This document shows positions 1-56,963 of a stretch of 56,963 nt of DNA, in pieces. The DNA comes from a virus. Position 1 is the first letter of the stretch, and every line of letters starts with the position of its first letter. The DNA lies in IMG/VR virus record IMGVR_UViG_3300030117_006614, positions 1 to 56,963 of that record; one strand, 5' to 3'. The translations under genes were made by a program, and so were the position numbers. Below the pieces are notes generated by a model that saw only the letters and a list, made by a program, of their open reading frames with translations, was not told the DNA's origin and did not search any database.

Positions 1-101
1 GCGCCCGTCAGCCAGTACCCGCACAAAGGCACTTCCAGGCGAAGCGTCGTCTTGGAATGGGCAAGTGCATTTATATTTGCCTTCACCCTTTTCCACCAAA
101 C
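1..101. repeat. Terminal overlap, left copy
   Basis: Positions 1-101 match 56863-56963 with one difference (A at 99, G at 56961). The primase-helicase reading frame runs through both copies in the same phase, so this is an overlap from closing a circular assembly rather than a true short terminal repeat. The unit genome is therefore about 56,862 bp and is circular or circularly permuted. The mismatch is three bases from the contig end, where a read-end error is likely. Confidence 0.93.
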
Positions 102-771
102 TGCCAAGAGAAACTTGGTCACCGGAGTCGAGCAAAACTTGGAAATCGGCATCGAGACTTTTCCCCCGTTGCTGGGGCTTACCCTTTGGCTTCTCTGTTT
201 TTTCAGAACCCTTGGAGAGAGTTTCAGCTTTTAGAACATCACCATCCAAGAAAACCTCACTCACGTATTCTTCTCCTTCAACTTGGGCCGGTAGCGCGTA
301 ATGACGAGATAAGTCTTTTGCAACACGGTCAACCCCATCATCATAACCCATAGCAATCAGACCGTTGGCCCATGCGTGCGGGTATTCCTGCGCAGTGAGC
401 GGGCGGTCAATAAAAAGGATAACCCTGAAACGGGGCTCGCTTGGGCGGTGGCTCCAAGTCGTGTAAACTACGTGTGCGATATTCTTAGCTTTTATCTTCG
501 CAGAAACAGCAGACGGGCCTTGAGTAGCATGGTCAAAGTCATAGACCAGGGCCGTAACAGTTTCTACGTTTTTGTTAGCGCGAGTCTGTCCAGGCTTGTA
601 CAGGGCAGGCGACCAGCAGGGCAAGTTACGTTTAGGGAACTTTGCAGAACGGGTAGCCGGTTTTGAGAAGAGGCTATGTACATTTGCCGAGGACTTGACA
701 CTAGTAGTCACAGGGGCTACACTAAAAAAGCCTTTGGGGAACAGAGAAATCTGCCAAGGGAACATCGTCAT
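1..771 (-). CDS. Primase-helicase, N-terminal 257 codons (continues at 56862)
   Basis: This open frame starts at ATG 771 and reads leftward off position 1. It joins in frame to the partial gene at 55414-56963, giving a protein of 739 residues. The start has GGAG at 778-781, six bases upstream. The N-terminal half looks like an archaeo-eukaryotic-type phage primase: a YDFD acidic pair near residues 77-80, then VVYTTWSH and PRFRVILF near 102-121, then a DLSRHYALP segment near 155-163. From about residue 233 a C-x-C...C...H set (CTCPF, then QCASERH) suggests a zinc-binding element leading into the helicase. The primase lays down primers for the family A polymerase; the helicase unwinds the fork. 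It is preceded by two small putative DNA-binding protein genes on the same strand. The family call is from motifs only. Confidence 0.85.
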   Translation of the reverse strand, partial: MTMFPWQISLFPKGFFSVAPVTTSVKSSANVHSLFSKPATRSAKFPKRNLPCWSPALYKPGQTRANKNVETVTALVYDFDHATQGPSAVSAKIKAKNIAHVVYTTWSHRPSEPRFRVILFIDRPLTAQEYPHAWANGLIAMGYDDGVDRVAKDLSRHYALPAQVEGEEYVSEVFLDGDVLKAETLSKGSEKTEKPKGKPQQRGKSLDADFQVLLDSGDQVSLGSLVEKGEGKYKCTCPFQDDASPGSAFVRVLADGR

Positions 772-832
772 TGTTATCTCCACACCTCCAACTAGGTTTT
801 TAGGTTTCCACGTTGGGGGTGTTGGTTTATGG

Positions 833-1084
833 TTAATCGTTGGCCGCGTGCAAGGAACGCAAACCTTCTGAAATCAAAAACTGCACGGTAGAGTTTACCG
901 TAACATATCGGTCAGGGAAAACTGTACGCAAAGAGGTTGCGGCATCCTGTACTTCCGTCCAAACCTCATCGGGCAGACGGATGGAACGAGCCTTTACGGG
1001 GCGACAGCCAGTTAAACCGTTGCGGGCAGAGTTTAAGTATTCTGCAGACTTAGCGCGGACTAGTGTTGAGAGGTTGAGGTTCAT
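833..1084 (-). CDS. Small putative ribbon-helix-helix DNA-binding protein (83 aa)
   Basis: The C-terminal half, from ARSIRLPDEVWTEV to the end, has the strand-helix-helix pattern of ribbon-helix-helix repressors: a basic strand with alternating residues, a helix with DEVW, a turn, then a second helix ending FLISEGLRSL. The basic N-terminal 35 residues could extend the DNA contact. A GGAG lies about ten bases before the ATG. It sits 61 bp upstream of the primase-helicase start, so it probably shares the leftward early transcript and may regulate it. It could be another small helical protein; the fold call is an inference from the pattern. Confidence 0.62.
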   Translation of the reverse strand: MNLNLSTLVRAKSAEYLNSARNGLTGCRPVKARSIRLPDEVWTEVQDAATSLRTVFPDRYVTVNSTVQFLISEGLRSLHAAND

Positions 1085-1243
1085 CTTTCTTTTTCTCCAG
1101 GTTTTGTGTAAAAAAATCCCGTTGTCGCAATACTTCTACTCGCACGGGAAGGGGCGAGGTAAGGACAGCGGCTTCGAGATACTTCCCATATCCAATCCTG
1201 CAAACCCGAAGCCTGGGTGGTTGCGACTGCCCACATGAGCAAA

Positions 1244-1624
1244 CTATAAATCTAAAGCGTCGTCCAGCATAAAGGGCTTGAACCAAAGTAAGGGGCGGCG
1301 GTCGCCTCTTCTTATCTGTTTTCTTTGGTAGCCAGCGGCACGTAGAATCTTGGCTGCAAGTATCTTCAACGAGTGTACTTCTAAAAGCATCTTCTCCCCA
1401 TAGGCAGAAACCAGCAACTCATCCAGAGTGAACCCACCCTGCTCAGAGCAAAGCTTTTTTGCGTGGGTGAGTATGAGGGCGGGAGTCTGGGAGGGGTTGT
1501 ACTCGTCAGGGGTTGGGAAAGCTAGTGCAGCCTTCAACGCGAAAATAATAGCTTCGCTGGGGGGCAGACCCATCTTGAGGGAGAGGTCTTGGGACAGTGC
1601 GGCAATCTGGTCACGGTGCGACAT
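1244..1624 (-). CDS. Putative winged-helix protein (126 aa)
   Basis: No family is recognised with certainty. The N-terminal third is helical. Residues from about 54 onward read as a winged helix: helix (ALILTHAKKLCSEQ), a short turn with GGFTLDELLVSAYG, a recognition-type helix (VHSLKILAAKILRAAGY) and a basic wing (RKQIRRGDRRPLLWFKP). Similar tails occur in phage replication proteins, so a role in origin binding or early control is plausible. AGGAG lies six bases before the ATG. It is the first gene after the long non-coding region 1625-2360, so it probably heads the replication transcript. Confidence 0.65.
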   Translation of the reverse strand: MSHRDQIAALSQDLSLKMGLPPSEAIIFALKAALAFPTPDEYNPSQTPALILTHAKKLCSEQGGFTLDELLVSAYGEKMLLEVHSLKILAAKILRAAGYQRKQIRRGDRRPLLWFKPFMLDDALDL

Positions 1625-1722
1625 AGTTTACTCCTTCCCACTATGGTATCACACGGCCACTAGCCTTGCAAGCGAATACTTACACTATTTCTATAATAAC
1701 ATTATTCTGGGCATAGCCGTGG

Positions 1723-1734
1723 GTTGACGGGGTT
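1723..1734 (+). repeat. Inverted repeat, left arm (gttgacggggtt)
   Basis: This 12-mer recurs as its exact reverse complement at 1944-1955. The arms face each other and bound 233 bp of non-coding DNA. Each arm contains TTGACG, which resembles a sigma-70 -35 box, so the arms could be inward-facing promoter elements, protein sites or chance. Confidence 0.7.
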
Positions 1735-1943
1735 CGTGCTGGGGAACGTAACCCCCACGGTAGAACCTACGTTTTCGTTGGATATAGAAACTGCTCGTCG
1801 GAAACTACCATAGTAGTCACCACAAACAAGCTGTGGAAAACTCCGCGAAAACATAGGACCAAACTGGCGAAGCAAATAACTGCTACTGTTTTGGCTACCA
1901 ACATTCCGCCAATAAAAAACCAACTCCCATAGAATACAAACCT

Positions 1944-1955
1944 AACCCCGTCAAC
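1944..1955 (-). repeat. Inverted repeat, right arm
   Basis: Exact reverse complement of 1723-1734. Read leftward, TTGACG here is followed after 17 bases by TATGGG, a poor -10 match, so promoter function is uncertain. Confidence 0.7.
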
Positions 1956-2360
1956 TACTGGCTAATTTATCTATATACATACATTCAACAATTCCAAAGA
2001 GAATACAAAACGACACAAAGCTGCACCCGTGACACCAAGGTAGCGTAAGGTGTTGTTTTCGTTGCAGTTTCTCTTACTGTCTTTAATGTCTGCCCCTTGA
2101 CTTACATCTTGGTTGACGCTGAAAAGGCAGTTTCGACCGTAGGCTATTGACGTGTAAACCTCGGTACCCCTTGATACCAAACCAACCTTTTCGGACCTGA
2201 CCATAGAAACCCTTTACGGACTATCATAAAACCGTTCTCAGAAAACCGTCTCACTTTTCTGATTAAGTTTTTCTGTGCGCGTAGACTTGAGATTGCTCTC
2301 CCGATATTTGACAGAGTATCCTAAGATAGAAAACCATAATCATAGAGATTTACTCCAGAC

Positions 2361-2390
2361 AAAAAAAAGCCCCCGTCCGAAGACGAGGGC
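2361..2390 (-). terminator. Strong leftward intrinsic terminator with UUCG loop
   Basis: Read leftward, a nine-pair stem (2390-2382 with 2377-2369, one G-U pair) closes a C(UUCG)G tetraloop and is followed by eight T residues (2368-2361). This is a classical Rho-independent terminator. It lies 27 bp past the stop of the 87-residue gene and ends the accessory operon that starts near 7750, separating it from the replication block. Confidence 0.95.
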
Positions 2391-2416
2391 CAAAAGAAGT
2401 AGAAACTCTTTGTTAG

Positions 2417-2680
2417 TTATGTAACCGAATCTCCCAATTCATCGTGAATGAGGTCAATAATTTTGAAGTACAGTTTTCTTTGCCATTCGTCTGTTTGAAA
2501 ATCGTCTTCAATGTCACGAATGAGCAGCTTGTGGGCGTCACTATTTTTTTGCGCCCAAAAGTCGATTGTATGTACAGCACTCAAAAGACGGTCGAAAGCC
2601 AGAGTTGCATTACGCTGCGCGTCCGTCGCCTGTTTAAGTTCCTCTTTTGTTTTATCTACCCAAGGTAAAATATCTTCCAT
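2417..2680 (-). CDS. Small helical protein, unknown (87 aa)
   Basis: No family recognised. The protein is mostly helical and acidic with aromatic residues (DFWAQ, DEWQRKLYFKIIDLIHDEL). It is the last gene of the accessory operon. Its Shine-Dalgarno site (GGGGGTAA) is made by the final Gly-Gly-Asn codons of the gene before it (2682-3533), and only one base separates that stop from this ATG, so the two are translationally coupled. It may bind the 283-residue protein upstream; that is inference from coupling only. Confidence 0.75.
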   Translation of the reverse strand: MEDILPWVDKTKEELKQATDAQRNATLAFDRLLSAVHTIDFWAQKNSDAHKLLIRDIEDDFQTDEWQRKLYFKIIDLIHDELGDSVT

Positions 2681-2681
2681 T

Positions 2682-3533
2682 TTAGTTACCCCCGAAAGCT
2701 GTCATCATCGCTTCGGCTTCAACGTCCGCGACATGCTTTTGCAATTCTTGGAGAGACACTTGAAACATTTTTTCGTATCCAGAAATACGCTTGAGCAGTT
2801 TTCCGCATCTATCCATCTTTGTTTTCTTCGCGCGCTTACCAACGTCGGGTTGACTAAGCGCTTCCAGCATTTGACGCGTTTCGTTTTCAATGGATTCTGT
2901 AAGACCCATGATTACAGAATCACGCAACTTGTCGTCGTGTACCGTAGTTTGGAAATACACTTTATTCAGATTCCCTTCGCAGGAATTCTGAAAGCACTCT
3001 GCAACTTTCTCGAACTTTGCGACCGCACCTTGAGGAATCCAATAAACCCCACCACGCGGGCGAAGGGATATTCCGTGCATGTAGTCAATGATGTTTACCA
3101 AAGACTTTGAAACTGCAGAAGCTTGCACACGTTCACATTCAATTTGGAATCGGTGTGTGATTGCACCATCTTCTACAGGAGAAAAGTATTCTCCATCGGG
3201 ATTACGAAAAACTGGAAAGTCTGAATCCGCTGGCATGAGCGCGTCAAACTCTACTGTATGAGAAAGGGATTTTCCGTCTTCACCTTTTTCTTCCCGAACA
3301 ACGGCGTATCCAGGCTCACCCTTCAACGGGCGAATCAAACGGTCTTTTCTACCGCAAACACTTTTCAATGCTTGGTGTGTCGCAACCAACTTTGAATTCT
3401 GTTTTGGTGCGTACTGTTCTAAGCCCAACGCAGCCAAACTGTTTTTAAGTTTATCTGCATTGGTCTTTGAACCTGTACTGAAAAAGACATTATTGCCACG
3501 GCTAGAGGGTGCTTGTACTTGATTGATACTCAT
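2682..3533 (-). CDS. Accessory-operon protein, unknown function (283 aa)
   Basis: I do not recognise a fold with confidence. The N-terminus is Ser/Asn-rich (residues 1-25). A central region (about 65-180) is probably mixed alpha/beta with a GYAVVRE strand and an RPRGGVYWIPQGAV segment. The C-terminal third is strongly helical (ENETRQMLEALSQ, then MFQVSLQELQKHVADVEAE), suggesting a coiled coil. It ends Gly-Gly-Asn, whose codons supply the next Shine-Dalgarno. AAGGAAG lies six bases before its ATG. It follows the metallopeptidase-VWA gene across a 92-bp gap with a hairpin. I faintly recall proteins of this kind beside AAA+/VWA pairs in other phages, but cannot confirm it. Confidence 0.75.
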   Translation of the reverse strand: MSINQVQAPSSRGNNVFFSTGSKTNADKLKNSLAALGLEQYAPKQNSKLVATHQALKSVCGRKDRLIRPLKGEPGYAVVREEKGEDGKSLSHTVEFDALMPADSDFPVFRNPDGEYFSPVEDGAITHRFQIECERVQASAVSKSLVNIIDYMHGISLRPRGGVYWIPQGAVAKFEKVAECFQNSCEGNLNKVYFQTTVHDDKLRDSVIMGLTESIENETRQMLEALSQPDVGKRAKKTKMDRCGKLLKRISGYEKMFQVSLQELQKHVADVEAEAMMTAFGGN

Positions 3534-3563
3534 TGTTTTCTTCCTTTTTTTAATGAGTGTTTT

Positions 3564-3575
3564 ATTCTGCAGAAT
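3564..3575. repeat. 12-bp perfect palindrome ATTCTGCAGAAT
   Basis: A perfect palindrome in the 92-bp gap between the VWA gene and the 283-residue gene, 31 bases upstream of that ATG. It could be a dimeric protein-binding site or a small RNA stem. No promoter is evident here. Confidence 0.55.
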
Positions 3576-3586
3576 CGCAGAGTAAG

Positions 3587-3611
3587 GGTTCCCGATAAAA
3601 TACCGGGAACC
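3587..3611 (-). other. Intercistronic hairpin
   Basis: GGTTCCCG (3587-3594) pairs with CGGGAACC (3604-3611) around a nine-base A/T loop. It lies 14 bases past the VWA gene stop. There is no T-tract on either side, so it is more likely an mRNA stability or processing element, adjusting expression of the genes around it, than a terminator. Confidence 0.7.
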
Positions 3612-3625
3612 GATACACTATTATT

Positions 3626-4828
3626 CTACGTTGTAGGGATATGGATTACCTCGGACACCCAATCTGGATAACGAACGCAATCAGGTTTCCCAACGTGCCC
3701 AACGACAATTCGCATATGCGGAGGCTTTGTTTCTGGCCACGGAGTATAACCATCCGTGAGGATAACCAGATAATCTGGTCGGTCTTTTAACTCAGCAGCA
3801 GCTTTGATACCGACACGCATATCGGTTCCGCCGCCACCATTAAAGTCCATTTGAGAAACACGTTTAACCTTTTTGATACCCTGCATTCGGGCATCGCAAA
3901 CGAGAACCGTACCGCCAGAACCGCCGCCAGCTTTTAAGCAACCCTGAACTTCTGCTAAAATAGCTGGACCGTCTCGATACATACTGCCGGACGTATCTAC
4001 TAGAACAGCTATATTTGGAATCGGGTCGATGAAGCCAGGACGCAGTAGTTTTCTCGGGTTCCAATTCTTACGGTTAGCCCGTGAGTATGTTGGGACTGAT
4101 AAACCCTTGCGATATTTTTTGAAGTTTCGGACGCTGCCCCGAAGTTTCTTTTGCCAAGGTACTTTTGGTGGCGCCAAGGTTTCTTGAGCCCAAACACGCG
4201 CACTTCCGCCTACGGAACCGGGGTCTTTTCCGGCTTGTTCCGCAACCTTTTCTGCAGTCTTGCGAATGATGATTTCTTTTTCTACCTCATCCATACCGGG
4301 CCCACCTTCCGATGGTGCTGGCAATTCATAGTCCTGCGTTTTTCCAGAAGCACCGGAACCGCAATCACCCTGACCTACTTTTCCCTGACCAGGCGGAGGT
4401 TGCGCACCGGCAGAACCTTGTTCTTGGTTTTTTGTATAGTATTCTTCCCAAGGTTTTCCTGCGCGCCAACCAAACTGTTCGGGATAAATCGCCCAATCGG
4501 GTAGAAAATCTCGAAGTTTTGCGCAGTCATTTATTTCTGCGTCCTGGCAAATGTTTGCCATTTGTGGGTCTGCGTCAATTGCTTGGGCACGTTCATGGTG
4601 CCTACGCAAAACGTGCTGCGCTTCGTGGACGATATACCCAACCTTTTCTTTGAGCGTAGACTTATTCCAAAATTCCTTGTTTACATAAACCCTTCCGTAA
4701 GGGTCGATGGCAATCGTGGATACTTTGTCGCACTCATAAAAAGTTAGACGAGAAACAATATCTGCGTACCAACCGAATTCGAATAGTGCTCGGGCACGCG
4801 CAATAGGTATTTGAAGTTTCTTATACAT
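3626..4828 (-). CDS. Metallopeptidase-like plus VWA domain protein (400 aa)
   Basis: The N-terminal half matches the DUF2201-type putative metallopeptidase pattern, with VGYIVHEAQHVLRRHHER (HExxH zinc motif, about residues 64-81). A Gly/Pro/Gln-rich linker follows (about 130-185). The C-terminal third is a VWA-like domain with a complete metal-ion-dependent adhesion site: DTSGSM near 280, GGGGTD near 332 and LTDGYTPW near 358. Bacterial VWA proteins of this sort work with MoxR AAA+ ATPases, which remodel a client that the VWA protein recruits. A MoxR-like ATPase is encoded upstream in the same operon (6539-7675). The start has GGAGGTGA built from the last codons of the preceding 60-residue gene, with TAATG overlap. 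Client and role are unknown. Confidence 0.88.
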   Translation of the reverse strand: MYKKLQIPIARARALFEFGWYADIVSRLTFYECDKVSTIAIDPYGRVYVNKEFWNKSTLKEKVGYIVHEAQHVLRRHHERAQAIDADPQMANICQDAEINDCAKLRDFLPDWAIYPEQFGWRAGKPWEEYYTKNQEQGSAGAQPPPGQGKVGQGDCGSGASGKTQDYELPAPSEGGPGMDEVEKEIIIRKTAEKVAEQAGKDPGSVGGSARVWAQETLAPPKVPWQKKLRGSVRNFKKYRKGLSVPTYSRANRKNWNPRKLLRPGFIDPIPNIAVLVDTSGSMYRDGPAILAEVQGCLKAGGGSGGTVLVCDARMQGIKKVKRVSQMDFNGGGGTDMRVGIKAAAELKDRPDYLVILTDGYTPWPETKPPHMRIVVGHVGKPDCVRYPDWVSEVIHIPTT

Positions 4829-5010
4829 TACTCACCTCCTTTCGCTTTCGCGATTGATTTGAACCATTCTTCGCAGCAATAGCATTTGAGGCATCTACAT
4901 ATTTTTCCTGTAGCTATGCGCGTTTTAACGCCACCTCGCTCTGAATCTGATGTACCGATTTTGTCGGTGTCGTATTTGTATTTAGTTGACTCGCCACTCC
5001 ACTTTCCCAT
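4828..5010 (-). CDS. Small Cys-rich protein (60 aa)
   Basis: A CRCLKCYCCEEW segment near residues 38-49 could bind zinc; the first 35 residues are hydrophilic. It lies between the 349-residue unknown and the metallopeptidase-VWA gene and overlaps both by one base through TAATG junctions. Its own Shine-Dalgarno is encoded by the previous gene's Gly-Gly-Glu end, and its own Gly-Gly-Glu end does the same for the VWA gene. This tight coupling supports it being real. Confidence 0.75.
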   Translation of the reverse strand: MGKWSGESTKYKYDTDKIGTSDSERGGVKTRIATGKICRCLKCYCCEEWFKSIAKAKGGE

Positions 5011-6059
5011 TACTCACCTCCGTTGGTGTATAAAGCTGTGTCAGGAATGACGAAAATGTTTCCGAGATAGCCGCATGTTCTTTTTTCTACAGTATAAAAA
5101 TACAAATCTGTCCAGGACTGCGAACGGTGATTTTCTGGCCGCAATTTAGAAACGTCTGGAGACATTACGATATAGTCGCCCTTGTTTTCTGTAGCGTTGA
5201 AAACGGGCCAAGGTAGCAGCATATCAGGAGTGCGGGCTCCATACTTTTCTGCCCTGTCTTTTGCGTTTACAAATTCTAGCCAAGCCGATTCGCTGTAAAC
5301 TTTATCCAGTCCACGACTCTTTACGTTTTTAAACCATCGGAGGTTATTCGAATCGGCCATTGAATAGGTCATGTACCAACATTCAGCTTTGCTCGCATAG
5401 TCTTGCACGATTTTTCTGGCCCGCAGTTTAATGCGACTATGGATTGAAGGAAGCTTGGGTTCAATATAGTGTGAATAACGTTTACGCCTACTCGTTAGAT
5501 TGTGCTCCGCCTGATGGAAAGAAAACACGCTGCGAAAGTGGTCATACACAGCCACTAAAATCTTGGGCAGCTTTTGTCGTAATTCTTTTATTTCCCAAGA
5601 ACTATGAAGTACGTTTGTACAATCTGGCGTCACCAATTGATTCCAAGCATCCACAATCTCCAAACAACGTAGGGAACTGTCGTCGCCAAAAGTCTGCATC
5701 ATTCTAAGACCATCTAAATCATCATGCTCTAAAGCCGTGAGCGATAAGTCTTTTTCTAAACGAAGCGTATGCAATTGATTGCAGCAGCGAACAGAAACGT
5801 TTCCATCAAAATTTAATATATCCCACATTCTACGTTCCCATGCTCCGGTAGTAGAACCGCGAACGCCTTTTGGACGTGGCTTCAATTGTCGAGAAACAAC
5901 AAAACCCTTCGAAAGTGGACCGTCTTCGGTGCGACCAGCTTTACCAGGGAAAATAGTTATCTCTTTTTCGAAGTCATATTTGGTTTCGATAAGATGCTTC
6001 CAATCATCCCAAGGGACTGCGGAGCGAGAAAATGGAGTATTAAAAATTCTTTTAGTCAT
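5010..6059 (-). CDS. Accessory-operon protein, unknown function (349 aa)
   Basis: No domain recognised. The protein is soluble and rich in aromatic and basic residues. Residues about 60-110 are mixed strand and helix (NFDGNVSVRCCNQLHTLRLEK), about 150-240 are helical and basic, and the C-terminus has beta-like segments (TDLYFYTVEKRTCGYLGNIFVIPD). There is no signal peptide or membrane segment. AAGGA lies nine bases before the ATG. It ends Tyr-Thr-Asn-Gly-Gly-Glu, where the last codons form the next gene's ribosome-binding site. Its place between the AAA+ ATPase and its VWA partner makes it a candidate client, adaptor or effector of that pair; this is inference from position. Confidence 0.78.
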   Translation of the reverse strand: MTKRIFNTPFSRSAVPWDDWKHLIETKYDFEKEITIFPGKAGRTEDGPLSKGFVVSRQLKPRPKGVRGSTTGAWERRMWDILNFDGNVSVRCCNQLHTLRLEKDLSLTALEHDDLDGLRMMQTFGDDSSLRCLEIVDAWNQLVTPDCTNVLHSSWEIKELRQKLPKILVAVYDHFRSVFSFHQAEHNLTSRRKRYSHYIEPKLPSIHSRIKLRARKIVQDYASKAECWYMTYSMADSNNLRWFKNVKSRGLDKVYSESAWLEFVNAKDRAEKYGARTPDMLLPWPVFNATENKGDYIVMSPDVSKLRPENHRSQSWTDLYFYTVEKRTCGYLGNIFVIPDTALYTNGGE

Positions 6060-6120
6060 TTTGTTATGTCCTTATACAAACAAGTGTAGAAAGAGGTTTA
6101 AGTAGAGAGCCAGGAATGCT

Positions 6121-6149
6121 AAACCCGCCGCCGTTTCCAAGGCAGCGGG
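6121..6149 (-). terminator. Leftward terminator-like or attenuator hairpin
   Basis: Read leftward, nine pairs (6149-6141 with 6132-6124, one G-U) enclose an eight-base loop and are followed only by TTTAG. It lies 13 bases past the stop of the 60-residue gene at 6163. The weak T-tract suggests partial termination or an mRNA 3' end stabiliser that lowers expression of the genes from 6059 onward relative to the ATPase. Confidence 0.6.
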
Positions 6150-6162
6150 GAAAAGGTTATTT

Positions 6163-6345
6163 TTATTGGGCATTGTCTGCCCCGTTTACTTTGAAGTCTT
6201 CCCAAACATCATGGGCAGCCTCAAAAATCTCATTCAATTCAGAAGTCACCATATCCATTCCAGCGCAAACTGAATCAGCATCGAAGTTTTCTTGAGTGGC
6301 TACAATCTCACAAAGCAATCTTGCAAACTGTACTTTCAATGGCAT
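6163..6345 (-). CDS. Small acidic protein, unknown (60 aa)
   Basis: Helical, acidic, no known motif (ELNEIFEAAHDVWEDF near residues 36-51). The start overlaps the previous stop in TAATG, and the Shine-Dalgarno GGAGGTGA comes from the previous gene's Gly-Gly-Glu codons. It is followed by the hairpin at 6121-6149. It probably belongs with the AAA+ ATPase as a small partner; no function can be read from the sequence. Confidence 0.7.
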   Translation of the reverse strand: MPLKVQFARLLCEIVATQENFDADSVCAGMDMVTSELNEIFEAAHDVWEDFKVNGADNAQ

Positions 6346-6542
6346 TATTCACCTCCTTTGTCATGCTCAGCTTCCATTTTTTCCCAATCAATATCCTGTG
6401 GGCAATCAGCCCAATTCGGAACAACATCGTAGACTTTTTCTCCATCTTCGATGCGTGCCAATTCTTCTGCCGAAACTACAACGGTTGTTGGTTCGGTTTT
6501 TGTCCAGGTTTCTCCATCATTAAGCACATAAATAAGCATCAT
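6345..6542 (-). CDS. Small acidic protein, unknown (65 aa)
   Basis: Begins MMLIYVLNDGETWTK and contains SAEELARIEDGEKVYDV, a pattern seen in many small phage proteins with no assigned role. It overlaps the AAA+ ATPase stop by four bases (ATGA), and its ribosome-binding site lies in that gene's last codons. It ends Gly-Gly-Glu, supplying the next Shine-Dalgarno. Confidence 0.75.
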   Translation of the reverse strand: MMLIYVLNDGETWTKTEPTTVVVSAEELARIEDGEKVYDVVPNWADCPQDIDWEKMEAEHDKGGE

Positions 6543-7675
6543 TCACCTCCGAAGATGCCCGTTTGACGGACAAAGGAAGCAAATTCCATAAGTGCGGGGC
6601 TTTGCATGTTCGCGCCTTTTGGACGACTTTTTGCGAGAGCATGAACACCCATGATTGCAAGGTCACCACGGTTTTGCTGTTTGCATACTTGCAGGAATTC
6701 CCATCCTTTATCCCAACGGGCAGGAGTGTTATTTTGTGCAATCGCAGAAGCAACCATGCTAACCAAAGCAAAAAGCTTATCGTCTTCTTCGGGCAAAGGG
6801 CGCGCGTGTGGATTCTGAATAAAGTCTTCAGGGTCACCCAAATCTAAATCTCTTTCCCACGTCAAAAACTCCAAACCAGGAGCACCGACTGTACCTTGCG
6901 CAATATCCAACATTAAATGCTGTTGATTAGAAGCGATTGCTGCCGCACGTAGAATCCAAAAGTGTTCCCATGAACGGTCAGTGTTTGCGGGCTTCCAAAT
7001 ATCTTCACCTCGGGCAATCAAGTCTTCAGGGGAGATTCTAAGGTGGTGAGAAAAGCGGGAGAGGAAAGTGCCCACCATCATCATCGATGCTTTGATACCA
7101 GACTCCCAACCATTAGGAAGCATTTTTGGTTTCATAGAATCCCAAGAGCCCGTTGTCATTTGTTGCGCAATCCAGCTTTTATCGGGGCTGTATTGAATAA
7201 CCAAAGAACGGTTAGATATTGGGTGCGATATTGTACCTCCAGTTGTAGCTATTTCTGGTGGATTCATGTTTGCGATAAATGCGGCGCCCTCAAGATTCAA
7301 GTCAGCAACCGAACCGTCTTGAAACATACCGTGACAAGCGGCTTGAGTTTTAGAATCTGCATCGGCCAATTCATCCACAAAGATAACAAAATTACTTGGG
7401 CCATTATCGGAAACAGTTTTTGCCCAATCCGGCGGAAGCATACGCATTACACCGTTTTGAAAATCTGGTGCGGGGTATCCATTAAAATCGGATGCTTCGT
7501 ACCTTGGTGCGGGCAGAGTAACTAAAGCTTTTCCAAGTGCTTCTGCTACGGGTTCTACACAACCTTTGTTTTTTCCTACTCCAGCTTGTCCTACCAATAA
7601 AACAGTAGGGGCTTTTGCTGTTGCGAATTGCGCTTGCAATCCGAGTGCCGTTAGGTCGATTAAGTTTTTAGACAT
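6539..7675 (-). CDS. MoxR-like AAA+ ATPase (378 aa)
   Basis: An AAA+ ATPase of the MoxR/dynein-related type. After a short N-terminus it shows a Walker A-like loop VGQAGVGKNKG (about residues 27-37), Walker B FVIFVDELAD near 98, sensor-1-type IANMNPPEIATTGG near 134 and an arginine-finger candidate ISNRSLV near 152. The residue after the Walker A lysine is Asn, not Ser or Thr, which is unusual. MoxR ATPases form hexamers and act as chaperones with VWA partners; the partner is encoded at 3626-4828. The start at 7675 is chosen because AAGGA lies eight bases upstream and the leader is A-rich; an extension to 7750 would translate the 5' hairpin. It ends Gly-Gly-Glu. Confidence 0.9.
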   Translation of the reverse strand: MSKNLIDLTALGLQAQFATAKAPTVLLVGQAGVGKNKGCVEPVAEALGKALVTLPAPRYEASDFNGYPAPDFQNGVMRMLPPDWAKTVSDNGPSNFVIFVDELADADSKTQAACHGMFQDGSVADLNLEGAAFIANMNPPEIATTGGTISHPISNRSLVIQYSPDKSWIAQQMTTGSWDSMKPKMLPNGWESGIKASMMMVGTFLSRFSHHLRISPEDLIARGEDIWKPANTDRSWEHFWILRAAAIASNQQHLMLDIAQGTVGAPGLEFLTWERDLDLGDPEDFIQNPHARPLPEEDDKLFALVSMVASAIAQNNTPARWDKGWEFLQVCKQQNRGDLAIMGVHALAKSRPKGANMQSPALMEFASFVRQTGIFGGE

Positions 7676-7722
7676 TTTTTCTATCCTTTTTTTTGTTTGT
7701 TTTTTTTGCCGAAAGTGGCGCC

Positions 7723-7748
7723 GCCGTTGGACGCAATCCTCCAACGGC
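7723..7748 (-). other. Hairpin at predicted 5' end of the accessory operon mRNA
   Basis: GCCGTTGGA and TCCAACGGC pair perfectly over nine bases with an eight-base loop. Taking the promoter at 7756-7784, transcription would start near 7749, so this stem sits at the very 5' end of the mRNA and is followed by an A-rich leader (7684-7708). 5'-terminal stems are known to protect bacterial and phage mRNAs from decay. The start site is predicted, not shown. Confidence 0.7.
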
Positions 7749-7755
7749 AAGCCTT

Positions 7756-7784
7756 ATGTTAACACGTTGATACCAATCCTTCAA
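7756..7784 (-). promoter_or_regulatory. Predicted promoter of the AAA+/VWA operon
   Basis: Read leftward, TTGAAG (7784-7779) and TAACAT (7761-7756) are 17 bp apart; each box matches the sigma-70 consensus at four of six bases. It is 81 bp upstream of the ATPase start. The repeats at 7794-7815 and 7867-7888 lie upstream of the -35 box, where an activator would bind. Moderate support only. Confidence 0.5.
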
Positions 7785-7793
7785 GGTATGCTT

Positions 7794-7815
7794 GATATGC
7801 CAGGTTAAACCTACC
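7794..7815. promoter_or_regulatory. Operator-like repeat, proximal copy
   Basis: A 22-bp element, gatatgccaggtt-A-aacctacc, containing the palindrome AGGTT-N-AACCT. The same element lies at 7867-7888 with only the central base changed. Two identical palindromes 73 bp apart (about seven helical turns) upstream of a promoter suggest a dimeric regulator that can bind both. The regulator is not identified. Confidence 0.7.
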
Positions 7816-7866
7816 ATATCGCAGAATGCCCATATTTAGGGGTCGGCGCGTTTGACGTTACCCGAC

Positions 7867-7888
7867 GATATGCCAGGTTCAACCTACC
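7867..7888. promoter_or_regulatory. Operator-like repeat, distal copy
   Basis: Second copy of the element at 7794-7815; 21 of 22 bases are the same, the difference being the palindrome centre (C for A). I saw no third copy in the other intergenic regions. Confidence 0.7.
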
Positions 7889-8220
7889 TTTTCAGCCGGT
7901 GCCCTATTCCAGCCTATAAAAAAGCAATTGACCATAGGACTACGTAGAAACTGGAGTTCTTTTTTTAAGAAAAGGAAAGCACGCAAAAAAAGTAGAGGAT
8001 TTTAGTTTTCTACTGCAGGAAATCTTTTCTTCAGGAATCAGGAAAACTTAGAAATGCATAACACGCGCAAAGGAAAACAGAAATCCAGCGATTCGGGAGA
8101 GATTACCGCTGCAGTATTGGCGCGGACAAGTCCCAGCTACATGATAGACCCTAGCAGACAACCGCTGCAGACAACCGCTGCAAAGAATCTCGCAGAGAGA
8201 AATGCAGAAACGCAAACGAA
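7889..8220. other. Non-coding part of the control region
   Basis: No gene supported on either strand. It contains an A/T-rich stretch (7920-8050) with runs of A and T, the tandem 13-bp repeat at 8154-8182 and a related accgctgcag at 8105-8114. It separates the terminator of the 57-residue gene from the operators of the AAA+ operon. An origin is possible here but not shown. Confidence 0.4.
8154..8182. repeat. Tandem 13-bp direct repeat
   Basis: The unit gcagacaaccgct occurs twice back to back (8154-8166, 8167-8179) and begins a third time (8180-8182). A partial copy, accgctgcag, lies at 8105-8114. Short tandem repeats beside A/T-rich DNA are typical of iterons or regulator sites. Confidence 0.75.
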
Positions 8221-8248
8221 GAAACCCCGCCCCCCGAAAGGGGCAGGG
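8221..8248 (-). terminator. Leftward terminator of the 57-residue gene
   Basis: Read leftward, a nine-pair G/C-rich stem (8248-8240 with 8233-8225, one G-U) with loop TTTCGG is followed by TTTCTTCGTTT. The T-tract is broken, but the stem is very stable and lies eight bases past the stop at 8256. Confidence 0.7.
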
Positions 8249-8255
8249 CATCGAG

Positions 8256-8429
8256 TCAGGCTACTCCAACCTGTTCGTTCAGGAGAGTTGCGATGTTCTC
8301 TGCTTCGAATTGATTCGAGCACCAAGCAACCACGCGCCGGTCTGTGTGCATCATGTATACGCACCAGAATAGGCCCAGGCTCAATTGCTCGAAGTATTTG
8401 TCCTTCGTTTTCATGGCTTTGTAAACCAT
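8256..8429 (-). CDS. Small protein, unknown (57 aa)
   Basis: Starts MVYKAMKTKDKYFEQL and has a hydrophobic middle (LSLGLFWCVYMMH) too short and mixed for a sure membrane helix. The start at 8429 is chosen because GAGGA lies four bases upstream; the longer frame to 8495 would translate the G/C hairpins. It is followed directly by a terminator and has its own upstream hairpins. No family recognised. Confidence 0.55.
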   Translation of the reverse strand: MVYKAMKTKDKYFEQLSLGLFWCVYMMHTDRRVVAWCSNQFEAENIATLLNEQVGVA

Positions 8430-8458
8430 ATTGTCCTCATTGTTTTGGGTGAAGCCCC

Positions 8459-8504
8459 GCCCCACTATGGGGCGAGGCGTTGTGGGAGCCCCCACTATGG
8501 GGGC
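8459..8504. repeat. Two tandem hairpins sharing CCCCACTATGGGG
   Basis: GCCCC-ACTAT-GGGGC (8459-8473) and GCCCCC-ACTAT-GGGGGC (8488-8504) are two copies of one stem-loop with identical loops, in the gap between the 202-residue gene and the 57-residue gene. Neither has a T-tract. They could be RNA-binding-protein sites, processing signals or paired terminators. Confidence 0.75.
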
Positions 8505-8516
8505 CCCCAGGACATG

Positions 8517-9125
8517 CTACTCAAACACGCTGTCATCACTGTCCGTCGACACTGCGGTCGGAACATCGGAGCCTTTCTCGTTAGCCGAATCAACGACTTC
8601 CTTGTCCAACTCACGAATCCTTGCGAGAGCATCGTTCACGTCGATTCCCTCCGCATCGCACATGGCGTATGCTCGGGTCATCTGACGTGCGGCAATCACG
8701 CCCTTCTGTACCTTGCCCAGAAAGGACGCAGTGGCCGCGGCGATAGCTTTCTGAATCCGTTCAGACTCTGGAAGCCTCACTTGCGGCCAGTGTGAATAGC
8801 CGGCGGCGATTGCCTTGGCTTCGGATGAGAAAGACCGGACTCCGTAGGGGGTGCGAAACTCGCGTTCCGTTCCGTCCTGTAGAGTCAGTATCTCGACCAA
8901 TTCCGGTTCCCACTTTCCGTGCTCGCCCCCTTCCTTGTTGGGAGTGAACTTCGCACGAATCGTGAGATTGCCTTCGACAACTTCGCTTGCGTCGAGATGT
9001 TCGTCGTATATGGCTTGAATCGCCTGTTTGACTTCCACTTCGAGCGCCGCGACAATATCGCCTCTGCTCTCTGCAGCGTTTGAGGTTGTAGTTTCAGCTT
9101 GCTTGTGTAGTTTGATGTTAGCCAT
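8517..9125 (-). CDS. Protein of unknown function (202 aa)
   Basis: No family recognised. N-terminal 20 residues are hydrophilic, about 25-110 look mixed alpha/beta (VEGNLTIRAKFTPNKEGG, WEPELVEILTLQDGTEREF), 115-180 are helical with many Ala and Arg, and the tail is acidic and Ser-rich (STDSDDSVFE). The acidic tail recalls DNA-mimic or ssDNA-binding-type tails, but that is weak. The start at 9125 is preferred over 9365 because AAAGGA lies seven bases upstream and the added stretch would translate a nested hairpin. Codon third positions look more G/C-rich than in neighbouring genes, a possible sign of separate origin. It is the first leftward gene at the divergent junction. Confidence 0.75.
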   Translation of the reverse strand: MANIKLHKQAETTTSNAAESRGDIVAALEVEVKQAIQAIYDEHLDASEVVEGNLTIRAKFTPNKEGGEHGKWEPELVEILTLQDGTEREFRTPYGVRSFSSEAKAIAAGYSHWPQVRLPESERIQKAIAAATASFLGKVQKGVIAARQMTRAYAMCDAEGIDVNDALARIRELDKEVVDSANEKGSDVPTAVSTDSDDSVFE

Positions 9126-9162
9126 CAGACTGTCCTTTGCTGGACGTGTCCAGCGTTTGTGG

Positions 9163-9221
9163 GCAGAATTGCCCGTCCCGTAACGGAACACCGTGCCCCG
9201 CGACGGGACTGGAAATTCTGC
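9163..9221. other. Nested stem-loop in the leader of the 202-residue gene
   Basis: GCAGAATT (9163-9170) pairs with AATTCTGC (9214-9221), CCCGTC (9172-9177) with GACGGG (9202-9207), and inside them ACGG (9183-9186) with CCGT (9191-9194). Three nested stems in 59 bp within the probable 5' leader suggest a structured RNA or a protein site. Confidence 0.65.
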
Positions 9222-9614
9222 TCTATTTGACCTGCTTTCCGCTCGGAGGATGCTGCCCACGAAGTCAGCCATTATGCCCTCAAGGTCGCTGCGATGTTTT
9301 GTGTTTCTCCCTGCTGCCCAAACAATCTGCCCCGGTATCAAGGCACCGTCCAGAAAAAACTGCAATTCAGTTGCTCACAGGCTTGACGTACAGCGTTTTT
9401 TTTTTCGCTTGTTGGCGCTTTCTTGGTACCAGGGTGTTGCGCTTTCAGTCTTTTCTCCCGCGCAAGGGGAGCCAGTTGTTCCCCTCCAGATAGGGTCAAT
9501 CACTCCCCCGGTAGCGTCTCCCTCCCCCACCCAGGACAGCCCATCACCGAGATTTCCAGACACAAAAGGCATCCCCTCCCGCGTCCCGCCATCCTTTTTC
9601 TTTGGGACTCCACT

Positions 9615-9645
9615 CTGACAACTATGAAAAATTGCATGTTATGTT
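9615..9645 (+). promoter_or_regulatory. Candidate rightward late promoter
   Basis: CTGACA (9615-9620) and TATGTT (9640-9645) are 19 bp apart, and the -10 box has an extended TGT in front. The start would fall just before the 9652 ATG. Spacing is long, so support is modest, but this is the best rightward promoter in the divergent region. Confidence 0.4.
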
Positions 9646-9651
9646 TTCAGA

Positions 9652-10575
9652 ATGTCATCACCAAAAGCAGACCCTTGGATGGGCTTGATCAGAAAAGATA
9701 AAAATATAAAAGGCATGGTGCTGGATCGCGTAGACACGACGCTCTGGCATTGGGTCACGGCTTTCAATATGCGGACCCCGTATATGGAACGGAAGAATAT
9801 CCACTGCTTTGCGAATCCTCACGGCAACCGCACGATTGAGGTGATTCGGTCGTTGGTGTATCGGTGTACGCCGTTGAGGATGGCCATGTGGGATGAACGG
9901 TTGTTCGTGGCCCCGTCAGAATGGCCGGAAGAGTTTTCTTCCATCAAATCTTTTGGGCTGAAAGAGGCGCCGAGCCCATACGAGGTGGCGTGCGCGATTC
10001 TGGTGGCGCCGGAAGTCGGTTCCCGCTTCTGGGGTTTTAAGAAGTTTGAAGGGGAAGGGAAAGCGGTTGCCCATTGGTGGTTAGCGGGGATGCCGGTAGA
10101 AGCCATCCAAAAACTACTGGGGCAGAAAAAGGGACGTTGGGTATCTCTGATGGAAAACTATTTTTCTGCATTAGTTAAAAGCAGAAAGTTTAAGCTTTGG
10201 GCGCTGGGCTCGAATCCGGTTCCGGCTTGCCCGAATAGGATTACTGCTCAAATACTACAACGGGCTTTACAAGGGGAGGCGCGGAGGGGAAATGTCACTC
10301 GGGGAGAGCGTAACGCTTGGGAGCGTTTTTGGGCTCATCCCTATATCTCGACCCAGATTAAGACAGGCGTAAGGCGCTGTCCAATAGAAAGAACACTATA
10401 TCGACCGGGAGTTGTTTGGCCAAGTGTAGAAGATAAATTGGAATGGGTGTATAAAGAAGGTGGGAATCAGAAAGAATTGCGAAAAACAATCGAGTGGTTG
10501 GAAAGTCGCGTTTACAAACGCCCCAAGTGGTTGGTCCCACTAAAATTTCCGAAACAGGATATACTCGCATTATGA
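9652..10575 (+). CDS. First gene of the late operon, unknown (307 aa)
   Basis: No family recognised. A basic, Trp-rich soluble protein (WHWVTAFNM, RFWGFKKF, ERFWAHPY). Residues about 142-165 (GMPVEAIQKLLGQKKGRWVSLMENYF) could be a helix-turn-helix, so a DNA-binding or late-control role is possible. There is no clear Shine-Dalgarno before ATG 9652, and the mRNA may be nearly leaderless; ATGs at 9678 and 9716 are alternatives. The stop overlaps the next start in ATGA. As the gene just before the packaging set it may be part of the terminase system, but nothing in the sequence proves it. Confidence 0.7.
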   Translation: MSSPKADPWMGLIRKDKNIKGMVLDRVDTTLWHWVTAFNMRTPYMERKNIHCFANPHGNRTIEVIRSLVYRCTPLRMAMWDERLFVAPSEWPEEFSSIKSFGLKEAPSPYEVACAILVAPEVGSRFWGFKKFEGEGKAVAHWWLAGMPVEAIQKLLGQKKGRWVSLMENYFSALVKSRKFKLWALGSNPVPACPNRITAQILQRALQGEARRGNVTRGERNAWERFWAHPYISTQIKTGVRRCPIERTLYRPGVVWPSVEDKLEWVYKEGGNQKELRKTIEWLESRVYKRPKWLVPLKFPKQDILAL

Positions 10576-11006
10576 AAAAGAATTTAACTGCAGAAGAATT
10601 TTTGTTCTCCAACAACGATCTTCCGGCACCCAGCGACGACCATCAAGTAACTGCAGAAGCAATCCTGGCTTTGGCGCAGACAGGAAAGCTTAGGGATTCT
10701 AATGACTTAAAGGATTTCAGTGCCGAAATGATGGGCGCGTTGCTCCGAAAAGAGGTGACGGTTGGCGCGTCAAGAGAAATGCGGCAGTGGGCTGAATTGA
10801 TTTATTCATTGATTCAAACAGAGTCGATGAGCAACGGTGGAAAGGAAATCAACTTTATCGGGCAGTTGGTTCAAATGAGTGGCGTCAGTTTAGAAGAAAA
10901 GCCCGTGATTGAAGTAGAGCCTCAAAAACAATTACCTGAACCTGAAATCGGTGTGGAAGACCTCTTCACCGAAATCGTCGAACACAAAATCGCAACCAAC
11001 GAGTAG
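10572..11006 (+). CDS. Possible terminase small subunit (144 aa)
   Basis: Starts MKKNLTAEEFLF in an ATGA overlap with the previous stop. A helical core (about residues 30-90: VTAEAILALAQTGKL, FSAEMMGALLRKEVT, MRQWAELIYSLIQTE) is followed by an acidic tail with several Pro-Glu pairs. Small terminase subunits are helical DNA-binding oligomers encoded upstream of the large subunit, which here lies at 12791. The assignment is by size, helicity and position only. Confidence 0.6.
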   Translation: MKKNLTAEEFLFSNNDLPAPSDDHQVTAEAILALAQTGKLRDSNDLKDFSAEMMGALLRKEVTVGASREMRQWAELIYSLIQTESMSNGGKEINFIGQLVQMSGVSLEEKPVIEVEPQKQLPEPEIGVEDLFTEIVEHKIATNE

Positions 11007-11009
11007 AAT

Positions 11010-11642
11010 ATGTCCGCGAACGAAGCCAAAGAAGCCCGACTTGACGCAGCCCGCGCAGCCCTTGATGACGAGGCGAAAAAGAAAACACCAAGAGTCAATC
11101 CTGGTTTTGATGTTGGCCAAGAAGCGTTTATGCAGGAAATGGAAGCGGCTGAAGCCAGAGGCGACCTGCCCCCCGTTACGGTGCGGACGCCCGAGAATAT
11201 GGGTAATTGGGATCAGTTTATCAACGACGCCGAGCCTGAAATCATACGCAGCATGGAGGGCGGTGAAACTCCAACTGAAGCCGCAAAGACTTACCGCACG
11301 ACTCTGACACGTATGGCAGATGCCAGAAAGGGGGCGCAAAATCGGCTCAGACAACTTAGTGATCAGATCGCTCCCAAGACAATCGGTTATGTAGGGCGAA
11401 GCGACCTTTCGACAATGTTTGAACTTATCGCTGATGGCAAAGTAACTCTCAACGACCCTGAGTTGCAGAAGGAAGTGCTTGAAGCCGCTACCGAGGTCAA
11501 AAAACTTTACGCAAATGAAGACAACCCCCAAGGGTATATTCCTCAACTACATGACGATATGGTGGAATCGGCGGCTGAAGAATCTGTTTGGAAAGAAGGT
11601 AAGGGCGTCATGCAAGCTGTTCATAAAGGCGAGTTGGAGTAA
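11010..11642 (+). CDS. Head-region protein, unknown (210 aa)
   Basis: Largely helical and acidic. The N-terminus (AKEARLDAARAALDDEAKKK) is a charged helix like those of minor capsid or scaffold-associated proteins. Residues about 90-130 form a basic helix (TTLTRMADARKGAQNRLRQL) that might contact DNA. Three bases separate it from the previous stop. It belongs to the packaging cluster; function not readable. Confidence 0.72.
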   Translation: MSANEAKEARLDAARAALDDEAKKKTPRVNPGFDVGQEAFMQEMEAAEARGDLPPVTVRTPENMGNWDQFINDAEPEIIRSMEGGETPTEAAKTYRTTLTRMADARKGAQNRLRQLSDQIAPKTIGYVGRSDLSTMFELIADGKVTLNDPELQKEVLEAATEVKKLYANEDNPQGYIPQLHDDMVESAAEESVWKEGKGVMQAVHKGELE

Positions 11643-11645
11643 GTA

Positions 11646-11858
11646 ATGAAAAAAGAACGCATGGAAGCTGCCAAAGAAGCAGTCGAGTACGGTAAGAAAA
11701 AGAAGAAAGACTCGAAAGAAGCCTTGGATGAAGTAGCAGACAATCTAGAAGCAGCTTCCGCAAAACACAAAAAAGATTCTAAGACAGTGGCGAAGGTAGT
11801 CGGCAACATGAAAGGCGGCGGCAATCCTCACTACAAAGTTAAAACAGGGTCTTACTAG
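11646..11858 (+). CDS. Small lysine-rich protein (70 aa)
   Basis: Highly charged and helical with KKKKKD and KHKKDSK clusters and a Gly-rich end (MKGGGNPHYK). Such basic peptides in phage head operons may bind DNA or pack inside the head. It starts three bases after the previous stop. No family recognised. Confidence 0.65.
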   Translation: MKKERMEAAKEAVEYGKKKKKDSKEALDEVADNLEAASAKHKKDSKTVAKVVGNMKGGGNPHYKVKTGSY

Positions 11859-11861
11859 TAG

Positions 11862-12791
11862 ATGGCAAACCCTAATCCAGAAAAAGTTAAAGGGCAGGTA
11901 GCCAGTAGTAAACGTCGGCACATGCTGAAACGCTATGAACCTATGGCCATGAAACCGGGTGGTTATGACCCTGACAAACCCCTTCCAGATGCGACCATTC
12001 CAGACCTGCCCCCCACATCAGCGCAGCTTGCTACTCAAATTATCCCTGATTCCGATGACTCGACTGTTGCTGCTGCGCCATGGCTTGACCCTACAATAGA
12101 AGGCAGACTTTATCCGGCCGCTGAAAATAAAAGGGCTCGTATAGAAGCAGCCAGAGCCGCAATACGGGAGTCAGAAAAGTCTGGTGTAGAGTCTGCCACG
12201 GTAGAAGCCGAACCAGTAGAAACTGAGCCTACCGAAGACTCTAAAACATATGTGAGTCCTTGGCGTCGGCCGGGAGCAGATATGGATTATCGACCATTTC
12301 CAGACGAGCATCCCGACGTAACTGTCCGAGATTTAGCCGAAGCCGATGAGCGGCAGATGGCAGAATTGGTTGAGCGGTATGGCTCTTTAGAGGGTGTTGG
12401 TAGGGCTATGCAAGCGCAAACCAAACACGGCCACGAACGCTATCTCGAAGAGATGGCTCTCGGTGGTTTTGGAAACCAGCCTTGGGAAAAAGGGCCCGGT
12501 ATTGAGGCATACGGAAAATCTGTCCAAGATGTAGGGGATGCTTTAGGCTGGGTTCCGAATCCAGTGCCCCAAGCAGTTGGCACAGGCATGTATTCTGTTG
12601 GGGCAGGAATGCAGGGTAAATGGGATGAAGTTGCTGGGGGGCTTATCGGCGCTGGCCTTGGTGCTGCGGGCAGACACGCCCTTAAACAGCTTGCAAAAGC
12701 TAAAGACTGGGGCGGGATTCGTGAGAAGTTTGGGCCCGATATAGCAGAAATAATGATCGATCAAAGCGTACAAGAAGTGGGTGAAATGTAG
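11862..12791 (+). CDS. Head or packaging region protein, unknown (309 aa)
   Basis: Begins MANPNPE, close to the MSNPNPE start of the terminase gene that follows. Residues about 1-150 are Pro/Glu-rich and probably disordered. About 165-200 are helical. Residues about 230-275 are Gly/Ala-rich and hydrophobic (VGTGMYSVGAGMQ, AGGLIGAGLGAAG), a glycine-zipper-like stretch found in phage proteins that enter membranes. It may be a minor virion or ejection protein. Its TAG overlaps the terminase GTG by one base. Confidence 0.7.
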   Translation: MANPNPEKVKGQVASSKRRHMLKRYEPMAMKPGGYDPDKPLPDATIPDLPPTSAQLATQIIPDSDDSTVAAAPWLDPTIEGRLYPAAENKRARIEAARAAIRESEKSGVESATVEAEPVETEPTEDSKTYVSPWRRPGADMDYRPFPDEHPDVTVRDLAEADERQMAELVERYGSLEGVGRAMQAQTKHGHERYLEEMALGGFGNQPWEKGPGIEAYGKSVQDVGDALGWVPNPVPQAVGTGMYSVGAGMQGKWDEVAGGLIGAGLGAAGRHALKQLAKAKDWGGIREKFGPDIAEIMIDQSVQEVGEM

Positions 12792-14467
12792 TGTCGAACC
12801 CCAATCCAGAACAGATTTTAGATTTCCTGCGGAATCCCAAAAAGTCTTTGCCTGCATTTGGGAAAGTGCATGACCAAAAAACGGGCCAGTTTGTAGGCTA
12901 TGATCCGACACGGATCACAGATACGATGCAAACGGAAATCATCGACTATCTGAGCGATACCCCACGCACTACTTATGGGCAGACCAAGTTTCTCACCATC
13001 CTCACAGCCCGTCAGATGGGTAAGTCGCTGTCGGTTGAGTACGGTTGCTACCCAAAAGCAGCGTATTCGCAGGGCTGGGACCACGTTTGTATCGCGGATA
13101 ATACAGATCGCGCTGAATACCTACATAAACGTGTTCACCATCTACATAATAAGTGGCCCGAAAGTATTCGTTCGCAGACTGTCCACTCCAGAGAAAGTAG
13201 GCAGTTGACGTTCAAGCCCGAAATGGGTGGAAAGATGCGTATTCTTTCTGCTGAGTCAGGTGCTGTGGGTATTGGCCAATCTCCAGACTCTTTTCATGCG
13301 TCTGAGTGTGCGTTTTGGGCAGACTTCTCTGGGTCGATGTTCCTGATTTGGCCTTCACTTGCAAACCGGGACCACGCACTCGCTATATTTGAGTGTACTC
13401 CTTGGGAAGCCCGTTCAGATTGGCACGAACACTGTCTCACAGCCAAAGCTGGAGAAGGTCGGCACTTATATAAGTTTTTCCCTTTCTGGGACGGGCACCT
13501 AAATAAGCGTACCTGGGAAAAAGATTGGACGCTCGACAATGAAGAGATCAACATGCTCAACAAGTACGGGCATGAGGGTTTATCATACGAGAACCTGGCT
13601 TTCCGCCGCTTCATGTTGAACACTGACCAACACTTGCGCCGCAAACCAGAGTTGTTCAACGTCTTTTATCCCTTCGATGATGTTTCTTGTTGGATCATGG
13701 CGTCAAATGCGGCCATTCCAGACCATGCACTCGAAAAACACCGGGAAAAAACGCTTGTCCCTTGGCAGGCCCCCTATCAAGAGTACGAAAAACCCGAGCC
13801 GGGTGCGGTATATGTAATCGGAGCCGATCCATGCGGCCATGCAGCCCGAGATCACGCTTCATTTCAGGTTTTGAAGTGTTTTGAAGGCGAATGGACACAA
13901 GTTGCTTGTTATGCCGAGCACTCAGACCCCTTGACCTTCACAACAAAGCTTGTTGAGACTGCATTTCGCTACAATAAGGCAAATATTGTCGTAGAATCTA
14001 ATGGTGTTGGGCAGGGTGTTCTTTCTTTGCTTCGAGATTGGAATTATCCCAACATTTTTTACGAAAAGCGCCGCAAGCCTGGATTTACCAGTACAGCAAA
14101 GTCAATTGACGAATGTGTTGGTTGGCTGATTGATGCTTTGCTCGATGAATTGGTTTTGAATGACCAAAATACAGTCGAACAACTAATGTCGTACAAAAAC
14201 GACAAAAGAATCGAAGAGGGTGCAAATTCTGAGTTGTCTCGGGGCCAACCATCCCGCAGAAGGCGGGATAGGCACCACTGGGATAAGGTTTCTGCTCTTA
14301 CAATGGCGATTGTAGGCGCTCGTCTCGCGCCCCGGCGTACTCGCCGCTCTTCGAAGCCAGAAGACAATATAATCGAGTTTAGGCCAATGACTTATGATGA
14401 ACGCACAAAGCACTACAAAGAAGTAGAGAAGCAAAAAAACAAAAAGCGCGATAAATATTGGCTGTAA
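12791..14467 (+). CDS. terL: Terminase large subunit (558 aa)
   Basis: The packaging motor ATPase and headful nuclease. Visible: Walker A-like TARQMGKSLS (residues 72-81), an adenine-side segment after it, an ATPase acidic region near HASECAFWADFS (169-180), the coupling motif ECTPWE (201-206), and an RNase H-fold nuclease with GADPCGHAARDHAS (Asp 346), IVVESNG (about 395-401) and DKVSALTMA (about 500). It moves DNA through the portal at 14730 using ATP and cuts concatemers. The start is GTG, overlapping the previous stop (TAGTG), with GTGGGTGA upstream. Length is normal for the family. The circularly permuted end fits headful packaging, though that is an inference. Confidence 0.92.
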   Translation: MSNPNPEQILDFLRNPKKSLPAFGKVHDQKTGQFVGYDPTRITDTMQTEIIDYLSDTPRTTYGQTKFLTILTARQMGKSLSVEYGCYPKAAYSQGWDHVCIADNTDRAEYLHKRVHHLHNKWPESIRSQTVHSRESRQLTFKPEMGGKMRILSAESGAVGIGQSPDSFHASECAFWADFSGSMFLIWPSLANRDHALAIFECTPWEARSDWHEHCLTAKAGEGRHLYKFFPFWDGHLNKRTWEKDWTLDNEEINMLNKYGHEGLSYENLAFRRFMLNTDQHLRRKPELFNVFYPFDDVSCWIMASNAAIPDHALEKHREKTLVPWQAPYQEYEKPEPGAVYVIGADPCGHAARDHASFQVLKCFEGEWTQVACYAEHSDPLTFTTKLVETAFRYNKANIVVESNGVGQGVLSLLRDWNYPNIFYEKRRKPGFTSTAKSIDECVGWLIDALLDELVLNDQNTVEQLMSYKNDKRIEEGANSELSRGQPSRRRRDRHHWDKVSALTMAIVGARLAPRRTRRSSKPEDNIIEFRPMTYDERTKHYKEVEKQKNKKRDKYWL

Positions 14468-14499
14468 TAAATGTTACACTGACCCAACCGGGAGAAATT

Positions 14500-14730
14500 A
14501 TGTTTGAAGAAGATGACATCGAACCCACCCCAGAGTTCAAGAAAAAAACCGACGAGGCAGAATCTAAACTAGCTTCGGCTATGGATAAACCGAAGAAGCC
14601 TAAAATCGGCCCAGGCACCAAGGACCCAAAAGCTACTGTCACTGTTGGTAAGATTTATACGCTCAAAGGCGCAGCCAAAGAAGCGATAGCCAACGACAAA
14701 AAGGACAAAGAAGAGGAAGAATCTGACTAA
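14500..14730 (+). CDS. Small charged protein before the portal (76 aa)
   Basis: Acidic N-terminus (MFEEDDIEPTPEFKKK), a Pro/Lys-rich middle and a charged tail rich in Lys, Asp and Glu. GGGAG lies five bases before the ATG at 14500; an upstream in-frame start at 14458 is less likely because it has no ribosome-binding site. It overlaps the portal start by one base. Function unknown. Confidence 0.68.
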   Translation: MFEEDDIEPTPEFKKKTDEAESKLASAMDKPKKPKIGPGTKDPKATVTVGKIYTLKGAAKEAIANDKKDKEEEESD

Positions 14731-16556
14731 TGGCTCTCGATCCAAAAACCTTAAAGTCGATCATCGCAGCACACGTCAAAAAGGCTAACAAAGAGCATAA
14801 GTCTTTTGATAAGTGGCGTGCGTGGTATCGCTCCGAGTATTGGGGCGAATACACAGATGACGAGTCTGATGGGCTTTTGGTTGAGAATAACTATCTGTAT
14901 GCCTTCACGGATACGATGGTTGCCAGCGTCACTCCCCCTACTCCGAGAGTTACTTGTGCTCCAAGAAAGCGGGATGACGAAACTGTAGAGGCTGCACAGT
15001 ATCGGGAAGCCCTGATTAACGATGTGCTGTATCGAACCAGTGCCCACGAGATTTTGTGGCGAATGGCTACGATGGCCTCTGTTTATGGTCGCTCAATCTT
15101 GAAGAGTGTTTGGAATTTCTCGAAAAAAAGTCCAGACTACCTCGTCATAGATCCCCGATACTTCTTCTATGACATGACTGTCAGCCGCTGGGAAGATATT
15201 CGGTACGCCATTGAAGTGACCACACTAACTCGGGCAGAATTCCAAGGACGCACGAATCGCCGCCAAAAGAAGCGCGGTTCAATGGAATATGACCCCGCTA
15301 TCGCTGAAAAAGCCAGTTTTGGTGCTTTTCCTAAATGGTTGAGCGATAAAGAAGAAACCACCATCAAACTTTCCGAAGATATGCGGAAAACCTTTGAATG
15401 GGTGATTGTTTACGAAGTTTATGACTTCACAAACGATCGGTACTACCACATGCTTGAAAATGAGTCCGAACCCCTGTTCGTAGGTGATTTGCCCTACACT
15501 TTTGTTCGAAACCCATTCAAGCTTCTGTCTTTCAACGAAAACTTGGCCGATATTGGCGGAATGAGTGATTCTCAGTTGGTGGAGCGGCAACAGCGGCGTC
15601 TAAACGAGTTGGATACCCTGGAGTTACGCCATGCACAATCTTCAATCCCTGTTACAGTCGTCAATGAAGCCCTATGCGACGATCCCGAAGATTTCGTCGA
15701 TCAAGTTTCTACAGCAACCAGTCCGGGAGACGTGGTTAGGCTCCGAGGCAAAAACGCGGCCCCACTCGCAGACATGTTGGGGCAAACGCCAACGTCTGCA
15801 CTCTCTCCTAGTTTTGACACGATTCGGGATCGGATTGAAAGTTCGATCCAATTTGTCTTGGGCATTCCTGACTATGCTCGCGGCCAAGCCGGATCTACGG
15901 ACGTAGCAACCGAGTTGGCGCTTGTAGATTCTGCCATGCGAACCCGCTTGGGCCGTCGAACCAAACTTATCAATGCTGTTATCGAGCATATGGCAAAAAC
16001 GGCTGTTGGTTTCTACGAAGAATACCTGACTTCTGCCGAAGAGATTCCCGTGCGCGTGGCGGGCGATGCAAACGCAAAAATCGTTGCACGCAAACACTTG
16101 ATGGCTCGCGATCCTCTGGAAGCTGACGAAGCGTTACGCAGGGGCGAGTCATTAGAAGAACCTTTAGATATTGATTACGAGGTTGTACCCTACAGCCCCA
16201 CAGAAAACTCTAAAGCAGCTCAAATCAAAAAACTTTCCCAATTCTTAGAAATCCTAATGGTGTCTGAGAATGTGGATCAAAGAAAACTAATGTCGCATCT
16301 TTTAGAGGTGTTGGACATTAGCCGCGATGTTCTTGTTTCGGAAGAACAACTCCAACAGCAGCAACTTCAACAGATGAAGGCGGCACATGCCGGACAGCAA
16401 GCTGGATCTCCCATGAATCCAGACGCTCTCGGTCCCGGTGCTCCTGGCGAAGATACGATGGCAACAGGCGGTATGCCTCCCGGTGTACCCGAAATTCCAA
16501 CAGAAGCTATCGGCGGAATGGCCGGTGGTGCAGGTTTCCCAACTCCCCAAGGATAA
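14730..16556 (+). CDS. Portal protein (608 aa)
   Basis: The dodecameric head vertex through which DNA is packed and ejected. The sequence follows podovirus-type portals: helical N-terminus, WYRSEYWGEYTDDES near 26-40, NNYLYAFTDTMVASV, a wing region with DPRYFFYDMTVSRWEDI near 140-156, a stem and clip region with ERQQRRLNELDTLELRHA near 285-302, a long helix (FDTIRDRIESSIQFVLGIPDYARG) and a low-complexity Gln/Met/Pro/Gly tail after residue 530 that probably forms the barrel end or is disordered. It follows the terminase as in most tailed phages. Recognition rests on length, order and pattern. Confidence 0.88.
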   Translation: MALDPKTLKSIIAAHVKKANKEHKSFDKWRAWYRSEYWGEYTDDESDGLLVENNYLYAFTDTMVASVTPPTPRVTCAPRKRDDETVEAAQYREALINDVLYRTSAHEILWRMATMASVYGRSILKSVWNFSKKSPDYLVIDPRYFFYDMTVSRWEDIRYAIEVTTLTRAEFQGRTNRRQKKRGSMEYDPAIAEKASFGAFPKWLSDKEETTIKLSEDMRKTFEWVIVYEVYDFTNDRYYHMLENESEPLFVGDLPYTFVRNPFKLLSFNENLADIGGMSDSQLVERQQRRLNELDTLELRHAQSSIPVTVVNEALCDDPEDFVDQVSTATSPGDVVRLRGKNAAPLADMLGQTPTSALSPSFDTIRDRIESSIQFVLGIPDYARGQAGSTDVATELALVDSAMRTRLGRRTKLINAVIEHMAKTAVGFYEEYLTSAEEIPVRVAGDANAKIVARKHLMARDPLEADEALRRGESLEEPLDIDYEVVPYSPTENSKAAQIKKLSQFLEILMVSENVDQRKLMSHLLEVLDISRDVLVSEEQLQQQQLQQMKAAHAGQQAGSPMNPDALGPGAPGEDTMATGGMPPGVPEIPTEAIGGMAGGAGFPTPQG

Positions 16557-16559
16557 AAA

Positions 16560-17138
16560 ATGGCGTACCCGACACACCCAAGACACCAAGCAGCCCGCGA
16601 AGCTTTGCAATATCAAGCAGGCCAACAGCCAGCAGAATCGTTCGATCCGATGCAGAATGTTCAAAGCAAAAATTCTACGATGGGAATGGGCGAAACGCTC
16701 AGACCACCTTGGGCAGAAGAACAACCGCCAATGATGGGCGAAGAGTATTTGGCGAACCCTGCAACCCAAAAACCGCAAACGTTGTATGGCGGCGGAGCCA
16801 ATAGCGATTTTGTGGAAGGAACCGAGCCTATCTACAAACCCGGCCGAGGGCCGGCTGCTGCTGGTCCTGGCGCAATTACAATGAGCCACGAATTTAGTAT
16901 GCCACCGCGCGAACCAGCTATGGGTGATGCACCGCCTATCCAAGAAGTAGCACCCGAAGCGCCTGCACCCGAACCGGGAGGGCCAAATCTTTCCGAAAAA
17001 TCTACTGAAGAATTACAGGAAGGTCGCCGCCGTTTGATGGCCCGCATGATGGACGAACCCAGAGGCCCACAACTAGAGGCGATGCAAAAACTCGCAGATT
17101 CTATCGACCGTGAATTGTCGACGAGGCATGGGGGATAA
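16560..17138 (+). CDS. Proline-rich head protein (192 aa)
   Basis: Low-complexity Pro/Ala/Gly/Glu sequence, probably disordered to residue 140, then a charged helix (STEELQEGRRRLMARMMDE). The end ESIDRELSTRH-type helix may anchor it to another head protein. It starts three bases after the portal stop. It could be a minor head or scaffold-associated protein; no family recognised. Confidence 0.68.
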   Translation: MAYPTHPRHQAAREALQYQAGQQPAESFDPMQNVQSKNSTMGMGETLRPPWAEEQPPMMGEEYLANPATQKPQTLYGGGANSDFVEGTEPIYKPGRGPAAAGPGAITMSHEFSMPPREPAMGDAPPIQEVAPEAPAPEPGGPNLSEKSTEELQEGRRRLMARMMDEPRGPQLEAMQKLADSIDRELSTRHGG

Positions 17139-17139
17139 G

Positions 17140-17400
17140 ATGGCAGTAGACAATCCTGCGGTAGACATGGGCCTTGTAAATTGGGACGAATACAAAAACC
17201 AAGAGCAGCCCGCAGCAGCCCCAACCGCACAAGCCCCCGCTCCTGGGCAAGAGTTTCAGAATAATCAGTTACGAAAACAAAAGATTCGTAGCGCCCTGAA
17301 AGGGATGGCTGACGCCCGCTCCGCCCCCGTACAGCCTCTAATTCAATTGCCCGAATCTAAAGCACCTGGGCCAAAAGAAATAAATTTTATGGAAGCTTGA
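17140..17400 (+). CDS. Small Pro/Ala-rich protein (86 aa)
   Basis: MAVDNPAVDMGLVNWDEY, then a Pro/Ala/Gln-rich linker, a basic helix (LRKQKIRSALKGMADAR) and a Pro-rich end. GGGGA lies five bases before the ATG at 17140; the longer frame from 17110 overlaps the previous gene and has no site. Probably a minor head component. Confidence 0.62.
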   Translation: MAVDNPAVDMGLVNWDEYKNQEQPAAAPTAQAPAPGQEFQNNQLRKQKIRSALKGMADARSAPVQPLIQLPESKAPGPKEINFMEA

Positions 17401-17402
17401 TC

Positions 17403-17783
17403 ATGCCTTTTTACACTCAAATCTGCGATGACTGCGGCACGCTTGAAGATGTGCTCCGATCTGTTTCCGAATACAAAATATGCGCTGCCTGTGGAAAACC
17501 TTGTAAGATTAAGATTGCTCCAACCCCCACCTTGGGCATTGTTTGGTCAAACGTAGAAACCAACTCACAGATTGGGCAAAAATGGGAAACCAACGCACAA
17601 AAGCGTGCTTGGTTTGAAAAGCACCCCAATGTTCGTCCAATGGAAGTTGGTAGTCCCGAAGAAAAATCTTTTCGAAATGACCTGCGAGATAAAGCAGACC
17701 AAGCCGCAAAGAAAAAAGGCTACAAAGACGTTTCCCATTTTAAGAAAGCAAACAAAGAAAGGTTAGCCAAACCGGGGTCTTGA
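17403..17783 (+). CDS. FmdB-like zinc-ribbon protein (126 aa)
   Basis: The first 45 residues form a zinc ribbon: MPFYTQICDDCG with a C-x2-C knuckle, then ICAACGKPC with the second. FmdB-type zinc ribbons occur as stand-alone proteins in bacteria and phages and are thought to bind nucleic acid. The rest is basic and helical (NDLRDKADQAAKKKGYKDVSHFKK). It sits between portal and scaffold genes, so it may be a packaged protein or a late regulator. ATG 17403 is preferred; TTG 17397 is in frame. The stop TGA lies inside the -35 box of the promoter at 17780. Confidence 0.75.
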   Translation: MPFYTQICDDCGTLEDVLRSVSEYKICAACGKPCKIKIAPTPTLGIVWSNVETNSQIGQKWETNAQKRAWFEKHPNVRPMEVGSPEEKSFRNDLRDKADQAAKKKGYKDVSHFKKANKERLAKPGS

Positions 17784-17809
17784 CAAGGTTGCCTCTCTGC
17801 AGGTAAAAC
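17780..17809 (+). promoter_or_regulatory. Internal promoter before the scaffold-capsid genes
   Basis: TTGACA (17780-17785), perfect to consensus, is followed after 18 bp by TAAAAC (17804-17809), four of six. The -35 box includes the stop codon of the zinc-ribbon gene. It would boost the scaffold and capsid genes. The next gene starts with TTG at 17833 behind GAGG. Confidence 0.55.
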
Positions 17810-17832
17810 TAAAATACAAATTTGAGGCAAAT

Positions 17833-18063
17833 TTGGCTACAGAATACGATGAAATGTCTTTTGAAGATTTGATGGCTTTGTATGAGTCCAAACTTTCTGC
17901 GGCAGTGCCTCCGACAGCTTCTGAGCAAATGCCTCAAGTACAGGCTACAGAAGGCGACCAGGAAGCTACTTCAGCCGATATTGCCAACCAAAGAATCCAA
18001 GCAACACGAAATGTGTTAGCAAACAAAGTAAATAACTTTTCTCCAGAACAATCTGAGGTATAA
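17833..18063 (+). CDS. Small acidic head protein (76 aa), TTG start
   Basis: Acidic helix at the N-terminus (MATEYDEMSFEDLMALYESKL), a Pro/Gln-rich middle and an Ala/Asn-rich helix at the end. The start is TTG with GAGG five bases upstream. One of several small acidic proteins before the scaffold; may help assembly. Unknown. Confidence 0.65.
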   Translation: MATEYDEMSFEDLMALYESKLSAAVPPTASEQMPQVQATEGDQEATSADIANQRIQATRNVLANKVNNFSPEQSEV

Positions 18064-18462
18064 ATGCCAGGACTTGACGACGACTCTTATATGGCAGGAG
18101 AAACTGCCACCCAAGCTGCAGAAGCTATTGACGCGGCAATTGACGAAGGAAAGAGAGGCACAGAAATTCTCTCAACACTTTTGGGCAGTGGGATGCGCGT
18201 TTATACCGACTCCGAAATGGGCGGAGAAGAAGAGCCTCCGATGGATGAGCCAATGGACGACCCCATGGGCGAACCGATGGATGAGCCTCCAATGGGAGAA
18301 GAACCTCCAATGGATGATGAGCCGGAAGGCTCTGGTATGCCCTTCGAAGGTCCACAAGAACCCAAATCAGGCAACGAAGGCGGAATGCGCGACATGCGTA
18401 TTGCCGCTGTACGTTTTGCCTTGGACAAAGACAAAGAAAATAAAGAAAAGGCGGAAGCCTAA
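18064..18462 (+). CDS. Acidic repeat protein (132 aa)
   Basis: N-terminal helices (ATQAAEAIDAAIDEGKRGTEIL) precede a low-complexity stretch (about residues 54-90) of Pro-Met-Asp/Gly-Glu/Asp-Glu-Pro repeats such as MDEP, MDDP, MGEP. A charged helix ends the protein. The repeats are tandem at the DNA level, so unit number may vary. Start immediately follows the previous stop. Its acidic, flexible nature suits an assembly helper or DNA mimic, but no function is proven. Confidence 0.68.
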   Translation: MPGLDDDSYMAGETATQAAEAIDAAIDEGKRGTEILSTLLGSGMRVYTDSEMGGEEEPPMDEPMDDPMGEPMDEPPMGEEPPMDDEPEGSGMPFEGPQEPKSGNEGGMRDMRIAAVRFALDKDKENKEKAEA

Positions 18463-18473
18463 AAAGGAAGATT

Positions 18474-19430
18474 ATGTCTGAGATTTCGACCAGCCCCGAA
18501 GTAGAAGCCACTGACACCGCAGATGCGGGTTCGTCGGAGGCTGTACCTGTGGAGTCGAGTACCGCACCAGAACCGGTGCAAACCCAAACCGCAGATGCCC
18601 AAGGGAATTCTGCTTCATCACCAAACGTGGAGGCATCGCCCACCGAGAAACCCGAAACTGTTACACCACCTCCGTTTAATCTTGATTCTTGGGAAGGTAA
18701 TATCGATTTGCTGCCCGAGGATCTTCGTGGTCCTGTCCGTTATCTACACAAAAATCTAGAAAGCGGGTACACGAAGAAGTTTCAAACACTGGCAAACGAA
18801 CGTAAGCAATTTGAAGACGAGCGCCTTCGTTGGCAGACAGAGAAATCTGCCTGGGATGAAGGAAAATCTGAACTAGAGTCAGAACGCGATCTTCTTAAAC
18901 GAATTCTTGCGGGCTCAGAAGACCCTCGGGTCGGAGAGTTGACAACCGCCAACACAGAACTTCAAGCAAACATTGAAAAGCTGCAGGCTGACTATGACGC
19001 TTTTCAGAAAATGGTTGACGAAGATATTGAACAACAGGCGAAAGAATACGCAGATAACTTTGCGAACGCTCACCCTGAAATCTTTGAAGACGACGAAAAA
19101 CGGGCCCAATTTTCAAGTTTACTTGATAAAGAGTGGGAACCAGAAATCGCGGTCAAACTTGTTGGAGCCGATGAACGGGTAGCTGAAATGGCTACTCAGC
19201 TACGAGAACAAGGTGCTTCGCATAATCTTGCTTTTGAACATGCTCTACTAAAAGTGGGCACCTCGAAAGCAAGGCCAGCGCCTCGTCCCGGAGCGAAACT
19301 AACTGCCGGTGCTGAAAGCAAGAACAATCCCGAAAGTACCGTCGGAGACACTCTCCCTCGAACATCGAAAGATGCTCGATTTAACGCTGCCCGTGCCGCC
19401 GTTAATTGGCGAAAAGGGCAGGGTCTTTAA
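18474..19430 (+). CDS. Scaffolding protein (318 aa)
   Basis: Scaffolds guide capsid assembly and then leave. This one has the usual make-up: a disordered, Ser/Thr/Pro/Glu-rich N-terminus (1-65), a conserved-looking block NLDSWEGNIDLLPEDLRGPVR (about 64-84), long charged coiled coil (about 90-200), a domain with ANAHPEIFEDDEKRAQFSSLL, and a basic C-terminus (KDARFNAARAAVNWRKGQG) fit for binding the capsid protein. It lies immediately upstream of the capsid gene. Position and composition give high confidence. Confidence 0.82.
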   Translation: MSEISTSPEVEATDTADAGSSEAVPVESSTAPEPVQTQTADAQGNSASSPNVEASPTEKPETVTPPPFNLDSWEGNIDLLPEDLRGPVRYLHKNLESGYTKKFQTLANERKQFEDERLRWQTEKSAWDEGKSELESERDLLKRILAGSEDPRVGELTTANTELQANIEKLQADYDAFQKMVDEDIEQQAKEYADNFANAHPEIFEDDEKRAQFSSLLDKEWEPEIAVKLVGADERVAEMATQLREQGASHNLAFEHALLKVGTSKARPAPRPGAKLTAGAESKNNPESTVGDTLPRTSKDARFNAARAAVNWRKGQGL

Positions 19431-19452
19431 ACCCTCTCCATAGGAAAATACA

Positions 19453-20565
19453 ATGCCTACAAGCGCAGATGTACTCAATTTTGCGGTAAAGAAACTAACT
19501 CCGCAGTGGCAAGAACAATTTTATCAGCACCACCCTGTTTTGGATAAGATCATCCTAAACGGAAACATTGATAAAGCACATACTGGTGCTCCATTCTTGG
19601 AATTCCCAGTTGTCACAAACGGTCCTGGTCAAGTGACTCGGATTGAAACCGGTTCTGAAGTCTACTCTTCGGTTCGTCGTACAGTCGGTAACCGTGGTCA
19701 GGTCTACTGCCCTCGGATGATCTACTCTTTCGTCATTCCCGGTAAGGATCTCGCGGAAGCTTCTGGTGAGACTGCAATCGCACGTCTTCTCAAGGTTTAC
19801 CCCGAAGCTGCTATCATGGAATTCCATGAGCACATTGTTTCACAATTTGTGAATGGTAACGGCGCTGATAACAACGTCCAAGGTTTCGTAACCCTGAACG
19901 GAAACAGCACCTACAACCCAGCAGGCTCAGACCTTACGGGTGTTTTTCAGTATGATACTATTGCGGATCAGGGCGATACGGTTTTCAACTTGACCAAAAG
20001 CGGTGCTGCTAGTGGCGCTGTTGCAGGTTGGCACAACCAATACGCAATAAGTTCTGCAGGCAATCTTCGTGAAAACTTGCGCGATGTGTACTGGCGAGCG
20101 TCAGTGGAAGGTAAGCAAGGCGGTCCCGTTGATTTGATGTTGTGTGATATTATCACCTTCAACAAATACTATGAGGATCTGGATGCGCAGGTTCGTTACG
20201 CAACTTCGTTCAAGGGTGAAACCGGAAAGCGCGGTGCGTCACGTCAGGGTCTGATGTTCCAAGAAGCGGAGTTCTATGTAGAACCTTCTCTTGATACCTC
20301 ATTGGCCTCTTTCGGTACTGACGATAAGGGTCCACGGAAGGCAGATAGTTCTTCTTGTGGTGTAACTTATATGCTCAAGACTGATACTTGGCACATGTAC
20401 ACGCTTGGTGAAGATTCCGGTATGGAAACCAAGGGTGACTTTGCAATCCGCGGACCTGTAAAGGTTCCTGGCCAAGATGCTTGGGAATGGGAAATCGTCC
20501 TGTCCATGCAGCTTTACTGTGATCGCCTCAACGCTAACGGCGTTGTTACTCAAACCGCACTTTAA
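19453..20565 (+). CDS. Major capsid protein (370 aa)
   Basis: The main head protein, expected to have the HK97 fold. It follows the scaffold gene. Visible: N-terminal arm MPTSADVLNFAVKKL, a segment PFLEFPVVTNGPGQVTRIETG like the E-loop, RMIYSFVIPGKDLAEASGETA near 95-115, and a C-terminal P-domain strand (AWEWEIVLSMQLYCDRL). Codons are strongly biased and the gene is free of low-complexity sequence, as expected for the most expressed gene. AGGAAAATACA precedes the ATG. Confidence 0.88.
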   Translation: MPTSADVLNFAVKKLTPQWQEQFYQHHPVLDKIILNGNIDKAHTGAPFLEFPVVTNGPGQVTRIETGSEVYSSVRRTVGNRGQVYCPRMIYSFVIPGKDLAEASGETAIARLLKVYPEAAIMEFHEHIVSQFVNGNGADNNVQGFVTLNGNSTYNPAGSDLTGVFQYDTIADQGDTVFNLTKSGAASGAVAGWHNQYAISSAGNLRENLRDVYWRASVEGKQGGPVDLMLCDIITFNKYYEDLDAQVRYATSFKGETGKRGASRQGLMFQEAEFYVEPSLDTSLASFGTDDKGPRKADSSSCGVTYMLKTDTWHMYTLGEDSGMETKGDFAIRGPVKVPGQDAWEWEIVLSMQLYCDRLNANGVVTQTAL

Positions 20566-20582
20566 GACATAGGAGAAATATC

Positions 20583-21080
20583 ATGTCTGCAACTCGTACT
20601 ATGGGTATCAACGTCACTGATGTTGATACTGAAGCTAAACTGCCACTAGGTTTTGTTTATCGTCAACCCGCTGCGGGAGATAACCTTGGGGAAAAGCACT
20701 GGATCTACGTCTTCAATGACGATGGCAGTTCTTTTGTCCAGGGAACCATTGTTGCCCGTGACGCAGCTACCTCAACGACAGATGCAATTATTGCCCCTGT
20801 CGATACCAACCCGATGCGAGTCCTTGGCGTAGCCCAGCATACGATTGCTGCTGGTTCCTACGGTTTTGTTCTCTCAAAAGGTATTGGCGAAGTCCTTGCC
20901 GGAACCGAAACCATCGACGCTAGTGAAGTTGTCGCGGTTTCTGCTGCCGTAGCAGGTAGGGGAATGGAAGGTGGCTCGATTGCAGCAGACGCTCACGAAG
21001 CGTGTGTTATCGGCTACTCTACAGAAGATGCAGCTTCTGGCGCTTTGGCGACTTGCTACATCAACTGCCTTGGCGCGTAG
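20583..21080 (+). CDS. Capsid-associated protein, possible decoration (165 aa)
   Basis: Beta-rich with many Ala, Gly and Thr (VQGTIVARDAATSTTDAIIAPV, GVAQHTIAAGSYGFVLSKGIGEV). Proteins of this pattern and place, just after the capsid gene, are often head decoration or stabilising proteins in environmental phages. AGGAG lies before the ATG. It resembles capsid-surface jelly-roll proteins by pattern only. Confidence 0.65.
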   Translation: MSATRTMGINVTDVDTEAKLPLGFVYRQPAAGDNLGEKHWIYVFNDDGSSFVQGTIVARDAATSTTDAIIAPVDTNPMRVLGVAQHTIAAGSYGFVLSKGIGEVLAGTETIDASEVVAVSAAVAGRGMEGGSIAADAHEACVIGYSTEDAASGALATCYINCLGA

Positions 21081-21083
21081 TAA

Positions 21084-22685
21084 ATGAACAAGGGTGAAAT
21101 CCGCACCCGAATTCTTGAACAGGTGGACTGGCAACCTGACCAGTCCACCGCGTTCAAGGATAAGGTTGATCGTCTGATCAATAGGGCCTACCAGCAACTT
21201 TCGCTGGAGGCCCCTTACTTGTTTTTTGAAGACAAAGAAGTTTTCATCACAGAAGCAGATATTGATTCTGGGAGTAGCACTGCTGATCGCCTTTCAGTAG
21301 CAACAGAAACAGTTACAAAAAAGGATGGAAGCACTTACACGCACACTGAAGACTATGTGCTTGTTCGAACCTATACGACCACAGACACAGGCGTTAGTGC
21401 TTGGCCAAGCATCGGGGATTCACCCGAATACTCCCAACTGGGCGGGCGAATGATCGAATTGACCCTCTCTGATGGGACAATTCAACGTAGGGAAATTCTC
21501 AGTTCGTGGAAAGACGTGTCAGCTTCCCCTACCATCAAAGAATATATTGCAGTTACCTCCGAAATGAAGGGAACCGCGACAGACATGACATACCGCATTT
21601 ACACTCCTGCGTATGGCCTTTCAGCCGACGTAGTAGAGTTACGTTCTGCGCGTATTTGGGATGACCGACATTCAGAATTAGAAATCGAAACGCAATACGA
21701 CATGGAGCGTTACGATTATGTAGACCATCGTGGGCAACAGTCTGGAAGACCTCAAAGCCTCTTTCGCGGCCCACACAAACAAATTGATGCTCCAACTCGG
21801 GCCCCAGAGGTTCGAGTAACAACCGAGACTGCAAACGATTCAAGCGCTTGGCTTGGCCCGATGCCCCGTGGGACTTTCGAGTTTTGTTATACATGGACTG
21901 TGGGACTCTTAGACGACAGTGTGCACAGTCCGCATGGAACAAACTTGGAAAAACCCCGCTGGGAAAGTGCTCCATCACCCATTAGTGCCCCCATATCAGT
22001 TTTAAGTAGTACAGATTACATAGAATACAGGATTCCCAATCCAAACACTCTATTAGACTTCGGGTATCTGCGAATGACCAATCCCGACACAGAATTCACC
22101 GCAGGCGGTAAGATTTTACGAGACGCGCTTCGCACAGGTAGGTGCGGTATTGGGAGCCGAGTATATATTCGACGAACCGGAACTATGCCCACAACTGTTG
22201 GGCCATCGGGTGCTAGAACCGTTCTCAACGACAACGTGGAAGAACAAAAAGCTTTTCACCTTTTAAAAGACGGCACCGACCATGGCGCAGACTCTCTATT
22301 CGACTCCTACAGAGGCGCGACACCCGACTATTTTGAAAGGCTAAAAGAGACGCACGGATACCAAACTGTCCGCCTCAACCCATTACCGGATGCTCGGTAC
22401 GAGATCGAATGTCGAGTCTTACGTCGGCCAGCGAAACTGCTAAACGATACCGATGCCCCAAGAATCCATGAAGAAGCAGTCCAGGCTCTCATAGAAAAAT
22501 GTTTAATCTACTTCTATGAGTTGCAGGGCAGCATGGAATTATCCCAAAATGCGGAGCGTCGATACGCAGACACGCTCCGCACACTAACCAAGCGATACGC
22601 GATGTTACCTCGAATACGGCCAAGCAAAAAGTTTGCTCGGGTTCGTAGACCCATACGAGAAGTGCGCGTTCGTTTTAAGGAGTAA
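21084..22685 (+). CDS. Head-tail connector-like protein (533 aa)
   Basis: The N-terminus (KGEIRTRILEQVDWQPDQS, FKDKVDRLINRAYQQLSLEAP) resembles the helical adaptor proteins placed below the portal in podoviruses, and the C-terminus returns to helices (EEAVQALIEKCLIYFYELQ, RRYADTLRTLTKRYAMLP). Between them (about residues 240-340) is a beta-rich insert with an Ig-like look (CYTWTVGLLDDS, YIEYRIPNPNTLL) that may stick out from the connector. It follows head genes and precedes the nozzle-like protein. Function is inferred from order and pattern. Confidence 0.6.
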   Translation: MNKGEIRTRILEQVDWQPDQSTAFKDKVDRLINRAYQQLSLEAPYLFFEDKEVFITEADIDSGSSTADRLSVATETVTKKDGSTYTHTEDYVLVRTYTTTDTGVSAWPSIGDSPEYSQLGGRMIELTLSDGTIQRREILSSWKDVSASPTIKEYIAVTSEMKGTATDMTYRIYTPAYGLSADVVELRSARIWDDRHSELEIETQYDMERYDYVDHRGQQSGRPQSLFRGPHKQIDAPTRAPEVRVTTETANDSSAWLGPMPRGTFEFCYTWTVGLLDDSVHSPHGTNLEKPRWESAPSPISAPISVLSSTDYIEYRIPNPNTLLDFGYLRMTNPDTEFTAGGKILRDALRTGRCGIGSRVYIRRTGTMPTTVGPSGARTVLNDNVEEQKAFHLLKDGTDHGADSLFDSYRGATPDYFERLKETHGYQTVRLNPLPDARYEIECRVLRRPAKLLNDTDAPRIHEEAVQALIEKCLIYFYELQGSMELSQNAERRYADTLRTLTKRYAMLPRIRPSKKFARVRRPIREVRVRFKE

Positions 22686-22688
22686 AAT

Positions 22689-23225
22689 ATGCCTAGTGTT
22701 GTTTTTCCAGCACCAGACCCCTCTGCAATTTACTGGCGCAGAGAAAAAGAAAACGGCCAATTCGAAGTGGCCTCAGTCCAATCACTACAAAGATACGCCA
22801 GCGGTAGTTGGCGTGCGCTGTTTTTGGTTCCGGGGCAGGCAGCTTTCTATATCAATCAGCACAGCCCAGAACTGCAGGGCTGGGAGCCCGTGTTTGCTTT
22901 GACGGAAGATAATCTGTCTGCTGTAGTAGAACGTGTAGCCCAACGGGTTGCAGAGTTGCTGACAGAAACCGGTTCAAGCGCTTCAGAAGTTGTAGAAAAA
23001 GCGATGGAAGTCGTTGCCAAAGACACTGTAGAAGAGGCGGTGCAAACGGCTGTGGGTGCTACACAGCCCGAAGAAGATGATGGTAATGGTGATTTCTTTG
23101 TAGATAGCAACTACCAAAAAAAGAAGAAAAAGTTTGTCTGTGGTGTATGTGGTAAAAAATACGCCTACCAAAAATCCCTACAAAAGCACATTGAAAAAGA
23201 ACATGGAATGTTGGCGTTAAAGTAA
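22689..23225 (+). CDS. Protein with C-terminal C2H2 zinc finger (178 aa)
   Basis: The C-terminal 30 residues are a complete C2H2 zinc finger: C-G-V-C, 12 residues, then H-IEKE-H (C-x2-C-x12-H-x4-H), with the conserved aromatic and Leu in place (KKYAYQKSLQKH). Before it come a KKKKK patch, an acidic stretch (QPEEDDGNGDFF) and helices with many Glu and Val (VERVAQRVAELL). The N-terminus is globular (VVFPAPDPSAIYWRREKENG). This is a eukaryotic-style finger in a phage late operon. It may bind DNA or stabilise a virion protein. Flanked by connector and nozzle-like genes with three and 24 bp gaps. Confidence 0.78.
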   Translation: MPSVVFPAPDPSAIYWRREKENGQFEVASVQSLQRYASGSWRALFLVPGQAAFYINQHSPELQGWEPVFALTEDNLSAVVERVAQRVAELLTETGSSASEVVEKAMEVVAKDTVEEAVQTAVGATQPEEDDGNGDFFVDSNYQKKKKKFVCGVCGKKYAYQKSLQKHIEKEHGMLALK

Positions 23226-23249
23226 GGCTATTTATGTGGGAGTCTTGCG

Positions 23250-25472
23250 ATGGCAGACCAAACAACGCGGTTTACAACAGACCCGCTCGTCCTTCGGGCA
23301 GCTTCTGGTAAACTCATACTACCGGCAGACGTAGCCGCTAGAATCAGTAATTTTGAAGCAACTAGTGAAGGGTCACTAAGAACTTGCCGACGACCAAGCC
23401 CCCTTTTTCGTACAACAAGTACAGATACTTATGGTTCAACTTTTTACGGGATCTTTCACGGCCGCTTAGAGAATAGTCGATACAACTCTGACGTACTGCT
23501 TTTACACGATTCTAATGGGCTACACGCATATCATGGGTGGTATTCGGAAACAGATCCTTGGCATACTTTAGTATCCTCTACCGGCACAGCGCCCATTACA
23601 GCGTCTATAGGTTCGACGACTACCCCACAATTTCCAACACAGTTCGCACTCACAGACCGGGGCATTGTGATTGCACCGCAAAACGATAGCAGAGCCTATT
23701 TTTATGATGGAGAAACTATTCTCCCTTTGGGCTATAGCCATGCGCCCGCACCGCCTATCGGTCTTGGCCCTGAAACCAGGAAAGCTGAAGAACCCAACAA
23801 CCACGGGTACAATGTTGGTCGTTCTGATCTTCGAGAAGAATACACCCTAAATAAAGACTTTGGCTATGGACGGCTGGGTACAGCTAATCCGTGGATTCTG
23901 CCCGAAGACACGTTTGGGGGCCAATTACTGTTGGGTGCGTACCAGGGGGCTGTACAATGGGTTGATTATTTCGGTAACTTTTCTCCCATTTCCCCCCGCT
24001 CGAATGAAATTACATTCGCCAGCCAAAAAATAACGGGCAAACAGTCTGATGTATTGTTGAAAGCGGTATTCTGGAACGGGATTGATAAAGGTCCAGAGGG
24101 TACGGTGGCTCGAAGGCTATTGCGTACTCGCGATTTAAGAAACTCTGGAACAAGTGAGTTGTTCATTGTTCCTGGTAATGTTGGATTCGGTACAATATCT
24201 GCCGATGCCAACATGCCTGATAATATCAGCACGTCTTGGTCTGATAACTGTCCCGATGCTTGGCTTGTTGCGCCCACTTTTGACGTTCGCCCCGTACCCA
24301 ACTTCAAACTGTGTCGATACGCTCTTGGCCGCTTGTGGATTGCCAACACGTCTACACATTCGGCAGAAGTAGTCCCATCCCTCCCTGGGCGGTACGGCAC
24401 TTTCTTAAAAGGTACGAGCATTTTTCCCGATCCGACAGGTGGAGAAATTACGGGTCTGTGGAACAGTAACGGCGGGCTTCTGGTTTTTACTAAATCGTCA
24501 GTGTTTATCGTTACGCCAAACGATGCAGGAGACTCTTTCCGTGCGTCTGCCCTAAGTTCTGATATTGGGTGCGTTGGCCCAGGAACGTTCGCTAACATGC
24601 CTGACGGTTCGACTATTTGGCTAGGTCGCGGGGGTTTTTATCAGATGACCTCGCAAGGTATCACACGCATTAGCGGTGAAATCCAACGTAAGATTGATCG
24701 AATTAACTGGCTACGGGCGAAGGGTGCATGTGCTCTTTTTGATCCCACAACCCAAGAATATCGTTGTTGGCTCCCCATGGACGCAAGCAAAGAGAACAAC
24801 GTCTGCCTTATTTACGATGGGTCTGGGTGGAGACAACGTAACGGGGAAGACTACGCAGATGTTTGCGTTACTCAAGACGATCGAAAGTATCTTTTCGGAG
24901 CAGGGTCTGTAGAAGCTGTTGAATCGAGAAATTACAGGCCTGGGGGCCAGTCAACCCTCAGTGCTGTAGACAAAACAGCAAAAGGTGTTTTTGTCATAGA
25001 CCGGGGAGCAAATCCTGAGTACCAACATTTAAGTGGTACCCACACACATACAATCGCTGATACACGTAAACAGGCTCTTATTGAGACAAGCTGGATAGAT
25101 TGGGGTCGCTCTAAAGATCGCCGGTCAGTAAAAACAGTTTATTTTGCGTTGAGAGAAAGTGCATCGAGTGTAGCAGACGTTTTGGTTTACCGAGATTGGC
25201 GAAAAACGAAAGTTTATGAGGCCAACGTCACGCTGTATTCTCCAGAAGATCCGCCCGTGTTCTTCAGCGACCCGAGCATTGTAGACGACGATCGCTTGCT
25301 CGGAAAGGGTGTTTGGAATCGTAGAAGACCTTATTGGGTCCGCGTTGACATAGATGCACCCAGTTGCGAGGTATATAAAATTGTTCTCTACGCAGACAAG
25401 CCAATAGAATTTCTTGGTATGGTTATTGATGAAGAACCTAAGCCCGGTAGCTTTGGAGCGCGAATACCCTAA
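23250..25472 (+). CDS. Tail nozzle-like beta-propeller protein (740 aa)
   Basis: Begins MADQTTRFTTDPLVLRAASGKLILPADVAARISNFEATSEG, then repeating WY/FDG-type strands (FHGRLENSRY, LHAYHGWYSE, AYFYDGETILPLGYS, RLWIANTSTHSAE, GLWNSNGGLLVFTKSSVFI, CLIYDGSGWRQ). This fits the beta-propeller nozzle or stabilisation proteins of podovirus tails (P22 gp10 or T7 gp12 type). It lies downstream of the connector-like protein, as expected. The last 150 residues are a separate beta domain (WIDWGRSKDRRSVKTVYFALRE). Recognised by layout, not by close sequence. Confidence 0.62.
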   Translation: MADQTTRFTTDPLVLRAASGKLILPADVAARISNFEATSEGSLRTCRRPSPLFRTTSTDTYGSTFYGIFHGRLENSRYNSDVLLLHDSNGLHAYHGWYSETDPWHTLVSSTGTAPITASIGSTTTPQFPTQFALTDRGIVIAPQNDSRAYFYDGETILPLGYSHAPAPPIGLGPETRKAEEPNNHGYNVGRSDLREEYTLNKDFGYGRLGTANPWILPEDTFGGQLLLGAYQGAVQWVDYFGNFSPISPRSNEITFASQKITGKQSDVLLKAVFWNGIDKGPEGTVARRLLRTRDLRNSGTSELFIVPGNVGFGTISADANMPDNISTSWSDNCPDAWLVAPTFDVRPVPNFKLCRYALGRLWIANTSTHSAEVVPSLPGRYGTFLKGTSIFPDPTGGEITGLWNSNGGLLVFTKSSVFIVTPNDAGDSFRASALSSDIGCVGPGTFANMPDGSTIWLGRGGFYQMTSQGITRISGEIQRKIDRINWLRAKGACALFDPTTQEYRCWLPMDASKENNVCLIYDGSGWRQRNGEDYADVCVTQDDRKYLFGAGSVEAVESRNYRPGGQSTLSAVDKTAKGVFVIDRGANPEYQHLSGTHTHTIADTRKQALIETSWIDWGRSKDRRSVKTVYFALRESASSVADVLVYRDWRKTKVYEANVTLYSPEDPPVFFSDPSIVDDDRLLGKGVWNRRRPYWVRVDIDAPSCEVYKIVLYADKPIEFLGMVIDEEPKPGSFGARIP

Positions 25473-26155
25473 TGCCTACGATATACCCAAAACACAGTTT
25501 TAGAGCGCTAGAAGCTGTAGACGTAGATCATGTAAATGAAAACCTACGAGAAGTAGTTTCAGCGGTACAAGGAAACCTTGGAGAGCAGAATTGGTCAAAA
25601 GACAGTTTTGTAAACGACGACCTATCTGCTAACGCTTTGGGTCGCGTCCACAATAGATACGCAGAAGTCGCACGTACTTTTAATGGAGCCTCCGCAGCAA
25701 AAAGGAACGCTTACCACCCATTATTAGGGTACGAAGGGTTTTATAGGTGGACGAAAATACCCACAGACCGTAGGTGGTATACGATTGCTGAGTTAGAAAT
25801 AACAACCCGCGATTGTATGCTATGGCTAATCGCCTCTTGGCAACAAGATTACAGGACACCGTCCTCACGGGACCAAGATTTTCCTGGGGTACAGTATTCA
25901 CTGGCAATAGATGGTACTCGAATAGCAGAAAGCACTATTGGTGGAATGGATCGGGCTAATGACACTCGCGGTGAGGCAAACGCTGTGTGGAAACACGCTT
26001 TTGCGACTGACGCTCTTATTAACGTCTCAAATGGAACACACACCATTTCGCTTCAGGGTCGAATGGTGGCTACACACGATTACGAAGCCTACGACAGTGA
26101 CACAGATTACTACATAGTAGCCACTAACGAATTGATCGCATTGGAGATGGCATAA
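25472..26155 (+). CDS. Tail-associated beta protein (227 aa)
   Basis: A short N-terminal region (residues 1-50, FRALEAVDVDHVNENLREVVSAV) leads to a beta domain (RWYTIAELEITTRDCMLWLIASW, YSLAIDGTRIAE, THTISLQGRMVA). It overlaps both neighbours by one base or less. Its N-terminal pattern returns in the next two genes, so the three may form one tail appendage. Receptor binding is possible. Confidence 0.62.
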   Translation: MPTIYPKHSFRALEAVDVDHVNENLREVVSAVQGNLGEQNWSKDSFVNDDLSANALGRVHNRYAEVARTFNGASAAKRNAYHPLLGYEGFYRWTKIPTDRRWYTIAELEITTRDCMLWLIASWQQDYRTPSSRDQDFPGVQYSLAIDGTRIAESTIGGMDRANDTRGEANAVWKHAFATDALINVSNGTHTISLQGRMVATHDYEAYDSDTDYYIVATNELIALEMA

Positions 26156-27156
26156 TGGCAGACTGGACCCCTTTCGGGGAAGGTGACAAGATACGGGGCG
26201 CGGAGATTGCATCCCAACTCAGTGCGGTGGGAACAGAGATCAACAATTTAGATGAAACTGCTATCCCAGATAAATCTCTAAACAGGGATCACTTGCCCAA
26301 TTCTACCTACTATATGGGCACAAAATCCCATACAGGAGCAGCCACAAAAATAAGTTCGTATAAATACTCTTTTCCTGGCTGGCCCACGGCGCGAATGTCG
26401 GGGACCGGTTGGGATCGAATGCCCCTTGACTTGGGCGATACGAGCGGTAGTGGGCGTGGTTGGTACAACACGCTTCCAAACAGCACTGCGTCGATTGACT
26501 TAAATTTTACTAGAGATACGGGTTTGCTTGCCCTGGCGAATGCCCATGTCTCAAAACTTAATTGGACTTACGAATCAGTACAGGGGTTTGGGGGGGGATT
26601 CGTACAGCCCAAGCTTGTCGGCGCTGCGAGCAAAGCTGGTGGAAGTAGCCCGTCTGGTACAGGTACAGCCGATATAACAGGCTCGACTAAACCTACTTTT
26701 GTGCAAGGAAATACTACACACGTATACGGGTTCTTCATGCTCGCCTTAAAAGACATGAGCGGGAATTATTACCCGGTACCTAAAACGCTTCGGTATATAG
26801 ACTCTGACACAAACACAAACAGCGATTCTGCTGCAGATAATCGTTCTGCCCGTGAAATTCCTGACGGAGAGTTTGCACCTGAAAACAGTGCGTGCAAAGC
26901 CATGCCACGCATTTATAAAGACGTACCTATTCGCTCATTTATTAGAAAGATAGATATTTTACCCCGTGAAGTAGGGGGAACTGTACCCAACGTGTTTACG
27001 CACATACAGCTTTTGGCGTGTGTTCGAGTAAACCATGCGCCCATTATTACGGGCAAACAGGGCATTGGGTATCTATGGGTAAGAGAAACCCGCGTTACAG
27101 GTCTGACCCCAAAATTAGGTTTGGGTAATAATTACTACTTCTCTTTAGACGGATAA
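26155..27156 (+). CDS. Tail-associated protein (333 aa)
   Basis: Starts MADWTPFGEGDKIRGAEIASQLSAVGTEINNLDETAIPDKSLNRDHLP, a short N-terminal anchor also suggested in its neighbours, then beta-rich Gly/Ser/Thr sequence with a Gly-rich loop (QGFGGGFVQPK). The C-terminal part repeats a lectin-like strand pattern (VFTHIQLLACVRVNH). It is likely a tail spike or fibre component. It overlaps the previous gene's TAA by one base (TAATG). Confidence 0.62.
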   Translation: MADWTPFGEGDKIRGAEIASQLSAVGTEINNLDETAIPDKSLNRDHLPNSTYYMGTKSHTGAATKISSYKYSFPGWPTARMSGTGWDRMPLDLGDTSGSGRGWYNTLPNSTASIDLNFTRDTGLLALANAHVSKLNWTYESVQGFGGGFVQPKLVGAASKAGGSSPSGTGTADITGSTKPTFVQGNTTHVYGFFMLALKDMSGNYYPVPKTLRYIDSDTNTNSDSAADNRSAREIPDGEFAPENSACKAMPRIYKDVPIRSFIRKIDILPREVGGTVPNVFTHIQLLACVRVNHAPIITGKQGIGYLWVRETRVTGLTPKLGLGNNYYFSLDG

Positions 27157-27161
27157 TACTA

Positions 27162-27884
27162 ATGGCGGACATTAACATCTATTCTGCATCTGATTTCCCA
27201 GACGGAGAGCCTGTACCGGCTGAAAAATTTGACTCGTTGTGGGGGCATCACCCAGGTAATGTTTCACATATAGTAATAAATGGTGGATTAGATGCTGCGA
27301 ACAAAAAAAGCGGCATAAACATCACCAGTGACAAAATCCGACCTAGAACCGCTATTTTTGGGAAAATGGAGGGGTTGACCGGTAACTTTGATTTTCACGG
27401 AGATAAAGTCTTTGCCAAAGACCATACAAACAAAGAAGCGTACATTCCCCTACCTGGGGCAGCTATCAGTTTTTACGTGCCGCCAGATGTGCCCACACAC
27501 CTGATTATTACTTGGACCGTTTTTGGGGCCAACGCTACAATGTTTGAAAAACTGGAGTCCGAAGAAAAGCTTACCCGTATGAAGTTTTTCATTAACGGGA
27601 CCAGCACTGAGGGCACGCGGGTAGTACCGTCTTCCCGTCATGGGCACAATGGTTACGACCCTGAAGCAGATGAGGTTGGTGTTGAAGCCAAACCACACCG
27701 CGCTTGGCGCCGCCCACACCGAGATAGGGTTTGGTCGGGACACTACGCAACGGGTTTTGATCCGGTAAATTGGTCGGGTACTCCCGTTAAAGCTGGTTGG
27801 AACCATGCTTGGATTGGCGTGCATAATGAAGAACAAACTGCTAGATTCCGTGTACGAAACATGAAAGCAATTTGGTTTTATTAG
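27162..27884 (+). CDS. Tail-associated protein (240 aa)
   Basis: N-terminal MADINIYSASDFPDGEPVPAEKFDSLW anchor, then strands (AISFYVPPDVPTHLIITWTVFG) and a Trp/His-rich stretch (PHRAWRRPHRDRVWSGHYATGF) that may bind ligand or metal. Final strands AWIGVHNEEQTARFRVRNMKAIWFY resemble the ends of other small tail beta proteins. Probably the third member of the appendage. Confidence 0.6.
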   Translation: MADINIYSASDFPDGEPVPAEKFDSLWGHHPGNVSHIVINGGLDAANKKSGINITSDKIRPRTAIFGKMEGLTGNFDFHGDKVFAKDHTNKEAYIPLPGAAISFYVPPDVPTHLIITWTVFGANATMFEKLESEEKLTRMKFFINGTSTEGTRVVPSSRHGHNGYDPEADEVGVEAKPHRAWRRPHRDRVWSGHYATGFDPVNWSGTPVKAGWNHAWIGVHNEEQTARFRVRNMKAIWFY

Positions 27885-27893
27885 GAGTTACTG

Positions 27894-28451
27894 GTGGGCA
27901 AAAATACAAATAAAAGATGGAAAGATAAAAAAGCCGGTATCTACAGCGATAAAAAGCAAGAACGCCTAGACAAGAAAAAAGGCAAAAAGATGGCGCGCTT
28001 GAAAAAGCGTGCGGCCCGTGGAAACGTTCTGGCCTCAAACAAGCTGGAGCGTATCCGCACAAGGGAAGCCTTAGACGAGGCGCTTGAAAATCCGATGGTG
28101 TCGGATGCCGAGGTCATGCAAAACCTCGCTTCGCAAACAGCAAATCTAGGTACGATTGCAGGGCAAGGCGCATTAGCTAATGTTCTTACTGGTCCCGAAG
28201 GCCCAAGCGAAGAAGCAATCAAAGGTCAGGTTGGGGCGATGGCCGAACCGGTTGCAGCCGGAATTGCGCACTCTACCGACACGCTAAACAAACTGCAGAT
28301 GATGAAAATACAGGATCTGCAAAACCGCATAGAAAGACAGCGGGACCGTAAGGCGCAAGAAAACGTGGCCAGCGCGCAACTTGCGATGCAAGGCGCTACA
28401 AGTGCGATGGGTGCTGGAGCAGGTCTTATGAATCCCACCACCCAGGCTTAG
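27894..28451 (+). CDS. Possible internal virion protein (185 aa)
   Basis: GTG start with AGGAG six bases upstream. The first 50 residues are strongly basic (KNTNKRWKDKKAG, KKQERLDKKKGKKMARLKKR). The rest is helical with Ala/Gln-rich repeats and an Ala/Gly-rich tail (LAMQGATSAMGAGAGLMN). Small basic proteins upstream of the large ejection proteins, as here, are often inner-core proteins, compare T7 gp14. No direct motif. Confidence 0.58.
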   Translation: MGKNTNKRWKDKKAGIYSDKKQERLDKKKGKKMARLKKRAARGNVLASNKLERIRTREALDEALENPMVSDAEVMQNLASQTANLGTIAGQGALANVLTGPEGPSEEAIKGQVGAMAEPVAAGIAHSTDTLNKLQMMKIQDLQNRIERQRDRKAQENVASAQLAMQGATSAMGAGAGLMNPTTQA

Positions 28452-28460
28452 GAAGTAGTC

Positions 28461-30059
28461 ATGGCAGAACCGTACAAAACCATAGGCGAAACCCGCAGAG
28501 AACGGCGGGCAGAAGAAGCAAAAAAACGTATGCCTGAGTACGCTGACGACCCCTACGCTGTTGCCTTCCCCGACATTTCTGGGCAGGAAGGTTCGACTTG
28601 GGAAGAGATTTCAGATTATCGAAAAGCGTTGAGACAAGCCCGCATGGGTGCTGTTGCTGGCTTTGTTCCCAGTAGACTGCAAGGCGCCGCTCAAGGTGCT
28701 GCAGGGGTTTTTCCTACAGGAGTTTCTTGGCAAGAACAGGGCGCGGCTCGACAAGCACTTATTGATGCTCTTGCTGCTTACGAGCAATCTGAAAATGAAT
28801 TAGAATCCCAAGGTTTGCGCCACAATTACCAAACCCGTACAGCAGAGGCGAATGAGTTGGCTACCCTGGGACGCCTGCTTCAACAAGGTATTTCATCCAC
28901 AGCTTCCGCTTCTGCTCGCAACGCTGAAATTGCCTTAAACAAAGCCTTGGGGTTTATTCAAATCAACGACAAAAGGATTGCCAACAGGGGTATGCACCAC
29001 GGCGAAATCATTAAAGGTATTGACGACGAAATGGTCAATGAAATTGGACGCTTTGTGCAGCCTGTTGCGAACGATCCAAAGGGGAGGCGCGAGCATGAGA
29101 TAGATGCAGCCAAGGCCGTACCACTCTTAAAGGCTATTGAAGACGCACTAACTGGTAACCCCAAAGTAGATGCAGCTTTTATCGAAAGAGTAGAGGCACA
29201 ACATCAACTCAACCTTGGGCAGTATTTTGGGTGGCAAGTTGACGCCAACAATCAACTTGTCCGAACAGAAGGCGCAGAGGGAAGTCTTGAAGAAGCGGCT
29301 GAAGGCATACGGGCTAGTATGGAAGGCAACTTCATGGCGGCTCAACGAGCGCGGGCTGCGATGCGGCAAGAGGACGCTAAATACGAAGAGCAAATGATGA
29401 AAGCGTTTGACGGCCTAACCAAAGCCGGTGCAGGTCTTCCAGGTTTCTTGGACCCCGTGTTTGCACGATTTACAGAATTGATGGGCCGCAAAGCCATTAA
29501 ACCCAATTCGCAAACAGCGAAAGGCCCCGGCGGGACGCTGACTGTCACAGGACAACCGGGACAAGCTGTTGCACCAGAAGGCAGCACTACAGAACAAGTC
29601 CAAACACAGACTACGCAAACAGATCGCGAACCTTCTCGGGATATGCTTAAAGAGCAATTCCAGGCACAGATTGACCACATAGATAATCCCAATCCGCCTG
29701 GAAAGGTCCTCCAAGCTAAGAATGACATTATTGATTCTGCTTTGTTCCAGGCTTTCAAACAAAACAACGAATTTGAAACAGACGATGTGGCGTATCGAGC
29801 GTTTGTGGAAGAGTCTCGCGATCGAGACAGAGAAGCCAAAGCAAAAGATACAGAAAAACTGCAGCAGCGGCGAATGGAACGCGAGGGTGGAAAAGGCAAT
29901 CTCAGAACCCGCATGGCGGAAGGTTTTGCCATGCTGCGTCCGCGATACAGAAACCGACGCTTGGCGGCGGAAACTACGGCACAAACTCCCACTCAAAACG
30001 ATAGCCCCACTGAAGATCGGGCTAAAAACCAAAAACCCGAAGACGAGGCCGGTAAGTAA
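28461..30059 (+). CDS. Possible internal virion protein (532 aa)
   Basis: Mostly helical: charged N-terminus, Ala/Gln-rich core helices (residues 70-270), then a low-complexity Pro/Thr/Gln segment (about 355-400, QVQTQTTQTDREPS) and a charged C-terminal region. There is no enzymatic motif. Its place and composition suit the core protein ejected with DNA (compare T7 gp15). It overlaps the large protein's ATG by one base. Confidence 0.6.
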   Translation: MAEPYKTIGETRRERRAEEAKKRMPEYADDPYAVAFPDISGQEGSTWEEISDYRKALRQARMGAVAGFVPSRLQGAAQGAAGVFPTGVSWQEQGAARQALIDALAAYEQSENELESQGLRHNYQTRTAEANELATLGRLLQQGISSTASASARNAEIALNKALGFIQINDKRIANRGMHHGEIIKGIDDEMVNEIGRFVQPVANDPKGRREHEIDAAKAVPLLKAIEDALTGNPKVDAAFIERVEAQHQLNLGQYFGWQVDANNQLVRTEGAEGSLEEAAEGIRASMEGNFMAAQRARAAMRQEDAKYEEQMMKAFDGLTKAGAGLPGFLDPVFARFTELMGRKAIKPNSQTAKGPGGTLTVTGQPGQAVAPEGSTTEQVQTQTTQTDREPSRDMLKEQFQAQIDHIDNPNPPGKVLQAKNDIIDSALFQAFKQNNEFETDDVAYRAFVEESRDRDREAKAKDTEKLQQRRMEREGGKGNLRTRMAEGFAMLRPRYRNRRLAAETTAQTPTQNDSPTEDRAKNQKPEDEAGK

Positions 30060-33000
30060 TGCCTATTGGGGAAGACGGAGCATGGCGCCCATATACGCAG
30101 GAGGAATTGGATAACTTTGAAGCACCAAAGGCCCCAAAAACTCCCCGGCGTACTGCACCTGCTTTAGCCCCCGAACCTATTAAGGCTCCAGAACCCATTA
30201 AGGCTCCCGAACCCGTCCAACCTTCACCAAAGTTGGACGTTCCAGATTATGTTTCAGGAGAAGACCCGACTGACGCTGAGTTGAATGAAATCGGTTTTGA
30301 CATTCAGGTAGATCCCGTAAAAGGGACCATCCCACAATACGACAAAGAAAAACTACGTGCCCTTCGGTTTAAAAAATCTGTAGAAACACCCATTTCTCCC
30401 GCAGGTGCGATGGCCTATACTGCAGCAGCGGGCACCACAGGTTTTGTTGCCGAAGACTTAGACAAGTATCGAAAAGCCCAGCAGAACATCGCGGAGGCTT
30501 TTGAAGAGTCGGATCGCAAGACCGATAGAATCTACCAAAAAGCCCGCGAAAAGGGTTTCTCTTCTCTTTCGGAAGATGAACTTACTTGGATAGAAACGAA
30601 GTGGTCACCCGAAGAGATTTTTGGTCTTCACGCCATGACAGCAGACCACGGTTATGAAGTCTCTGAAAGGATGGCGAAAGACCTAGCCGCTGGTATCACT
30701 GGCAAGCTTCCGCTTTTTATGCCTACGCCTGGTTTGGGGTTGGGCCTTACCGCCGCTAGAATGTTTTTATCTCGGGAAAGCGATCAGCCACCTGAAGAGC
30801 GCCCTGAGTTTACTCCCGAGCAAATTAACGACATTCTGGGCAAGACGAACAGCGTTTTAGCCCAACGAGCCCAAGCACGTCGGATTGTAGAAGAGAGAGA
30901 AGCGCAAAACCAGAAAAAACAATCCGCAGATGGTTGGAATCGTGCAGTCAAAGAAAAACCCGAGTTTCTAAAAAGTCCCATTAGGGATATGTTTGTCGAA
31001 GACTATATAGATGGCCGAGGCCACATAGATATTGAAAAAGCGAAAGAAGAATTAACGCGCCTGTATCAGCACGATATTCTCGAAGAAGAGGGTAAAACTT
31101 TCTTTGCAAGAGATTTGACCGTTGGAGCGAAGAATGCCGCTTACCAAGTAGCACACGAAAAAGCTAAAGAAGATATTGCCGTAGTCCTCAATGCTGGTCG
31201 AGGCAGTATTGCGTGGACTGACCCTGACCCCAAAAGAACCACTGAAGCTGTAATGGCTACGCACGAAAAGTGGCAAGACTTCTGGGAAACAGAAGAAACT
31301 ATTAAGATTGACCAGCTTCGGGAAGCGTATAAAAACGATCCGCTCAGTCTTTTCACCATAGTTCCAGCATTCATTGGAACCCCCCAAAAAGCAGCCGAAT
31401 ACGTTGTACGAAAAGGGCTTGCGGATAACCCTTTTGTGTTGCCCCTGCTCACAGCAACTACGCCCACAATGGCGATTGATGTGACACCCACTCACCGACA
31501 ATTCGTTGCCCGAACGATCATGGATTCTATCAATGGTTGGATGCTGCCCACTTGGATTGGGGCAACGCTACAAACCTATAGCGACTCAATAAAGGCCGAA
31601 GGCGTACCGGAAGACGGTATCGGAGAAGCGGTCTTCAAGGCACTGAATCGCGATATTATCGCAAAACAATCGGGCTCTGAAATTGTTGCTGACGTTAGTA
31701 CCGCTTTGGCTGGTGGAAACGAAGACGAAGCTGGTTTCGGGCTGATGAAGCTTATTATCGGCAACAACCCAGATGTGGCTGCAGCCACCGAAACTGCAGA
31801 GTCTTTGTGGGAAATTACGAAAGGCGGATACAACACTGCGGCTAACATACTTGCAACCTGGGCAGGAACAACTGGCGACGACGTAAAGACTAAACGGATG
31901 ATCCAGAATCTCCGCAACGGAAACATGCTTTTCCAGGTACAAGCAGAGATCGCAAACGACTTTGCAGATGCGATGGACATGGAAGGGTGGCAGCGCAACA
32001 CTTTGATCCGCGCTGCGATGTTCTCTGGCTTGACGGCTGAGTTTGCACCCGGTTTAGGCGCTGATCCCCTAACAGGCACAATAGCTACAATGGGCCAAGG
32101 CATAGGTGTATATCGAGCAGCCAAAGCTTCCATGAATAGTCAGGCAAAAGTCCTACGAAAACTAGAACGTAGTGACGTGAGTGCTTCCGAAAAAATTCAA
32201 ATAATGGAGTCCAAAGATTCCCCACTAGACCCAGAAGTCACCCGTATGGTGAAAGAAAACCTCCACATAGAATCGGGATACCGGGGGTATATTTCAGAGT
32301 ACATTAGCAGGACTGAGTGGAAACTGGAACAGGCTGCAGAAAAAGCGCGTATTGCTGCTCGCGCTGCCGGTATAGAGGAAAGCCCTGCAGTTTTACAGGG
32401 CAGTAAGTTTACAGACGAGGCCTACAAAGAAGAATATATTGAGAAAACAATATCCCAAAGTTTTCAAGAGGCCAGCGTAACGGCTGAACGTGCTGGTAGG
32501 GCAGACGTCACCAAAGTCTTTAAGATTGAGAATATGGAAGACACCATCAACCAGTTTGAAGCTGCTGGTGAAGTCTTTCCCCCAGGTTTTCGGGGATGGG
32601 AAACTTGGAAACAAGAACACTATCTTAGGAATCTCAATCGCGAAGCCTTAGAGAAGCCTATACGAGAACGCCTCGAAGCCACGATCCGAGAAGACATAGC
32701 AGCAATCGGATCGCGAATCGGGGAAACGACTGTTGATGGTGATGTTTACAAGCTAACTAACTCTGATGGCAGTTTCGGTCTATACATGCGGATAGACAAC
32801 AACCAGTGGGTACGAGTAGACGAAGCTGACATTCCGGCCTTACGAGAAACAGTTTTAATCGGAGAAACGACGCGCACTCCACTGCGTCCTATCGAACGGA
32901 AGTCTGCAATAACGGGTGCGTGGGAGCAACGGGCCCGACAAGCTGATGAATACCCGTGGTCAGATGCGGAACGTAAAAAGGATGAAGCGCTGGCGCGTGT

Positions 33001-36000
33001 TGCTGAGTTGGAGCGTAAACAAAAAAAGTGGCGTGGAAACCTACAACAACCTGGAATGCTTGACGAACTAAAAGCAATCCAGACGGAGTTGGCACAAGCC
33101 AAAGTAAACGCCAAAAACCTCCAGGCAGAAGAAACCGCGCTGCGTAAGACTTTCCCTGATCACACGGCGCCCACTGCACCGCTGTCAGATGATCTTGCGC
33201 AAAACATAGCTAATGGCGCTGCACTTAAAAACGATGAAATGGTTGGTGCAACCGCACACTCTGTCCGAAAGCCTGTATTCGCTATGGGCAAAGACTCTCC
33301 AGAGGCTGCCCAATACCATACAGCACGGCTGGAAGAAGCCCGTGCAGCGGCTAACCGTGCAGAAGTCGAAAAATTTAATGCTCAAAAGACTCTTGAAGAG
33401 TGGGAAAGGAGCGAAGGTGCTTTCTTAACTGAGGTACAAGTTTCGCGTGAGGTTCTGAAAAAAGCCAAGAAAAAGCTTCGAAAATTAGAAGCTAAAGCTG
33501 CAAAACAGTACGAACAAGACAAACCTTTTCTTGAAGACAAGGCGCGCCGTAAGGACAATCTAGACAAAGCAGAAGCAGAAATTGTACGCAGAAAAGACGC
33601 TTACGATGCCGACCCTACGCCCGCTAATCACAAAGCAATCAAAGATGCCAAGAAGAAAGCAAAAGAAGCTAAGAAACTCTATGATGCTGATGAATTAGAA
33701 ACCCTAGAAAGGGCAGTCCGCGCCAACGAGATTTTTACCAAATTGTCCCGCATTGGCGCTGAAGTCCAAGCGCACAAGGCAAGGCTATATGGCGTACAGG
33801 AAAGCATTCAAGACCACCTCGTATCTGCAGAGCGTGCCCCAGGGTTGCTTGACGAAGCTTGGGGCGGGAAGAAGATTGAAAAAGAACTTACAGAAATTCG
33901 GGCAGAATTAGAGCGGAAAGCTAAAGCGGCCTCGAAGAAAGCCAAAGAAGCAGAAAAAGAACACCAGACTGCAGCTAAACTTGCGCGAGGGGTTCCCGAA
34001 AGAATTGGGGACATGCAGGTAGCTGTCAAAGAAAAACTAAAAGAGTTGTCGTTCCAAGATGACCTAAACAAACTCAATAAAGTTTTAGGCAAACTGGCTG
34101 ATGACATTGAAATAGGTACGAGAGCGTTACGGGGGATTCCAGATGCTACCGCTCACTTTAATAAAATCCTACAAACTACAACCCGTTTAATTGAGGGACA
34201 ACCTATAGACGAGGTGGTGGCGGGTACGGTAGCTAGTCGCGAAGTAAACGCCGTTAAGATGGTCGAAGAGTTGGAAAAACTTTTTAAGCCTCGCGTTGTT
34301 CGAAAAACAGCCGAGCGGGGTGGTGAGAGTGGGAGAGTCCTTGAGCGAATCTTAGAAGCCGCAAACAACGGTAACGAGAAGATGGAGTTGACCCTTAATC
34401 AATCCATGCACTTACAGCGGTTGTTGCCATTACTCACAGATACCTACAAACAATCCCAAAAAAATGCACGATCTATGAATGTCGTGGAGGCGCTACGGCT
34501 TGCACGCACAGACCCAGATTTGCAGATAACCTCTTTCCGGTCTTTTATTGAAAGAAAACTGCAGCCTACTCTTCGAGATTTTACGGACCCAGTGCGAGCA
34601 GAGATTGGGGATACTACAGAGGCAGTGCTGCAGGTCGTTAAGAGTGTTGACCACCTCCAAGATCACCTCAAAGATGAGTTGTTCGCAATCGCAAAGTACA
34701 TTCAAAAGATGACCGAAGGAATGGGCTCTTCGGCACGGGCACGCGAAACACAGAAAATGTTGCTTAAATACTTAGAGGGCACAGAAGGCTTACCAGTATT
34801 TAGGACACGGACGACCTACTTGAACATGGGCGAATTGTCTATTTTCGACCGGGCCATCCAACAAGTCCTGAATGATCCCCGAGCCCTTGGAATGAAGCGC
34901 CTGAAGAAAATGGCGAAAGCAGAGCAGGCAAGGCTCAAAAAAGAGATCAAAGCCCAGATACGGCGCGGAGAAGTCCCGAAAGGAACCAAGCCCCCATCTA
35001 TCCGTGAGTTGCTTGAACAACGTTGGGGCAAGAGTGTCCACGAAATCGGGAAAGTGGGAACCTCTCCCGTCGTCCTCGCACTTTCTCGGGCTTTTGTCGC
35101 AGACGGGCCGTGGAAAAAGATTGATGCTCAGATGGAGTTTAACCTATACCAAGCCACGCTCGATGCGATGAAAAAGAATAAAAACAACCTGGGCGCGTTG
35201 GTAGAAGACCTCAAAGGTGTCGCAACAAAGAACGGCCTTGAGTTGACGGCAAACACTACTGAAGCTTTGCAGCGTGTGGCCAACGCCTTGGGTCATGGTG
35301 CAATTGAATACCGATTCAATCGTGCGTTTACTCGCGCTATTAGCGGCAAGATTACCCCAGAGCAGGCTTCTGATATTTGGCGTCTTTTCGGGCACAGATC
35401 CGAAGAGATTATTAACTACGAAAACGCTTTGGAAGGCTTGAACCGTATCGGCATTCCCTTCACCGCACGCACAGTAAAAACAGCGGGGGCAGCTTCTGAG
35501 AAGCAATTGAGCCTGATTGCTACGGGTACGAGTGAAGCGGGCGACGTCTTTTTCACTCCCCAGGTTATCGCTCAACGACTCGAAGCTACCATGCCGAATG
35601 TCATTAAGAGCACGGCGGAACGGTTTGCACAAGCTCGGGGCGATTTTGGGGGCTTCGCTGCCCAAAGTTTCTACGATTACAATTCTCTGTGGAAAACTTC
35701 TGTAGTTACAGGGATTTTCCACCCACAAGGAAGATACTGGTACAACAACTTTGTCGGTGACTTGTCTCAGGTGTGGTTTGAAGAGGGCCTATCCCAAGCC
35801 CTTAAAATGAACGCAAACCTGATCCACACCATCAGCCTTAATACATTGGCTGGAACATACCGCGTTGTAGAAGGCACGGCGCAAGCTGCTGCAAGGGCGA
35901 GGATTCCTGGGACGACTTTCAGTTTCTTTCCAGAAGCAATCGGTGAAGGTTTAGCCCGCATACGAAAACACCATGTTGCCAAGTATGGTGAAGACGGTGC

Positions 36001-37588
36001 TTTGGGCAGCGTGTGGAACGCTATACTGAACCCGGTAGCCAACAGGGTATGGCGAGGCGAAAACGGCGTTTTGCGTAGCCAATACGGTACAGAATGGTCT
36101 TATGGTGAAGTCCGCAAAATGATGCAGGATGAAGGTGTCTTGGACACAATGGTTCACCAGGAGTTGATGGAAAGTTACTACCGAGTTGCTCCCCCAGAGT
36201 TTCAGGCGATGGGTATCGGTAAAGTTGCGGGAGCAGCCAGGGGTGTTCGTGAAGGAATCACCGATTTTGCTTCGTTTGTGCAGCAGCGGCAACGGGGAAA
36301 CCTGTTCATGGACCTACTACGCAAGGGCTACTCACCAAAAGAAGCGGGCGAGAAGGTTCGAAATGCTTTGTACGACTGGAAGCACGGTATATCGAAGTTT
36401 GAGGTTGCATGGATTAGTAAAGCTTCCCCCTTCTGGCGTTTCTTTCGGCTAGCCGGAAGACAGGTTGCACGTAAAACACTAGACCCATTGATTCGGCCTG
36501 ACAAGGCGATGGTGGATGCCTTCATGGGCAGGTCAGGTTTTTCCCGAATTCAACAACAGTGGGCAGTAAATAACGGTTGGGGAGAATTCTGGAATCCGAG
36601 TGGGTATCACGAATATCAAAATGAGTTGGAACAGTGGGATGCTATGGCGCAATACCTCCGACCATCTTGGGCCAGAACCCGCGCTGTGACGTCCATTCGC
36701 AGAAACAGTGAAGAAGAAATGGCGCGAATGAGGTATTTTCGCCAGGGTGTTCAAGAATACAGCATGTTGGCTATGCCCCCACAAACAGTCTTAGATTTAA
36801 CTGAAATCATGGGCTCGGTAATGTCTTTCATGTTTATGTCATTGTACCCAGACGACTACTTACCCTGGGGCGCAAAAATGGCTGCAGATGCAGAATCCCG
36901 AATATACAAACCTACATTAGATATTCTGTTTCCGTATATATCAGACCCAATCCAAGCCCAACTCAAGGCGTTAGGCGCGGATACCGGTGGCTTCCTCTCT
37001 ACGTCCAAGCGGGCTCGAATTTCCGGCGGGGAAGAACTGATGTTGAATGGGGTTGCGGGTGTAGGTACTTATGGCGGAACAGCTTTAGGCGCTTTCGGTG
37101 GAACAATGTTGGGCTTCGGACGAGCACGCGGCGGTACCAGACAACGGATGATTCAGGTGGGTACAACAGCTCTTTTGGGCGGTTTTGCTGGTGGCAGTTT
37201 TGCAGGCGCAATCGAGGGTGAGATTGAGCCCCATGCAGAACATGGGTATCCAACAGCACCCACTTGGGCAGTCATTCCGTACCGGCTACTTCCATTTATA
37301 GGTACAGAAGCACCTAGCTTTTTTGACGATGCGTTTTTCAAGAATACTTCAGCACAAAAAGCCTGGAGAGCAGATAAAACATCTTTCGGACCACTGTTTG
37401 CTGCTTTTGCGGAATTCGCAGGCAGAAACACTGCACTGTATAAACCGCACCCATTCAACCCGAGCGATAGTGTTAGGTGGAGTTCAGAAGATAGGATGAA
37501 GAGGATTCAAGAATTGAGAAAGAAAGCTGAACCTGATCCAGAACAGCCAGAAATGTTTTACCAGAGAGCACCAGACAGCCGTAGGTAG
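30059..37588 (+). CDS. Giant internal virion (ejection) protein (2,509 aa)
   Basis: The largest gene here, 7.5 kb, about 13 percent of the genome. It begins with a Pro-rich segment with short EPIKAPEPIKAPEP repeats (residues 38-55). Long charged coiled coil covers about 960-1390 (many Ala/Lys/Glu runs). A Gly/Ala-rich hydrophobic zone lies near 2320-2385 (GVAGVGTYGGTALGAFGGTML), fit for membrane insertion. An uncharged-aromatic region near 1880-2000 (YNSLWKTSVVTGIFHPQGRYW) may be its globular core. I see no DNA- or RNA-polymerase catalytic motif, so it is not clearly a virion RNA polymerase. Such proteins form the channel through which podovirus DNA enters the cell (compare T7 gp16). There is no transglycosylase signature I can point to. 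Confidence 0.7.
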   Translation: MPIGEDGAWRPYTQEELDNFEAPKAPKTPRRTAPALAPEPIKAPEPIKAPEPVQPSPKLDVPDYVSGEDPTDAELNEIGFDIQVDPVKGTIPQYDKEKLRALRFKKSVETPISPAGAMAYTAAAGTTGFVAEDLDKYRKAQQNIAEAFEESDRKTDRIYQKAREKGFSSLSEDELTWIETKWSPEEIFGLHAMTADHGYEVSERMAKDLAAGITGKLPLFMPTPGLGLGLTAARMFLSRESDQPPEERPEFTPEQINDILGKTNSVLAQRAQARRIVEEREAQNQKKQSADGWNRAVKEKPEFLKSPIRDMFVEDYIDGRGHIDIEKAKEELTRLYQHDILEEEGKTFFARDLTVGAKNAAYQVAHEKAKEDIAVVLNAGRGSIAWTDPDPKRTTEAVMATHEKWQDFWETEETIKIDQLREAYKNDPLSLFTIVPAFIGTPQKAAEYVVRKGLADNPFVLPLLTATTPTMAIDVTPTHRQFVARTIMDSINGWMLPTWIGATLQTYSDSIKAEGVPEDGIGEAVFKALNRDIIAKQSGSEIVADVSTALAGGNEDEAGFGLMKLIIGNNPDVAAATETAESLWEITKGGYNTAANILATWAGTTGDDVKTKRMIQNLRNGNMLFQVQAEIANDFADAMDMEGWQRNTLIRAAMFSGLTAEFAPGLGADPLTGTIATMGQGIGVYRAAKASMNSQAKVLRKLERSDVSASEKIQIMESKDSPLDPEVTRMVKENLHIESGYRGYISEYISRTEWKLEQAAEKARIAARAAGIEESPAVLQGSKFTDEAYKEEYIEKTISQSFQEASVTAERAGRADVTKVFKIENMEDTINQFEAAGEVFPPGFRGWETWKQEHYLRNLNREALEKPIRERLEATIREDIAAIGSRIGETTVDGDVYKLTNSDGSFGLYMRIDNNQWVRVDEADIPALRETVLIGETTRTPLRPIERKSAITGAWEQRARQADEYPWSDAERKKDEALARVAELERKQKKWRGNLQQPGMLDELKAIQTELAQAKVNAKNLQAEETALRKTFPDHTAPTAPLSDDLAQNIANGAALKNDEMVGATAHSVRKPVFAMGKDSPEAAQYHTARLEEARAAANRAEVEKFNAQKTLEEWERSEGAFLTEVQVSREVLKKAKKKLRKLEAKAAKQYEQDKPFLEDKARRKDNLDKAEAEIVRRKDAYDADPTPANHKAIKDAKKKAKEAKKLYDADELETLERAVRANEIFTKLSRIGAEVQAHKARLYGVQESIQDHLVSAERAPGLLDEAWGGKKIEKELTEIRAELERKAKAASKKAKEAEKEHQTAAKLARGVPERIGDMQVAVKEKLKELSFQDDLNKLNKVLGKLADDIEIGTRALRGIPDATAHFNKILQTTTRLIEGQPIDEVVAGTVASREVNAVKMVEELEKLFKPRVVRKTAERGGESGRVLERILEAANNGNEKMELTLNQSMHLQRLLPLLTDTYKQSQKNARSMNVVEALRLARTDPDLQITSFRSFIERKLQPTLRDFTDPVRAEIGDTTEAVLQVVKSVDHLQDHLKDELFAIAKYIQKMTEGMGSSARARETQKMLLKYLEGTEGLPVFRTRTTYLNMGELSIFDRAIQQVLNDPRALGMKRLKKMAKAEQARLKKEIKAQIRRGEVPKGTKPPSIRELLEQRWGKSVHEIGKVGTSPVVLALSRAFVADGPWKKIDAQMEFNLYQATLDAMKKNKNNLGALVEDLKGVATKNGLELTANTTEALQRVANALGHGAIEYRFNRAFTRAISGKITPEQASDIWRLFGHRSEEIINYENALEGLNRIGIPFTARTVKTAGAASEKQLSLIATGTSEAGDVFFTPQVIAQRLEATMPNVIKSTAERFAQARGDFGGFAAQSFYDYNSLWKTSVVTGIFHPQGRYWYNNFVGDLSQVWFEEGLSQALKMNANLIHTISLNTLAGTYRVVEGTAQAAARARIPGTTFSFFPEAIGEGLARIRKHHVAKYGEDGALGSVWNAILNPVANRVWRGENGVLRSQYGTEWSYGEVRKMMQDEGVLDTMVHQELMESYYRVAPPEFQAMGIGKVAGAARGVREGITDFASFVQQRQRGNLFMDLLRKGYSPKEAGEKVRNALYDWKHGISKFEVAWISKASPFWRFFRLAGRQVARKTLDPLIRPDKAMVDAFMGRSGFSRIQQQWAVNNGWGEFWNPSGYHEYQNELEQWDAMAQYLRPSWARTRAVTSIRRNSEEEMARMRYFRQGVQEYSMLAMPPQTVLDLTEIMGSVMSFMFMSLYPDDYLPWGAKMAADAESRIYKPTLDILFPYISDPIQAQLKALGADTGGFLSTSKRARISGGEELMLNGVAGVGTYGGTALGAFGGTMLGFGRARGGTRQRMIQVGTTALLGGFAGGSFAGAIEGEIEPHAEHGYPTAPTWAVIPYRLLPFIGTEAPSFFDDAFFKNTSAQKAWRADKTSFGPLFAAFAEFAGRNTALYKPHPFNPSDSVRWSSEDRMKRIQELRKKAEPDPEQPEMFYQRAPDSRR

Positions 37589-37590
37589 GC

Positions 37591-37620
37591 TTGACAAAAA
37601 CACCTAAAAAACAGTATCTT
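37591..37620 (+). promoter_or_regulatory. Internal promoter before the fibre genes
   Basis: TTGACA (37591-37596) and TATCTT (37615-37620) with an 18-bp A-rich gap, in the 50-bp space after the giant gene. The start would be about 37627, just ahead of a CCGGAG ribosome-binding site for the gene at 37639. It provides separate control for fibre and lysis genes. Confidence 0.65.
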
Positions 37621-37638
37621 TTGTTACCGGAGAAATAA

Positions 37639-38052
37639 ATGTCTAAAGTAAAAGCGCGTAGCGTAGGCCCACAATATATCTCAGATTCTCTGGGTTCCAT
37701 TTGGGCTACGCCAAAAACAAAAATCCTAAGCGGTTCGATAGTCGCGGTTACGGGCACTACTTCAAATACTTTCCTAATTGAAAGTGCATCAAACCAAAGT
37801 ATTCGACGCAGTTCAGGGTTAATGTATGTGCTGAAACACACGGCTATGGGTGGACAAAGGATTGTCGCCTCCACGACGCTCATTCTGCCTTATATGGGAG
37901 AAAAGAAAGTAAAAGATGGCGATGCTATCTGGCTTGGGCGTGACGGTGTTTGGACTCTGAACAAACCCAAAACAAGGCCAATTCAAGTTGGCCGAATTCT
38001 CGGATCGGGCGATTCTGCCCAAGTGCTTTTGGCTCCCCAAGGACGGTATTAG
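37639..38052 (+). CDS. Small beta protein near fibre genes (137 aa)
   Basis: Thr/Ser/Gly-rich with beta strands (TKILSGSIVAVTGTTSNTFLIES). No known domain. First gene after the promoter at 37591, with CCGGAG upstream of the ATG. It may be a fibre connector or an accessory structural protein. Confidence 0.62.
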   Translation: MSKVKARSVGPQYISDSLGSIWATPKTKILSGSIVAVTGTTSNTFLIESASNQSIRRSSGLMYVLKHTAMGGQRIVASTTLILPYMGEKKVKDGDAIWLGRDGVWTLNKPKTRPIQVGRILGSGDSAQVLLAPQGRY

Positions 38053-38060
38053 GAAATACA

Positions 38061-38438
38061 ATGGCTAAGAACAGGAAATATGTCAAGGTTGAAGGCACTC
38101 TAACCAATGTGGGTACGTCCGAAGAGGTGGCACTGCAGTTGCCCTACCTTGAGGGTTCGCCCGGTGGAGCAATTTTCCTCCTGCGTTCCTTCTACTTTGT
38201 AAAAACAGGTGGAAGTGCTGGTACTTTTGGACCAAAACTAGGGGAATCAGCAGCGTTTACATCTGGTGGGATAGATGAGCGCCTATCGTATTCGCCCTCT
38301 GGGAATGATATTGCAGACGTCTTTTCGGCTGATATTCCAGTCAAAACGGACAGTACTGGAAAGTTGTACTTCCGACCGGTCTTCAATAGTGGGGCGGATA
38401 ATGACGCCAATTATGCCTTTTTCTTTGAAACACTATAG
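38061..38438 (+). CDS. Small structural protein (125 aa)
   Basis: Starts MAKNRKYVKVEGTLTNVGTSEE, beta-rich with Gly/Ser loops, ending FRPVFNSGADNDANYAFFFETL. ATG 38061 is chosen because AGGA lies six bases upstream; the longer frame from 37950 overlaps the previous gene. Final Phe/Leu may aid assembly, as in many beta-barrel virion proteins. No family recognised. Confidence 0.65.
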   Translation: MAKNRKYVKVEGTLTNVGTSEEVALQLPYLEGSPGGAIFLLRSFYFVKTGGSAGTFGPKLGESAAFTSGGIDERLSYSPSGNDIADVFSADIPVKTDSTGKLYFRPVFNSGADNDANYAFFFETL

Positions 38439-38454
38439 TCTTGGGTAAGTAACA

Positions 38455-40065
38455 ATGGCGCTCGACAAACCCCGTATTAACGCAACCGTTTCTGGCTCTA
38501 CGGTTGCTACTGCTGTTACTGTTGATGATCTTGAAGTAGACAGTGGAACACTATCTATTGATGCCAACAATAATCGTGTTGGTATTGGCACAACCTCACC
38601 GGGCGTTAGGCTCGAAGTCCAAGACACGGCAACAAGCAGTGCAAACACTGGTGGCGCAATTCGTCTATCTGCGAACGATGGCGCCCCAATGGGTGACAGC
38701 CACAGGCTTGGTGTAATCGAGTTTACCGGTGCCGAAGACAGTAGCAATACACAAGTTGTGGGCGCACGAATCGAAGCCCTGACCGATGCCGCTTGGACAA
38801 ACGCAGAGAACGGCACCGCGCTGTACTTTTACACCACAGACGGTAATGCTTCTCAAACCAATGTCTTGAAGATTGATAGCAACCAGAAAGCAACGTTTTC
38901 TGGAGAGATTGTAGCGCCTTCTCTTGATATTAGCGGAAACGTTGACGTTGACGGAACGCTTGAAGCGGACGCCATCACAGTAAATGGCGCAACACTTTCA
39001 GAAACAATCGCTGACACTGTTGGTGCTATGGTTACCAGTAATACTGAAACTGGAATCACTGTCACCTACCAAGATGCTGATAATACACTAGATTTTGCCG
39101 TCGGTACGCTGAATCAGGACACTACTGGTACAGCAGCCATAGCAACCACGGTTACCGTAGCCGATGAGTCTTCTGACACTTCATGTAATGTTTTGTTTAC
39201 TACAGCAGCCACCGGAGACTTAGCGCCAAAAAGCGGAACAAATCTTACGTTTAATTCTTCTGATGGAACACTGACCGCCACAAATTTTGCAGGCACACTG
39301 ACCACAGCCTCTCAGACTAACATTACAGGTGTGGGCACTATTAGTACTGGTACTTGGCAGGGTACAGCAATTGCCTCTGCTTACCTCGATGCGGATACTG
39401 CCCATCTAAGTGGAACACAGACTTTTACAGGCGCTAAAACATTTTCTGAAGATGTTATTATTTCTGGAACCACACCAAAACTGACAATCGGTGACGATGG
39501 CGCAGAAGACACAATGCTTGTCTTCGATGGAAACGCAGCAGATTACCGTATTGGTATTGACGATGGAACAGATACCCTAGAAATCGGTAAAGGTTCTGCT
39601 CACGGAACAACCCCTGTAATCAAGATCGACAGTTCTACGAATCTACAGGTAATGCACAACTCTGCTGTAGCTGATGGAGAATACTCTGGCGATATAGCCA
39701 TGTTCACCGCCGGGGAGGATCTTACCGCCGGGGAAGTTTGTTATTTTAAAAGTGACGGAAAAATGTGGAAGGCCGTAGCGACGGCTGCGGCGACAAGTAG
39801 ATGTGTCGCTATGGCGACGGCATCTATCAGTGCTGACGCTATGGGCGTTTTCTTGCTAAAAGGCTTCGCACGATTCAACAGCGAATTTCCAACCTGGACT
39901 GTGGGTGGTGCTCTGTATACACCAGAGGCAGAAACAAGCAATAAAAATGTTCCTGAACAAACTGCTCCAGATACAGATGGCGATTTTGTTCAAATTATTG
40001 GCTGGGCAGTATCGGCAGACGCAATCTGGTTTGACCCCGATAGTACCGTAGTCGAGGTAGCGTAA
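38455..40065 (+). CDS. Tail fibre protein (536 aa)
   Basis: Thr/Asp/Ala-rich repetitive sequence with regular beta turns, typical of phage fibres. Residues about 30-60 and 340-400 contain NNNRVGIGTTSPGVRLEVQ and TPKLTIGDDGAEDTML-type segments, known from fibre shafts of marine phages. The middle repeats short Thr-Gly-Thr turns. The C-terminal part (from 415) is a globular domain (AGEVCYFKSDGKMWKAVATA) that may bind the receptor. It overlaps the next gene's start by one base. Confidence 0.78.
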   Translation: MALDKPRINATVSGSTVATAVTVDDLEVDSGTLSIDANNNRVGIGTTSPGVRLEVQDTATSSANTGGAIRLSANDGAPMGDSHRLGVIEFTGAEDSSNTQVVGARIEALTDAAWTNAENGTALYFYTTDGNASQTNVLKIDSNQKATFSGEIVAPSLDISGNVDVDGTLEADAITVNGATLSETIADTVGAMVTSNTETGITVTYQDADNTLDFAVGTLNQDTTGTAAIATTVTVADESSDTSCNVLFTTAATGDLAPKSGTNLTFNSSDGTLTATNFAGTLTTASQTNITGVGTISTGTWQGTAIASAYLDADTAHLSGTQTFTGAKTFSEDVIISGTTPKLTIGDDGAEDTMLVFDGNAADYRIGIDDGTDTLEIGKGSAHGTTPVIKIDSSTNLQVMHNSAVADGEYSGDIAMFTAGEDLTAGEVCYFKSDGKMWKAVATAAATSRCVAMATASISADAMGVFLLKGFARFNSEFPTWTVGGALYTPEAETSNKNVPEQTAPDTDGDFVQIIGWAVSADAIWFDPDSTVVEVA

Positions 40066-41261
40066 TGGCAGACTTTGAGGCGGTCAATGGTGTGGCGGCT
40101 GCAAACGTCGAAGCCATTAACGGTGTTGGCAAAGCTAATTGCGAGGCTGTACAAGGCTTGACCGTTCCATCGACTGCAACCGGCGCAACCCGATGGGTAG
40201 TTGTGACTGGAGGCGGGTACGTTGCTCATGCTGCAAATAGTAATCGAACATCGTGGACTTCGTATGACGGTGCCGCTTCGACTCCCACTTCCATCGCACT
40301 TGCATTCGGAAAAAACAGTTCTGGCGCGGGTATTTACGTTGCGGGGACAACCTCGCACCAAAGAGAACTTTTAGTAAGTTCAACCGATGTAACGGATGGT
40401 AACGAATGGACCGACGTAAACGTTAGTCCCAATGACGATCAGTACGCTGTTGCTTGGGGAGCACGATCGGACGGAACCGCTGCCGGTACATGGATGAGCG
40501 GCGGCGATGATGGTTTGCTTATGCGAAGCACGGATGGTGCGGCAAACTGGTCTGCCGTAGATATGTCGAGCACAAACTTAGGTACAAAAGTGATCTGGGG
40601 GATTGCTTCAAACGGATCAGGAAAATGGATGTTTGGTGCCGGTTCCGCGTATCTTTATGTAAGCACAAACGACGGGGCAAGCTTTACAGAATCGGAACCG
40701 TTCTCTTCGAACACGCCAGGAGCAATCAAGGGCATCGTTTATACGAACAGCTCATGGGTAATCGCATATCGTAGAGGCAGCGCTGTACACTTCCGAAGTT
40801 GCGCAGATTCTGATACAAGCGATTGGAGTGCCGAGTTTAGCGTCAACAGCACTAACTTTCCGGCCCGAGCCTCTAACGGTACGGGCGCATCGGTTACGTT
40901 TGCCGACCCAAGCGGCCAAGAAGAATTTATTCGGATGGCTGCATCTAATGGGAAGGTATGCGCGGTTTCAACGGCCGACGAAGTTATCCTTACATTTGAC
41001 GTAGATGGTAAAACCATGAGTAACGGCGCGTTTCGGGACGGAAACAAAAGCGACGAAACTGGTTTTGATACGGACTCGGGCGACCTTTGCGCAAGCGTAG
41101 CAACGGACGGGACTACTTGGATGGTATCTTGTCGAGGTGGAGACATTCACGAAAGCACAGACAATGCTGACACATGGACCCGAATCTTAAATGACTTAAC
41201 AAACAACGGTACTCAAAATCATATTAACGACGTGTCGTGCGACGTGGTTCTACCTCTTTAA
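40065..41261 (+). CDS. Tail spike/fibre protein with BNR-like propeller (398 aa)
   Basis: The N-terminus carries three short repeats (FEAVNGVAAANVEAINGV, then KANCEAVQGL) that resemble anchor repeats of other phage tail proteins. The rest shows sialidase-type repeats with SxDxGxxW features: SSTDVTDGNEW, RSTDGAANW, VSTNDGASF, ESTDNADTW. These form beta-propeller blades in neuraminidases and in WD-like receptor-binding proteins. No catalytic Arg triad can be identified, so glycan binding is more likely than cleavage. TAATG joins it to the fibre gene. Confidence 0.75.
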   Translation: MADFEAVNGVAAANVEAINGVGKANCEAVQGLTVPSTATGATRWVVVTGGGYVAHAANSNRTSWTSYDGAASTPTSIALAFGKNSSGAGIYVAGTTSHQRELLVSSTDVTDGNEWTDVNVSPNDDQYAVAWGARSDGTAAGTWMSGGDDGLLMRSTDGAANWSAVDMSSTNLGTKVIWGIASNGSGKWMFGAGSAYLYVSTNDGASFTESEPFSSNTPGAIKGIVYTNSSWVIAYRRGSAVHFRSCADSDTSDWSAEFSVNSTNFPARASNGTGASVTFADPSGQEEFIRMAASNGKVCAVSTADEVILTFDVDGKTMSNGAFRDGNKSDETGFDTDSGDLCASVATDGTTWMVSCRGGDIHESTDNADTWTRILNDLTNNGTQNHINDVSCDVVLPL

Positions 41262-41305
41262 TGTTATTGTACTGAATGTATACTCACTGCTCTATAGGAT
41301 AAAAA

Positions 41306-41680
41306 ATGGCACTACAAGTCACCGGTTTTAATGACGACACATTTTCGTACAAGATTGTTTACGAAAGCGCAGCCACAAGCACTGCAACAGTAAATGTGAC
41401 AGGAGAACCCGGTCGGCTTTATTCTATAGATATAGACAACAAATCAGGATCAGGCGTTTTTCTTAAACTTTCAGATGCAGTTTCTCCTGTAGCTGGAACA
41501 ACGGTTCCCGATATGATTTTTAATATCGCTTCTGCGAGTGCAAAAAGAATCGACATTCCAGACGGGTGGCCGTTTACAAATTCTCTTAGCCTCTGGTGTA
41601 CGCAGAACGAGCCTGTTGGCGATACGACTGCCCCATCAGGGGGTAACGGCAACGTCCTCGTAACCCTTGTTTGCTCGTAG
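41306..41680 (+). CDS. Small beta protein, paralogue 1 of 4 (124 aa)
   Basis: A beta-sandwich-like protein with pattern: RLYSIDIDNKSGSGVFLKL (residues about 36-54), GTTVP, strands, then NSLSLWCTQNEPVGDTTAP and a final LVTLVCS strand. The same order (x-I-x-x-D-N ... L-K ... GT-x-x-P ... LS-x-W-x-x-x-x ... K-I-x-V) is seen in genes at 41689, 42264 and 42651. Probably a virion surface or fibre-tip protein duplicated during evolution. Function unknown. Confidence 0.72.
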   Translation: MALQVTGFNDDTFSYKIVYESAATSTATVNVTGEPGRLYSIDIDNKSGSGVFLKLSDAVSPVAGTTVPDMIFNIASASAKRIDIPDGWPFTNSLSLWCTQNEPVGDTTAPSGGNGNVLVTLVCS

Positions 41681-41688
41681 GAAACACA

Positions 41689-42054
41689 ATGGCTTTTACT
41701 ACTACAACAGTCCCCACCAACCTGGGCAGTACACTTGTCACCGACCTCTCAGCAAGTGCCACAGAATCTGAAGGAGTTTTTTCCGGTCAGACTAAAAGCC
41801 TGTATCTGGTAGAGATCGACAACACTGACAATTCCCACATCACATATGTAAAGCTGGCTAAGGATGCTGCTGTCACCGTGGGTACTAGTGATCCTCATTT
41901 CATATTTCCCGTACCCGCATCCAGTAAGATTACATACGCAATAGGAACAGGTATCTCCATTCCTGCTCTGTCTTTTTGGGCAGTACAGGAGGCTGCTGTG
42001 GGAGGCACGACTTCCCCGACAAACCCCGTTTCCGTAAAAATCCTTTTAACTTGA
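41689..42054 (+). CDS. Small beta protein, paralogue 2 of 4 (121 aa)
   Basis: Shares with paralogue 1 the core SLYLVEIDNTDN, YVKLAKDAAVTVGTSDPHF and ALSFWAVQEAAVGGTTSP, then VKILLT. ATG 41689 is chosen because AGGA lies six bases upstream. Followed closely by the holin-like gene. Confidence 0.72.
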   Translation: MAFTTTTVPTNLGSTLVTDLSASATESEGVFSGQTKSLYLVEIDNTDNSHITYVKLAKDAAVTVGTSDPHFIFPVPASSKITYAIGTGISIPALSFWAVQEAAVGGTTSPTNPVSVKILLT

Positions 42055-42061
42055 GGCTAAA

Positions 42062-42259
42062 ATGACCGCACTTATAGATAAGCTTTTTCATTCTCAGACT
42101 CGCGTGTCTTGGCGTCGTTTGGCTGTGCTCGCACTGGGAACTGGTCTGTTGATTTCAGGAATGCTGGATTCTGAAAAGTGGCTATATCTAGCTTTGGCTT
42201 ATATTGCTGGAGATAGTGCTGAAAAAGCTATGGCGGCAATAGGTCTTGCGAGAAAGTAG
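42062..42259 (+). CDS. Putative holin, two-segment membrane protein (65 aa)
   Basis: Two hydrophobic segments (about residues 19-33 LAVLALGTGLLISGM and 38-50 WLYLALAYIAGDS) with a basic N-terminus (HSQTRVSWRR) and a charged end. Holins open the inner membrane so endolysin can reach the cell wall; the endolysin candidate is at 43997. It sits between paralogues 2 and 3 rather than next to the endolysin, so the split may reflect insertion of the duplicated genes. Membrane assignment is by eye. Confidence 0.6.
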   Translation: MTALIDKLFHSQTRVSWRRLAVLALGTGLLISGMLDSEKWLYLALAYIAGDSAEKAMAAIGLARK

Positions 42260-42263
42260 TTGA

Positions 42264-42644
42264 ATGGCTGTAACCATCACCAGTTGGCCGCAAAGCCTGG
42301 GGTATCGGATTATTCACGATGACTCTGCCGGAACCACCGTAACCAGCAACGCTGGCGGTGTGCCCCTGAGAATACATTCTATAATTATCGACAACACAAC
42401 GGGCACTGACGAGTGTTTCCTAAAAATCTCAGACACGGTTTTAGCGACCATAGGGTCAACAGAACCCACTTGGTTGTTTATTTGTGCTTCTGGAAAAACA
42501 GCTACCTACCACGTACCCGAGGGTCTTGCGTGTAACACTGGTCTGAGTTTTTGGACTACACGGGAAGAAGCAACTTCCGATCAGACTGCCCCGGCGGTTA
42601 GTACCGGGAAAGTAAAAATAACACTACTTGTTTCGGCACTGTGA
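42264..42644 (+). CDS. Small beta protein, paralogue 3 of 4 (126 aa)
   Basis: Core RIHSIIIDNTTGTDECFLKI, GSTEPTWLFI, LSFWTTREEATSDQTAP and VKITLLVSAL match the other paralogues in order and spacing. Starts four bases after the holin stop with no strong ribosome-binding site, so it may be translated by coupling. Confidence 0.72.
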   Translation: MAVTITSWPQSLGYRIIHDDSAGTTVTSNAGGVPLRIHSIIIDNTTGTDECFLKISDTVLATIGSTEPTWLFICASGKTATYHVPEGLACNTGLSFWTTREEATSDQTAPAVSTGKVKITLLVSAL

Positions 42645-42650
42645 GGTCTG

Positions 42651-43025
42651 ATGGCAACCGTATTACAAACACCCTTAACGGCACTGGCTGATAAGCTTGT
42701 AACGGTAGACGTGCTCTCGAATGTCCCAAACAATAACGTCACAGATTCGACTGCAGGGATCATCTACCTCTTGGAAGTAGACAACCGGAATAGCGACGGT
42801 GTTGGCGCATACCTAAAGATTGCTGACGCCAGTTCAGCTACTGTCGGAACAACACAGCCCAAGCTTAGTCTGTACATTCCACCAAAAGCCAAGCAAACAT
42901 TCGCTTTCCAAAATGGTCACGCATATACCGCTGGACTGTCGCTTTGGGCTACCCGAAACCCAGCCTATACAGATAACACTAAACCCGATTCGTCTCTGAC
43001 CGTTAAGATTCTGGTGACCGCATGA
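42651..43025 (+). CDS. Small beta protein, paralogue 4 of 4 (124 aa)
   Basis: Core IIYLLEVDNRNSDGVGAYLKI, TVGTTQPKLSLYIP, LSLWATRNPAYTDNTKP and VKILVTA align with the other three. The end overlaps the next gene by ATGA. This copy most resembles paralogue 2 around the Leu-Glu-Val-Asp-Asn core. Confidence 0.72.
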   Translation: MATVLQTPLTALADKLVTVDVLSNVPNNNVTDSTAGIIYLLEVDNRNSDGVGAYLKIADASSATVGTTQPKLSLYIPPKAKQTFAFQNGHAYTAGLSLWATRNPAYTDNTKPDSSLTVKILVTA

Positions 43026-43270
43026 TCGAAAGTGTGTACCCCCTTCTCGCCGCCCTTGTCTTTGGGTTGATAGCACTTTTTACCGGAAAGAAGTTTTCTA
43101 AGAAGAAAAAGGAGGCGGTTAGTACGGCTCCTGAGAGTGCAACTGCTGGTCCTGCTCGCAAAGCTATCCAGCAAACTTTCGAGGAAGAAGTTGCAAGACA
43201 AGAGAAAGCGTTAAAGGGCAAAGACCCTGCTGGAGACATAGCTGCTCTGGGTAATGCGAGAAAACGTTAA
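43022..43270 (+). CDS. Small membrane protein, lysis region (82 aa)
   Basis: One N-terminal transmembrane segment (YPLLAALVFGLIALFTG, residues 6-22), then a strongly basic patch (KKFSKKKKE) and a charged helix with Ala and Gln. Topology is N-out, C-in by charge. Such proteins in phage lysis sets serve as holins, antiholins or inner-membrane spanins. Overlaps both neighbours (ATGA and TAATG). Confidence 0.62.
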   Translation: MIESVYPLLAALVFGLIALFTGKKFSKKKKEAVSTAPESATAGPARKAIQQTFEEEVARQEKALKGKDPAGDIAALGNARKR

Positions 43271-43713
43271 TGATCTTACCTCTACTACTTTTGGGCAGTG
43301 CCTGGGGTGAGGGGCTACCGGAACGGCCCCCCGTATCTGCCCCTATTGAGGATGAGTGCGAAAAAGTCTACCCAGTAAGAAAGGGTCAATCATGGCCTCT
43401 TCCGGCTCGCACCGAACAGGGTTTGCCTGATTGTTACGGAGTGCTCGTACCACTCTCTCAATACTCAGATTTACTAAACACCGAAACTTGGGCAACGGCA
43501 ATTGCACAACGGCATTCCATTGATATTGCTGAATTAAACATGCAAATCGACTGGTATAAAGCCCGGTTAGAAGAAGCAAATAAGCCTGTGCCTTGGATGG
43601 AAAAGCCTGCGACACAACGTTGGTTTGGTAGAATAGAAACACTGGCAGTCGTCGTGGTTGTCAGTGCCGGGTTAGGGGCTACATATTACTACACGTCAGG
43701 GGCAGGAAAATGA
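43270..43713 (+). CDS. Membrane-associated lysis-region protein (147 aa)
   Basis: Begins MILPLLLLGSAWGEG, a short signal-like segment with possible cleavage at about residue 12, and ends with a transmembrane segment (TLAVVVVVSAGLGATYYYT) near residue 135. The centre is soluble with a helix (ELNMQIDWYKARLEEANK) before the membrane. This layout could be a spanin component or an accessory lysis protein. No lipobox Cys is seen in the signal, which argues against the outer-membrane lipoprotein spanin. Overlaps the next gene by four bases. Confidence 0.58.
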   Translation: MILPLLLLGSAWGEGLPERPPVSAPIEDECEKVYPVRKGQSWPLPARTEQGLPDCYGVLVPLSQYSDLLNTETWATAIAQRHSIDIAELNMQIDWYKARLEEANKPVPWMEKPATQRWFGRIETLAVVVVVSAGLGATYYYTSGAGK

Positions 43714-43997
43714 GTATAAAAGAATGGGTGATTCCCGGCATTACTGTAGTTTTTGCAGCAGGTATTTCTTTCGCGTCTTTCGAGTCTGCAGCGCAAGATG
43801 TGGAAGAGATTGACCAGCGTGTCGAGGTGCTGGAATCGAAGTCAGGGAAACAAGAGTTGGTTGACCTTAAAATCGAAGGCGTAGAAAAACGTCTTGATAA
43901 GATGGAAGACTTGATGGCCAAGATGCTCGAAGTACAGCAACAACAGGCAATCAACCAAGCAAAAATCTGCTCTGCCACGAATGCGGACTGCGACTAA
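43710..43997 (+). CDS. Membrane anchor plus coiled-coil protein (95 aa)
   Basis: One N-terminal transmembrane segment (WVIPGITVVFAAGISFA, residues 6-22), then a coiled coil from about 30 to 80 with heptads (VEEIDQRVEVLESK, VEKRLDKMEDLMAKML), ending with two Cys (KICSATNADCD). This matches inner-membrane spanin-type (Rz-like) or bridging proteins that cross the periplasm. It lies directly before the endolysin gene and shares its stop and start. Confidence 0.62.
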   Translation: MSIKEWVIPGITVVFAAGISFASFESAAQDVEEIDQRVEVLESKSGKQELVDLKIEGVEKRLDKMEDLMAKMLEVQQQQAINQAKICSATNADCD

Positions 43998-44575
43998 TGC
44001 GGCCCGTTCTCTTAGATTATGTGGCCTCGCTAGGGCATACAGTCTTTGAGAAAGGTGAGTACAACCTGAACATCATTGGCATCCGAAGCCGCAACCACAA
44101 AGCCAACAGCTTTGATGACCGTATATGTGTCGTGTTTCGAGACGAGCAAGGCTGGATTACCCGTACATGGGAATGTACCACTGAGCCCGGTAAATACTGG
44201 CTTGAAAACCCCACTCGCGTTGAAGGGACTGCTATTCTTGTACCTGGGCAATACCGATCTGTCTGGAAGATTGATAAGCACCAAGGAAAGTATGATGCGC
44301 TCTGCCAAAGAAACGGTACGGTCAAGACTTACCGGGACAGCAATAAAGACGACGTTATTGATCTTGATGTACAGTCTATTACTGAAGGCTATTATGGCAT
44401 CAATATCCACAAAGCTGGATCGGCGTCTACACAAGTAGATAAATGGTCTGCAGGTTGCCAAGTGTTTAGCCACAGCAAAGACTTCGAAGAATTCATGTCT
44501 ATCTGCTACGCTGCCCGTGAAAAGTGGGGCAATAGTTTTACCTACACTTTGGTTGAAGAACCCTATGACGACTAA
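43997..44575 (+). CDS. Putative endolysin, YkuD-like (192 aa)
   Basis: Carries GYYGINIHKAGSAS...KWSAGCQVF: His 138 and SAGC with Cys 154, spaced like the H-x(14-17)-S/T-x-G-C active site of YkuD L,D-transpeptidase-like enzymes. Several marine phages have lysis proteins with an INIHxA...SAGCQV pattern of this kind. No signal peptide is seen, so release would need the holin. Its membership in the lysis cluster supports peptidoglycan cleavage or remodelling; which bond is cut is unknown. The following gene overlaps its end by 11 bases. Confidence 0.72.
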   Translation: MRPVLLDYVASLGHTVFEKGEYNLNIIGIRSRNHKANSFDDRICVVFRDEQGWITRTWECTTEPGKYWLENPTRVEGTAILVPGQYRSVWKIDKHQGKYDALCQRNGTVKTYRDSNKDDVIDLDVQSITEGYYGINIHKAGSASTQVDKWSAGCQVFSHSKDFEEFMSICYAAREKWGNSFTYTLVEEPYDD

Positions 44576-44873
44576 GAAAAGAAAAACTGCAGAGAGGGAC
44601 GCAATCTTAAAACGTATAGGCGTGTCTGGTTACAACAAACCCAAGCGTACTCCAAACCACCCCAAGAAGAGCCACGTAGTTGTGGCAAAAGAAGGGGATA
44701 GGGTTGAAACCCTGCGTTTTGGAGAACAGGGAGCCGAGACTGCTGGTGCGCCCAAAGAGGGCGAATCCGAGCGTATGAAGAAGAAACGTAAAAGCTTTAA
44801 GTCTCGGCATGGCAAAAACATAGCCAAGGGCAAATTTAGTAGGGCTTACTGGGCCGACAAGGTGAAATGGTAA
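44565..44873 (+). CDS. Small basic protein (102 aa)
   Basis: Lys/Arg-rich at both ends (MTTKKRKTAERDAILKRI, MKKKRKSFKSRHGKNIAKGK) with the end FSRAYWADKVKW. I recall similar C-terminal tails in uncharacterised marine phage proteins but cannot name a family. The ATG at 44565 overlaps the endolysin stop by 11 bases; the frame also extends to 44517 without a site. Function unknown, nucleic-acid binding plausible. Confidence 0.62.
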   Translation: MTTKKRKTAERDAILKRIGVSGYNKPKRTPNHPKKSHVVVAKEGDRVETLRFGEQGAETAGAPKEGESERMKKKRKSFKSRHGKNIAKGKFSRAYWADKVKW

Positions 44874-45181
44874 TGGAAGCCCTGCTAGATACACTATTAG
44901 CTGGGGGTCACCTTGGACTCTTTGCGGCGTTCCTGGTGTATCAGTTTATGGCCATGCAGAAACGTTTGGATAAACTTGTAGAGGGTTTTCAGGAACAGCT
45001 TGATGAGATTAGAAAAGAGTATGATGCTCGATCGGAGAAAATGCGTGAACGGTATGACCGAGTAATTGACGAGTACCGAGGCCAGATAGATGTGCAGTCA
45101 AAAGACTTCCTCATCACACGCACCAAAGTCCATAACGATATTGTAGCTAAACTGGACCGAATCCTTGAATCCAAAAAATAA
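44873..45181 (+). CDS. Holin-like membrane protein (102 aa)
   Basis: One N-terminal transmembrane segment (LLAGGHLGLFAAFLVYQFMAM, about 8-28) followed by a long charged coiled coil (LDKLVEGFQEQLDEIRKEYDAR). This is the layout of BhlA/UviB-type small holin-like proteins, seen in Gram-positive and environmental phages. ATG 44873 has AAGGTG eight bases upstream; ATG 44867 is too near that site. It is the last rightward gene; its stop is at the edge of the terminator hairpin. Confidence 0.65.
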   Translation: MEALLDTLLAGGHLGLFAAFLVYQFMAMQKRLDKLVEGFQEQLDEIRKEYDARSEKMRERYDRVIDEYRGQIDVQSKDFLITRTKVHNDIVAKLDRILESKK

Positions 45182-45214
45182 CCCCGCCCCCAAGCTTATT
45201 CTTGAGAACGGGGT
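45174..45214 (-). terminator. Terminator at the convergent junction
   Basis: ACCCCG (45181-45186) pairs with CGGGGT (45209-45214), with an inner CAAG/CTTG stem (45191-45194, 45201-45204). Read leftward a TTTTTT tract follows (45178-45173), so it stops leftward transcription from the replication arm. A second stem, GCCACA/TGTGGC (45217-45244), lies beside it without a T-tract and could serve the rightward late transcript. Confidence 0.82.
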
Positions 45215-45297
45215 AGGCCACACGCATCGCGAGCATTTTGTGGCTTATGTTCTGCTCTGGCCCCAAACCCCCCGCACGGTGGGAAATCTATCTGCTA

Positions 45298-45600
45298 TCA
45301 GTCCTGCTTTTCCTGATAGTTTTTAGAATGTGTGCGGGGGGCCGGGGAGAGCGTTTTCCTGTGGGTACTGTACTCCTTAATACCTTTTTCTGTGGGTACT
45401 AAGTAGTGCGACCTTCCTACTTTTTCGCCTAAAGTGAGATAACCTTTTCGGGTTAGTGTAATGCGGGCTTCGTTAATATAACCAAAAAAGTCTCCTAACT
45501 CATCAGCAATATCTCGGGCGGTCACTTGCCCAGGACTTGCTACGACTTTTTCTAAGACTTCCCAGCGGCGACTTCCGACCCGTAATCCACCTAGTCCCAT
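45298..45600 (-). CDS. Winged helix-turn-helix protein (100 aa)
   Basis: Residues about 8-75 fit a MarR-like winged helix: helix (WEVLEKVVASPG), VTARDIADELGDFFGYINEARITLTRKGYL as helix-turn-helix with recognition helix, then a wing (TLGEKVGRSHYLVPTEKGIKEY). The C-terminal 20 residues are basic. It is the last gene of the leftward replication arm and may act as a transcription regulator. The start at 45600 overlaps the previous stop by about ten bases; 45636 is also in frame. Neither has a clear ribosome-binding site, so coupling is likely. Confidence 0.68.
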   Translation of the reverse strand: MGLGGLRVGSRRWEVLEKVVASPGQVTARDIADELGDFFGYINEARITLTRKGYLTLGEKVGRSHYLVPTEKGIKEYSTHRKTLSPAPRTHSKNYQEKQD

Positions 45601-45827
45601 GTTGAGTTCGACATGTTCGAGGTGGTGTGAAACCATGCACCGCGCAGGCGGTCAATATCTCCAGGCAGGTCATCGGAACAGGGTACGCAAGCTACGGTCT
45701 GTTCGTTTGGGGCTTGCAAAAGCATATGGTCAGCATCACAAACCAACGTCAACCCAACGGCATCTTCAATACCACTTGAAGCATTGTGGAGGTATTCATC
45801 CACGTAGTTATTACCAAGGTATGCCAT
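45591..45827 (-). CDS. Small protein, unknown (78 aa)
   Basis: Begins MAYLGNNYVDEYLHNASSG, then a beta region with two Cys (VACVPCSDDLPGDIDRL). The start at 45827 has GGAGG eight bases upstream; the longer frame to 45914 runs deep inside the SbcC-like gene. It overlaps that gene by 17 bases and the next by ten. Four or five Cys and His in total hint at metal binding, but the pattern is incomplete. Confidence 0.6.
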   Translation of the reverse strand: MAYLGNNYVDEYLHNASSGIEDAVGLTLVCDADHMLLQAPNEQTVACVPCSDDLPGDIDRLRGAWFHTTSNMSNSTWD

Positions 45828-47214
45828 CGCTTCCGCCTCCTGTAGTTTGGACCGGAGGTAGGTCGATAGTTTCTTCTGCAACTTTGTTTTTGCGTACTTC
45901 ATTAGAAATTTCAATGTGTCTCCAAGCGTCTTTCTTTGGCCCAGCCGGGGGTATGGTAGTCATAACCACGATTTGAACCGGAGCAGATTGAAGCTTGTCT
46001 AGGGTCTTAGACAGTGTATCAGCATCCCACATTCGGTCGTCCAAAATAACCATTATAGACTCTTCCCCCGTAGGTAGGGCCGCTGCCATCGCTGCAAGCA
46101 AACGAATCTCAGTGCTGCCAGAAAGGGCTACGTGCTTTTGCTTTCCCCGTTCCAAGTAGATTTTAAATTCCTTCTCAGAATAAGAAACTCCAAACTTATC
46201 TCCCTTGGGCAGAAAACGGTTTACCCGTTTGATGTACTTGTTCAGTGGGGCTTTCAGTAGGGTAGTACAAGCCTTGTCTAGCCCCTTAATAAGCGCGTCG
46301 TACTCGGCAGCAACCTTTTCGTGTTGCTTGACCCGCAAACTGACACCTTGAGCATCCCGAAACGCAGCCTGTTTAATAAGCATTTCTTCAATGTCGTCTG
46401 CATACTCGGCAGAGCCTTTTAGGTTTTTCAGTTCTTCTTTTGTACCCAGTGTTAGGGCCAAGTTGGTCAGGGTGGTCTTATCGTAGTCGCTGGAACCTTC
46501 TTTTACGATTTTCCGTAACCACTCAAACTTGAGAGACTTAAAAAGGTTCTCGTATGCGGTGTGCATTTGGTCTGCATCAGCCTTCTCAGCAGTACTAAGC
46601 GTAGTGAGCAAGTCTTGGGCAGCTTTGGCATCCGACTTCGCGTTGCGTTTCCACGTACCGGCCTCAGATAGTGCCGATACTAACGTTTCCCCTGTGATGG
46701 GGCGTGGACCCATATCCGGTATCAACACTTCTAGGGGTTTTGTAAGGTCGAATGTCGGGTGATTCAAAAGCCGTTCCAATTCAATCCTACTTACACCTTC
46801 GGGCAGTAACCGGGAAAGGAAAAAGGCTCTAGCCCGTTGAGCAGAACCGCTTAGAGCAGAACGCAACTCACTAATGGGCAGTGCTTCCCCACTCCCGCCT
46901 TCCATCTTGGGCCGCTTCCCAACAGCTTCCATACTCCAACGGGCCTCAGTGCCATCGTCGAATGTGGCTACAGCGAAGAGCCCTTCAGGACCGACGTGCC
47001 CCAAGTCTGATAGCTGATTTCCAGCTTTTACGGGGGCGTTTCTAAAAAACAGCCCATAAGCGCTGCCGGACAGAGCAAGTTGTACTGCCTCTGCGATTGC
47101 ACTCTTACCACTCTCGTTCGGGCCGATGAGTAGGTTGTAATCTCCCAACTCATACTCCCAGGCTTGACCGTTAGGGCTTTTAATGTTGCTCCTAATCTTA
47201 ATAACTTTCTTCAT
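45811..47214 (-). CDS. SbcC/RecF-like ATPase (467 aa)
   Basis: An ABC-type ATPase of the RecF/SbcC/SMC group. Visible: Walker A LLIGPNESGKSAI (residues 28-40), a Q-loop-like region after it, a middle with helices (about 190-330) that is far shorter than in SbcC, the signature LSGSTEIRLLAAMAAAL (about 355-371) and Walker B IMVILDDRMWD (about 379-389). In SbcC the partner is the nuclease SbcD; no SbcD-like gene is found here. The protein may act alone or with the RecB-like nuclease or HNH protein of the same arm in DNA end processing or repair. It overlaps the HTH gene upstream by four bases. Confidence 0.85.
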   Translation of the reverse strand: MKKVIKIRSNIKSPNGQAWEYELGDYNLLIGPNESGKSAIAEAVQLALSGSAYGLFFRNAPVKAGNQLSDLGHVGPEGLFAVATFDDGTEARWSMEAVGKRPKMEGGSGEALPISELRSALSGSAQRARAFFLSRLLPEGVSRIELERLLNHPTFDLTKPLEVLIPDMGPRPITGETLVSALSEAGTWKRNAKSDAKAAQDLLTTLSTAEKADADQMHTAYENLFKSLKFEWLRKIVKEGSSDYDKTTLTNLALTLGTKEELKNLKGSAEYADDIEEMLIKQAAFRDAQGVSLRVKQHEKVAAEYDALIKGLDKACTTLLKAPLNKYIKRVNRFLPKGDKFGVSYSEKEFKIYLERGKQKHVALSGSTEIRLLAAMAAALPTGEESIMVILDDRMWDADTLSKTLDKLQSAPVQIVVMTTIPPAGPKKDAWRHIEISNEVRKNKVAEETIDLPPVQTTGGGSDGIPW

Positions 47215-47417
47215 TGTTCTTCCTTTTCTTGGTTTTGATAGAAACTCTCAAGAGGCTCTTGAAAGACTTTTGCTGGCTTAGTTTTACCTGTCCGCCAACG
47301 ATAGACAGTCATAGAGGATGGCCCAGCGGTGTTCATGCCTTCACCCAATGCGACAGAGATTTGTTCATCTGTCCAACCGCGTAGACGTAGTATCTGTAGT
47401 TTCAATGCGTGACTCAT
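47211..47417 (-). CDS. Small HTH protein (68 aa)
   Basis: Residues about 6-50 form a helix-turn-helix of the Cro/Xre type: LKLQILRLRGWTDEQISVAL as first helices, then SSMTVYRWRTGKTKP as recognition helix. It overlaps both neighbours in ATGA and has AGGAG seven bases upstream. A Cro-like regulator of the replication arm is likely, but no repressor partner is seen. Confidence 0.72.
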   Translation of the reverse strand: MSHALKLQILRLRGWTDEQISVALGEGMNTAGPSSMTVYRWRTGKTKPAKVFQEPLESFYQNQEKEEQ

Positions 47418-48433
47418 GCTGTTACTCCTGCGGCATCGGTTGTTGCCAAAACAGTCAACGGACTATCAACCTCATTCCCCCAAACATGCCAGCCTTCACT
47501 ACGCTCTCGCGCAAACAACTCCAGTTTCAGTTGGTCTGGAAACATCTGTTCAATGCGTTCGCGCACTTCCCCAGGTTTTCGGCTGTGCTCTTGGCGTGCT
47601 GCCGATATAAATTGGCGCACGTTGCGGGCACCTCGGGGTTTTGGGATTTTACCCCGTTTGCCAATCAGACATAGTTCACATTGGCTCATGGTGTAGAAAC
47701 CGGGATTTACTTTCTGCTTATCCCACACGAAACCCACTGTAGCCCACTCAAAGCCCCAAGCTTTTAGCAACTCTATTCCTTGGTCTAAGTGGGGGCTTGT
47801 TACCCACATAAACAACAAACAATCTTGGGCAGCTAAAGAAGCTATATCCAACTTTTTTAGTTCTTTTAATGTCATGGTGGGGTAGTGTTTTTCTGCCCCT
47901 CCAGTTTCTTTGCCCCCCTTACCGTTGTGTTGTTTTTGGCCTTTGTAGTCCCACGGCGGGTCTACATACAGGATTTCAAACTTTGGGGTAAGAGGCAGGG
48001 GTATTTGTGTCCCTGCTGGCTTGGGACGCTTCGTACATACGACCCGCCAACCCCAAGTCCAATCCTCAGAGTCCACCTCTTCAACACGGGCAACCTTTGT
48101 TATGCCTGTACCCTTTTCCCCACTCCACCAGAAAACGGGCTTTCCAGCTTCAAGAGCCATATTAAGAATACGGGCTGTGGCTCTTCCAACCTTTTCTCCC
48201 GACGTAACGAAAACATCGTAAACAGGTTTCCCCGTAGTCAGGTTCTTTTTGTGGACTACGCCATGCTCCCAAGCATCCCAATCTCCCTTCCAGTTTGCAG
48301 CGTGGTCACTGCGACCTGTGCGTACACGTACAGTTCTATCTGAACGGGCTTGCAGGGTTTCTAAAAGCTGGTGAGCAGCTTCTTCGATTTCGGCAGGGGT
48401 TTCGTGGTATCCGTGTGCATAAAAAACTCGCAT
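47414..48433 (-). CDS. MT-A70-family adenine methyltransferase with N-terminal extension (339 aa)
   Basis: The C-terminal two thirds is an MT-A70-type N6-adenine DNA methyltransferase: EILYVDPPWDYKGQ with the catalytic DPPW at 158-161, then LFMWVTSPHLDQGIELLKAWGFEW and CELCLIGKRGK strands of the Rossmann-like core. It methylates adenine in DNA using S-adenosylmethionine and may hide phage DNA from host restriction. The first 140 residues are a distinct domain (MRVFYAHGYHETPAEIEEA, YDVFVTSGEKVGRATARILNMAL, GKPVFWWSG) that resembles Rossmann/TIR-like or nucleoside-deoxyribosyltransferase-like folds by pattern; its role is unknown. The ATG is coupled to the polymerase stop (TAATG) behind GGAGG. 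Confidence 0.85.
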   Translation of the reverse strand: MRVFYAHGYHETPAEIEEAAHQLLETLQARSDRTVRVRTGRSDHAANWKGDWDAWEHGVVHKKNLTTGKPVYDVFVTSGEKVGRATARILNMALEAGKPVFWWSGEKGTGITKVARVEEVDSEDWTWGWRVVCTKRPKPAGTQIPLPLTPKFEILYVDPPWDYKGQKQHNGKGGKETGGAEKHYPTMTLKELKKLDIASLAAQDCLLFMWVTSPHLDQGIELLKAWGFEWATVGFVWDKQKVNPGFYTMSQCELCLIGKRGKIPKPRGARNVRQFISAARQEHSRKPGEVRERIEQMFPDQLKLELFARERSEGWHVWGNEVDSPLTVLATTDAAGVTA

Positions 48434-50958
48434 TATACCTCCAACCAGTTCATGCCGACTTCTGCTTCGGCGGTGTAAGTTAAGAGAGGTTCCACACGAC
48501 GGCGGCGAGTCATGGCAGCTTCTAGTATTTCTGCCACACGTTCACCCTCACTCTCGGGCACCTCAAACAAGAGCGAGTCATGGCACTGGTTTACCAGACC
48601 CGTCTTTTTCTCAAAATCAAACTTAATAATCTCAGAAGAATCTCCGAGCGTAGAAGACGTACCCCAGCCGGGGTTTCCATCGACCAACTCCAGCATCGCC
48701 TCATGGATGACTGATGCCCCGCCCGCCTGGATTGGGTGGTTGACCAACTCGTTTATTTTTTCTTCATCCCGAAAGTCTCTACGTCTACCCCAAATGGCGT
48801 CAGCAATAAAACCCTCCCGCCTGTAGCGATTCCGAATCTCATTCCACCATTTAGGTATTTCAGGGTCAGCACGATTCAAACCATTTACAACGGCCCGAAT
48901 GTCCCTTGGAGTCATGTGGGCATAAATGAGACTACCCGCCTCGTCTTCGACGCTGATAACTTGTTCATGGATGGTCGGGACACTGGCGGCGTATTGCCAT
49001 GCGTATCGGACACTCTTGGTAACGCCTCGCGTAGCCTTGAAAGTGCCTTTGCCCTTTTTATGTCTTTCTTTTGGCGCTCCGTCAAGGCTCCATATTCCTT
49101 GTCCATATACAATCTCCATTGTCTCATTGTGGGGGTCTGCCCCAGTGTTGATGCTTTTGACCAAACGATCGGCCTTGGCTTCTTCTGCGATAAAACGTAA
49201 TTCTAGTTGGTCTGCATCTGCCCCAACGAAGACGTGACCCGGTTGAGGTATAAAAATGTCTCGTAAAAACCCAGGTATATTTTGGGCATTAGGAGCCGAC
49301 GAGGAATACCGGCCCGTTGCTGGTAGGCGGTTGTACGCGGGGTGTACTCGCCCATCGGAAAGTACTAGGTCAGTTTTGAAGGGCGTAATGTAAGTGCTCA
49401 AAAGCTTGGTGTACCTGCGGCACATTCTTACAGCCTGCAAGAACACGGCACGCTCTTCATCGAGATTGTATTTGGTAATCATCTTACGGAGCGTGTCATC
49501 GTCCGTACTCGGGTCACCTGTTTTCTCATTATATTTAACGGGGGCAAGTTTCCAGTCTTTGAAGATGAGTGCCCGTAGTTGGGTGGTGGAGTTTGGGTTG
49601 AAGTTTTCTGGCGCAAGGTCTGTTACAAGCTTGCGGTTCTCTCTCAGCTTTTCTTGAAACTGTACTTCGTGTTCATGCAACCGATTGAAGTCCACATACA
49701 TACCCAAAGACTGCATAGATGTTCCAATCTGCTGTAGCCGGTGCTCGCGTTGGAGTAGGTGCCACTGGTTACGGTCTTTGACACACTTGCCCAAAGGTCT
49801 GGATACTTTGGCTGTGACAGCACAGTCTTTTGCGCAGTATGTGTGCAACTCTAAATCACTACGGGCATCGACAGCGGTATGGTCTGCCTTCCATGCCTCA
49901 GTAAAATCAGAATAGAAGCTGGTAACGAAACCCAAGTTGTGTGGCATTTCATTATCGGAAAGTAAGTGCAGTAAAAGGGTATCGGCATCCAGGCGGGGTG
50001 TTACACCGAAAAACTTTTCACACACCAGGCGGTCATATTGTCCTGCATTGTGGCCCAAGAGTGGTAGGGGTGGGTTACCCAAAAACTCTCTGGTCATTTC
50101 TGAAACAATGTCTTCATCAGTCGCGGTGAAGAATCTTGTGGTCCCATCTATACTTAGAAACGGGACAATCATGCTGAAGCTGGTATTGGCGAAACCGACG
50201 CACCGTAGCTGGGCGTTGAGCGGATTCTTCGCGTCTGTCTCAACGTCGTATGCTATGGGCTTGCCCATTTCTACAAGGCGTTTGAAGCCTGCAGAAACTT
50301 CTTGGGGCGTAGTGGGGAAAAACAACTCGGGGTCTTTCCAATCTAGTTTTCCCTCAAAAAAGCGTAGGGCTTTTCCTATGTCCCGCTGAAACACTGGTCG
50401 CCACTTCGGAGAGCGTAGAACAAAAGACGGGTCGAGCGTATAAGAAACTCTGGCTTTCCCCCAAGGCAAATCCAACTCTTCGCAGGCTCCGCGCATACTG
50501 GTGATGGAAGCATTACCCCCACGAAGGGTACGCATAGCTTCTGCACCAAGACAAATAATGTATTTACAACCTTCTATTTCTCGGAGCAATCTCCCTCTAC
50601 AAGCAACAGCCGGTGTAAGTAAAAGCGGTTTCTTCTCTTTTCTGAGAACCTTGTTTGCCCGCGAGTGTTTCACCATAAATGTGTCGAGCCTATTTTGTGG
50701 GGGCCGACACGAGATAGCGTAGGTGATGAGGCAGTCTTCTCGGACAATCCCCACTTCGTTGAGTGCAAGTTGAATCTCTTGGCCAGCGGGACCGACAAAG
50801 GGCCTACCCTCAAACTCTTCGTGAGTACCAGGCGTGTCGCCTATGATGGCGATGCGGTCACTAGAATGTGTCTCAGCCAACACAGGCGTAAACTTATCCT
50901 CAGTCCGCCAATGTTTTCCGAGTGAACACAGTTCACACTTTGCGCCTTCGATATTCAC
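48433..50958 (-). CDS. Family A DNA polymerase fused to a UDG-like domain (841 aa)
   Basis: Residues 1-200 match family 4 uracil-DNA glycosylase: CELC (8, 11), IIGDTPGTHEEFEGRPFVGPAG (39-59), CRPPQNR (84-90) and C120, the four Cys that would hold a 4Fe-4S cluster. The usual HPS motif is LDPS at 175-178, with Asp for His, so glycosylase activity is doubtful. A 3'-5' exonuclease follows, DVETD (238-242), GHNAGQYD (302-309), YCAKD (374-378). The polymerase domain has TGRYSSSAPNAQNIP (548-562), motif A ADADQLELR (580-588), motif B K648/Y652/Y656 and motif C CHDSLLFEV (about 800). Tyr 652 corresponds to Phe 762 of E. coli Pol I. A GTG start at 50958 is chosen for a GGGGTG site; an in-frame GTG at 51042 has none. 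Confidence 0.9.
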   Translation of the reverse strand: MNIEGAKCELCSLGKHWRTEDKFTPVLAETHSSDRIAIIGDTPGTHEEFEGRPFVGPAGQEIQLALNEVGIVREDCLITYAISCRPPQNRLDTFMVKHSRANKVLRKEKKPLLLTPAVACRGRLLREIEGCKYIICLGAEAMRTLRGGNASITSMRGACEELDLPWGKARVSYTLDPSFVLRSPKWRPVFQRDIGKALRFFEGKLDWKDPELFFPTTPQEVSAGFKRLVEMGKPIAYDVETDAKNPLNAQLRCVGFANTSFSMIVPFLSIDGTTRFFTATDEDIVSEMTREFLGNPPLPLLGHNAGQYDRLVCEKFFGVTPRLDADTLLLHLLSDNEMPHNLGFVTSFYSDFTEAWKADHTAVDARSDLELHTYCAKDCAVTAKVSRPLGKCVKDRNQWHLLQREHRLQQIGTSMQSLGMYVDFNRLHEHEVQFQEKLRENRKLVTDLAPENFNPNSTTQLRALIFKDWKLAPVKYNEKTGDPSTDDDTLRKMITKYNLDEERAVFLQAVRMCRRYTKLLSTYITPFKTDLVLSDGRVHPAYNRLPATGRYSSSAPNAQNIPGFLRDIFIPQPGHVFVGADADQLELRFIAEEAKADRLVKSINTGADPHNETMEIVYGQGIWSLDGAPKERHKKGKGTFKATRGVTKSVRYAWQYAASVPTIHEQVISVEDEAGSLIYAHMTPRDIRAVVNGLNRADPEIPKWWNEIRNRYRREGFIADAIWGRRRDFRDEEKINELVNHPIQAGGASVIHEAMLELVDGNPGWGTSSTLGDSSEIIKFDFEKKTGLVNQCHDSLLFEVPESEGERVAEILEAAMTRRRRVEPLLTYTAEAEVGMNWLEV

Positions 50959-51089
50959 CGAGCACCCCAAAAGAAGAAAAAAGAAGCAGACTATGTCCCG
51001 GCCTGCCAGCGGTGGTGCGGAGTAAAAGAAAGAAAACCGCACGGTATACAGGAAACACGGTGAAAGCGTGCAACCCGATAGGCTACTAA

Positions 51090-51614
51090 CTAGTCAGCAA
51101 GAAAGTCAAAATCCTCGACAGCCTTAGTTTCAGCGGCTTGAGAGACAGGCTTCCCGGCGCCGTTACTCGTTTCCACTTCAACATCTTGGGGCGTGAGGTT
51201 GGCGACTTCTTGCATCTGCGTGTAGCGGCCCTTCCCATAAAAAGTGTATTTCGGGTAAGAGCCCATGACGGCCTTACCAGTGCTATCCATTTCGGGCGGA
51301 ACGTAGTTAAAGTAGACTGTCTTTCCAGCCAACTTCTCGAAAGGAATCTTACTCTTTCCAGTAAGCTTCGACTCGGGCACACCTGCGGAAAGCAGGAACG
51401 CTTTGACGAAAGGCATTGAAGCTGCGGAGGACGTGTTGAAAGAATCCTTGTGGCGAACGCCATCAGTCATCATGTACACGTACAAACGGCCAGAGTCGTC
51501 AAAGTAACTAAACTCCACAATCTGTGCTGTGTGCAGCCCAGCTTTGAGGTAGCCAATGCCACCGGTAGCGGCGCTAACGCCTGTAAAATCAAGTTCGATA
51601 TTGAGTTTTTCCAT
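51090..51614 (-). CDS. Single-stranded DNA-binding-like protein (174 aa)
   Basis: A beta-rich core (YLKAGLHTAQIVEFSYFDDSGRLYVYMMTDG near 22-52, KTVYFNYVPPEMDSTG near 98-113) and a disordered tail ending acidic EDFDFLAD, like the acidic tips of SSB proteins that recruit partners. It follows the Sak4-like ATPase, a common pair in phage recombination sets. It may bind single strands during replication or annealing. SSB identity is inferred from tail, size and neighbour, not from a clear OB-fold signature. GGTGAT precedes the ATG by five bases. Confidence 0.68.
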   Translation of the reverse strand: MEKLNIELDFTGVSAATGGIGYLKAGLHTAQIVEFSYFDDSGRLYVYMMTDGVRHKDSFNTSSAASMPFVKAFLLSAGVPESKLTGKSKIPFEKLAGKTVYFNYVPPEMDSTGKAVMGSYPKYTFYGKGRYTQMQEVANLTPQDVEVETSNGAGKPVSQAAETKAVEDFDFLAD

Positions 51615-51620
51615 TGTATA

Positions 51621-52508
51621 TCACCATACGTCTTGGGTTGAATCAACGAACATTTCGTCGATGAGGTTATCGCGGGAATTCCGAATCACTGCCCTATGCA
51701 GCGCATCTTGCAGAACCCAGCGGATATGCTTTGTATCTTTCTTGCCTTCGAGTTTCTTGGCGGCAGCTTTAAGTGTTTCTCTCCACTCTTCGATGCCCTC
51801 TGCCAATACACTCACGGCTAAACTTTCTGCGGTTTTCTCCATCCACTCCATCCCCTTCGGGCGGGAGACTTCGTACCCAGCAGCGCGGAGCGCCTCCCCA
51901 AGATTCATCGGGGCAGGGTCAGGGAAAATACTCAACCGGTCACCACGGATATTTTCTTTGTCGGGGCCGGTACGGAGAACATATTTCCAGGGGGCAGCAG
52001 TCTCATCGTACTCAACTTGAGCGACTACATCTGCAAAGGCTGAAAACTGTTCGGGCAGTTGGCCTGGAAGCTTGGGCCCACCACGTACATACTTACCAGA
52101 AGAAACTCGGGCGGGGGTGTAGTGGCAGTTAAATATAACGTGCGTACCTTTCTCATTCGCATACCGGGCAGCGTCACGGACAAAGAAAACATCTGACCTA
52201 AGCTGGCGCCACATATCACCAAAGCTGTGGGTTTTTTCTAGTTCACCAATCGTGACTTCCGCAAGTAGGGAAAAGTCATCGACAACGATGGTCGGGTATT
52301 TCTCACAGTTCTGCTCAATAATGACTGCAGCTTCTTTGAGAGTCTTAGCCGAGCGTACTTCAATGTTCTCGATGCCCAGGTAGTTTTTTAGTGGGAGCAA
52401 CCCACCACCTTGGGCAATAAAGAGGCCAGCCGAGCCAGCGGCGCCGGTAGCGGTACTCTTACCAGTTTTAGACGGGCCGTAGATTACGGCAAAGATTCCT
52501 TTTTTCAT
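51621..52508 (-). CDS. Sak4-like RecA-fold ATPase (295 aa)
   Basis: A RecA-like ATPase of the phage Sak4 type: Walker A YGPSKTGKSTATG (about residues 9-21), Walker B TIVVDDFSLL (about 73-82), a sensor strand HVIFNCHYTPAR near 123-134 and GGPKLPGQLPEQFSAFADVV near 141-160, which fits the family. Sak4 promotes single-strand annealing with SSB and drives phage recombination. The C-terminal 90 residues are a helical extension. It overlaps the HNH-like gene by four bases and precedes the SSB-like gene by six. Confidence 0.85.
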   Translation of the reverse strand: MKKGIFAVIYGPSKTGKSTATGAAGSAGLFIAQGGGLLPLKNYLGIENIEVRSAKTLKEAAVIIEQNCEKYPTIVVDDFSLLAEVTIGELEKTHSFGDMWRQLRSDVFFVRDAARYANEKGTHVIFNCHYTPARVSSGKYVRGGPKLPGQLPEQFSAFADVVAQVEYDETAAPWKYVLRTGPDKENIRGDRLSIFPDPAPMNLGEALRAAGYEVSRPKGMEWMEKTAESLAVSVLAEGIEEWRETLKAAAKKLEGKKDTKHIRWVLQDALHRAVIRNSRDNLIDEMFVDSTQDVW

Positions 52509-52756
52509 GCTTTCCCTGTTTCGTTGTACTTTTTTCGGTTGTCTTGTGCATCCACTACTTGAGTGTTGTCGTCGCCGTTGCCGCCACCCTGAGACAGAGG
52601 CTTGATGTGGTGAACGTGCTTCCCGTCACCCTTCTTCACTTTGCCTTCTTTTTCTTTTTTTCTACGAGCCTTGTTCCGCAGCACACGGAGGTTCACTGTC
52701 TTTTGGTTGTACTTTTTCATGTACTTGTTCTTGTCTTTTAGAAACTTAAACGGCAT
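52505..52756 (-). CDS. HNH endonuclease-like protein (83 aa)
   Basis: Basic, with GKHVHHIKPLSQGGGNGDDNTQVV (about residues 45-68), matching the H-H ... N of HNH nuclease cores, followed by DAQDNRKKYNE. The Cys pairs often flanking HNH motifs are absent. The start at 52756 overlaps the nuclease stop by 11 bases; a longer frame to 52873 would overlap fully. It may cut DNA, for packaging, recombination or mobility. Because it is a tightly packed operon gene without intron or insert context, a homing role is less likely. Confidence 0.75.
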   Translation of the reverse strand: MPFKFLKDKNKYMKKYNQKTVNLRVLRNKARRKKEKEGKVKKGDGKHVHHIKPLSQGGGNGDDNTQVVDAQDNRKKYNETGKA

Positions 52757-53675
52757 CTTCTTTTCCCCATTGGCATAGTTCGAAAGCATCACACTTTCCG
52801 TATTTACCCCAGCACGTCTGGTCACTATAAACAGCGGGCCATTCCTGCGGGGGCTTACCTTCAAACATATCAACCATCTGCTCTTGCAGGGCTAGGTTTT
52901 TAGCAAACCTCTTCACAGCATCGGGGGCAGGCTCCAACGTTGTCCGGTCAAAGCCGAAAGGCTCGGACAGCTTCACTCGGTTTACGATTAGGCCACCAAA
53001 GTTTTTCCCCCACAGCTTTTTACCAAAAATGTAATACCCGAGAAACTGACCCGAAAGAATGTGTTGGCGCAAAGTTTTGCTTTCGATGCGGTAGCAAGAT
53101 TTGTGGTCAACAATCCAGTATTTTCCTGTCCCATCCTGAACAGCTAAATCTGCGCGTTGGGTAAACAAGAATGTCCCATCACCAGAAACCTTGGGTATCC
53201 GCGCCCGCAACTCTTCCTCCACCATCACGGGCTTCCAGTCACAGTGCCGCCACCGGTTTTCATAGGCACGCAGAGCAAGAATAATGTTTGGGACACTCAC
53301 TCTCCACAGTGCAGCTTCGTGTGCAGTGCCAGCCTTTTCAGCTTCAATCCCTGAGAGCGCGCGCACAGAATCTTCTACTGTCATGTAGGCTTCAGGGTCG
53401 CCGCCATAATTTTCAGTACGTTGTCTTGCGTATAGGTGTGCCAATCCAATGTGTAGGAGGCTCCCCTTTACTAAGGGTTCTGAACTTTTCCAAGTCAGGG
53501 CTCCACTCTCACGCCACGCAAATAAACGAAGACAACGGGAGGCACCTTCGATGCGATGCCAACCACGTTCGGATGGCCCAGCATTTAATAGAATTGGTCC
53601 GGTGCTACAGGTGTGGTCCGCCGTCAAATGGTGGGATGCTCCACAGTGTACGCAGATTGCACAATCGTTAGACAT
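52746..53675 (-). CDS. RecB/Cas4-like PD-(D/E)XK nuclease with Fe-S-type Cys (309 aa)
   Basis: A nuclease of the RecB/Cas4 group: GSLLHIGLAHL (His 75), RADLAV (Asp 176) and IVDHKS (Asp 190, Lys 192) form the active site, then GQFLGYYIF. Cys 48, 288, 295 and 301 fit the one-plus-three Cys pattern of a 4Fe-4S cluster seen in Cas4 and AddB. The N-terminus has a zinc-like set (CAICVHC ... HTC, 5-23). It likely resects ends for the Sak4/SSB system. Start has AAGGA with an A-rich leader; the promoter at 53774-53802 is about 100 bp upstream. Confidence 0.85.
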   Translation of the reverse strand: MSNDCAICVHCGASHHLTADHTCSTGPILLNAGPSERGWHRIEGASRCLRLFAWRESGALTWKSSEPLVKGSLLHIGLAHLYARQRTENYGGDPEAYMTVEDSVRALSGIEAEKAGTAHEAALWRVSVPNIILALRAYENRWRHCDWKPVMVEEELRARIPKVSGDGTFLFTQRADLAVQDGTGKYWIVDHKSCYRIESKTLRQHILSGQFLGYYIFGKKLWGKNFGGLIVNRVKLSEPFGFDRTTLEPAPDAVKRFAKNLALQEQMVDMFEGKPPQEWPAVYSDQTCWGKYGKCDAFELCQWGKEDAV

Positions 53676-53773
53676 TTTTTTCCTTTTTTAAATGAGGCAT
53701 CTATAGCGACCGCCGACATGCCTTCCTGCTCGACTAGAGAGGGGCCCTATGGGGATAGGGTTGGTCAATAAGT

Positions 53774-53802
53774 ATTCTATCAACCTGTATAACAGGTGTC
53801 AA
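53774..53802 (-). promoter_or_regulatory. Strong sigma-70-type promoter with internal palindrome
   Basis: Read leftward: TTGACA (53802-53797), 17 bp, TAGAAT (53779-53774); six and five of six bases match consensus. Transcription would start near 53767 and read the nuclease, HNH, Sak4, SSB-like and polymerase genes. It overlaps the last codons of the SNF2-type helicase gene. Confidence 0.85.
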
Positions 53803-55399
53803 GGGGTCGTGTTGGAAAAAGTGAAGATACCCTGTCCAGCAGGTCTTCTTCGCTACCCGAAAAGGCACCTTCAACCTCCCTTATCACCTCATCCTCTGCC
53901 ACCTCACCAACTGCAGGAAGTTTGTCCATTAGCAACTCGGCAACATGTTCATCAACTGTTCCCGCTGCAATAATATATGAAATCAAAACAGGGCGCTTCT
54001 GCCCCAGTCGGGCAAACCTACCTTCCCACTGGCCGATGGAGCGGGGGGTCCACGGAAGCATCACAAATAGGGCAAGGTCCGTATCCTGCAAGTTTACTGA
54101 CTCGCCCCAGGCGTCACCCGTCCCAACGAGCACGCCGTACTCGCAGGCCATGTATTCATGCCGGATGGTATCCCGCGCATCGGCAGACGTACCACCATGA
54201 GAACACCAAACGGGCACATCAGAATGAAGCTTTTTTATAATGTCAGCACCAAGCCGTTCACAATCTTTTCTACGCCCAGTAAAAACAACTACCTTTTGTT
54301 TAGACATTATTGCAGTCTGTACCCGGTCTATCACATACTTCCGTTTACGCGAAGCTGCCTCTTGGAGCATGACTTCGAACATGTTCTCTTTGTCTCGGGT
54401 TTTTCCCGCACGTTGAATATCTTGCCGAAAACTCGACGGAGCATTCTGCTCTTCCAAATCTAAGTATACGACCTGTCTACGTTTTTCTGGTAGGGCAGCG
54501 TTCAATGCTTGTTGGGTTGTCTTGTGCTTTGACCACTTCAACCGGGTCTGCAATTCTTCTTTGTTTGTAAGCCCATCGTACTTCCAACCATAAGTGTCTT
54601 TGTACCCGCCGCAGTGTCGAACACCAAAATCGTGGAAACTCCCCCACTGCCAAGGTTCTACCAAATCTAACTGTGCCCACAAATCGCGCGGACGATTCGG
54701 AATGGGTGTAGCTGTAAGGCCCAACCTTCTCTTTGCACTTTGGGCAATACGAAACGCAGCCGCAGCCGTGTTGGGTAAGTCTTCCCACTTTGTTGAACCG
54801 TTGGGCAGAATGACGCCCTTCACCCGCTTATGGTTCTTTGCCCAATGAACCTCATCCATTATCAAAGAACTTATTTTCATGCGCAGCAGAGCGTCTTTCC
54901 AGTAGGTGAGAGTTTCCCAACCCGTAATATAAATACAATCTTTTTTGGGCTGAAAGGGGCGAGCGTCCTGACCCTGCAGAATAACGGGCTGAAAGCTTGT
55001 GTACTTCCGTATCTCTTCCTTCCACGTACCTCGGGCAGCAGCCTTGGTGATGACCACCTTGGCGCCCGAATCTGCAGAAGCCCACAAGATACCGACTAAG
55101 GTTTTTCCAGAGCCAGGGGGAGCCCAACCACTGAACCCCGTTCGAGGTAAGGCTTTTTCAAGTATCTTCTGTTGGTGTTCCATCAGAAAACCGCGCACCC
55201 AATCGTGTACGTGTTCTTGGTGCAAGACTCGACGCAGCATTTCTGCGCCAGAGTTGGGGTAGGGATTTTCCATACCCATAAGCGGCAGAGCGTTCATGGG
55301 TACGCGGAACCCATTGTTTCTTTTATTCTGGCGGACGCCTGGTACTTCCCACATATGCGGGGGCACGTCATCCAACCACCTTAATAGTGGTATCAGCAT
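53780..55399 (-). CDS. SNF2/DEAD-type helicase (539 aa)
   Basis: Superfamily 2 helicase of the SNF2 type: Walker A SGWAPPGSGKT (90-100), motif II MDEVHWAKNH (181-190), motif III GLTATPIPN (about 232-240), and the second lobe with VVVFTGRRKDCERL, WCSHGGTSADARD and motif VI QWEGRFARLGQKRPVLISYII. It moves along double-stranded DNA or remodels protein-DNA complexes with ATP. Phage proteins of this kind support replication or recombination. It starts 15 bases after the primase-helicase stop, behind AAGGAAG. Confidence 0.88.
   Translation of the reverse strand: MLIPLLRWLDDVPPHMWEVPGVRQNKRNNGFRVPMNALPLMGMENPYPNSGAEMLRRVLHQEHVHDWVRGFLMEHQQKILEKALPRTGFSGWAPPGSGKTLVGILWASADSGAKVVITKAAARGTWKEEIRKYTSFQPVILQGQDARPFQPKKDCIYITGWETLTYWKDALLRMKISSLIMDEVHWAKNHKRVKGVILPNGSTKWEDLPNTAAAAFRIAQSAKRRLGLTATPIPNRPRDLWAQLDLVEPWQWGSFHDFGVRHCGGYKDTYGWKYDGLTNKEELQTRLKWSKHKTTQQALNAALPEKRRQVVYLDLEEQNAPSSFRQDIQRAGKTRDKENMFEVMLQEAASRKRKYVIDRVQTAIMSKQKVVVFTGRRKDCERLGADIIKKLHSDVPVWCSHGGTSADARDTIRHEYMACEYGVLVGTGDAWGESVNLQDTDLALFVMLPWTPRSIGQWEGRFARLGQKRPVLISYIIAAGTVDEHVAELLMDKLPAVGEVAEDEVIREVEGAFSGSEEDLLDRVSSLFPTRPLDTCYTG
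53784..53796. promoter_or_regulatory. Palindromic operator between -35 and -10
   Basis: CCTGT-ATA-ACAGG, a perfect palindrome with a 3-bp centre, placed exactly between the -35 and -10 boxes. A dimeric regulator bound here would block RNA polymerase. The spacing differs from an E. coli LexA box (CTGT-N8-ACAG). The phage's HTH or ribbon-helix-helix proteins are candidates. Confidence 0.7.
53803..53830. other. 3' end of the helicase gene upstream of the promoter
   Basis: The promoter at 53774-53802 uses the final codons of the helicase gene (stop at 53780). The 100 bp between 53676 and 53773 hold no gene; they form the leader of the nuclease transcript. Confidence 0.5.
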
Positions 55400-55413
55400 G
55401 TTTCTTCCTTTTT

Positions 55414-56963
55414 TTAGTTGTCAGAGGTGAGTGGTACTACCTTCCCTTGAGGCTTTCTTTTTCCAACAGGGAGCCCCCGATAAACTTCTACTTTTCGTCC
55501 ACCCATGTACGCAGACACGATGGTCGTGTCCGCAAAATCTTTCACTACCATGCGGAACATCATTTCTGGCTTTATGTCCCGACGCCCGGTACGCTCGCAC
55601 CATTCGCGGTACGTCCCATAGAGTGTTTCACAGGGAACCACCTGACCATCCGAAACATCGGAAAGTCTTGGGTACATCGGACCCGGTGGATAATTAGTAA
55701 GAACCGAAGACGTACCCTTGGATGCAATCTCATGGCAAAAGGCATCCAGACTTTCTGCACTGATACCCTGCAAACCTTTCTTAGCTTCAGTAAATATGGG
55801 CCGAGAGATTAGGCCCCAATCCACTTGCATATTGTGTAGATAGTGGGCAAACCCCTGAACCTCTTCGTAAAAGCTAACAGAGAACTTTGAGGTTTTCGGG
55901 TCGAAACATTCTCGCAGCATTTTCCTGTACTCAAAAGAAGCTTTATTCGGAGAGAGGACTGTGAAGCGTCGGTCGTCCTTTTCGATGAGCACCGGGTCAG
56001 GCTTGTTACTGGTCAGCCACCAAGACATTCTATTTATTATTGTAGTCCGAGCAGCATAGGGAGCAGAGCAGTGAACACGGTCATCCGTGATTGCCGCCTT
56101 TACTTCGGCCATCGTGTTTGCCGCACCACGGTTTACTGCAACCTCATCAGCGAGGACGAGTAGTTTTGTAACGTAGTGAGAGTTGAAAGAATCTTTGAGG
56201 GCTTTGTTACTTACAACTGCTGAGTTTCCTTCACCGATAATCGTGGCGAGGATTCTACCGAAAAGACTTTTTCCAATACCCTGCTGGGGAGAGAGCACAA
56301 GGACGGCAACCATCGCACGACGTTCAGGGTGTTGGATTAGGGCAGCGCTCCAATGTAGCAGCCACTTCATCACTTCCCTATCTCCAGCACACAACAAAGA
56401 AATTATCTCCTTCATCCTGGGCGAAGGGCCGGCGCTAACTTCAAGGGTTGGAAAAGCATAAAGATTGAGCATTGGCACATCGTTTAGCTTTACCACTTGG
56501 TCGCGCGTGGACTGGCAATCAAACCCATAAACCTGTCTTGAGAGGATATGGTCTATCAGTGCCATCGCATGAGGTTTTCCGCACTTACCAGTCATCAATC
56601 CAATAAGGTGGTCAGTCAGCGCCTCTTTTCTAATGGGCGAGGAAATCTGCCAAGCACCGTCAGAATGCCGATAGAAAACTCCTTGAGGGGCATTGTAAGC
56701 TATTCTGTCTTCGACATACTTGAGTAGACGTTCTGGAACCTCTTGGAGCCATTCAGCGCGATCGTCAGCGGTTCTTGAGGTTTTGCTTAGTTTCTTTTTC
56801 TTGGCAAGCCACCACTGTTTTCCTTCGTGCGTGTGCCTTTCGCTTGCACACTGAATGAAAGCGCGCCCGTCAGCCAGTACCCGCACAAAGGCACTTCCAG
56901 GCGAAGCGTCGTCTTGGAATGGGCAAGTGCATTTATATTTGCCTTCACCCTTTTCCACCAGAC
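55414..56963 (-). CDS. Primase-helicase, C-terminal part (5' end at window start)
   Basis: This is the rest of the 739-residue protein that begins at 771 and runs through the circle. Residues of the full protein: zinc-like Cys/His set near 235-267, Walker A LSPQQGIGKS (about 447-456), Walker B KLLVLADEV (about 490-498) followed by a D5/SF3-type helicase core with SNKPDPVLIEKDDRRFTVL. This core belongs to poxvirus D5-like helicases joined to phage primases. The real start is not at 56958; that GTG is an internal valine. Positions 56863-56963 duplicate 1-101. Confidence 0.88.
   Translation of the reverse strand, partial: LVEKGEGKYKCTCPFQDDASPGSAFVRVLADGRAFIQCASERHTHEGKQWWLAKKKKLSKTSRTADDRAEWLQEVPERLLKYVEDRIAYNAPQGVFYRHSDGAWQISSPIRKEALTDHLIGLMTGKCGKPHAMALIDHILSRQVYGFDCQSTRDQVVKLNDVPMLNLYAFPTLEVSAGPSPRMKEIISLLCAGDREVMKWLLHWSAALIQHPERRAMVAVLVLSPQQGIGKSLFGRILATIIGEGNSAVVSNKALKDSFNSHYVTKLLVLADEVAVNRGAANTMAEVKAAITDDRVHCSAPYAARTTIINRMSWWLTSNKPDPVLIEKDDRRFTVLSPNKASFEYRKMLRECFDPKTSKFSVSFYEEVQGFAHYLHNMQVDWGLISRPIFTEAKKGLQGISAESLDAFCHEIASKGTSSVLTNYPPGPMYPRLSDVSDGQVVPCETLYGTYREWCERTGRRDIKPEMMFRMVVKDFADTTIVSAYMGGRKVEVYRGLPVGKRKPQGKVVPLTSDN
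56863..56963. repeat. Terminal overlap, right copy
   Basis: Repeats 1-101 with one mismatch at 56961. Remove one copy to close the genome. Confidence 0.93.

Follow-up and report, generated by a model that had tools for sequence, protein, structure and literature searches.

A phage operon encoding a MoxR-type ATPase, a zincin-VWA protein and a DUF6744 protein at the head of a replication gene cluster

Results

The window (the whole stretch of viral DNA analyzed here, positions 1 to 56,963 of IMG/VR record IMGVR_UViG_3300030117_006614) carries eight ORFs on the minus strand between 2417 and 7675, in agreement with the eight-gene operon, gene sizes included, described in an earlier note on this DNA. 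Near-perfect GGAGGTGA Shine-Dalgarno sequences mark four of the operon's junctions, and the Shine-Dalgarno sequence is strong for the 65-aa ORF (6345..6542), the 60-aa ORF (6163..6345) and the Cys-rich 60-aa ORF (4828..5010), all on the minus strand. A strong intrinsic terminator, with 10 pairs and a T8 run, closes the operon at 2368..2391 (minus strand), where one had been claimed (2361-2390). The proposal of a single transcript fared less well: strong intercistronic hairpins precede the 349-aa gene (6124..6149, minus strand; z -2.5, T run absent) and separate the VWA gene from the DUF6744 gene (3569..3629, minus strand; -31 kcal/mol, z -6.4). Both have counterparts in the related contig L002, the former as a weaker version and the latter at z -7.5, where a double change swaps one A-U for a G-C pair. 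Likewise, the promoter placed at 7756-7784 is weak: it agrees with the consensus at 8 of 12 bases, and our promoter scan, which returned fewer promoter-like sites than shuffled sequences (6 versus 11.5), passed it over; we set it aside as unsupported by that scan. An operator-like, 27-nt palindromic repeat is found at 7794..7820 (GATATGCCAGGTTAAACCTACCATATC) and again at 7867..7893 (no strand assigned); the two copies share a 22-nt core that occurs in the window solely at these sites, with 0 occurrences expected. An Rfam search of the window gave zero matches.

The ends of the window share an overlap of about 100 nt, as placed on L002, so the operon lies directly upstream of the primase gene and the replication cluster. 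Its direction of reading leads straight towards same-strand genes for primase, helicase, exonuclease, a Sak4-like protein and polymerase; the structural genes occupy the opposite strand. The operon therefore heads the replication cluster, and the earlier statement that it sits away from replication genes was wrong. Between operon and primase lies a conserved 126-aa gene (1244..1624, minus strand; cluster c5, 7 loci), which is 96% identical in L002, with a dN/dS of 0.03. The eight genes do not recur there as a unit: L002 lacks the 65-aa and both 60-aa genes and has, instead, a 206-aa gene upstream. For the 65-aa protein no relatives were found, the first 60-aa protein (6163..6345) has a sub-threshold Pfam match only, and the 87-aa ORF (2417..2680, minus strand) has a counterpart solely in L002, 63% identical.

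The first gene (6539..7675, minus strand) encodes a MoxR-type AAA+ ATPase of 378 aa starting at ATG 7675, which has an A/G-rich leader and coincides with the family start; the TTG at 7750 chosen previously makes the protein over-long. The MoxR-like assignment itself was borne out by a match to phrog_1297, a phage branch, over residues 15-365, covering the AAA+ core and lid (E 1.3e-24). Pfam AAA_5 matches at E 0.021 and 15.3 bits, under its gathering score of 22, and midasin AAA modules are the closest solved structures to the ATPase profile. Walker B (VIFVDE), sensor 1 (NMNPPE) and the Arg finger (SNR) align with the family. In contrast, Walker A (GQAGVGKN; 7568..7591, minus strand) departs from GxxGxGK[ST], with Asn replacing the Ser/Thr that follows the Lys in all other aligned members, and ATP hydrolysis by this ATPase is therefore uncertain.

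The 400-aa protein (3626..4828, minus strand) is a zincin metallopeptidase fused to a VWA domain. It matches DUF2201_N (5.5e-23, 82.4 bits, cut-off 23.2) and DUF2201 (1.5e-13, 51.4 bits, cut-off 26.4), as well as phrog_1314, which is misnamed HNH endonuclease. As first noticed, HExxH and a complete MIDAS occur in this one protein. The zinc site (H68, E69 and H72; 4613..4627, minus strand) is unchanged in 77 of 77 aligned relatives, a very divergent set. The MIDAS, comprising DxSxS (D278, S280 and S282; 3983..3997), T335 (3824-3826) and D359 (3752-3754), all on the minus strand, is unchanged in 79 of 79, T335 having been partly chosen by the search pattern. The protein is a predicted protease.

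The earlier note had counted six unrecognised proteins in the operon, which does not hold for the 283-aa protein (2682..3533, minus strand): it matches DUF6744 (PF20529, 4.4e-12; 46 bits against a gathering score of 27, profile positions 153-301). The family aligns over its whole length, with leave-one-out values of 1e-55, and the AlphaFold model has a pLDDT of 86.9. Searches with this fold gave nothing in the PDB at E <= 0.001 and its own family only in BFVD, an archaeal-virus protein included; one scan of GTDB bacterial and archaeal genomes gave no relative. Comparisons of DUF6744 with the 349-aa family described below, and with DUF3150 of IncC plasmids, gave no signal, and we rejected both relationships.

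We compared the operon with about 110 related viral contigs. The ATPase and VWA genes lie next to or near each other in N4-like, Vibrio, AR9 and phiFa records, as they do in most of 80 IMG/VR loci. DUF6744 lies within 5.5 kb of the VWA gene in 33 of 40 non-duplicate loci, and at less than 1 kb in 22. A reciprocal scan starting from DUF6744 yielded 22 new contigs, 16 with the VWA gene and 1 more with an ATPase; in the other 5, DUF6744 is less than 1.7 kb from the contig start. Nearly all viral contigs that have DUF6744 and adequate flank also carry an ATPase/VWA pair, HVTV-1 having DUF6744 about 15 kb away from the pair. The association extends to plasmids of Alicyclobacillus and Pseudanabaena, where DUF6744 is beside an ATPase/VWA pair; on three plasmids the DUF6744, ATPase and VWA genes are consecutive, with a VWA of a different class. 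The three genes are also close together in a Moorella phage, again with a different VWA class, and neither the plasmid nor the Moorella version has DUF2201 in its VWA protein. In the VWA tree, all loci with DUF6744 or the 349-aa family fall in one half (SH-aLRT 98). Since some large records in that half lack DUF6744, it is dispensable for the core. DUF6744 is nonetheless a near-constant third partner of the pair, previously undiscussed; a literature search on it found no paper.

The 349-aa protein (5010..6059, minus strand) belongs to an undescribed family encoded close to the pair, usually between the ATPase and VWA genes. Its relatives (in L002, L014/L015, L011, L017, L019, L016, L023, L032 and L053) were recovered in leave-one-out tests with E values between 1e-4 and 4e-14, while the top-scoring nonmember reached about 1; deposited phages gave no significant relatives. 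Apart from M1, the sole invariant residues in a 10-sequence alignment are C92, H97, H112 and C132 (5664..5786, minus strand), which form a predicted metal-binding domain that has no Pfam match and no convincing PDB match. Because the AlphaFold model is too poor for a structure search (pLDDT 40.7), metal binding is predicted from sequence only; on this basis, the protein would represent a new zinc-binding family, referred to below as C-H-H-C. It evolves fast (71% identity versus 89 to 95% for its neighbors), with a dN/dS of about 0.14 at a dS near saturation.

The proteins encoded around the pair (208 proteins, 52 loci) were compared with PHROG; among the top 25 matches listed per set, most are to helicases, primases, polymerases, exonucleases, methyltransferases or ParB-like proteins, and none is structural. 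This neighborhood indicates timing or module rather than client. A PADLOC scan of five window proteins gave no anti-phage or counter-defense match.

Discussion

Phage pairs of an ATPase with a metallopeptidase-VWA protein are already known, namely N4 gp24/gp25, AR9 g028/g029 and, in jumbo phages, the MoxR-vWA pair, and in N4-like viruses the ATPase and VWA genes have been reported as a core gene pair (PMC7650795, PMC2784036). The earlier view that no function is described for such an operon thus needs amending, insofar as the pair is a known core with a proposed role, yet in the literature found the function of MoxR/VWA pairs in tailed phages is a matter of proposals, and a keyword search of the main text of the CRISPRi-ART study returned nothing on N4 gp24/gp25 fitness. 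N4 gp24/gp25 (AAA+ ATPase/vWFA) and AR9 g028/g029 resemble the window in the two families, their order and their position near replication genes. The window ATPase differs from theirs by its aberrant Walker A. No DUF6744 turned up in the records tested, which were N4-like, jumbo and related ones, and no C-H-H-C protein in those tested for it. What is new here is the DUF6744 link, the C-H-H-C family, the replication/DNA-metabolism neighbors and the invariance of HExxH and MIDAS.

Building on the family memberships, the invariant catalytic and MIDAS residues, the gene linkage and the neighborhood, all directly observed, we propose that the operon encodes an ATP-driven protein-remodeling machine with a built-in protease, a reading to which we give an even chance and which is in line with the chaperone-like operon first suspected. 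The ATPase would form a MoxR/midasin-type ring acting as an unfoldase, onto which the VWA (MIDAS) domain may dock clients, and the tethered zincin domain would then cut them. Specificity would be set by DUF6744 and lineage-specific partners. DUF6744, probably an obligate accessory in part of the branch, would most likely be an adaptor that chooses or presents the client. The C-H-H-C protein, which was first taken for a client or effector, travels with the pair and outpaces its neighbors in evolution, and therefore either an adaptor or a client role is plausible. We favor a lineage-specific adaptor, with the protein possibly being the client itself. Because the operon heads the replication cluster and adjoins replication genes in relatives, the client would most likely act, on the phage or the host side, in the replication or takeover phase, and would less probably be a capsid or tail protein.

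Virion assembly or maturation, in which the ATPase and VWA proteins build head or tail parts as chaperone and cochaperone and the peptidase trims structural proteins, was proposed for the jumbo-phage pair by Iyer et al. (2021), by analogy with ATV p618/p892 (PMC7824862). That pair resembles ours in joining a MoxR protein to a vWA protein with an N-terminal metallopeptidase; the window differs in being a 57-kb phage with the pair in a replication region and two more conserved partners beside it. In ATV, p618 is part of the virion and binds p892 along with further virion proteins (PMC4124505), and a MoxR-like ATPase was reported as copackaged in a Staphylococcus jumbo phage (PMC10638138). However, the operon opens the replication cluster and the structural genes are encoded on the other strand, the most frequent neighbors in 52 loci include no structural family, and the DUF6744/ATPase/VWA triad also occurs on virion-less plasmids, albeit with another VWA class. 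We consider a virion role unlikely here.

The machine might instead extract and cut host defense or replication/transcription proteins, with fast-evolving partners picking the target, for which we see a small chance. The rapid evolution of the C-H-H-C protein and the lineage-specific expanded families adjoining the pair would fit such host takeover, but PADLOC matched none of the five window proteins scanned, and a core conserved over the long term points to a target that stays the same. The earlier argument for host-defense targeting, drawn from distance to replication genes, is unsupported, since the operon heads the replication cluster, as its relatives do.

It is rather improbable that the zincin domain is structural or binding only and that a phage replication complex is remodeled without proteolysis, as by midasin or RavA-ViaA. 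Peptidase-free MoxR-VWA systems do remodel complexes (PMC7159879), and the plasmid and Moorella VWA proteins dispense with DUF2201, but the HExxH in 77 of 77 relatives is hard to account for without catalysis or zinc binding. Finally, a cobaltochelatase CobST-like pair that boosts cobalamin supply together with the host's CobN, a role suggested for viral AAA+/VWA pairs of haloviruses and cyanophages (PMC8651126), is very improbable, given a VWA protein with DUF2201 alone above cut-off, a zincin domain and no CobT family match, DUF6744 as the constant partner and no cobalamin genes among frequent neighbors.

Our preferred reading, a remodeling machine with a built-in protease, has precedents in midasin, RavA-ViaA and ATV p618/p892 (PMC7159879, PMC4124505). 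Each pairs a MoxR-type ATPase with a VWA/MIDAS partner, as in the window, and remodels a complex. To our knowledge, none has a zincin domain or a DUF6744 partner. Furthermore, Kaur et al. (2020) described ternary systems of MoxR, vWA and a third conserved component, which is VMAP, a beta-propeller or FtsH (PMC7159879). In the window, the third part is DUF6744 or the C-H-H-C protein, neither of which has a Pfam match to VMAP, beta-propeller or FtsH, and, unlike those systems, this one is carried by mobile elements. In IncC plasmids, an AAA/ssb-bet-exo/DUF3150/VWA block likewise places an ATPase, a VWA protein and a third protein in a recombination block, although DUF3150 and DUF6744 have no detectable relation.

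MoxR/VWA pairs belong to the core gene sets of large groups of phages. They have been taken for virion chaperones or parts of a cobaltochelatase, and the VWA gene for an HNH endonuclease. A near-constant third subunit, an associated new family, a setting on the replication side and catalytic residues that do not vary make them a defined complex open to co-expression, pull-down and mutation, and DUF6744 gains a context. More tentatively, we see as possible a mobile-element-specific, replication-tied machine that unfolds and clips its clients, with a constant MoxR/zincin-VWA core, a dedicated DUF6744 subunit that tailed phages and an archaeal virus have in common with plasmids, and exchangeable, fast-evolving families (C-H-H-C, tandem WP-motif paralogues, AR9 g030/g031) that would choose the clients. 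Such expanded families differ between lineages: L027/L055 have tandem paralogues of about 260 aa beside the pair, AR9 has g030/g031 of another family in that position, and L023 carries four C-H-H-C copies.

Results and Discussion

The pair formed by the MoxR-type ATPase and the VWA protein (a 400-aa zincin metallopeptidase fused to a VWA domain with a MIDAS) is already known, since N4 gp24/gp25 is this pair and belongs to the core genes of N4-like viruses (PMC7650795, PMC2784036), and Iyer et al. (2021) described a metallopeptidase-fused MoxR-vWA pair in jumbo phages. Its published function is a proposal, virion assembly with processing (PMC7824862). The ATPase is assigned to phrog_1297, and the 400-aa protein (DUF2201_N plus DUF2201) to phrog_1314. 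Relatives of the latter occur in 213 deposited phage records; in Pseudomonas N4-like, Vibrio, Bacillus AR9, and Thermus phiFa phages, it adjoins the ATPase or lies close to it. Annotation pipelines name phrog_1314 "HNH endonuclease," a label common in deposited phage records; inherited from the PHROG name, it does not fit the domains of a zincin-VWA protein. Our tools turned up no earlier description of the conserved triad with DUF6744, of the C-H-H-C family, or of the replication-side context.

The third partner is the 283-aa protein, which matches PF20529 (DUF6744). The VWA protein led to 80 loci, among which about 16 independent contigs have DUF6744 near the pair; leave-one-out searches recovered the DUF6744 members at E values of about 1e-30 to 1e-91 (best nonmember, about 1). 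A reciprocal scan starting from DUF6744 yielded 22 contigs beyond this first set: 16 carry a VWA gene, a 17th has an ATPase 7 kb away, and the other 5 have DUF6744 no more than 1.7 kb from the contig start. The VWA gene is within 5.5 kb of DUF6744 in 33 of 40 nonduplicate loci and within 1 kb in 22. Plasmids of Alicyclobacillus (pDSM3922.1) and Pseudanabaena (pPg_04 and ABRG53b) encode DUF6744, a bpMoxR-type ATPase, and a VWA protein consecutively, and the three are close together in Moorella phage MTATph1; the VWA protein belongs to a different class in both the plasmid and the Moorella versions. In the archaeal virus HVTV-1, a DUF6744 protein is encoded about 15 kb from an ATPase/VWA pair. 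The linkage is one-way, as the pair occurs without DUF6744. Every DUF6744-positive locus falls in one half of the VWA tree (SH-aLRT, 98); in the other half, the records tested (N4-like, jumbo, phiFa, and others) all lack DUF6744, as do several of those tested in the window's half. The predicted DUF6744 fold is confident (pLDDT, 86.9) and matched no solved structure, and the literature searched yielded no mention of the family.

The 349-aa C-H-H-C protein could not be placed in any Pfam or PHROG family, and deposited phages gave no significant match; its relatives were found by iterated profile. Among related viral contigs, they lie between the ATPase and VWA genes in L002, L014/L015, L011, L017, and L019, a placement that rests on one side in L002 and L014, where the ATPase is off the contig, and beside the pair in L016, L023, L032, and L053. 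Leave-one-out recovery ranged from 1e-4 to 4e-14 (best nonmember, about 1); loci were chosen through the VWA protein, so members were findable only near VWA genes. The L023 record (IMGVR_UViG_2913561130_000002) holds four C-H-H-C domain copies in one phage, including one extra copy about 10 kb from the rest; no copy turned up in 47 further records covered by that search. Besides the start Met, only C92, H97, H112, and C132 are invariant, a pattern suggestive of a metal-binding core, about 55 residues long, in a fast-evolving protein. Between the window and L002, identity is 71% for this protein, 89% for VWA, and 95% for DUF6744; with dS close to saturation, the dN/dS of the 349-aa protein comes to about 0.14.

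An earlier note on this DNA was largely right in its observations and partly right in their interpretation. The eight minus-strand ORFs of its operon are present, between 7675 and 2417, but the start of the ATPase (378 aa) moves from TTG 7750 to ATG 7675. GGAGGTGA stands just before the start codons of several internal genes, and the operon ends in a terminator with 10 pairs and T8. The promoter proposed at 7756-7784 is weak: it agrees with the consensus at only 8 of 12 bases and is missing from the promoter scan, which found fewer promoter-like sites in the window than in shuffled sequence. A more promising candidate regulatory site is a 27-nt palindromic repeat (GATATGCCAGGTTNAACCTACC...) upstream of the operon, with two copies 73 nt apart (7794-7820 and 7867-7893) and a 22-nt core absent elsewhere in the window. 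Strong hairpins lie inside the operon, including a very stable one without a U run at the VWA-DUF6744 junction (3569-3629; z, -6.4), which L002 retains with a double compensatory change; the hairpins at the equivalent junctions of L015 are unrelated. Because of these internal hairpins, one of them conserved, a single transcript can only be assumed, and the genes may be expressed at graded levels.

On L002, both window ends (1-783 and 55414-56963) map within a single primase gene and share about 100 nt there, as a genome assembled with a short terminal repeat would; the record is therefore probably a complete, circularly closing genome. No exact repeat of 60 to 139 nt was found between the ends, which makes a mismatch in the overlap likely. 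Once the circle is closed, the operon sits directly upstream of same-strand primase, helicase, exonuclease, Sak4-like, and DNA polymerase genes, and the argument that it lies away from the replication genes consequently fails. Structural genes occupy the opposite strand; a 2,509-aa ORF amid them (30059-37588) has no PHROG match. Between operon and primase lies a 126-aa gene of no family (1244-1624), 96% identical in L002 and found in seven loci. Across 208 long ORFs from 52 loci, the commonest neighbor PHROG families are helicases, primases, polymerases, exonucleases, methyltransferases, and ParB-like proteins, with no structural family among the 25 most frequent listed per VWA half; rare structural neighbors may exist beyond these. 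The IncC plasmid pAR060302 (L130) has an analogous layout at 1681-9674, an ATPase ... ssb-bet-exo-DUF3150-VWA block, but there the third protein differs, being DUF3150.

The 77 aligned VWA relatives all keep HExxH, and the MIDAS residues are invariant across all 79 compared for them, T335 lying within the search pattern; among solved structures, midasin comes closest to the ATPase profile. From the biology of established MoxR-VWA systems, namely, midasin, RavA-ViaA, and ATV p618/p892 (PMC7159879, PMC4124505), we infer a scheme in which the MIDAS would dock a client, the ring ATPase would pull on it, and the zincin domain would cut it, with DUF6744 and the C-H-H-C protein as putative specificity factors. 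Other expanded, lineage-specific families also lie beside the pair: AR9 g030/g031 and, directly after it in viral contigs L027 (2970-8670) and L055 (3910-9537), tandem diverged paralogues of about 260 aa with repeated W-P motifs. Such families fit exchangeable adaptors or clients. We infer the client class from position only. In the window ATPase, alone among aligned relatives, Asn replaces the Walker A Ser/Thr (L002, lacking the ATPase gene, gives no comparison), a substitution that speaks against a fully ordinary machine in the window.

Follow-up and report, generated by a model that had tools for sequence, protein, structure and literature searches.

A uracil-DNA glycosylase-type domain fused to a viral family A DNA polymerase lacks the catalytic His and the uracil-reading Asn and is probably kept as a non-catalytic module

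The virus record analyzed here (IMGVR_UViG_3300030117_006614; 56,963 bases, taken whole and called the window) encodes a family A DNA polymerase that carries, ahead of it in the same chain, a uracil-DNA glycosylase (UDG) domain and a 3'-5' exonuclease. In the UDG domain, both the His needed for catalysis and the Asn that reads uracil are replaced. Other viral polymerases have repeatedly lost these two residues together, and the altered domain is under purifying selection. Judging from the residue changes and from analogy with known replisomes, we consider it likely (probability about 0.6) that uracil excision has been lost and that the domain stays in the polymerase as a module that holds DNA or contacts the replisome.

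The gene is read from a GTG at position 50958. An in-frame GTG upstream, at 51042, is an alternative start, with which the open frame (48433-51042, minus strand) encodes 869 aa. Pfam matches place the UDG domain and the family A polymerase in one 841-aa chain (Table 1), as proposed in an earlier reading of the DNA made without database searches (the sequence-only reading). In addition, the PHROG 17 'DNA polymerase' profile spans UDG and polymerase alike, covering residues 55-868 of the 869-aa ORF. The Pfam match of the exonuclease is weak and falls just short of the cut-off (23.5 versus 23.6 bits). The polymerase motifs A, B, and C are present, with the catalytic Asp in A and C and the Lys in B. 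Because the catalytic motifs of the exonuclease and the polymerase look intact, the polymerase is probably working and proofreading. The O-helix in motif B (RYAWQYA) carries Tyr at the position of Taq F667, and motif C reads HDS/HDA, not HDE. As in T7 polymerase, this Tyr would predict ready use of dideoxynucleotides.

Structure prediction, which the sequence-only reading had suggested as a check, gives confident models. With aligned relatives as input, AlphaFold2 models the full-length protein at a mean pLDDT of 92.8 and a pTM of 0.88, and the UDG domain alone at a pLDDT of 94.8. In Foldseek searches with the domain model, the best matches are the family 4 UDGs 1l9g (E 8e-16), 1vk2, 4zbx, and 1ui0, followed by UdgX, indicating a UDG fold closest to family 4.

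Table 1 Features of the polymerase gene and its downstream neighbor in the window.
Feature	Position	Strand	Remarks
UDG, 3'-5' exonuclease, and family A DNA polymerase fusion	48433..50958	-	841 aa + stop
Family 4-type UDG domain, residues 1-204	50347..50958	-	PF03167, E 2.4e-16
Cys8 and Cys11, presumed Fe-S ligands 1 and 2 (KCELC)	50926..50937	-	Invariant in 57 readable family sequences
Motif 1 GDTPG, Asp41-Thr42 for Tth UDGa E41-G42	50833..50838	-	
Tyr80 (TAC) for uracil-reading Asn (Tth UDGa N80)	50719..50721	-	Alignment to Tth UDGa
Cys84, presumed Fe-S ligand 3 (SCRPPQN)	50707..50709	-	Invariant in 57 readable family sequences
Cys120, presumed Fe-S ligand 4 (ACRGRLL)	50599..50601	-	Invariant in 58 readable family sequences
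Asp176 (GAC) for motif-2 catalytic His (Tth UDGa H155)	50431..50433	-	TLDPS
3'-5' proofreading exonuclease domain	49786..50310	-	DxE, NxxxxxD, and YxxxD motifs intact
Family A polymerase domain	48439..49683	-	DNA_pol_A (PF00476), E 4.8e-48
MT-A70-type adenine methyltransferase with extra N-terminal domain, downstream	47414-48433	-	Shares 1 base with polymerase stop codon

The four Cys residues and the GRPFVGPAG motif that had been read in the first 200 residues are present, and the codon at the position of the catalytic His is indeed that of Asp. Alignment with the family 4 enzymes bears out the replaced His and adds three substitutions that the sequence-only reading had missed. The residues E41, G42, E47, F54, N80, N89, and H155 of Thermus thermophilus (Tth) UDGa correspond to D, T, E, F, Y, N, and D in the window. 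Motif 1 is GDTPG in place of the family 4 pattern GE(G/A)PG, and the domain has neither the His of the HPS motif nor the Asn at position 80. In Tth UDGa, the H155S substitution lowers k2 ~3,000-fold and leaves Km almost the same, N80 substitutions lower k2/Km more than 40-fold, and E41Q lowers k2/Km ~900-fold (PMC5387724). Since two hydrogen bonds link N80 to uracil (N3/O4), Tyr80 is at least as telling as Asp176. The four altered pocket residues include the two that weigh most for catalysis and for uracil reading, and the domain has probably lost uracil excision.

A scan of IMG/VR yields 58 relatives, 50-98% identical. The motif-2 residue is His in 55 of the 58 readable family sequences, Asp in two (the window and a second genome, L001), and Ser in one (L036). 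Position 80 is Asn in 54 of 57 readable sequences and Tyr in exactly the three that lack His; L036 sits elsewhere in the tree than the window. The nearest relatives beyond L001, ~72% identical, all have His-Pro. As nearly all close relatives retain the His, its loss is recent and specific to the lineage of the window and L001. The Asp codon differs from a His codon by one base (CAC to GAC), and the sequence-only reading had named homologues with His as a sign of a sequencing error. That argument fails. L001 is 98% identical to the window in protein, but the synonymous divergence of the UDG domain (dS ~0.33) marks it as a clearly different genome, and it shares both the Asp and the Tyr with the window. 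A sequencing or assembly error at Asp176 is therefore ruled out for practical purposes.

Further scans, together with named phages, bring the set to 219 UDG domains, or 141 once made non-redundant at 95%, and almost all of them are fused to a polymerase. The His is present in 104 of the 141 and missing in 37, a ratio that gives no prevalence figure, as phages without the His served as seeds in some of the scans; of the 40 tree rows in the clade of the window, 5 lack the His. The replacements are Ser (14), Pro (8), Ala (5), Asp (3), Asn (2), Thr (2), Arg (2), and Gln (1). Asn80 is kept in 97 of the 104 His-bearing domains versus 8 of the 37 His-less ones. Tyr80 occurs 12 times among the 141, 11 of them in His-less domains of several independent lineages. 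Two of the named phages serve as examples: at positions 80 and 155, Vibrio phage VS-ABTNL-3 has Tyr and Ser, and Desulfofustis phage MD01 has Tyr and Asn.

We then place the residue states on a tree of 124 rows built from the exonuclease-polymerase part only, with the UDG region left out. The window is nested in a His-bearing clade, and the state of the His changes 18 times by parsimony, at least 13 of them on supported branches. In phylogenetically independent pairs, the Asn goes with the His in ~8 of 13 and the opposite is seen in none (median p ~0.008). A second tree, built under a mixture model with long branches dropped, also gives 18 changes (p 0.016). We give slightly better than even odds to the broader proposal that such domains have been converted repeatedly and independently to a non-catalytic, poxvirus-like module through coupled loss of His and Asn (often Asn to Tyr), with many before-and-after pairs.

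The standalone bacterial UDGs, considered as a control for the frequency of His loss, have a readable His in 34 of 48. Among the 14 rows without one, 13 make up a separate group in which the Asn is missing too, and the 14th is a truncated alignment. A comparison of His loss between fused and standalone domains (p 0.71) was dropped, as it is confounded by this group. The proteins L258-L271 (standalone bacterial proteins, 1-kb loci, order of G017) are family 4-like UDGs without N80 or H155, with Ser or Thr for the former and mostly Ser for the latter; they fall below the NCBIfam cut-offs and appear to be a separate disarmed UDG family.

Several viral members of the survey differ in other ways. 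The fused polymerases of Lebethron and Opt-155 show another pocket change, with N80 replaced by Pro, F54 by Gly, and the His retained. The polymerase gene of L063, L066, and L068 (Lebethron, Opt-155, and MW202455) adjoins genes for dCMP deaminase, thymidylate synthase, or dUTPase. Six members (L064, L073, L074, L092, L097, and L103) have a split polymerase, with an ORF of ~570-595 aa that holds the UDG, the exonuclease, and the first part of the polymerase; behind this ORF, Vibrio phage VS-ABTNL-3 (L064) has a second 'DNA polymerase I' gene. In the Mel-JY34-type clade (e.g. L060, L078-L093, and L150-L221), many fused UDGs seem to lack the Fe-S cysteines and keep His and Asn, suggesting that the Fe-S cluster can go independently of the active site.

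The UDG domain is under purifying selection after the loss of both residues. Between the window and L001, both already without His and Asn, dN/dS is 0.061 for the UDG domain and 0.036 for the exonuclease and polymerase. Two other His-less pairs (L195/L209 and L146/L147) give UDG-domain values of ~0.04-0.05. In the pairs L174/L175 and L153/L157, the UDG domain has a dN/dS of 0.15-0.24 versus 0.06-0.08 for the exonuclease and polymerase, indicating some relaxation of selection on these sequences. The residues strongly conserved in His-bearing domains and lost in His-less ones, G44, E47, N80, H155, and R161, are pocket or active-site positions; scaffold positions such as G59, E61, G121, R139, P156, and R166 are retained in the His-less domains, as is F54. 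R161 is kept in the window but is missing from about half of the His-less domains, which counts against a DNA-holding role, as the corresponding R184 of UdgX touches the DNA backbone.

These data bear on the other ways of reading the domain. Neutral decay, in which a useless domain is on its way out, is very improbable. The somewhat raised dN/dS of a few His-less pairs is in its favor, but the window lineage has a dN/dS of 0.06 at a dS of 0.33, where neutrality would give ~1, the predicted fold is intact, the four cysteines and the scaffold residues are conserved, and the UDG domain is present in every close relative with a readable 5' end. A glycosylase of altered specificity, whose pocket of D41, T42, Y80, and D176 would cut another base such as a modified pyrimidine in the DNA of phage or host, is unlikely, although it shares the purifying selection and would account for the recurrence of Tyr at position 80 in several His-less lineages. 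In addition, motif B of family 2 enzymes (Mug/TDG; MPSSSAR) works without this His (PMC10359453). However, the residue that replaces the His varies (S, P, A, D, N, T, R, and Q), unlike what a single new chemistry would give, and among the replication-region genes tested, no base-modification gene is recognized beside that of the polymerase, apart from the MT-A70 methyltransferase.

The remaining readings keep a connection to uracil. The sequence-only reading had proposed a non-cleaving sensor that pauses or steers the polymerase at template uracil. Its first half stands as a probable loss of base removal, given that the His is gone. Its second half, the sensing of uracil, could find support in the almost unchanged Km of Tth UDGa H155S, which suggests that loss of the His alone may spare uracil binding, and in the poxvirus holoenzyme, which stalls where its UDG detects template uracil (PMC11142717). 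This half is weakened, because the uracil-reading Asn80 is gone along with the His: a bulky Tyr takes its place, E41 and G42 are altered, and His-less domains usually lose both His and Asn. We regard a uracil reader as quite unlikely in the window. The eight non-redundant domains that lack the His and bear the Asn (L083, L087, L136, L153, L154, L156, L157, and L223) would be better candidates for a sensor. A slow glycosylase, with weak catalysis through Asp176 or other residues that is useful near the fork, is improbable to a slightly greater degree: N89, E47, and F54 are retained, but the His has the largest catalytic effect in family 4 and N80 is gone too. Abandoned uracil recognition with retention as a scaffold or DNA-holding part fits the sequence data better than a sensor does.

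The neighborhood of the gene is that of a replication region. Upstream of the polymerase are genes for a DUF5906/VapE-like protein, an SNF2-type helicase, a PD-(D/E)XK nuclease, an HNH protein, and an AAA ATPase. Elsewhere in the window, at 41306-43025 on the plus strand, about four alike genes of 124-127 aa stand in a row; their sequences are similar, and they probably encode paralogous structural proteins. A dUTPase is matched in one of 19 records (a relative of the Vibrio phage), and this gene was dropped as an uninformative sign of uracil metabolism in these phages.

The preferred reading of a non-catalytic module may be laid out as follows. The N-terminal domain of the window polymerase would descend from a 4Fe-4S family 4 UDG that became part of a phage replicative polymerase. 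The active site looks intact in most relatives, which suggests that the ancestral fusion excised uracil, presumably at the fork. In the lineage of the window, neither the His that acts on the leaving group nor the Asn that gives uracil specificity remains, and catalysis and uracil reading would have been lost with them. The disarmed domain would persist through selection as part of the DNA grip of the polymerase or of its contacts in the replisome, and it probably holds DNA, by analogy with the poxvirus enzymes. Vaccinia D4 is required for processive synthesis in a role that needs no glycosylase catalysis (PMC4450493), and in the mpox holoenzyme the template uracil meets the UDG site before the polymerase (PMC11142717).

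The UDG-PolA fusion itself is already known from PaBG, PHROG 17, and PDB 9qhs. The new part appears to be the recurrent loss of the His together with the Asn while the domain stays; no account of such polymerases losing the glycosylase site repeatedly turned up in the literature searched, though this absence is weak evidence, as most subscription journals lie outside that literature. Catalytic and disarmed versions on closely related polymerases provide natural paired comparisons, which could separate the role of a UDG in the polymerase from its role in repair. This separation matters for the replication of poxviruses and herpesviruses, where UDGs are parts of the replisome. Should the domain strengthen the hold on DNA or read the template, it would be a ready-made fusion part for engineered polymerases.

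Fusions of UDG, exonuclease, and PolA have been published for PaBG and its relatives (PMC7412058). PaBG gp205, of the Lupandier jumbo phages, is a phage replicative polymerase with the same domain order as the window; compared by description, it has a uracil-removing domain, and the available text of that report mentions no loss of catalytic residues (PMC7412058). The phage polymerases of PHROG 17 likewise combine the three domains in one chain, as a generic family whose description is silent on the catalytic state of the UDG. The N-terminal part of PDB 9qhs, the phiLo family A DNA polymerase with a modified template, matches the window UDG domain by structure (Foldseek E 2.4e-6) and by sequence, with motif 2 outside the visible alignments; one of the searches that turned it up used a made-up consensus query. 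It differs in length (1142 residues) and is ~20% identical to the window.

Among the standalone enzymes, the family 4 UDGa proteins (Thermus 1ui0 and Thermotoga 1vk2) have in common with the window the fold, the four cysteines, the frame of motif 1, GRPFVG, and CRPPQN, but their E41, G42, N80, and H155 are all replaced in the window. UdgX, annotated as a uracil-DNA-binding protein, has a related fold and, unlike the window, keeps the motif-B His (HPS, H178). Its KRRIH cross-linking loop and GEQPG are absent from the window translation, and a UdgX-like cross-linking enzyme is ruled out because the KRRIH loop is missing. The psi subunit of Pol III, considered as a second precedent for an inactive UDG fold, was set aside, as the papers found gave it no support. 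The parallel that we propose is with the D4 (UNG), A20, and E9 proteins of vaccinia and mpox viruses. D4 belongs to another UDG family, is a separate subunit, serves a family B polymerase, and has intact catalytic residues; what the window domain would share with it is a UDG fold that acts as a processivity part independently of catalysis.
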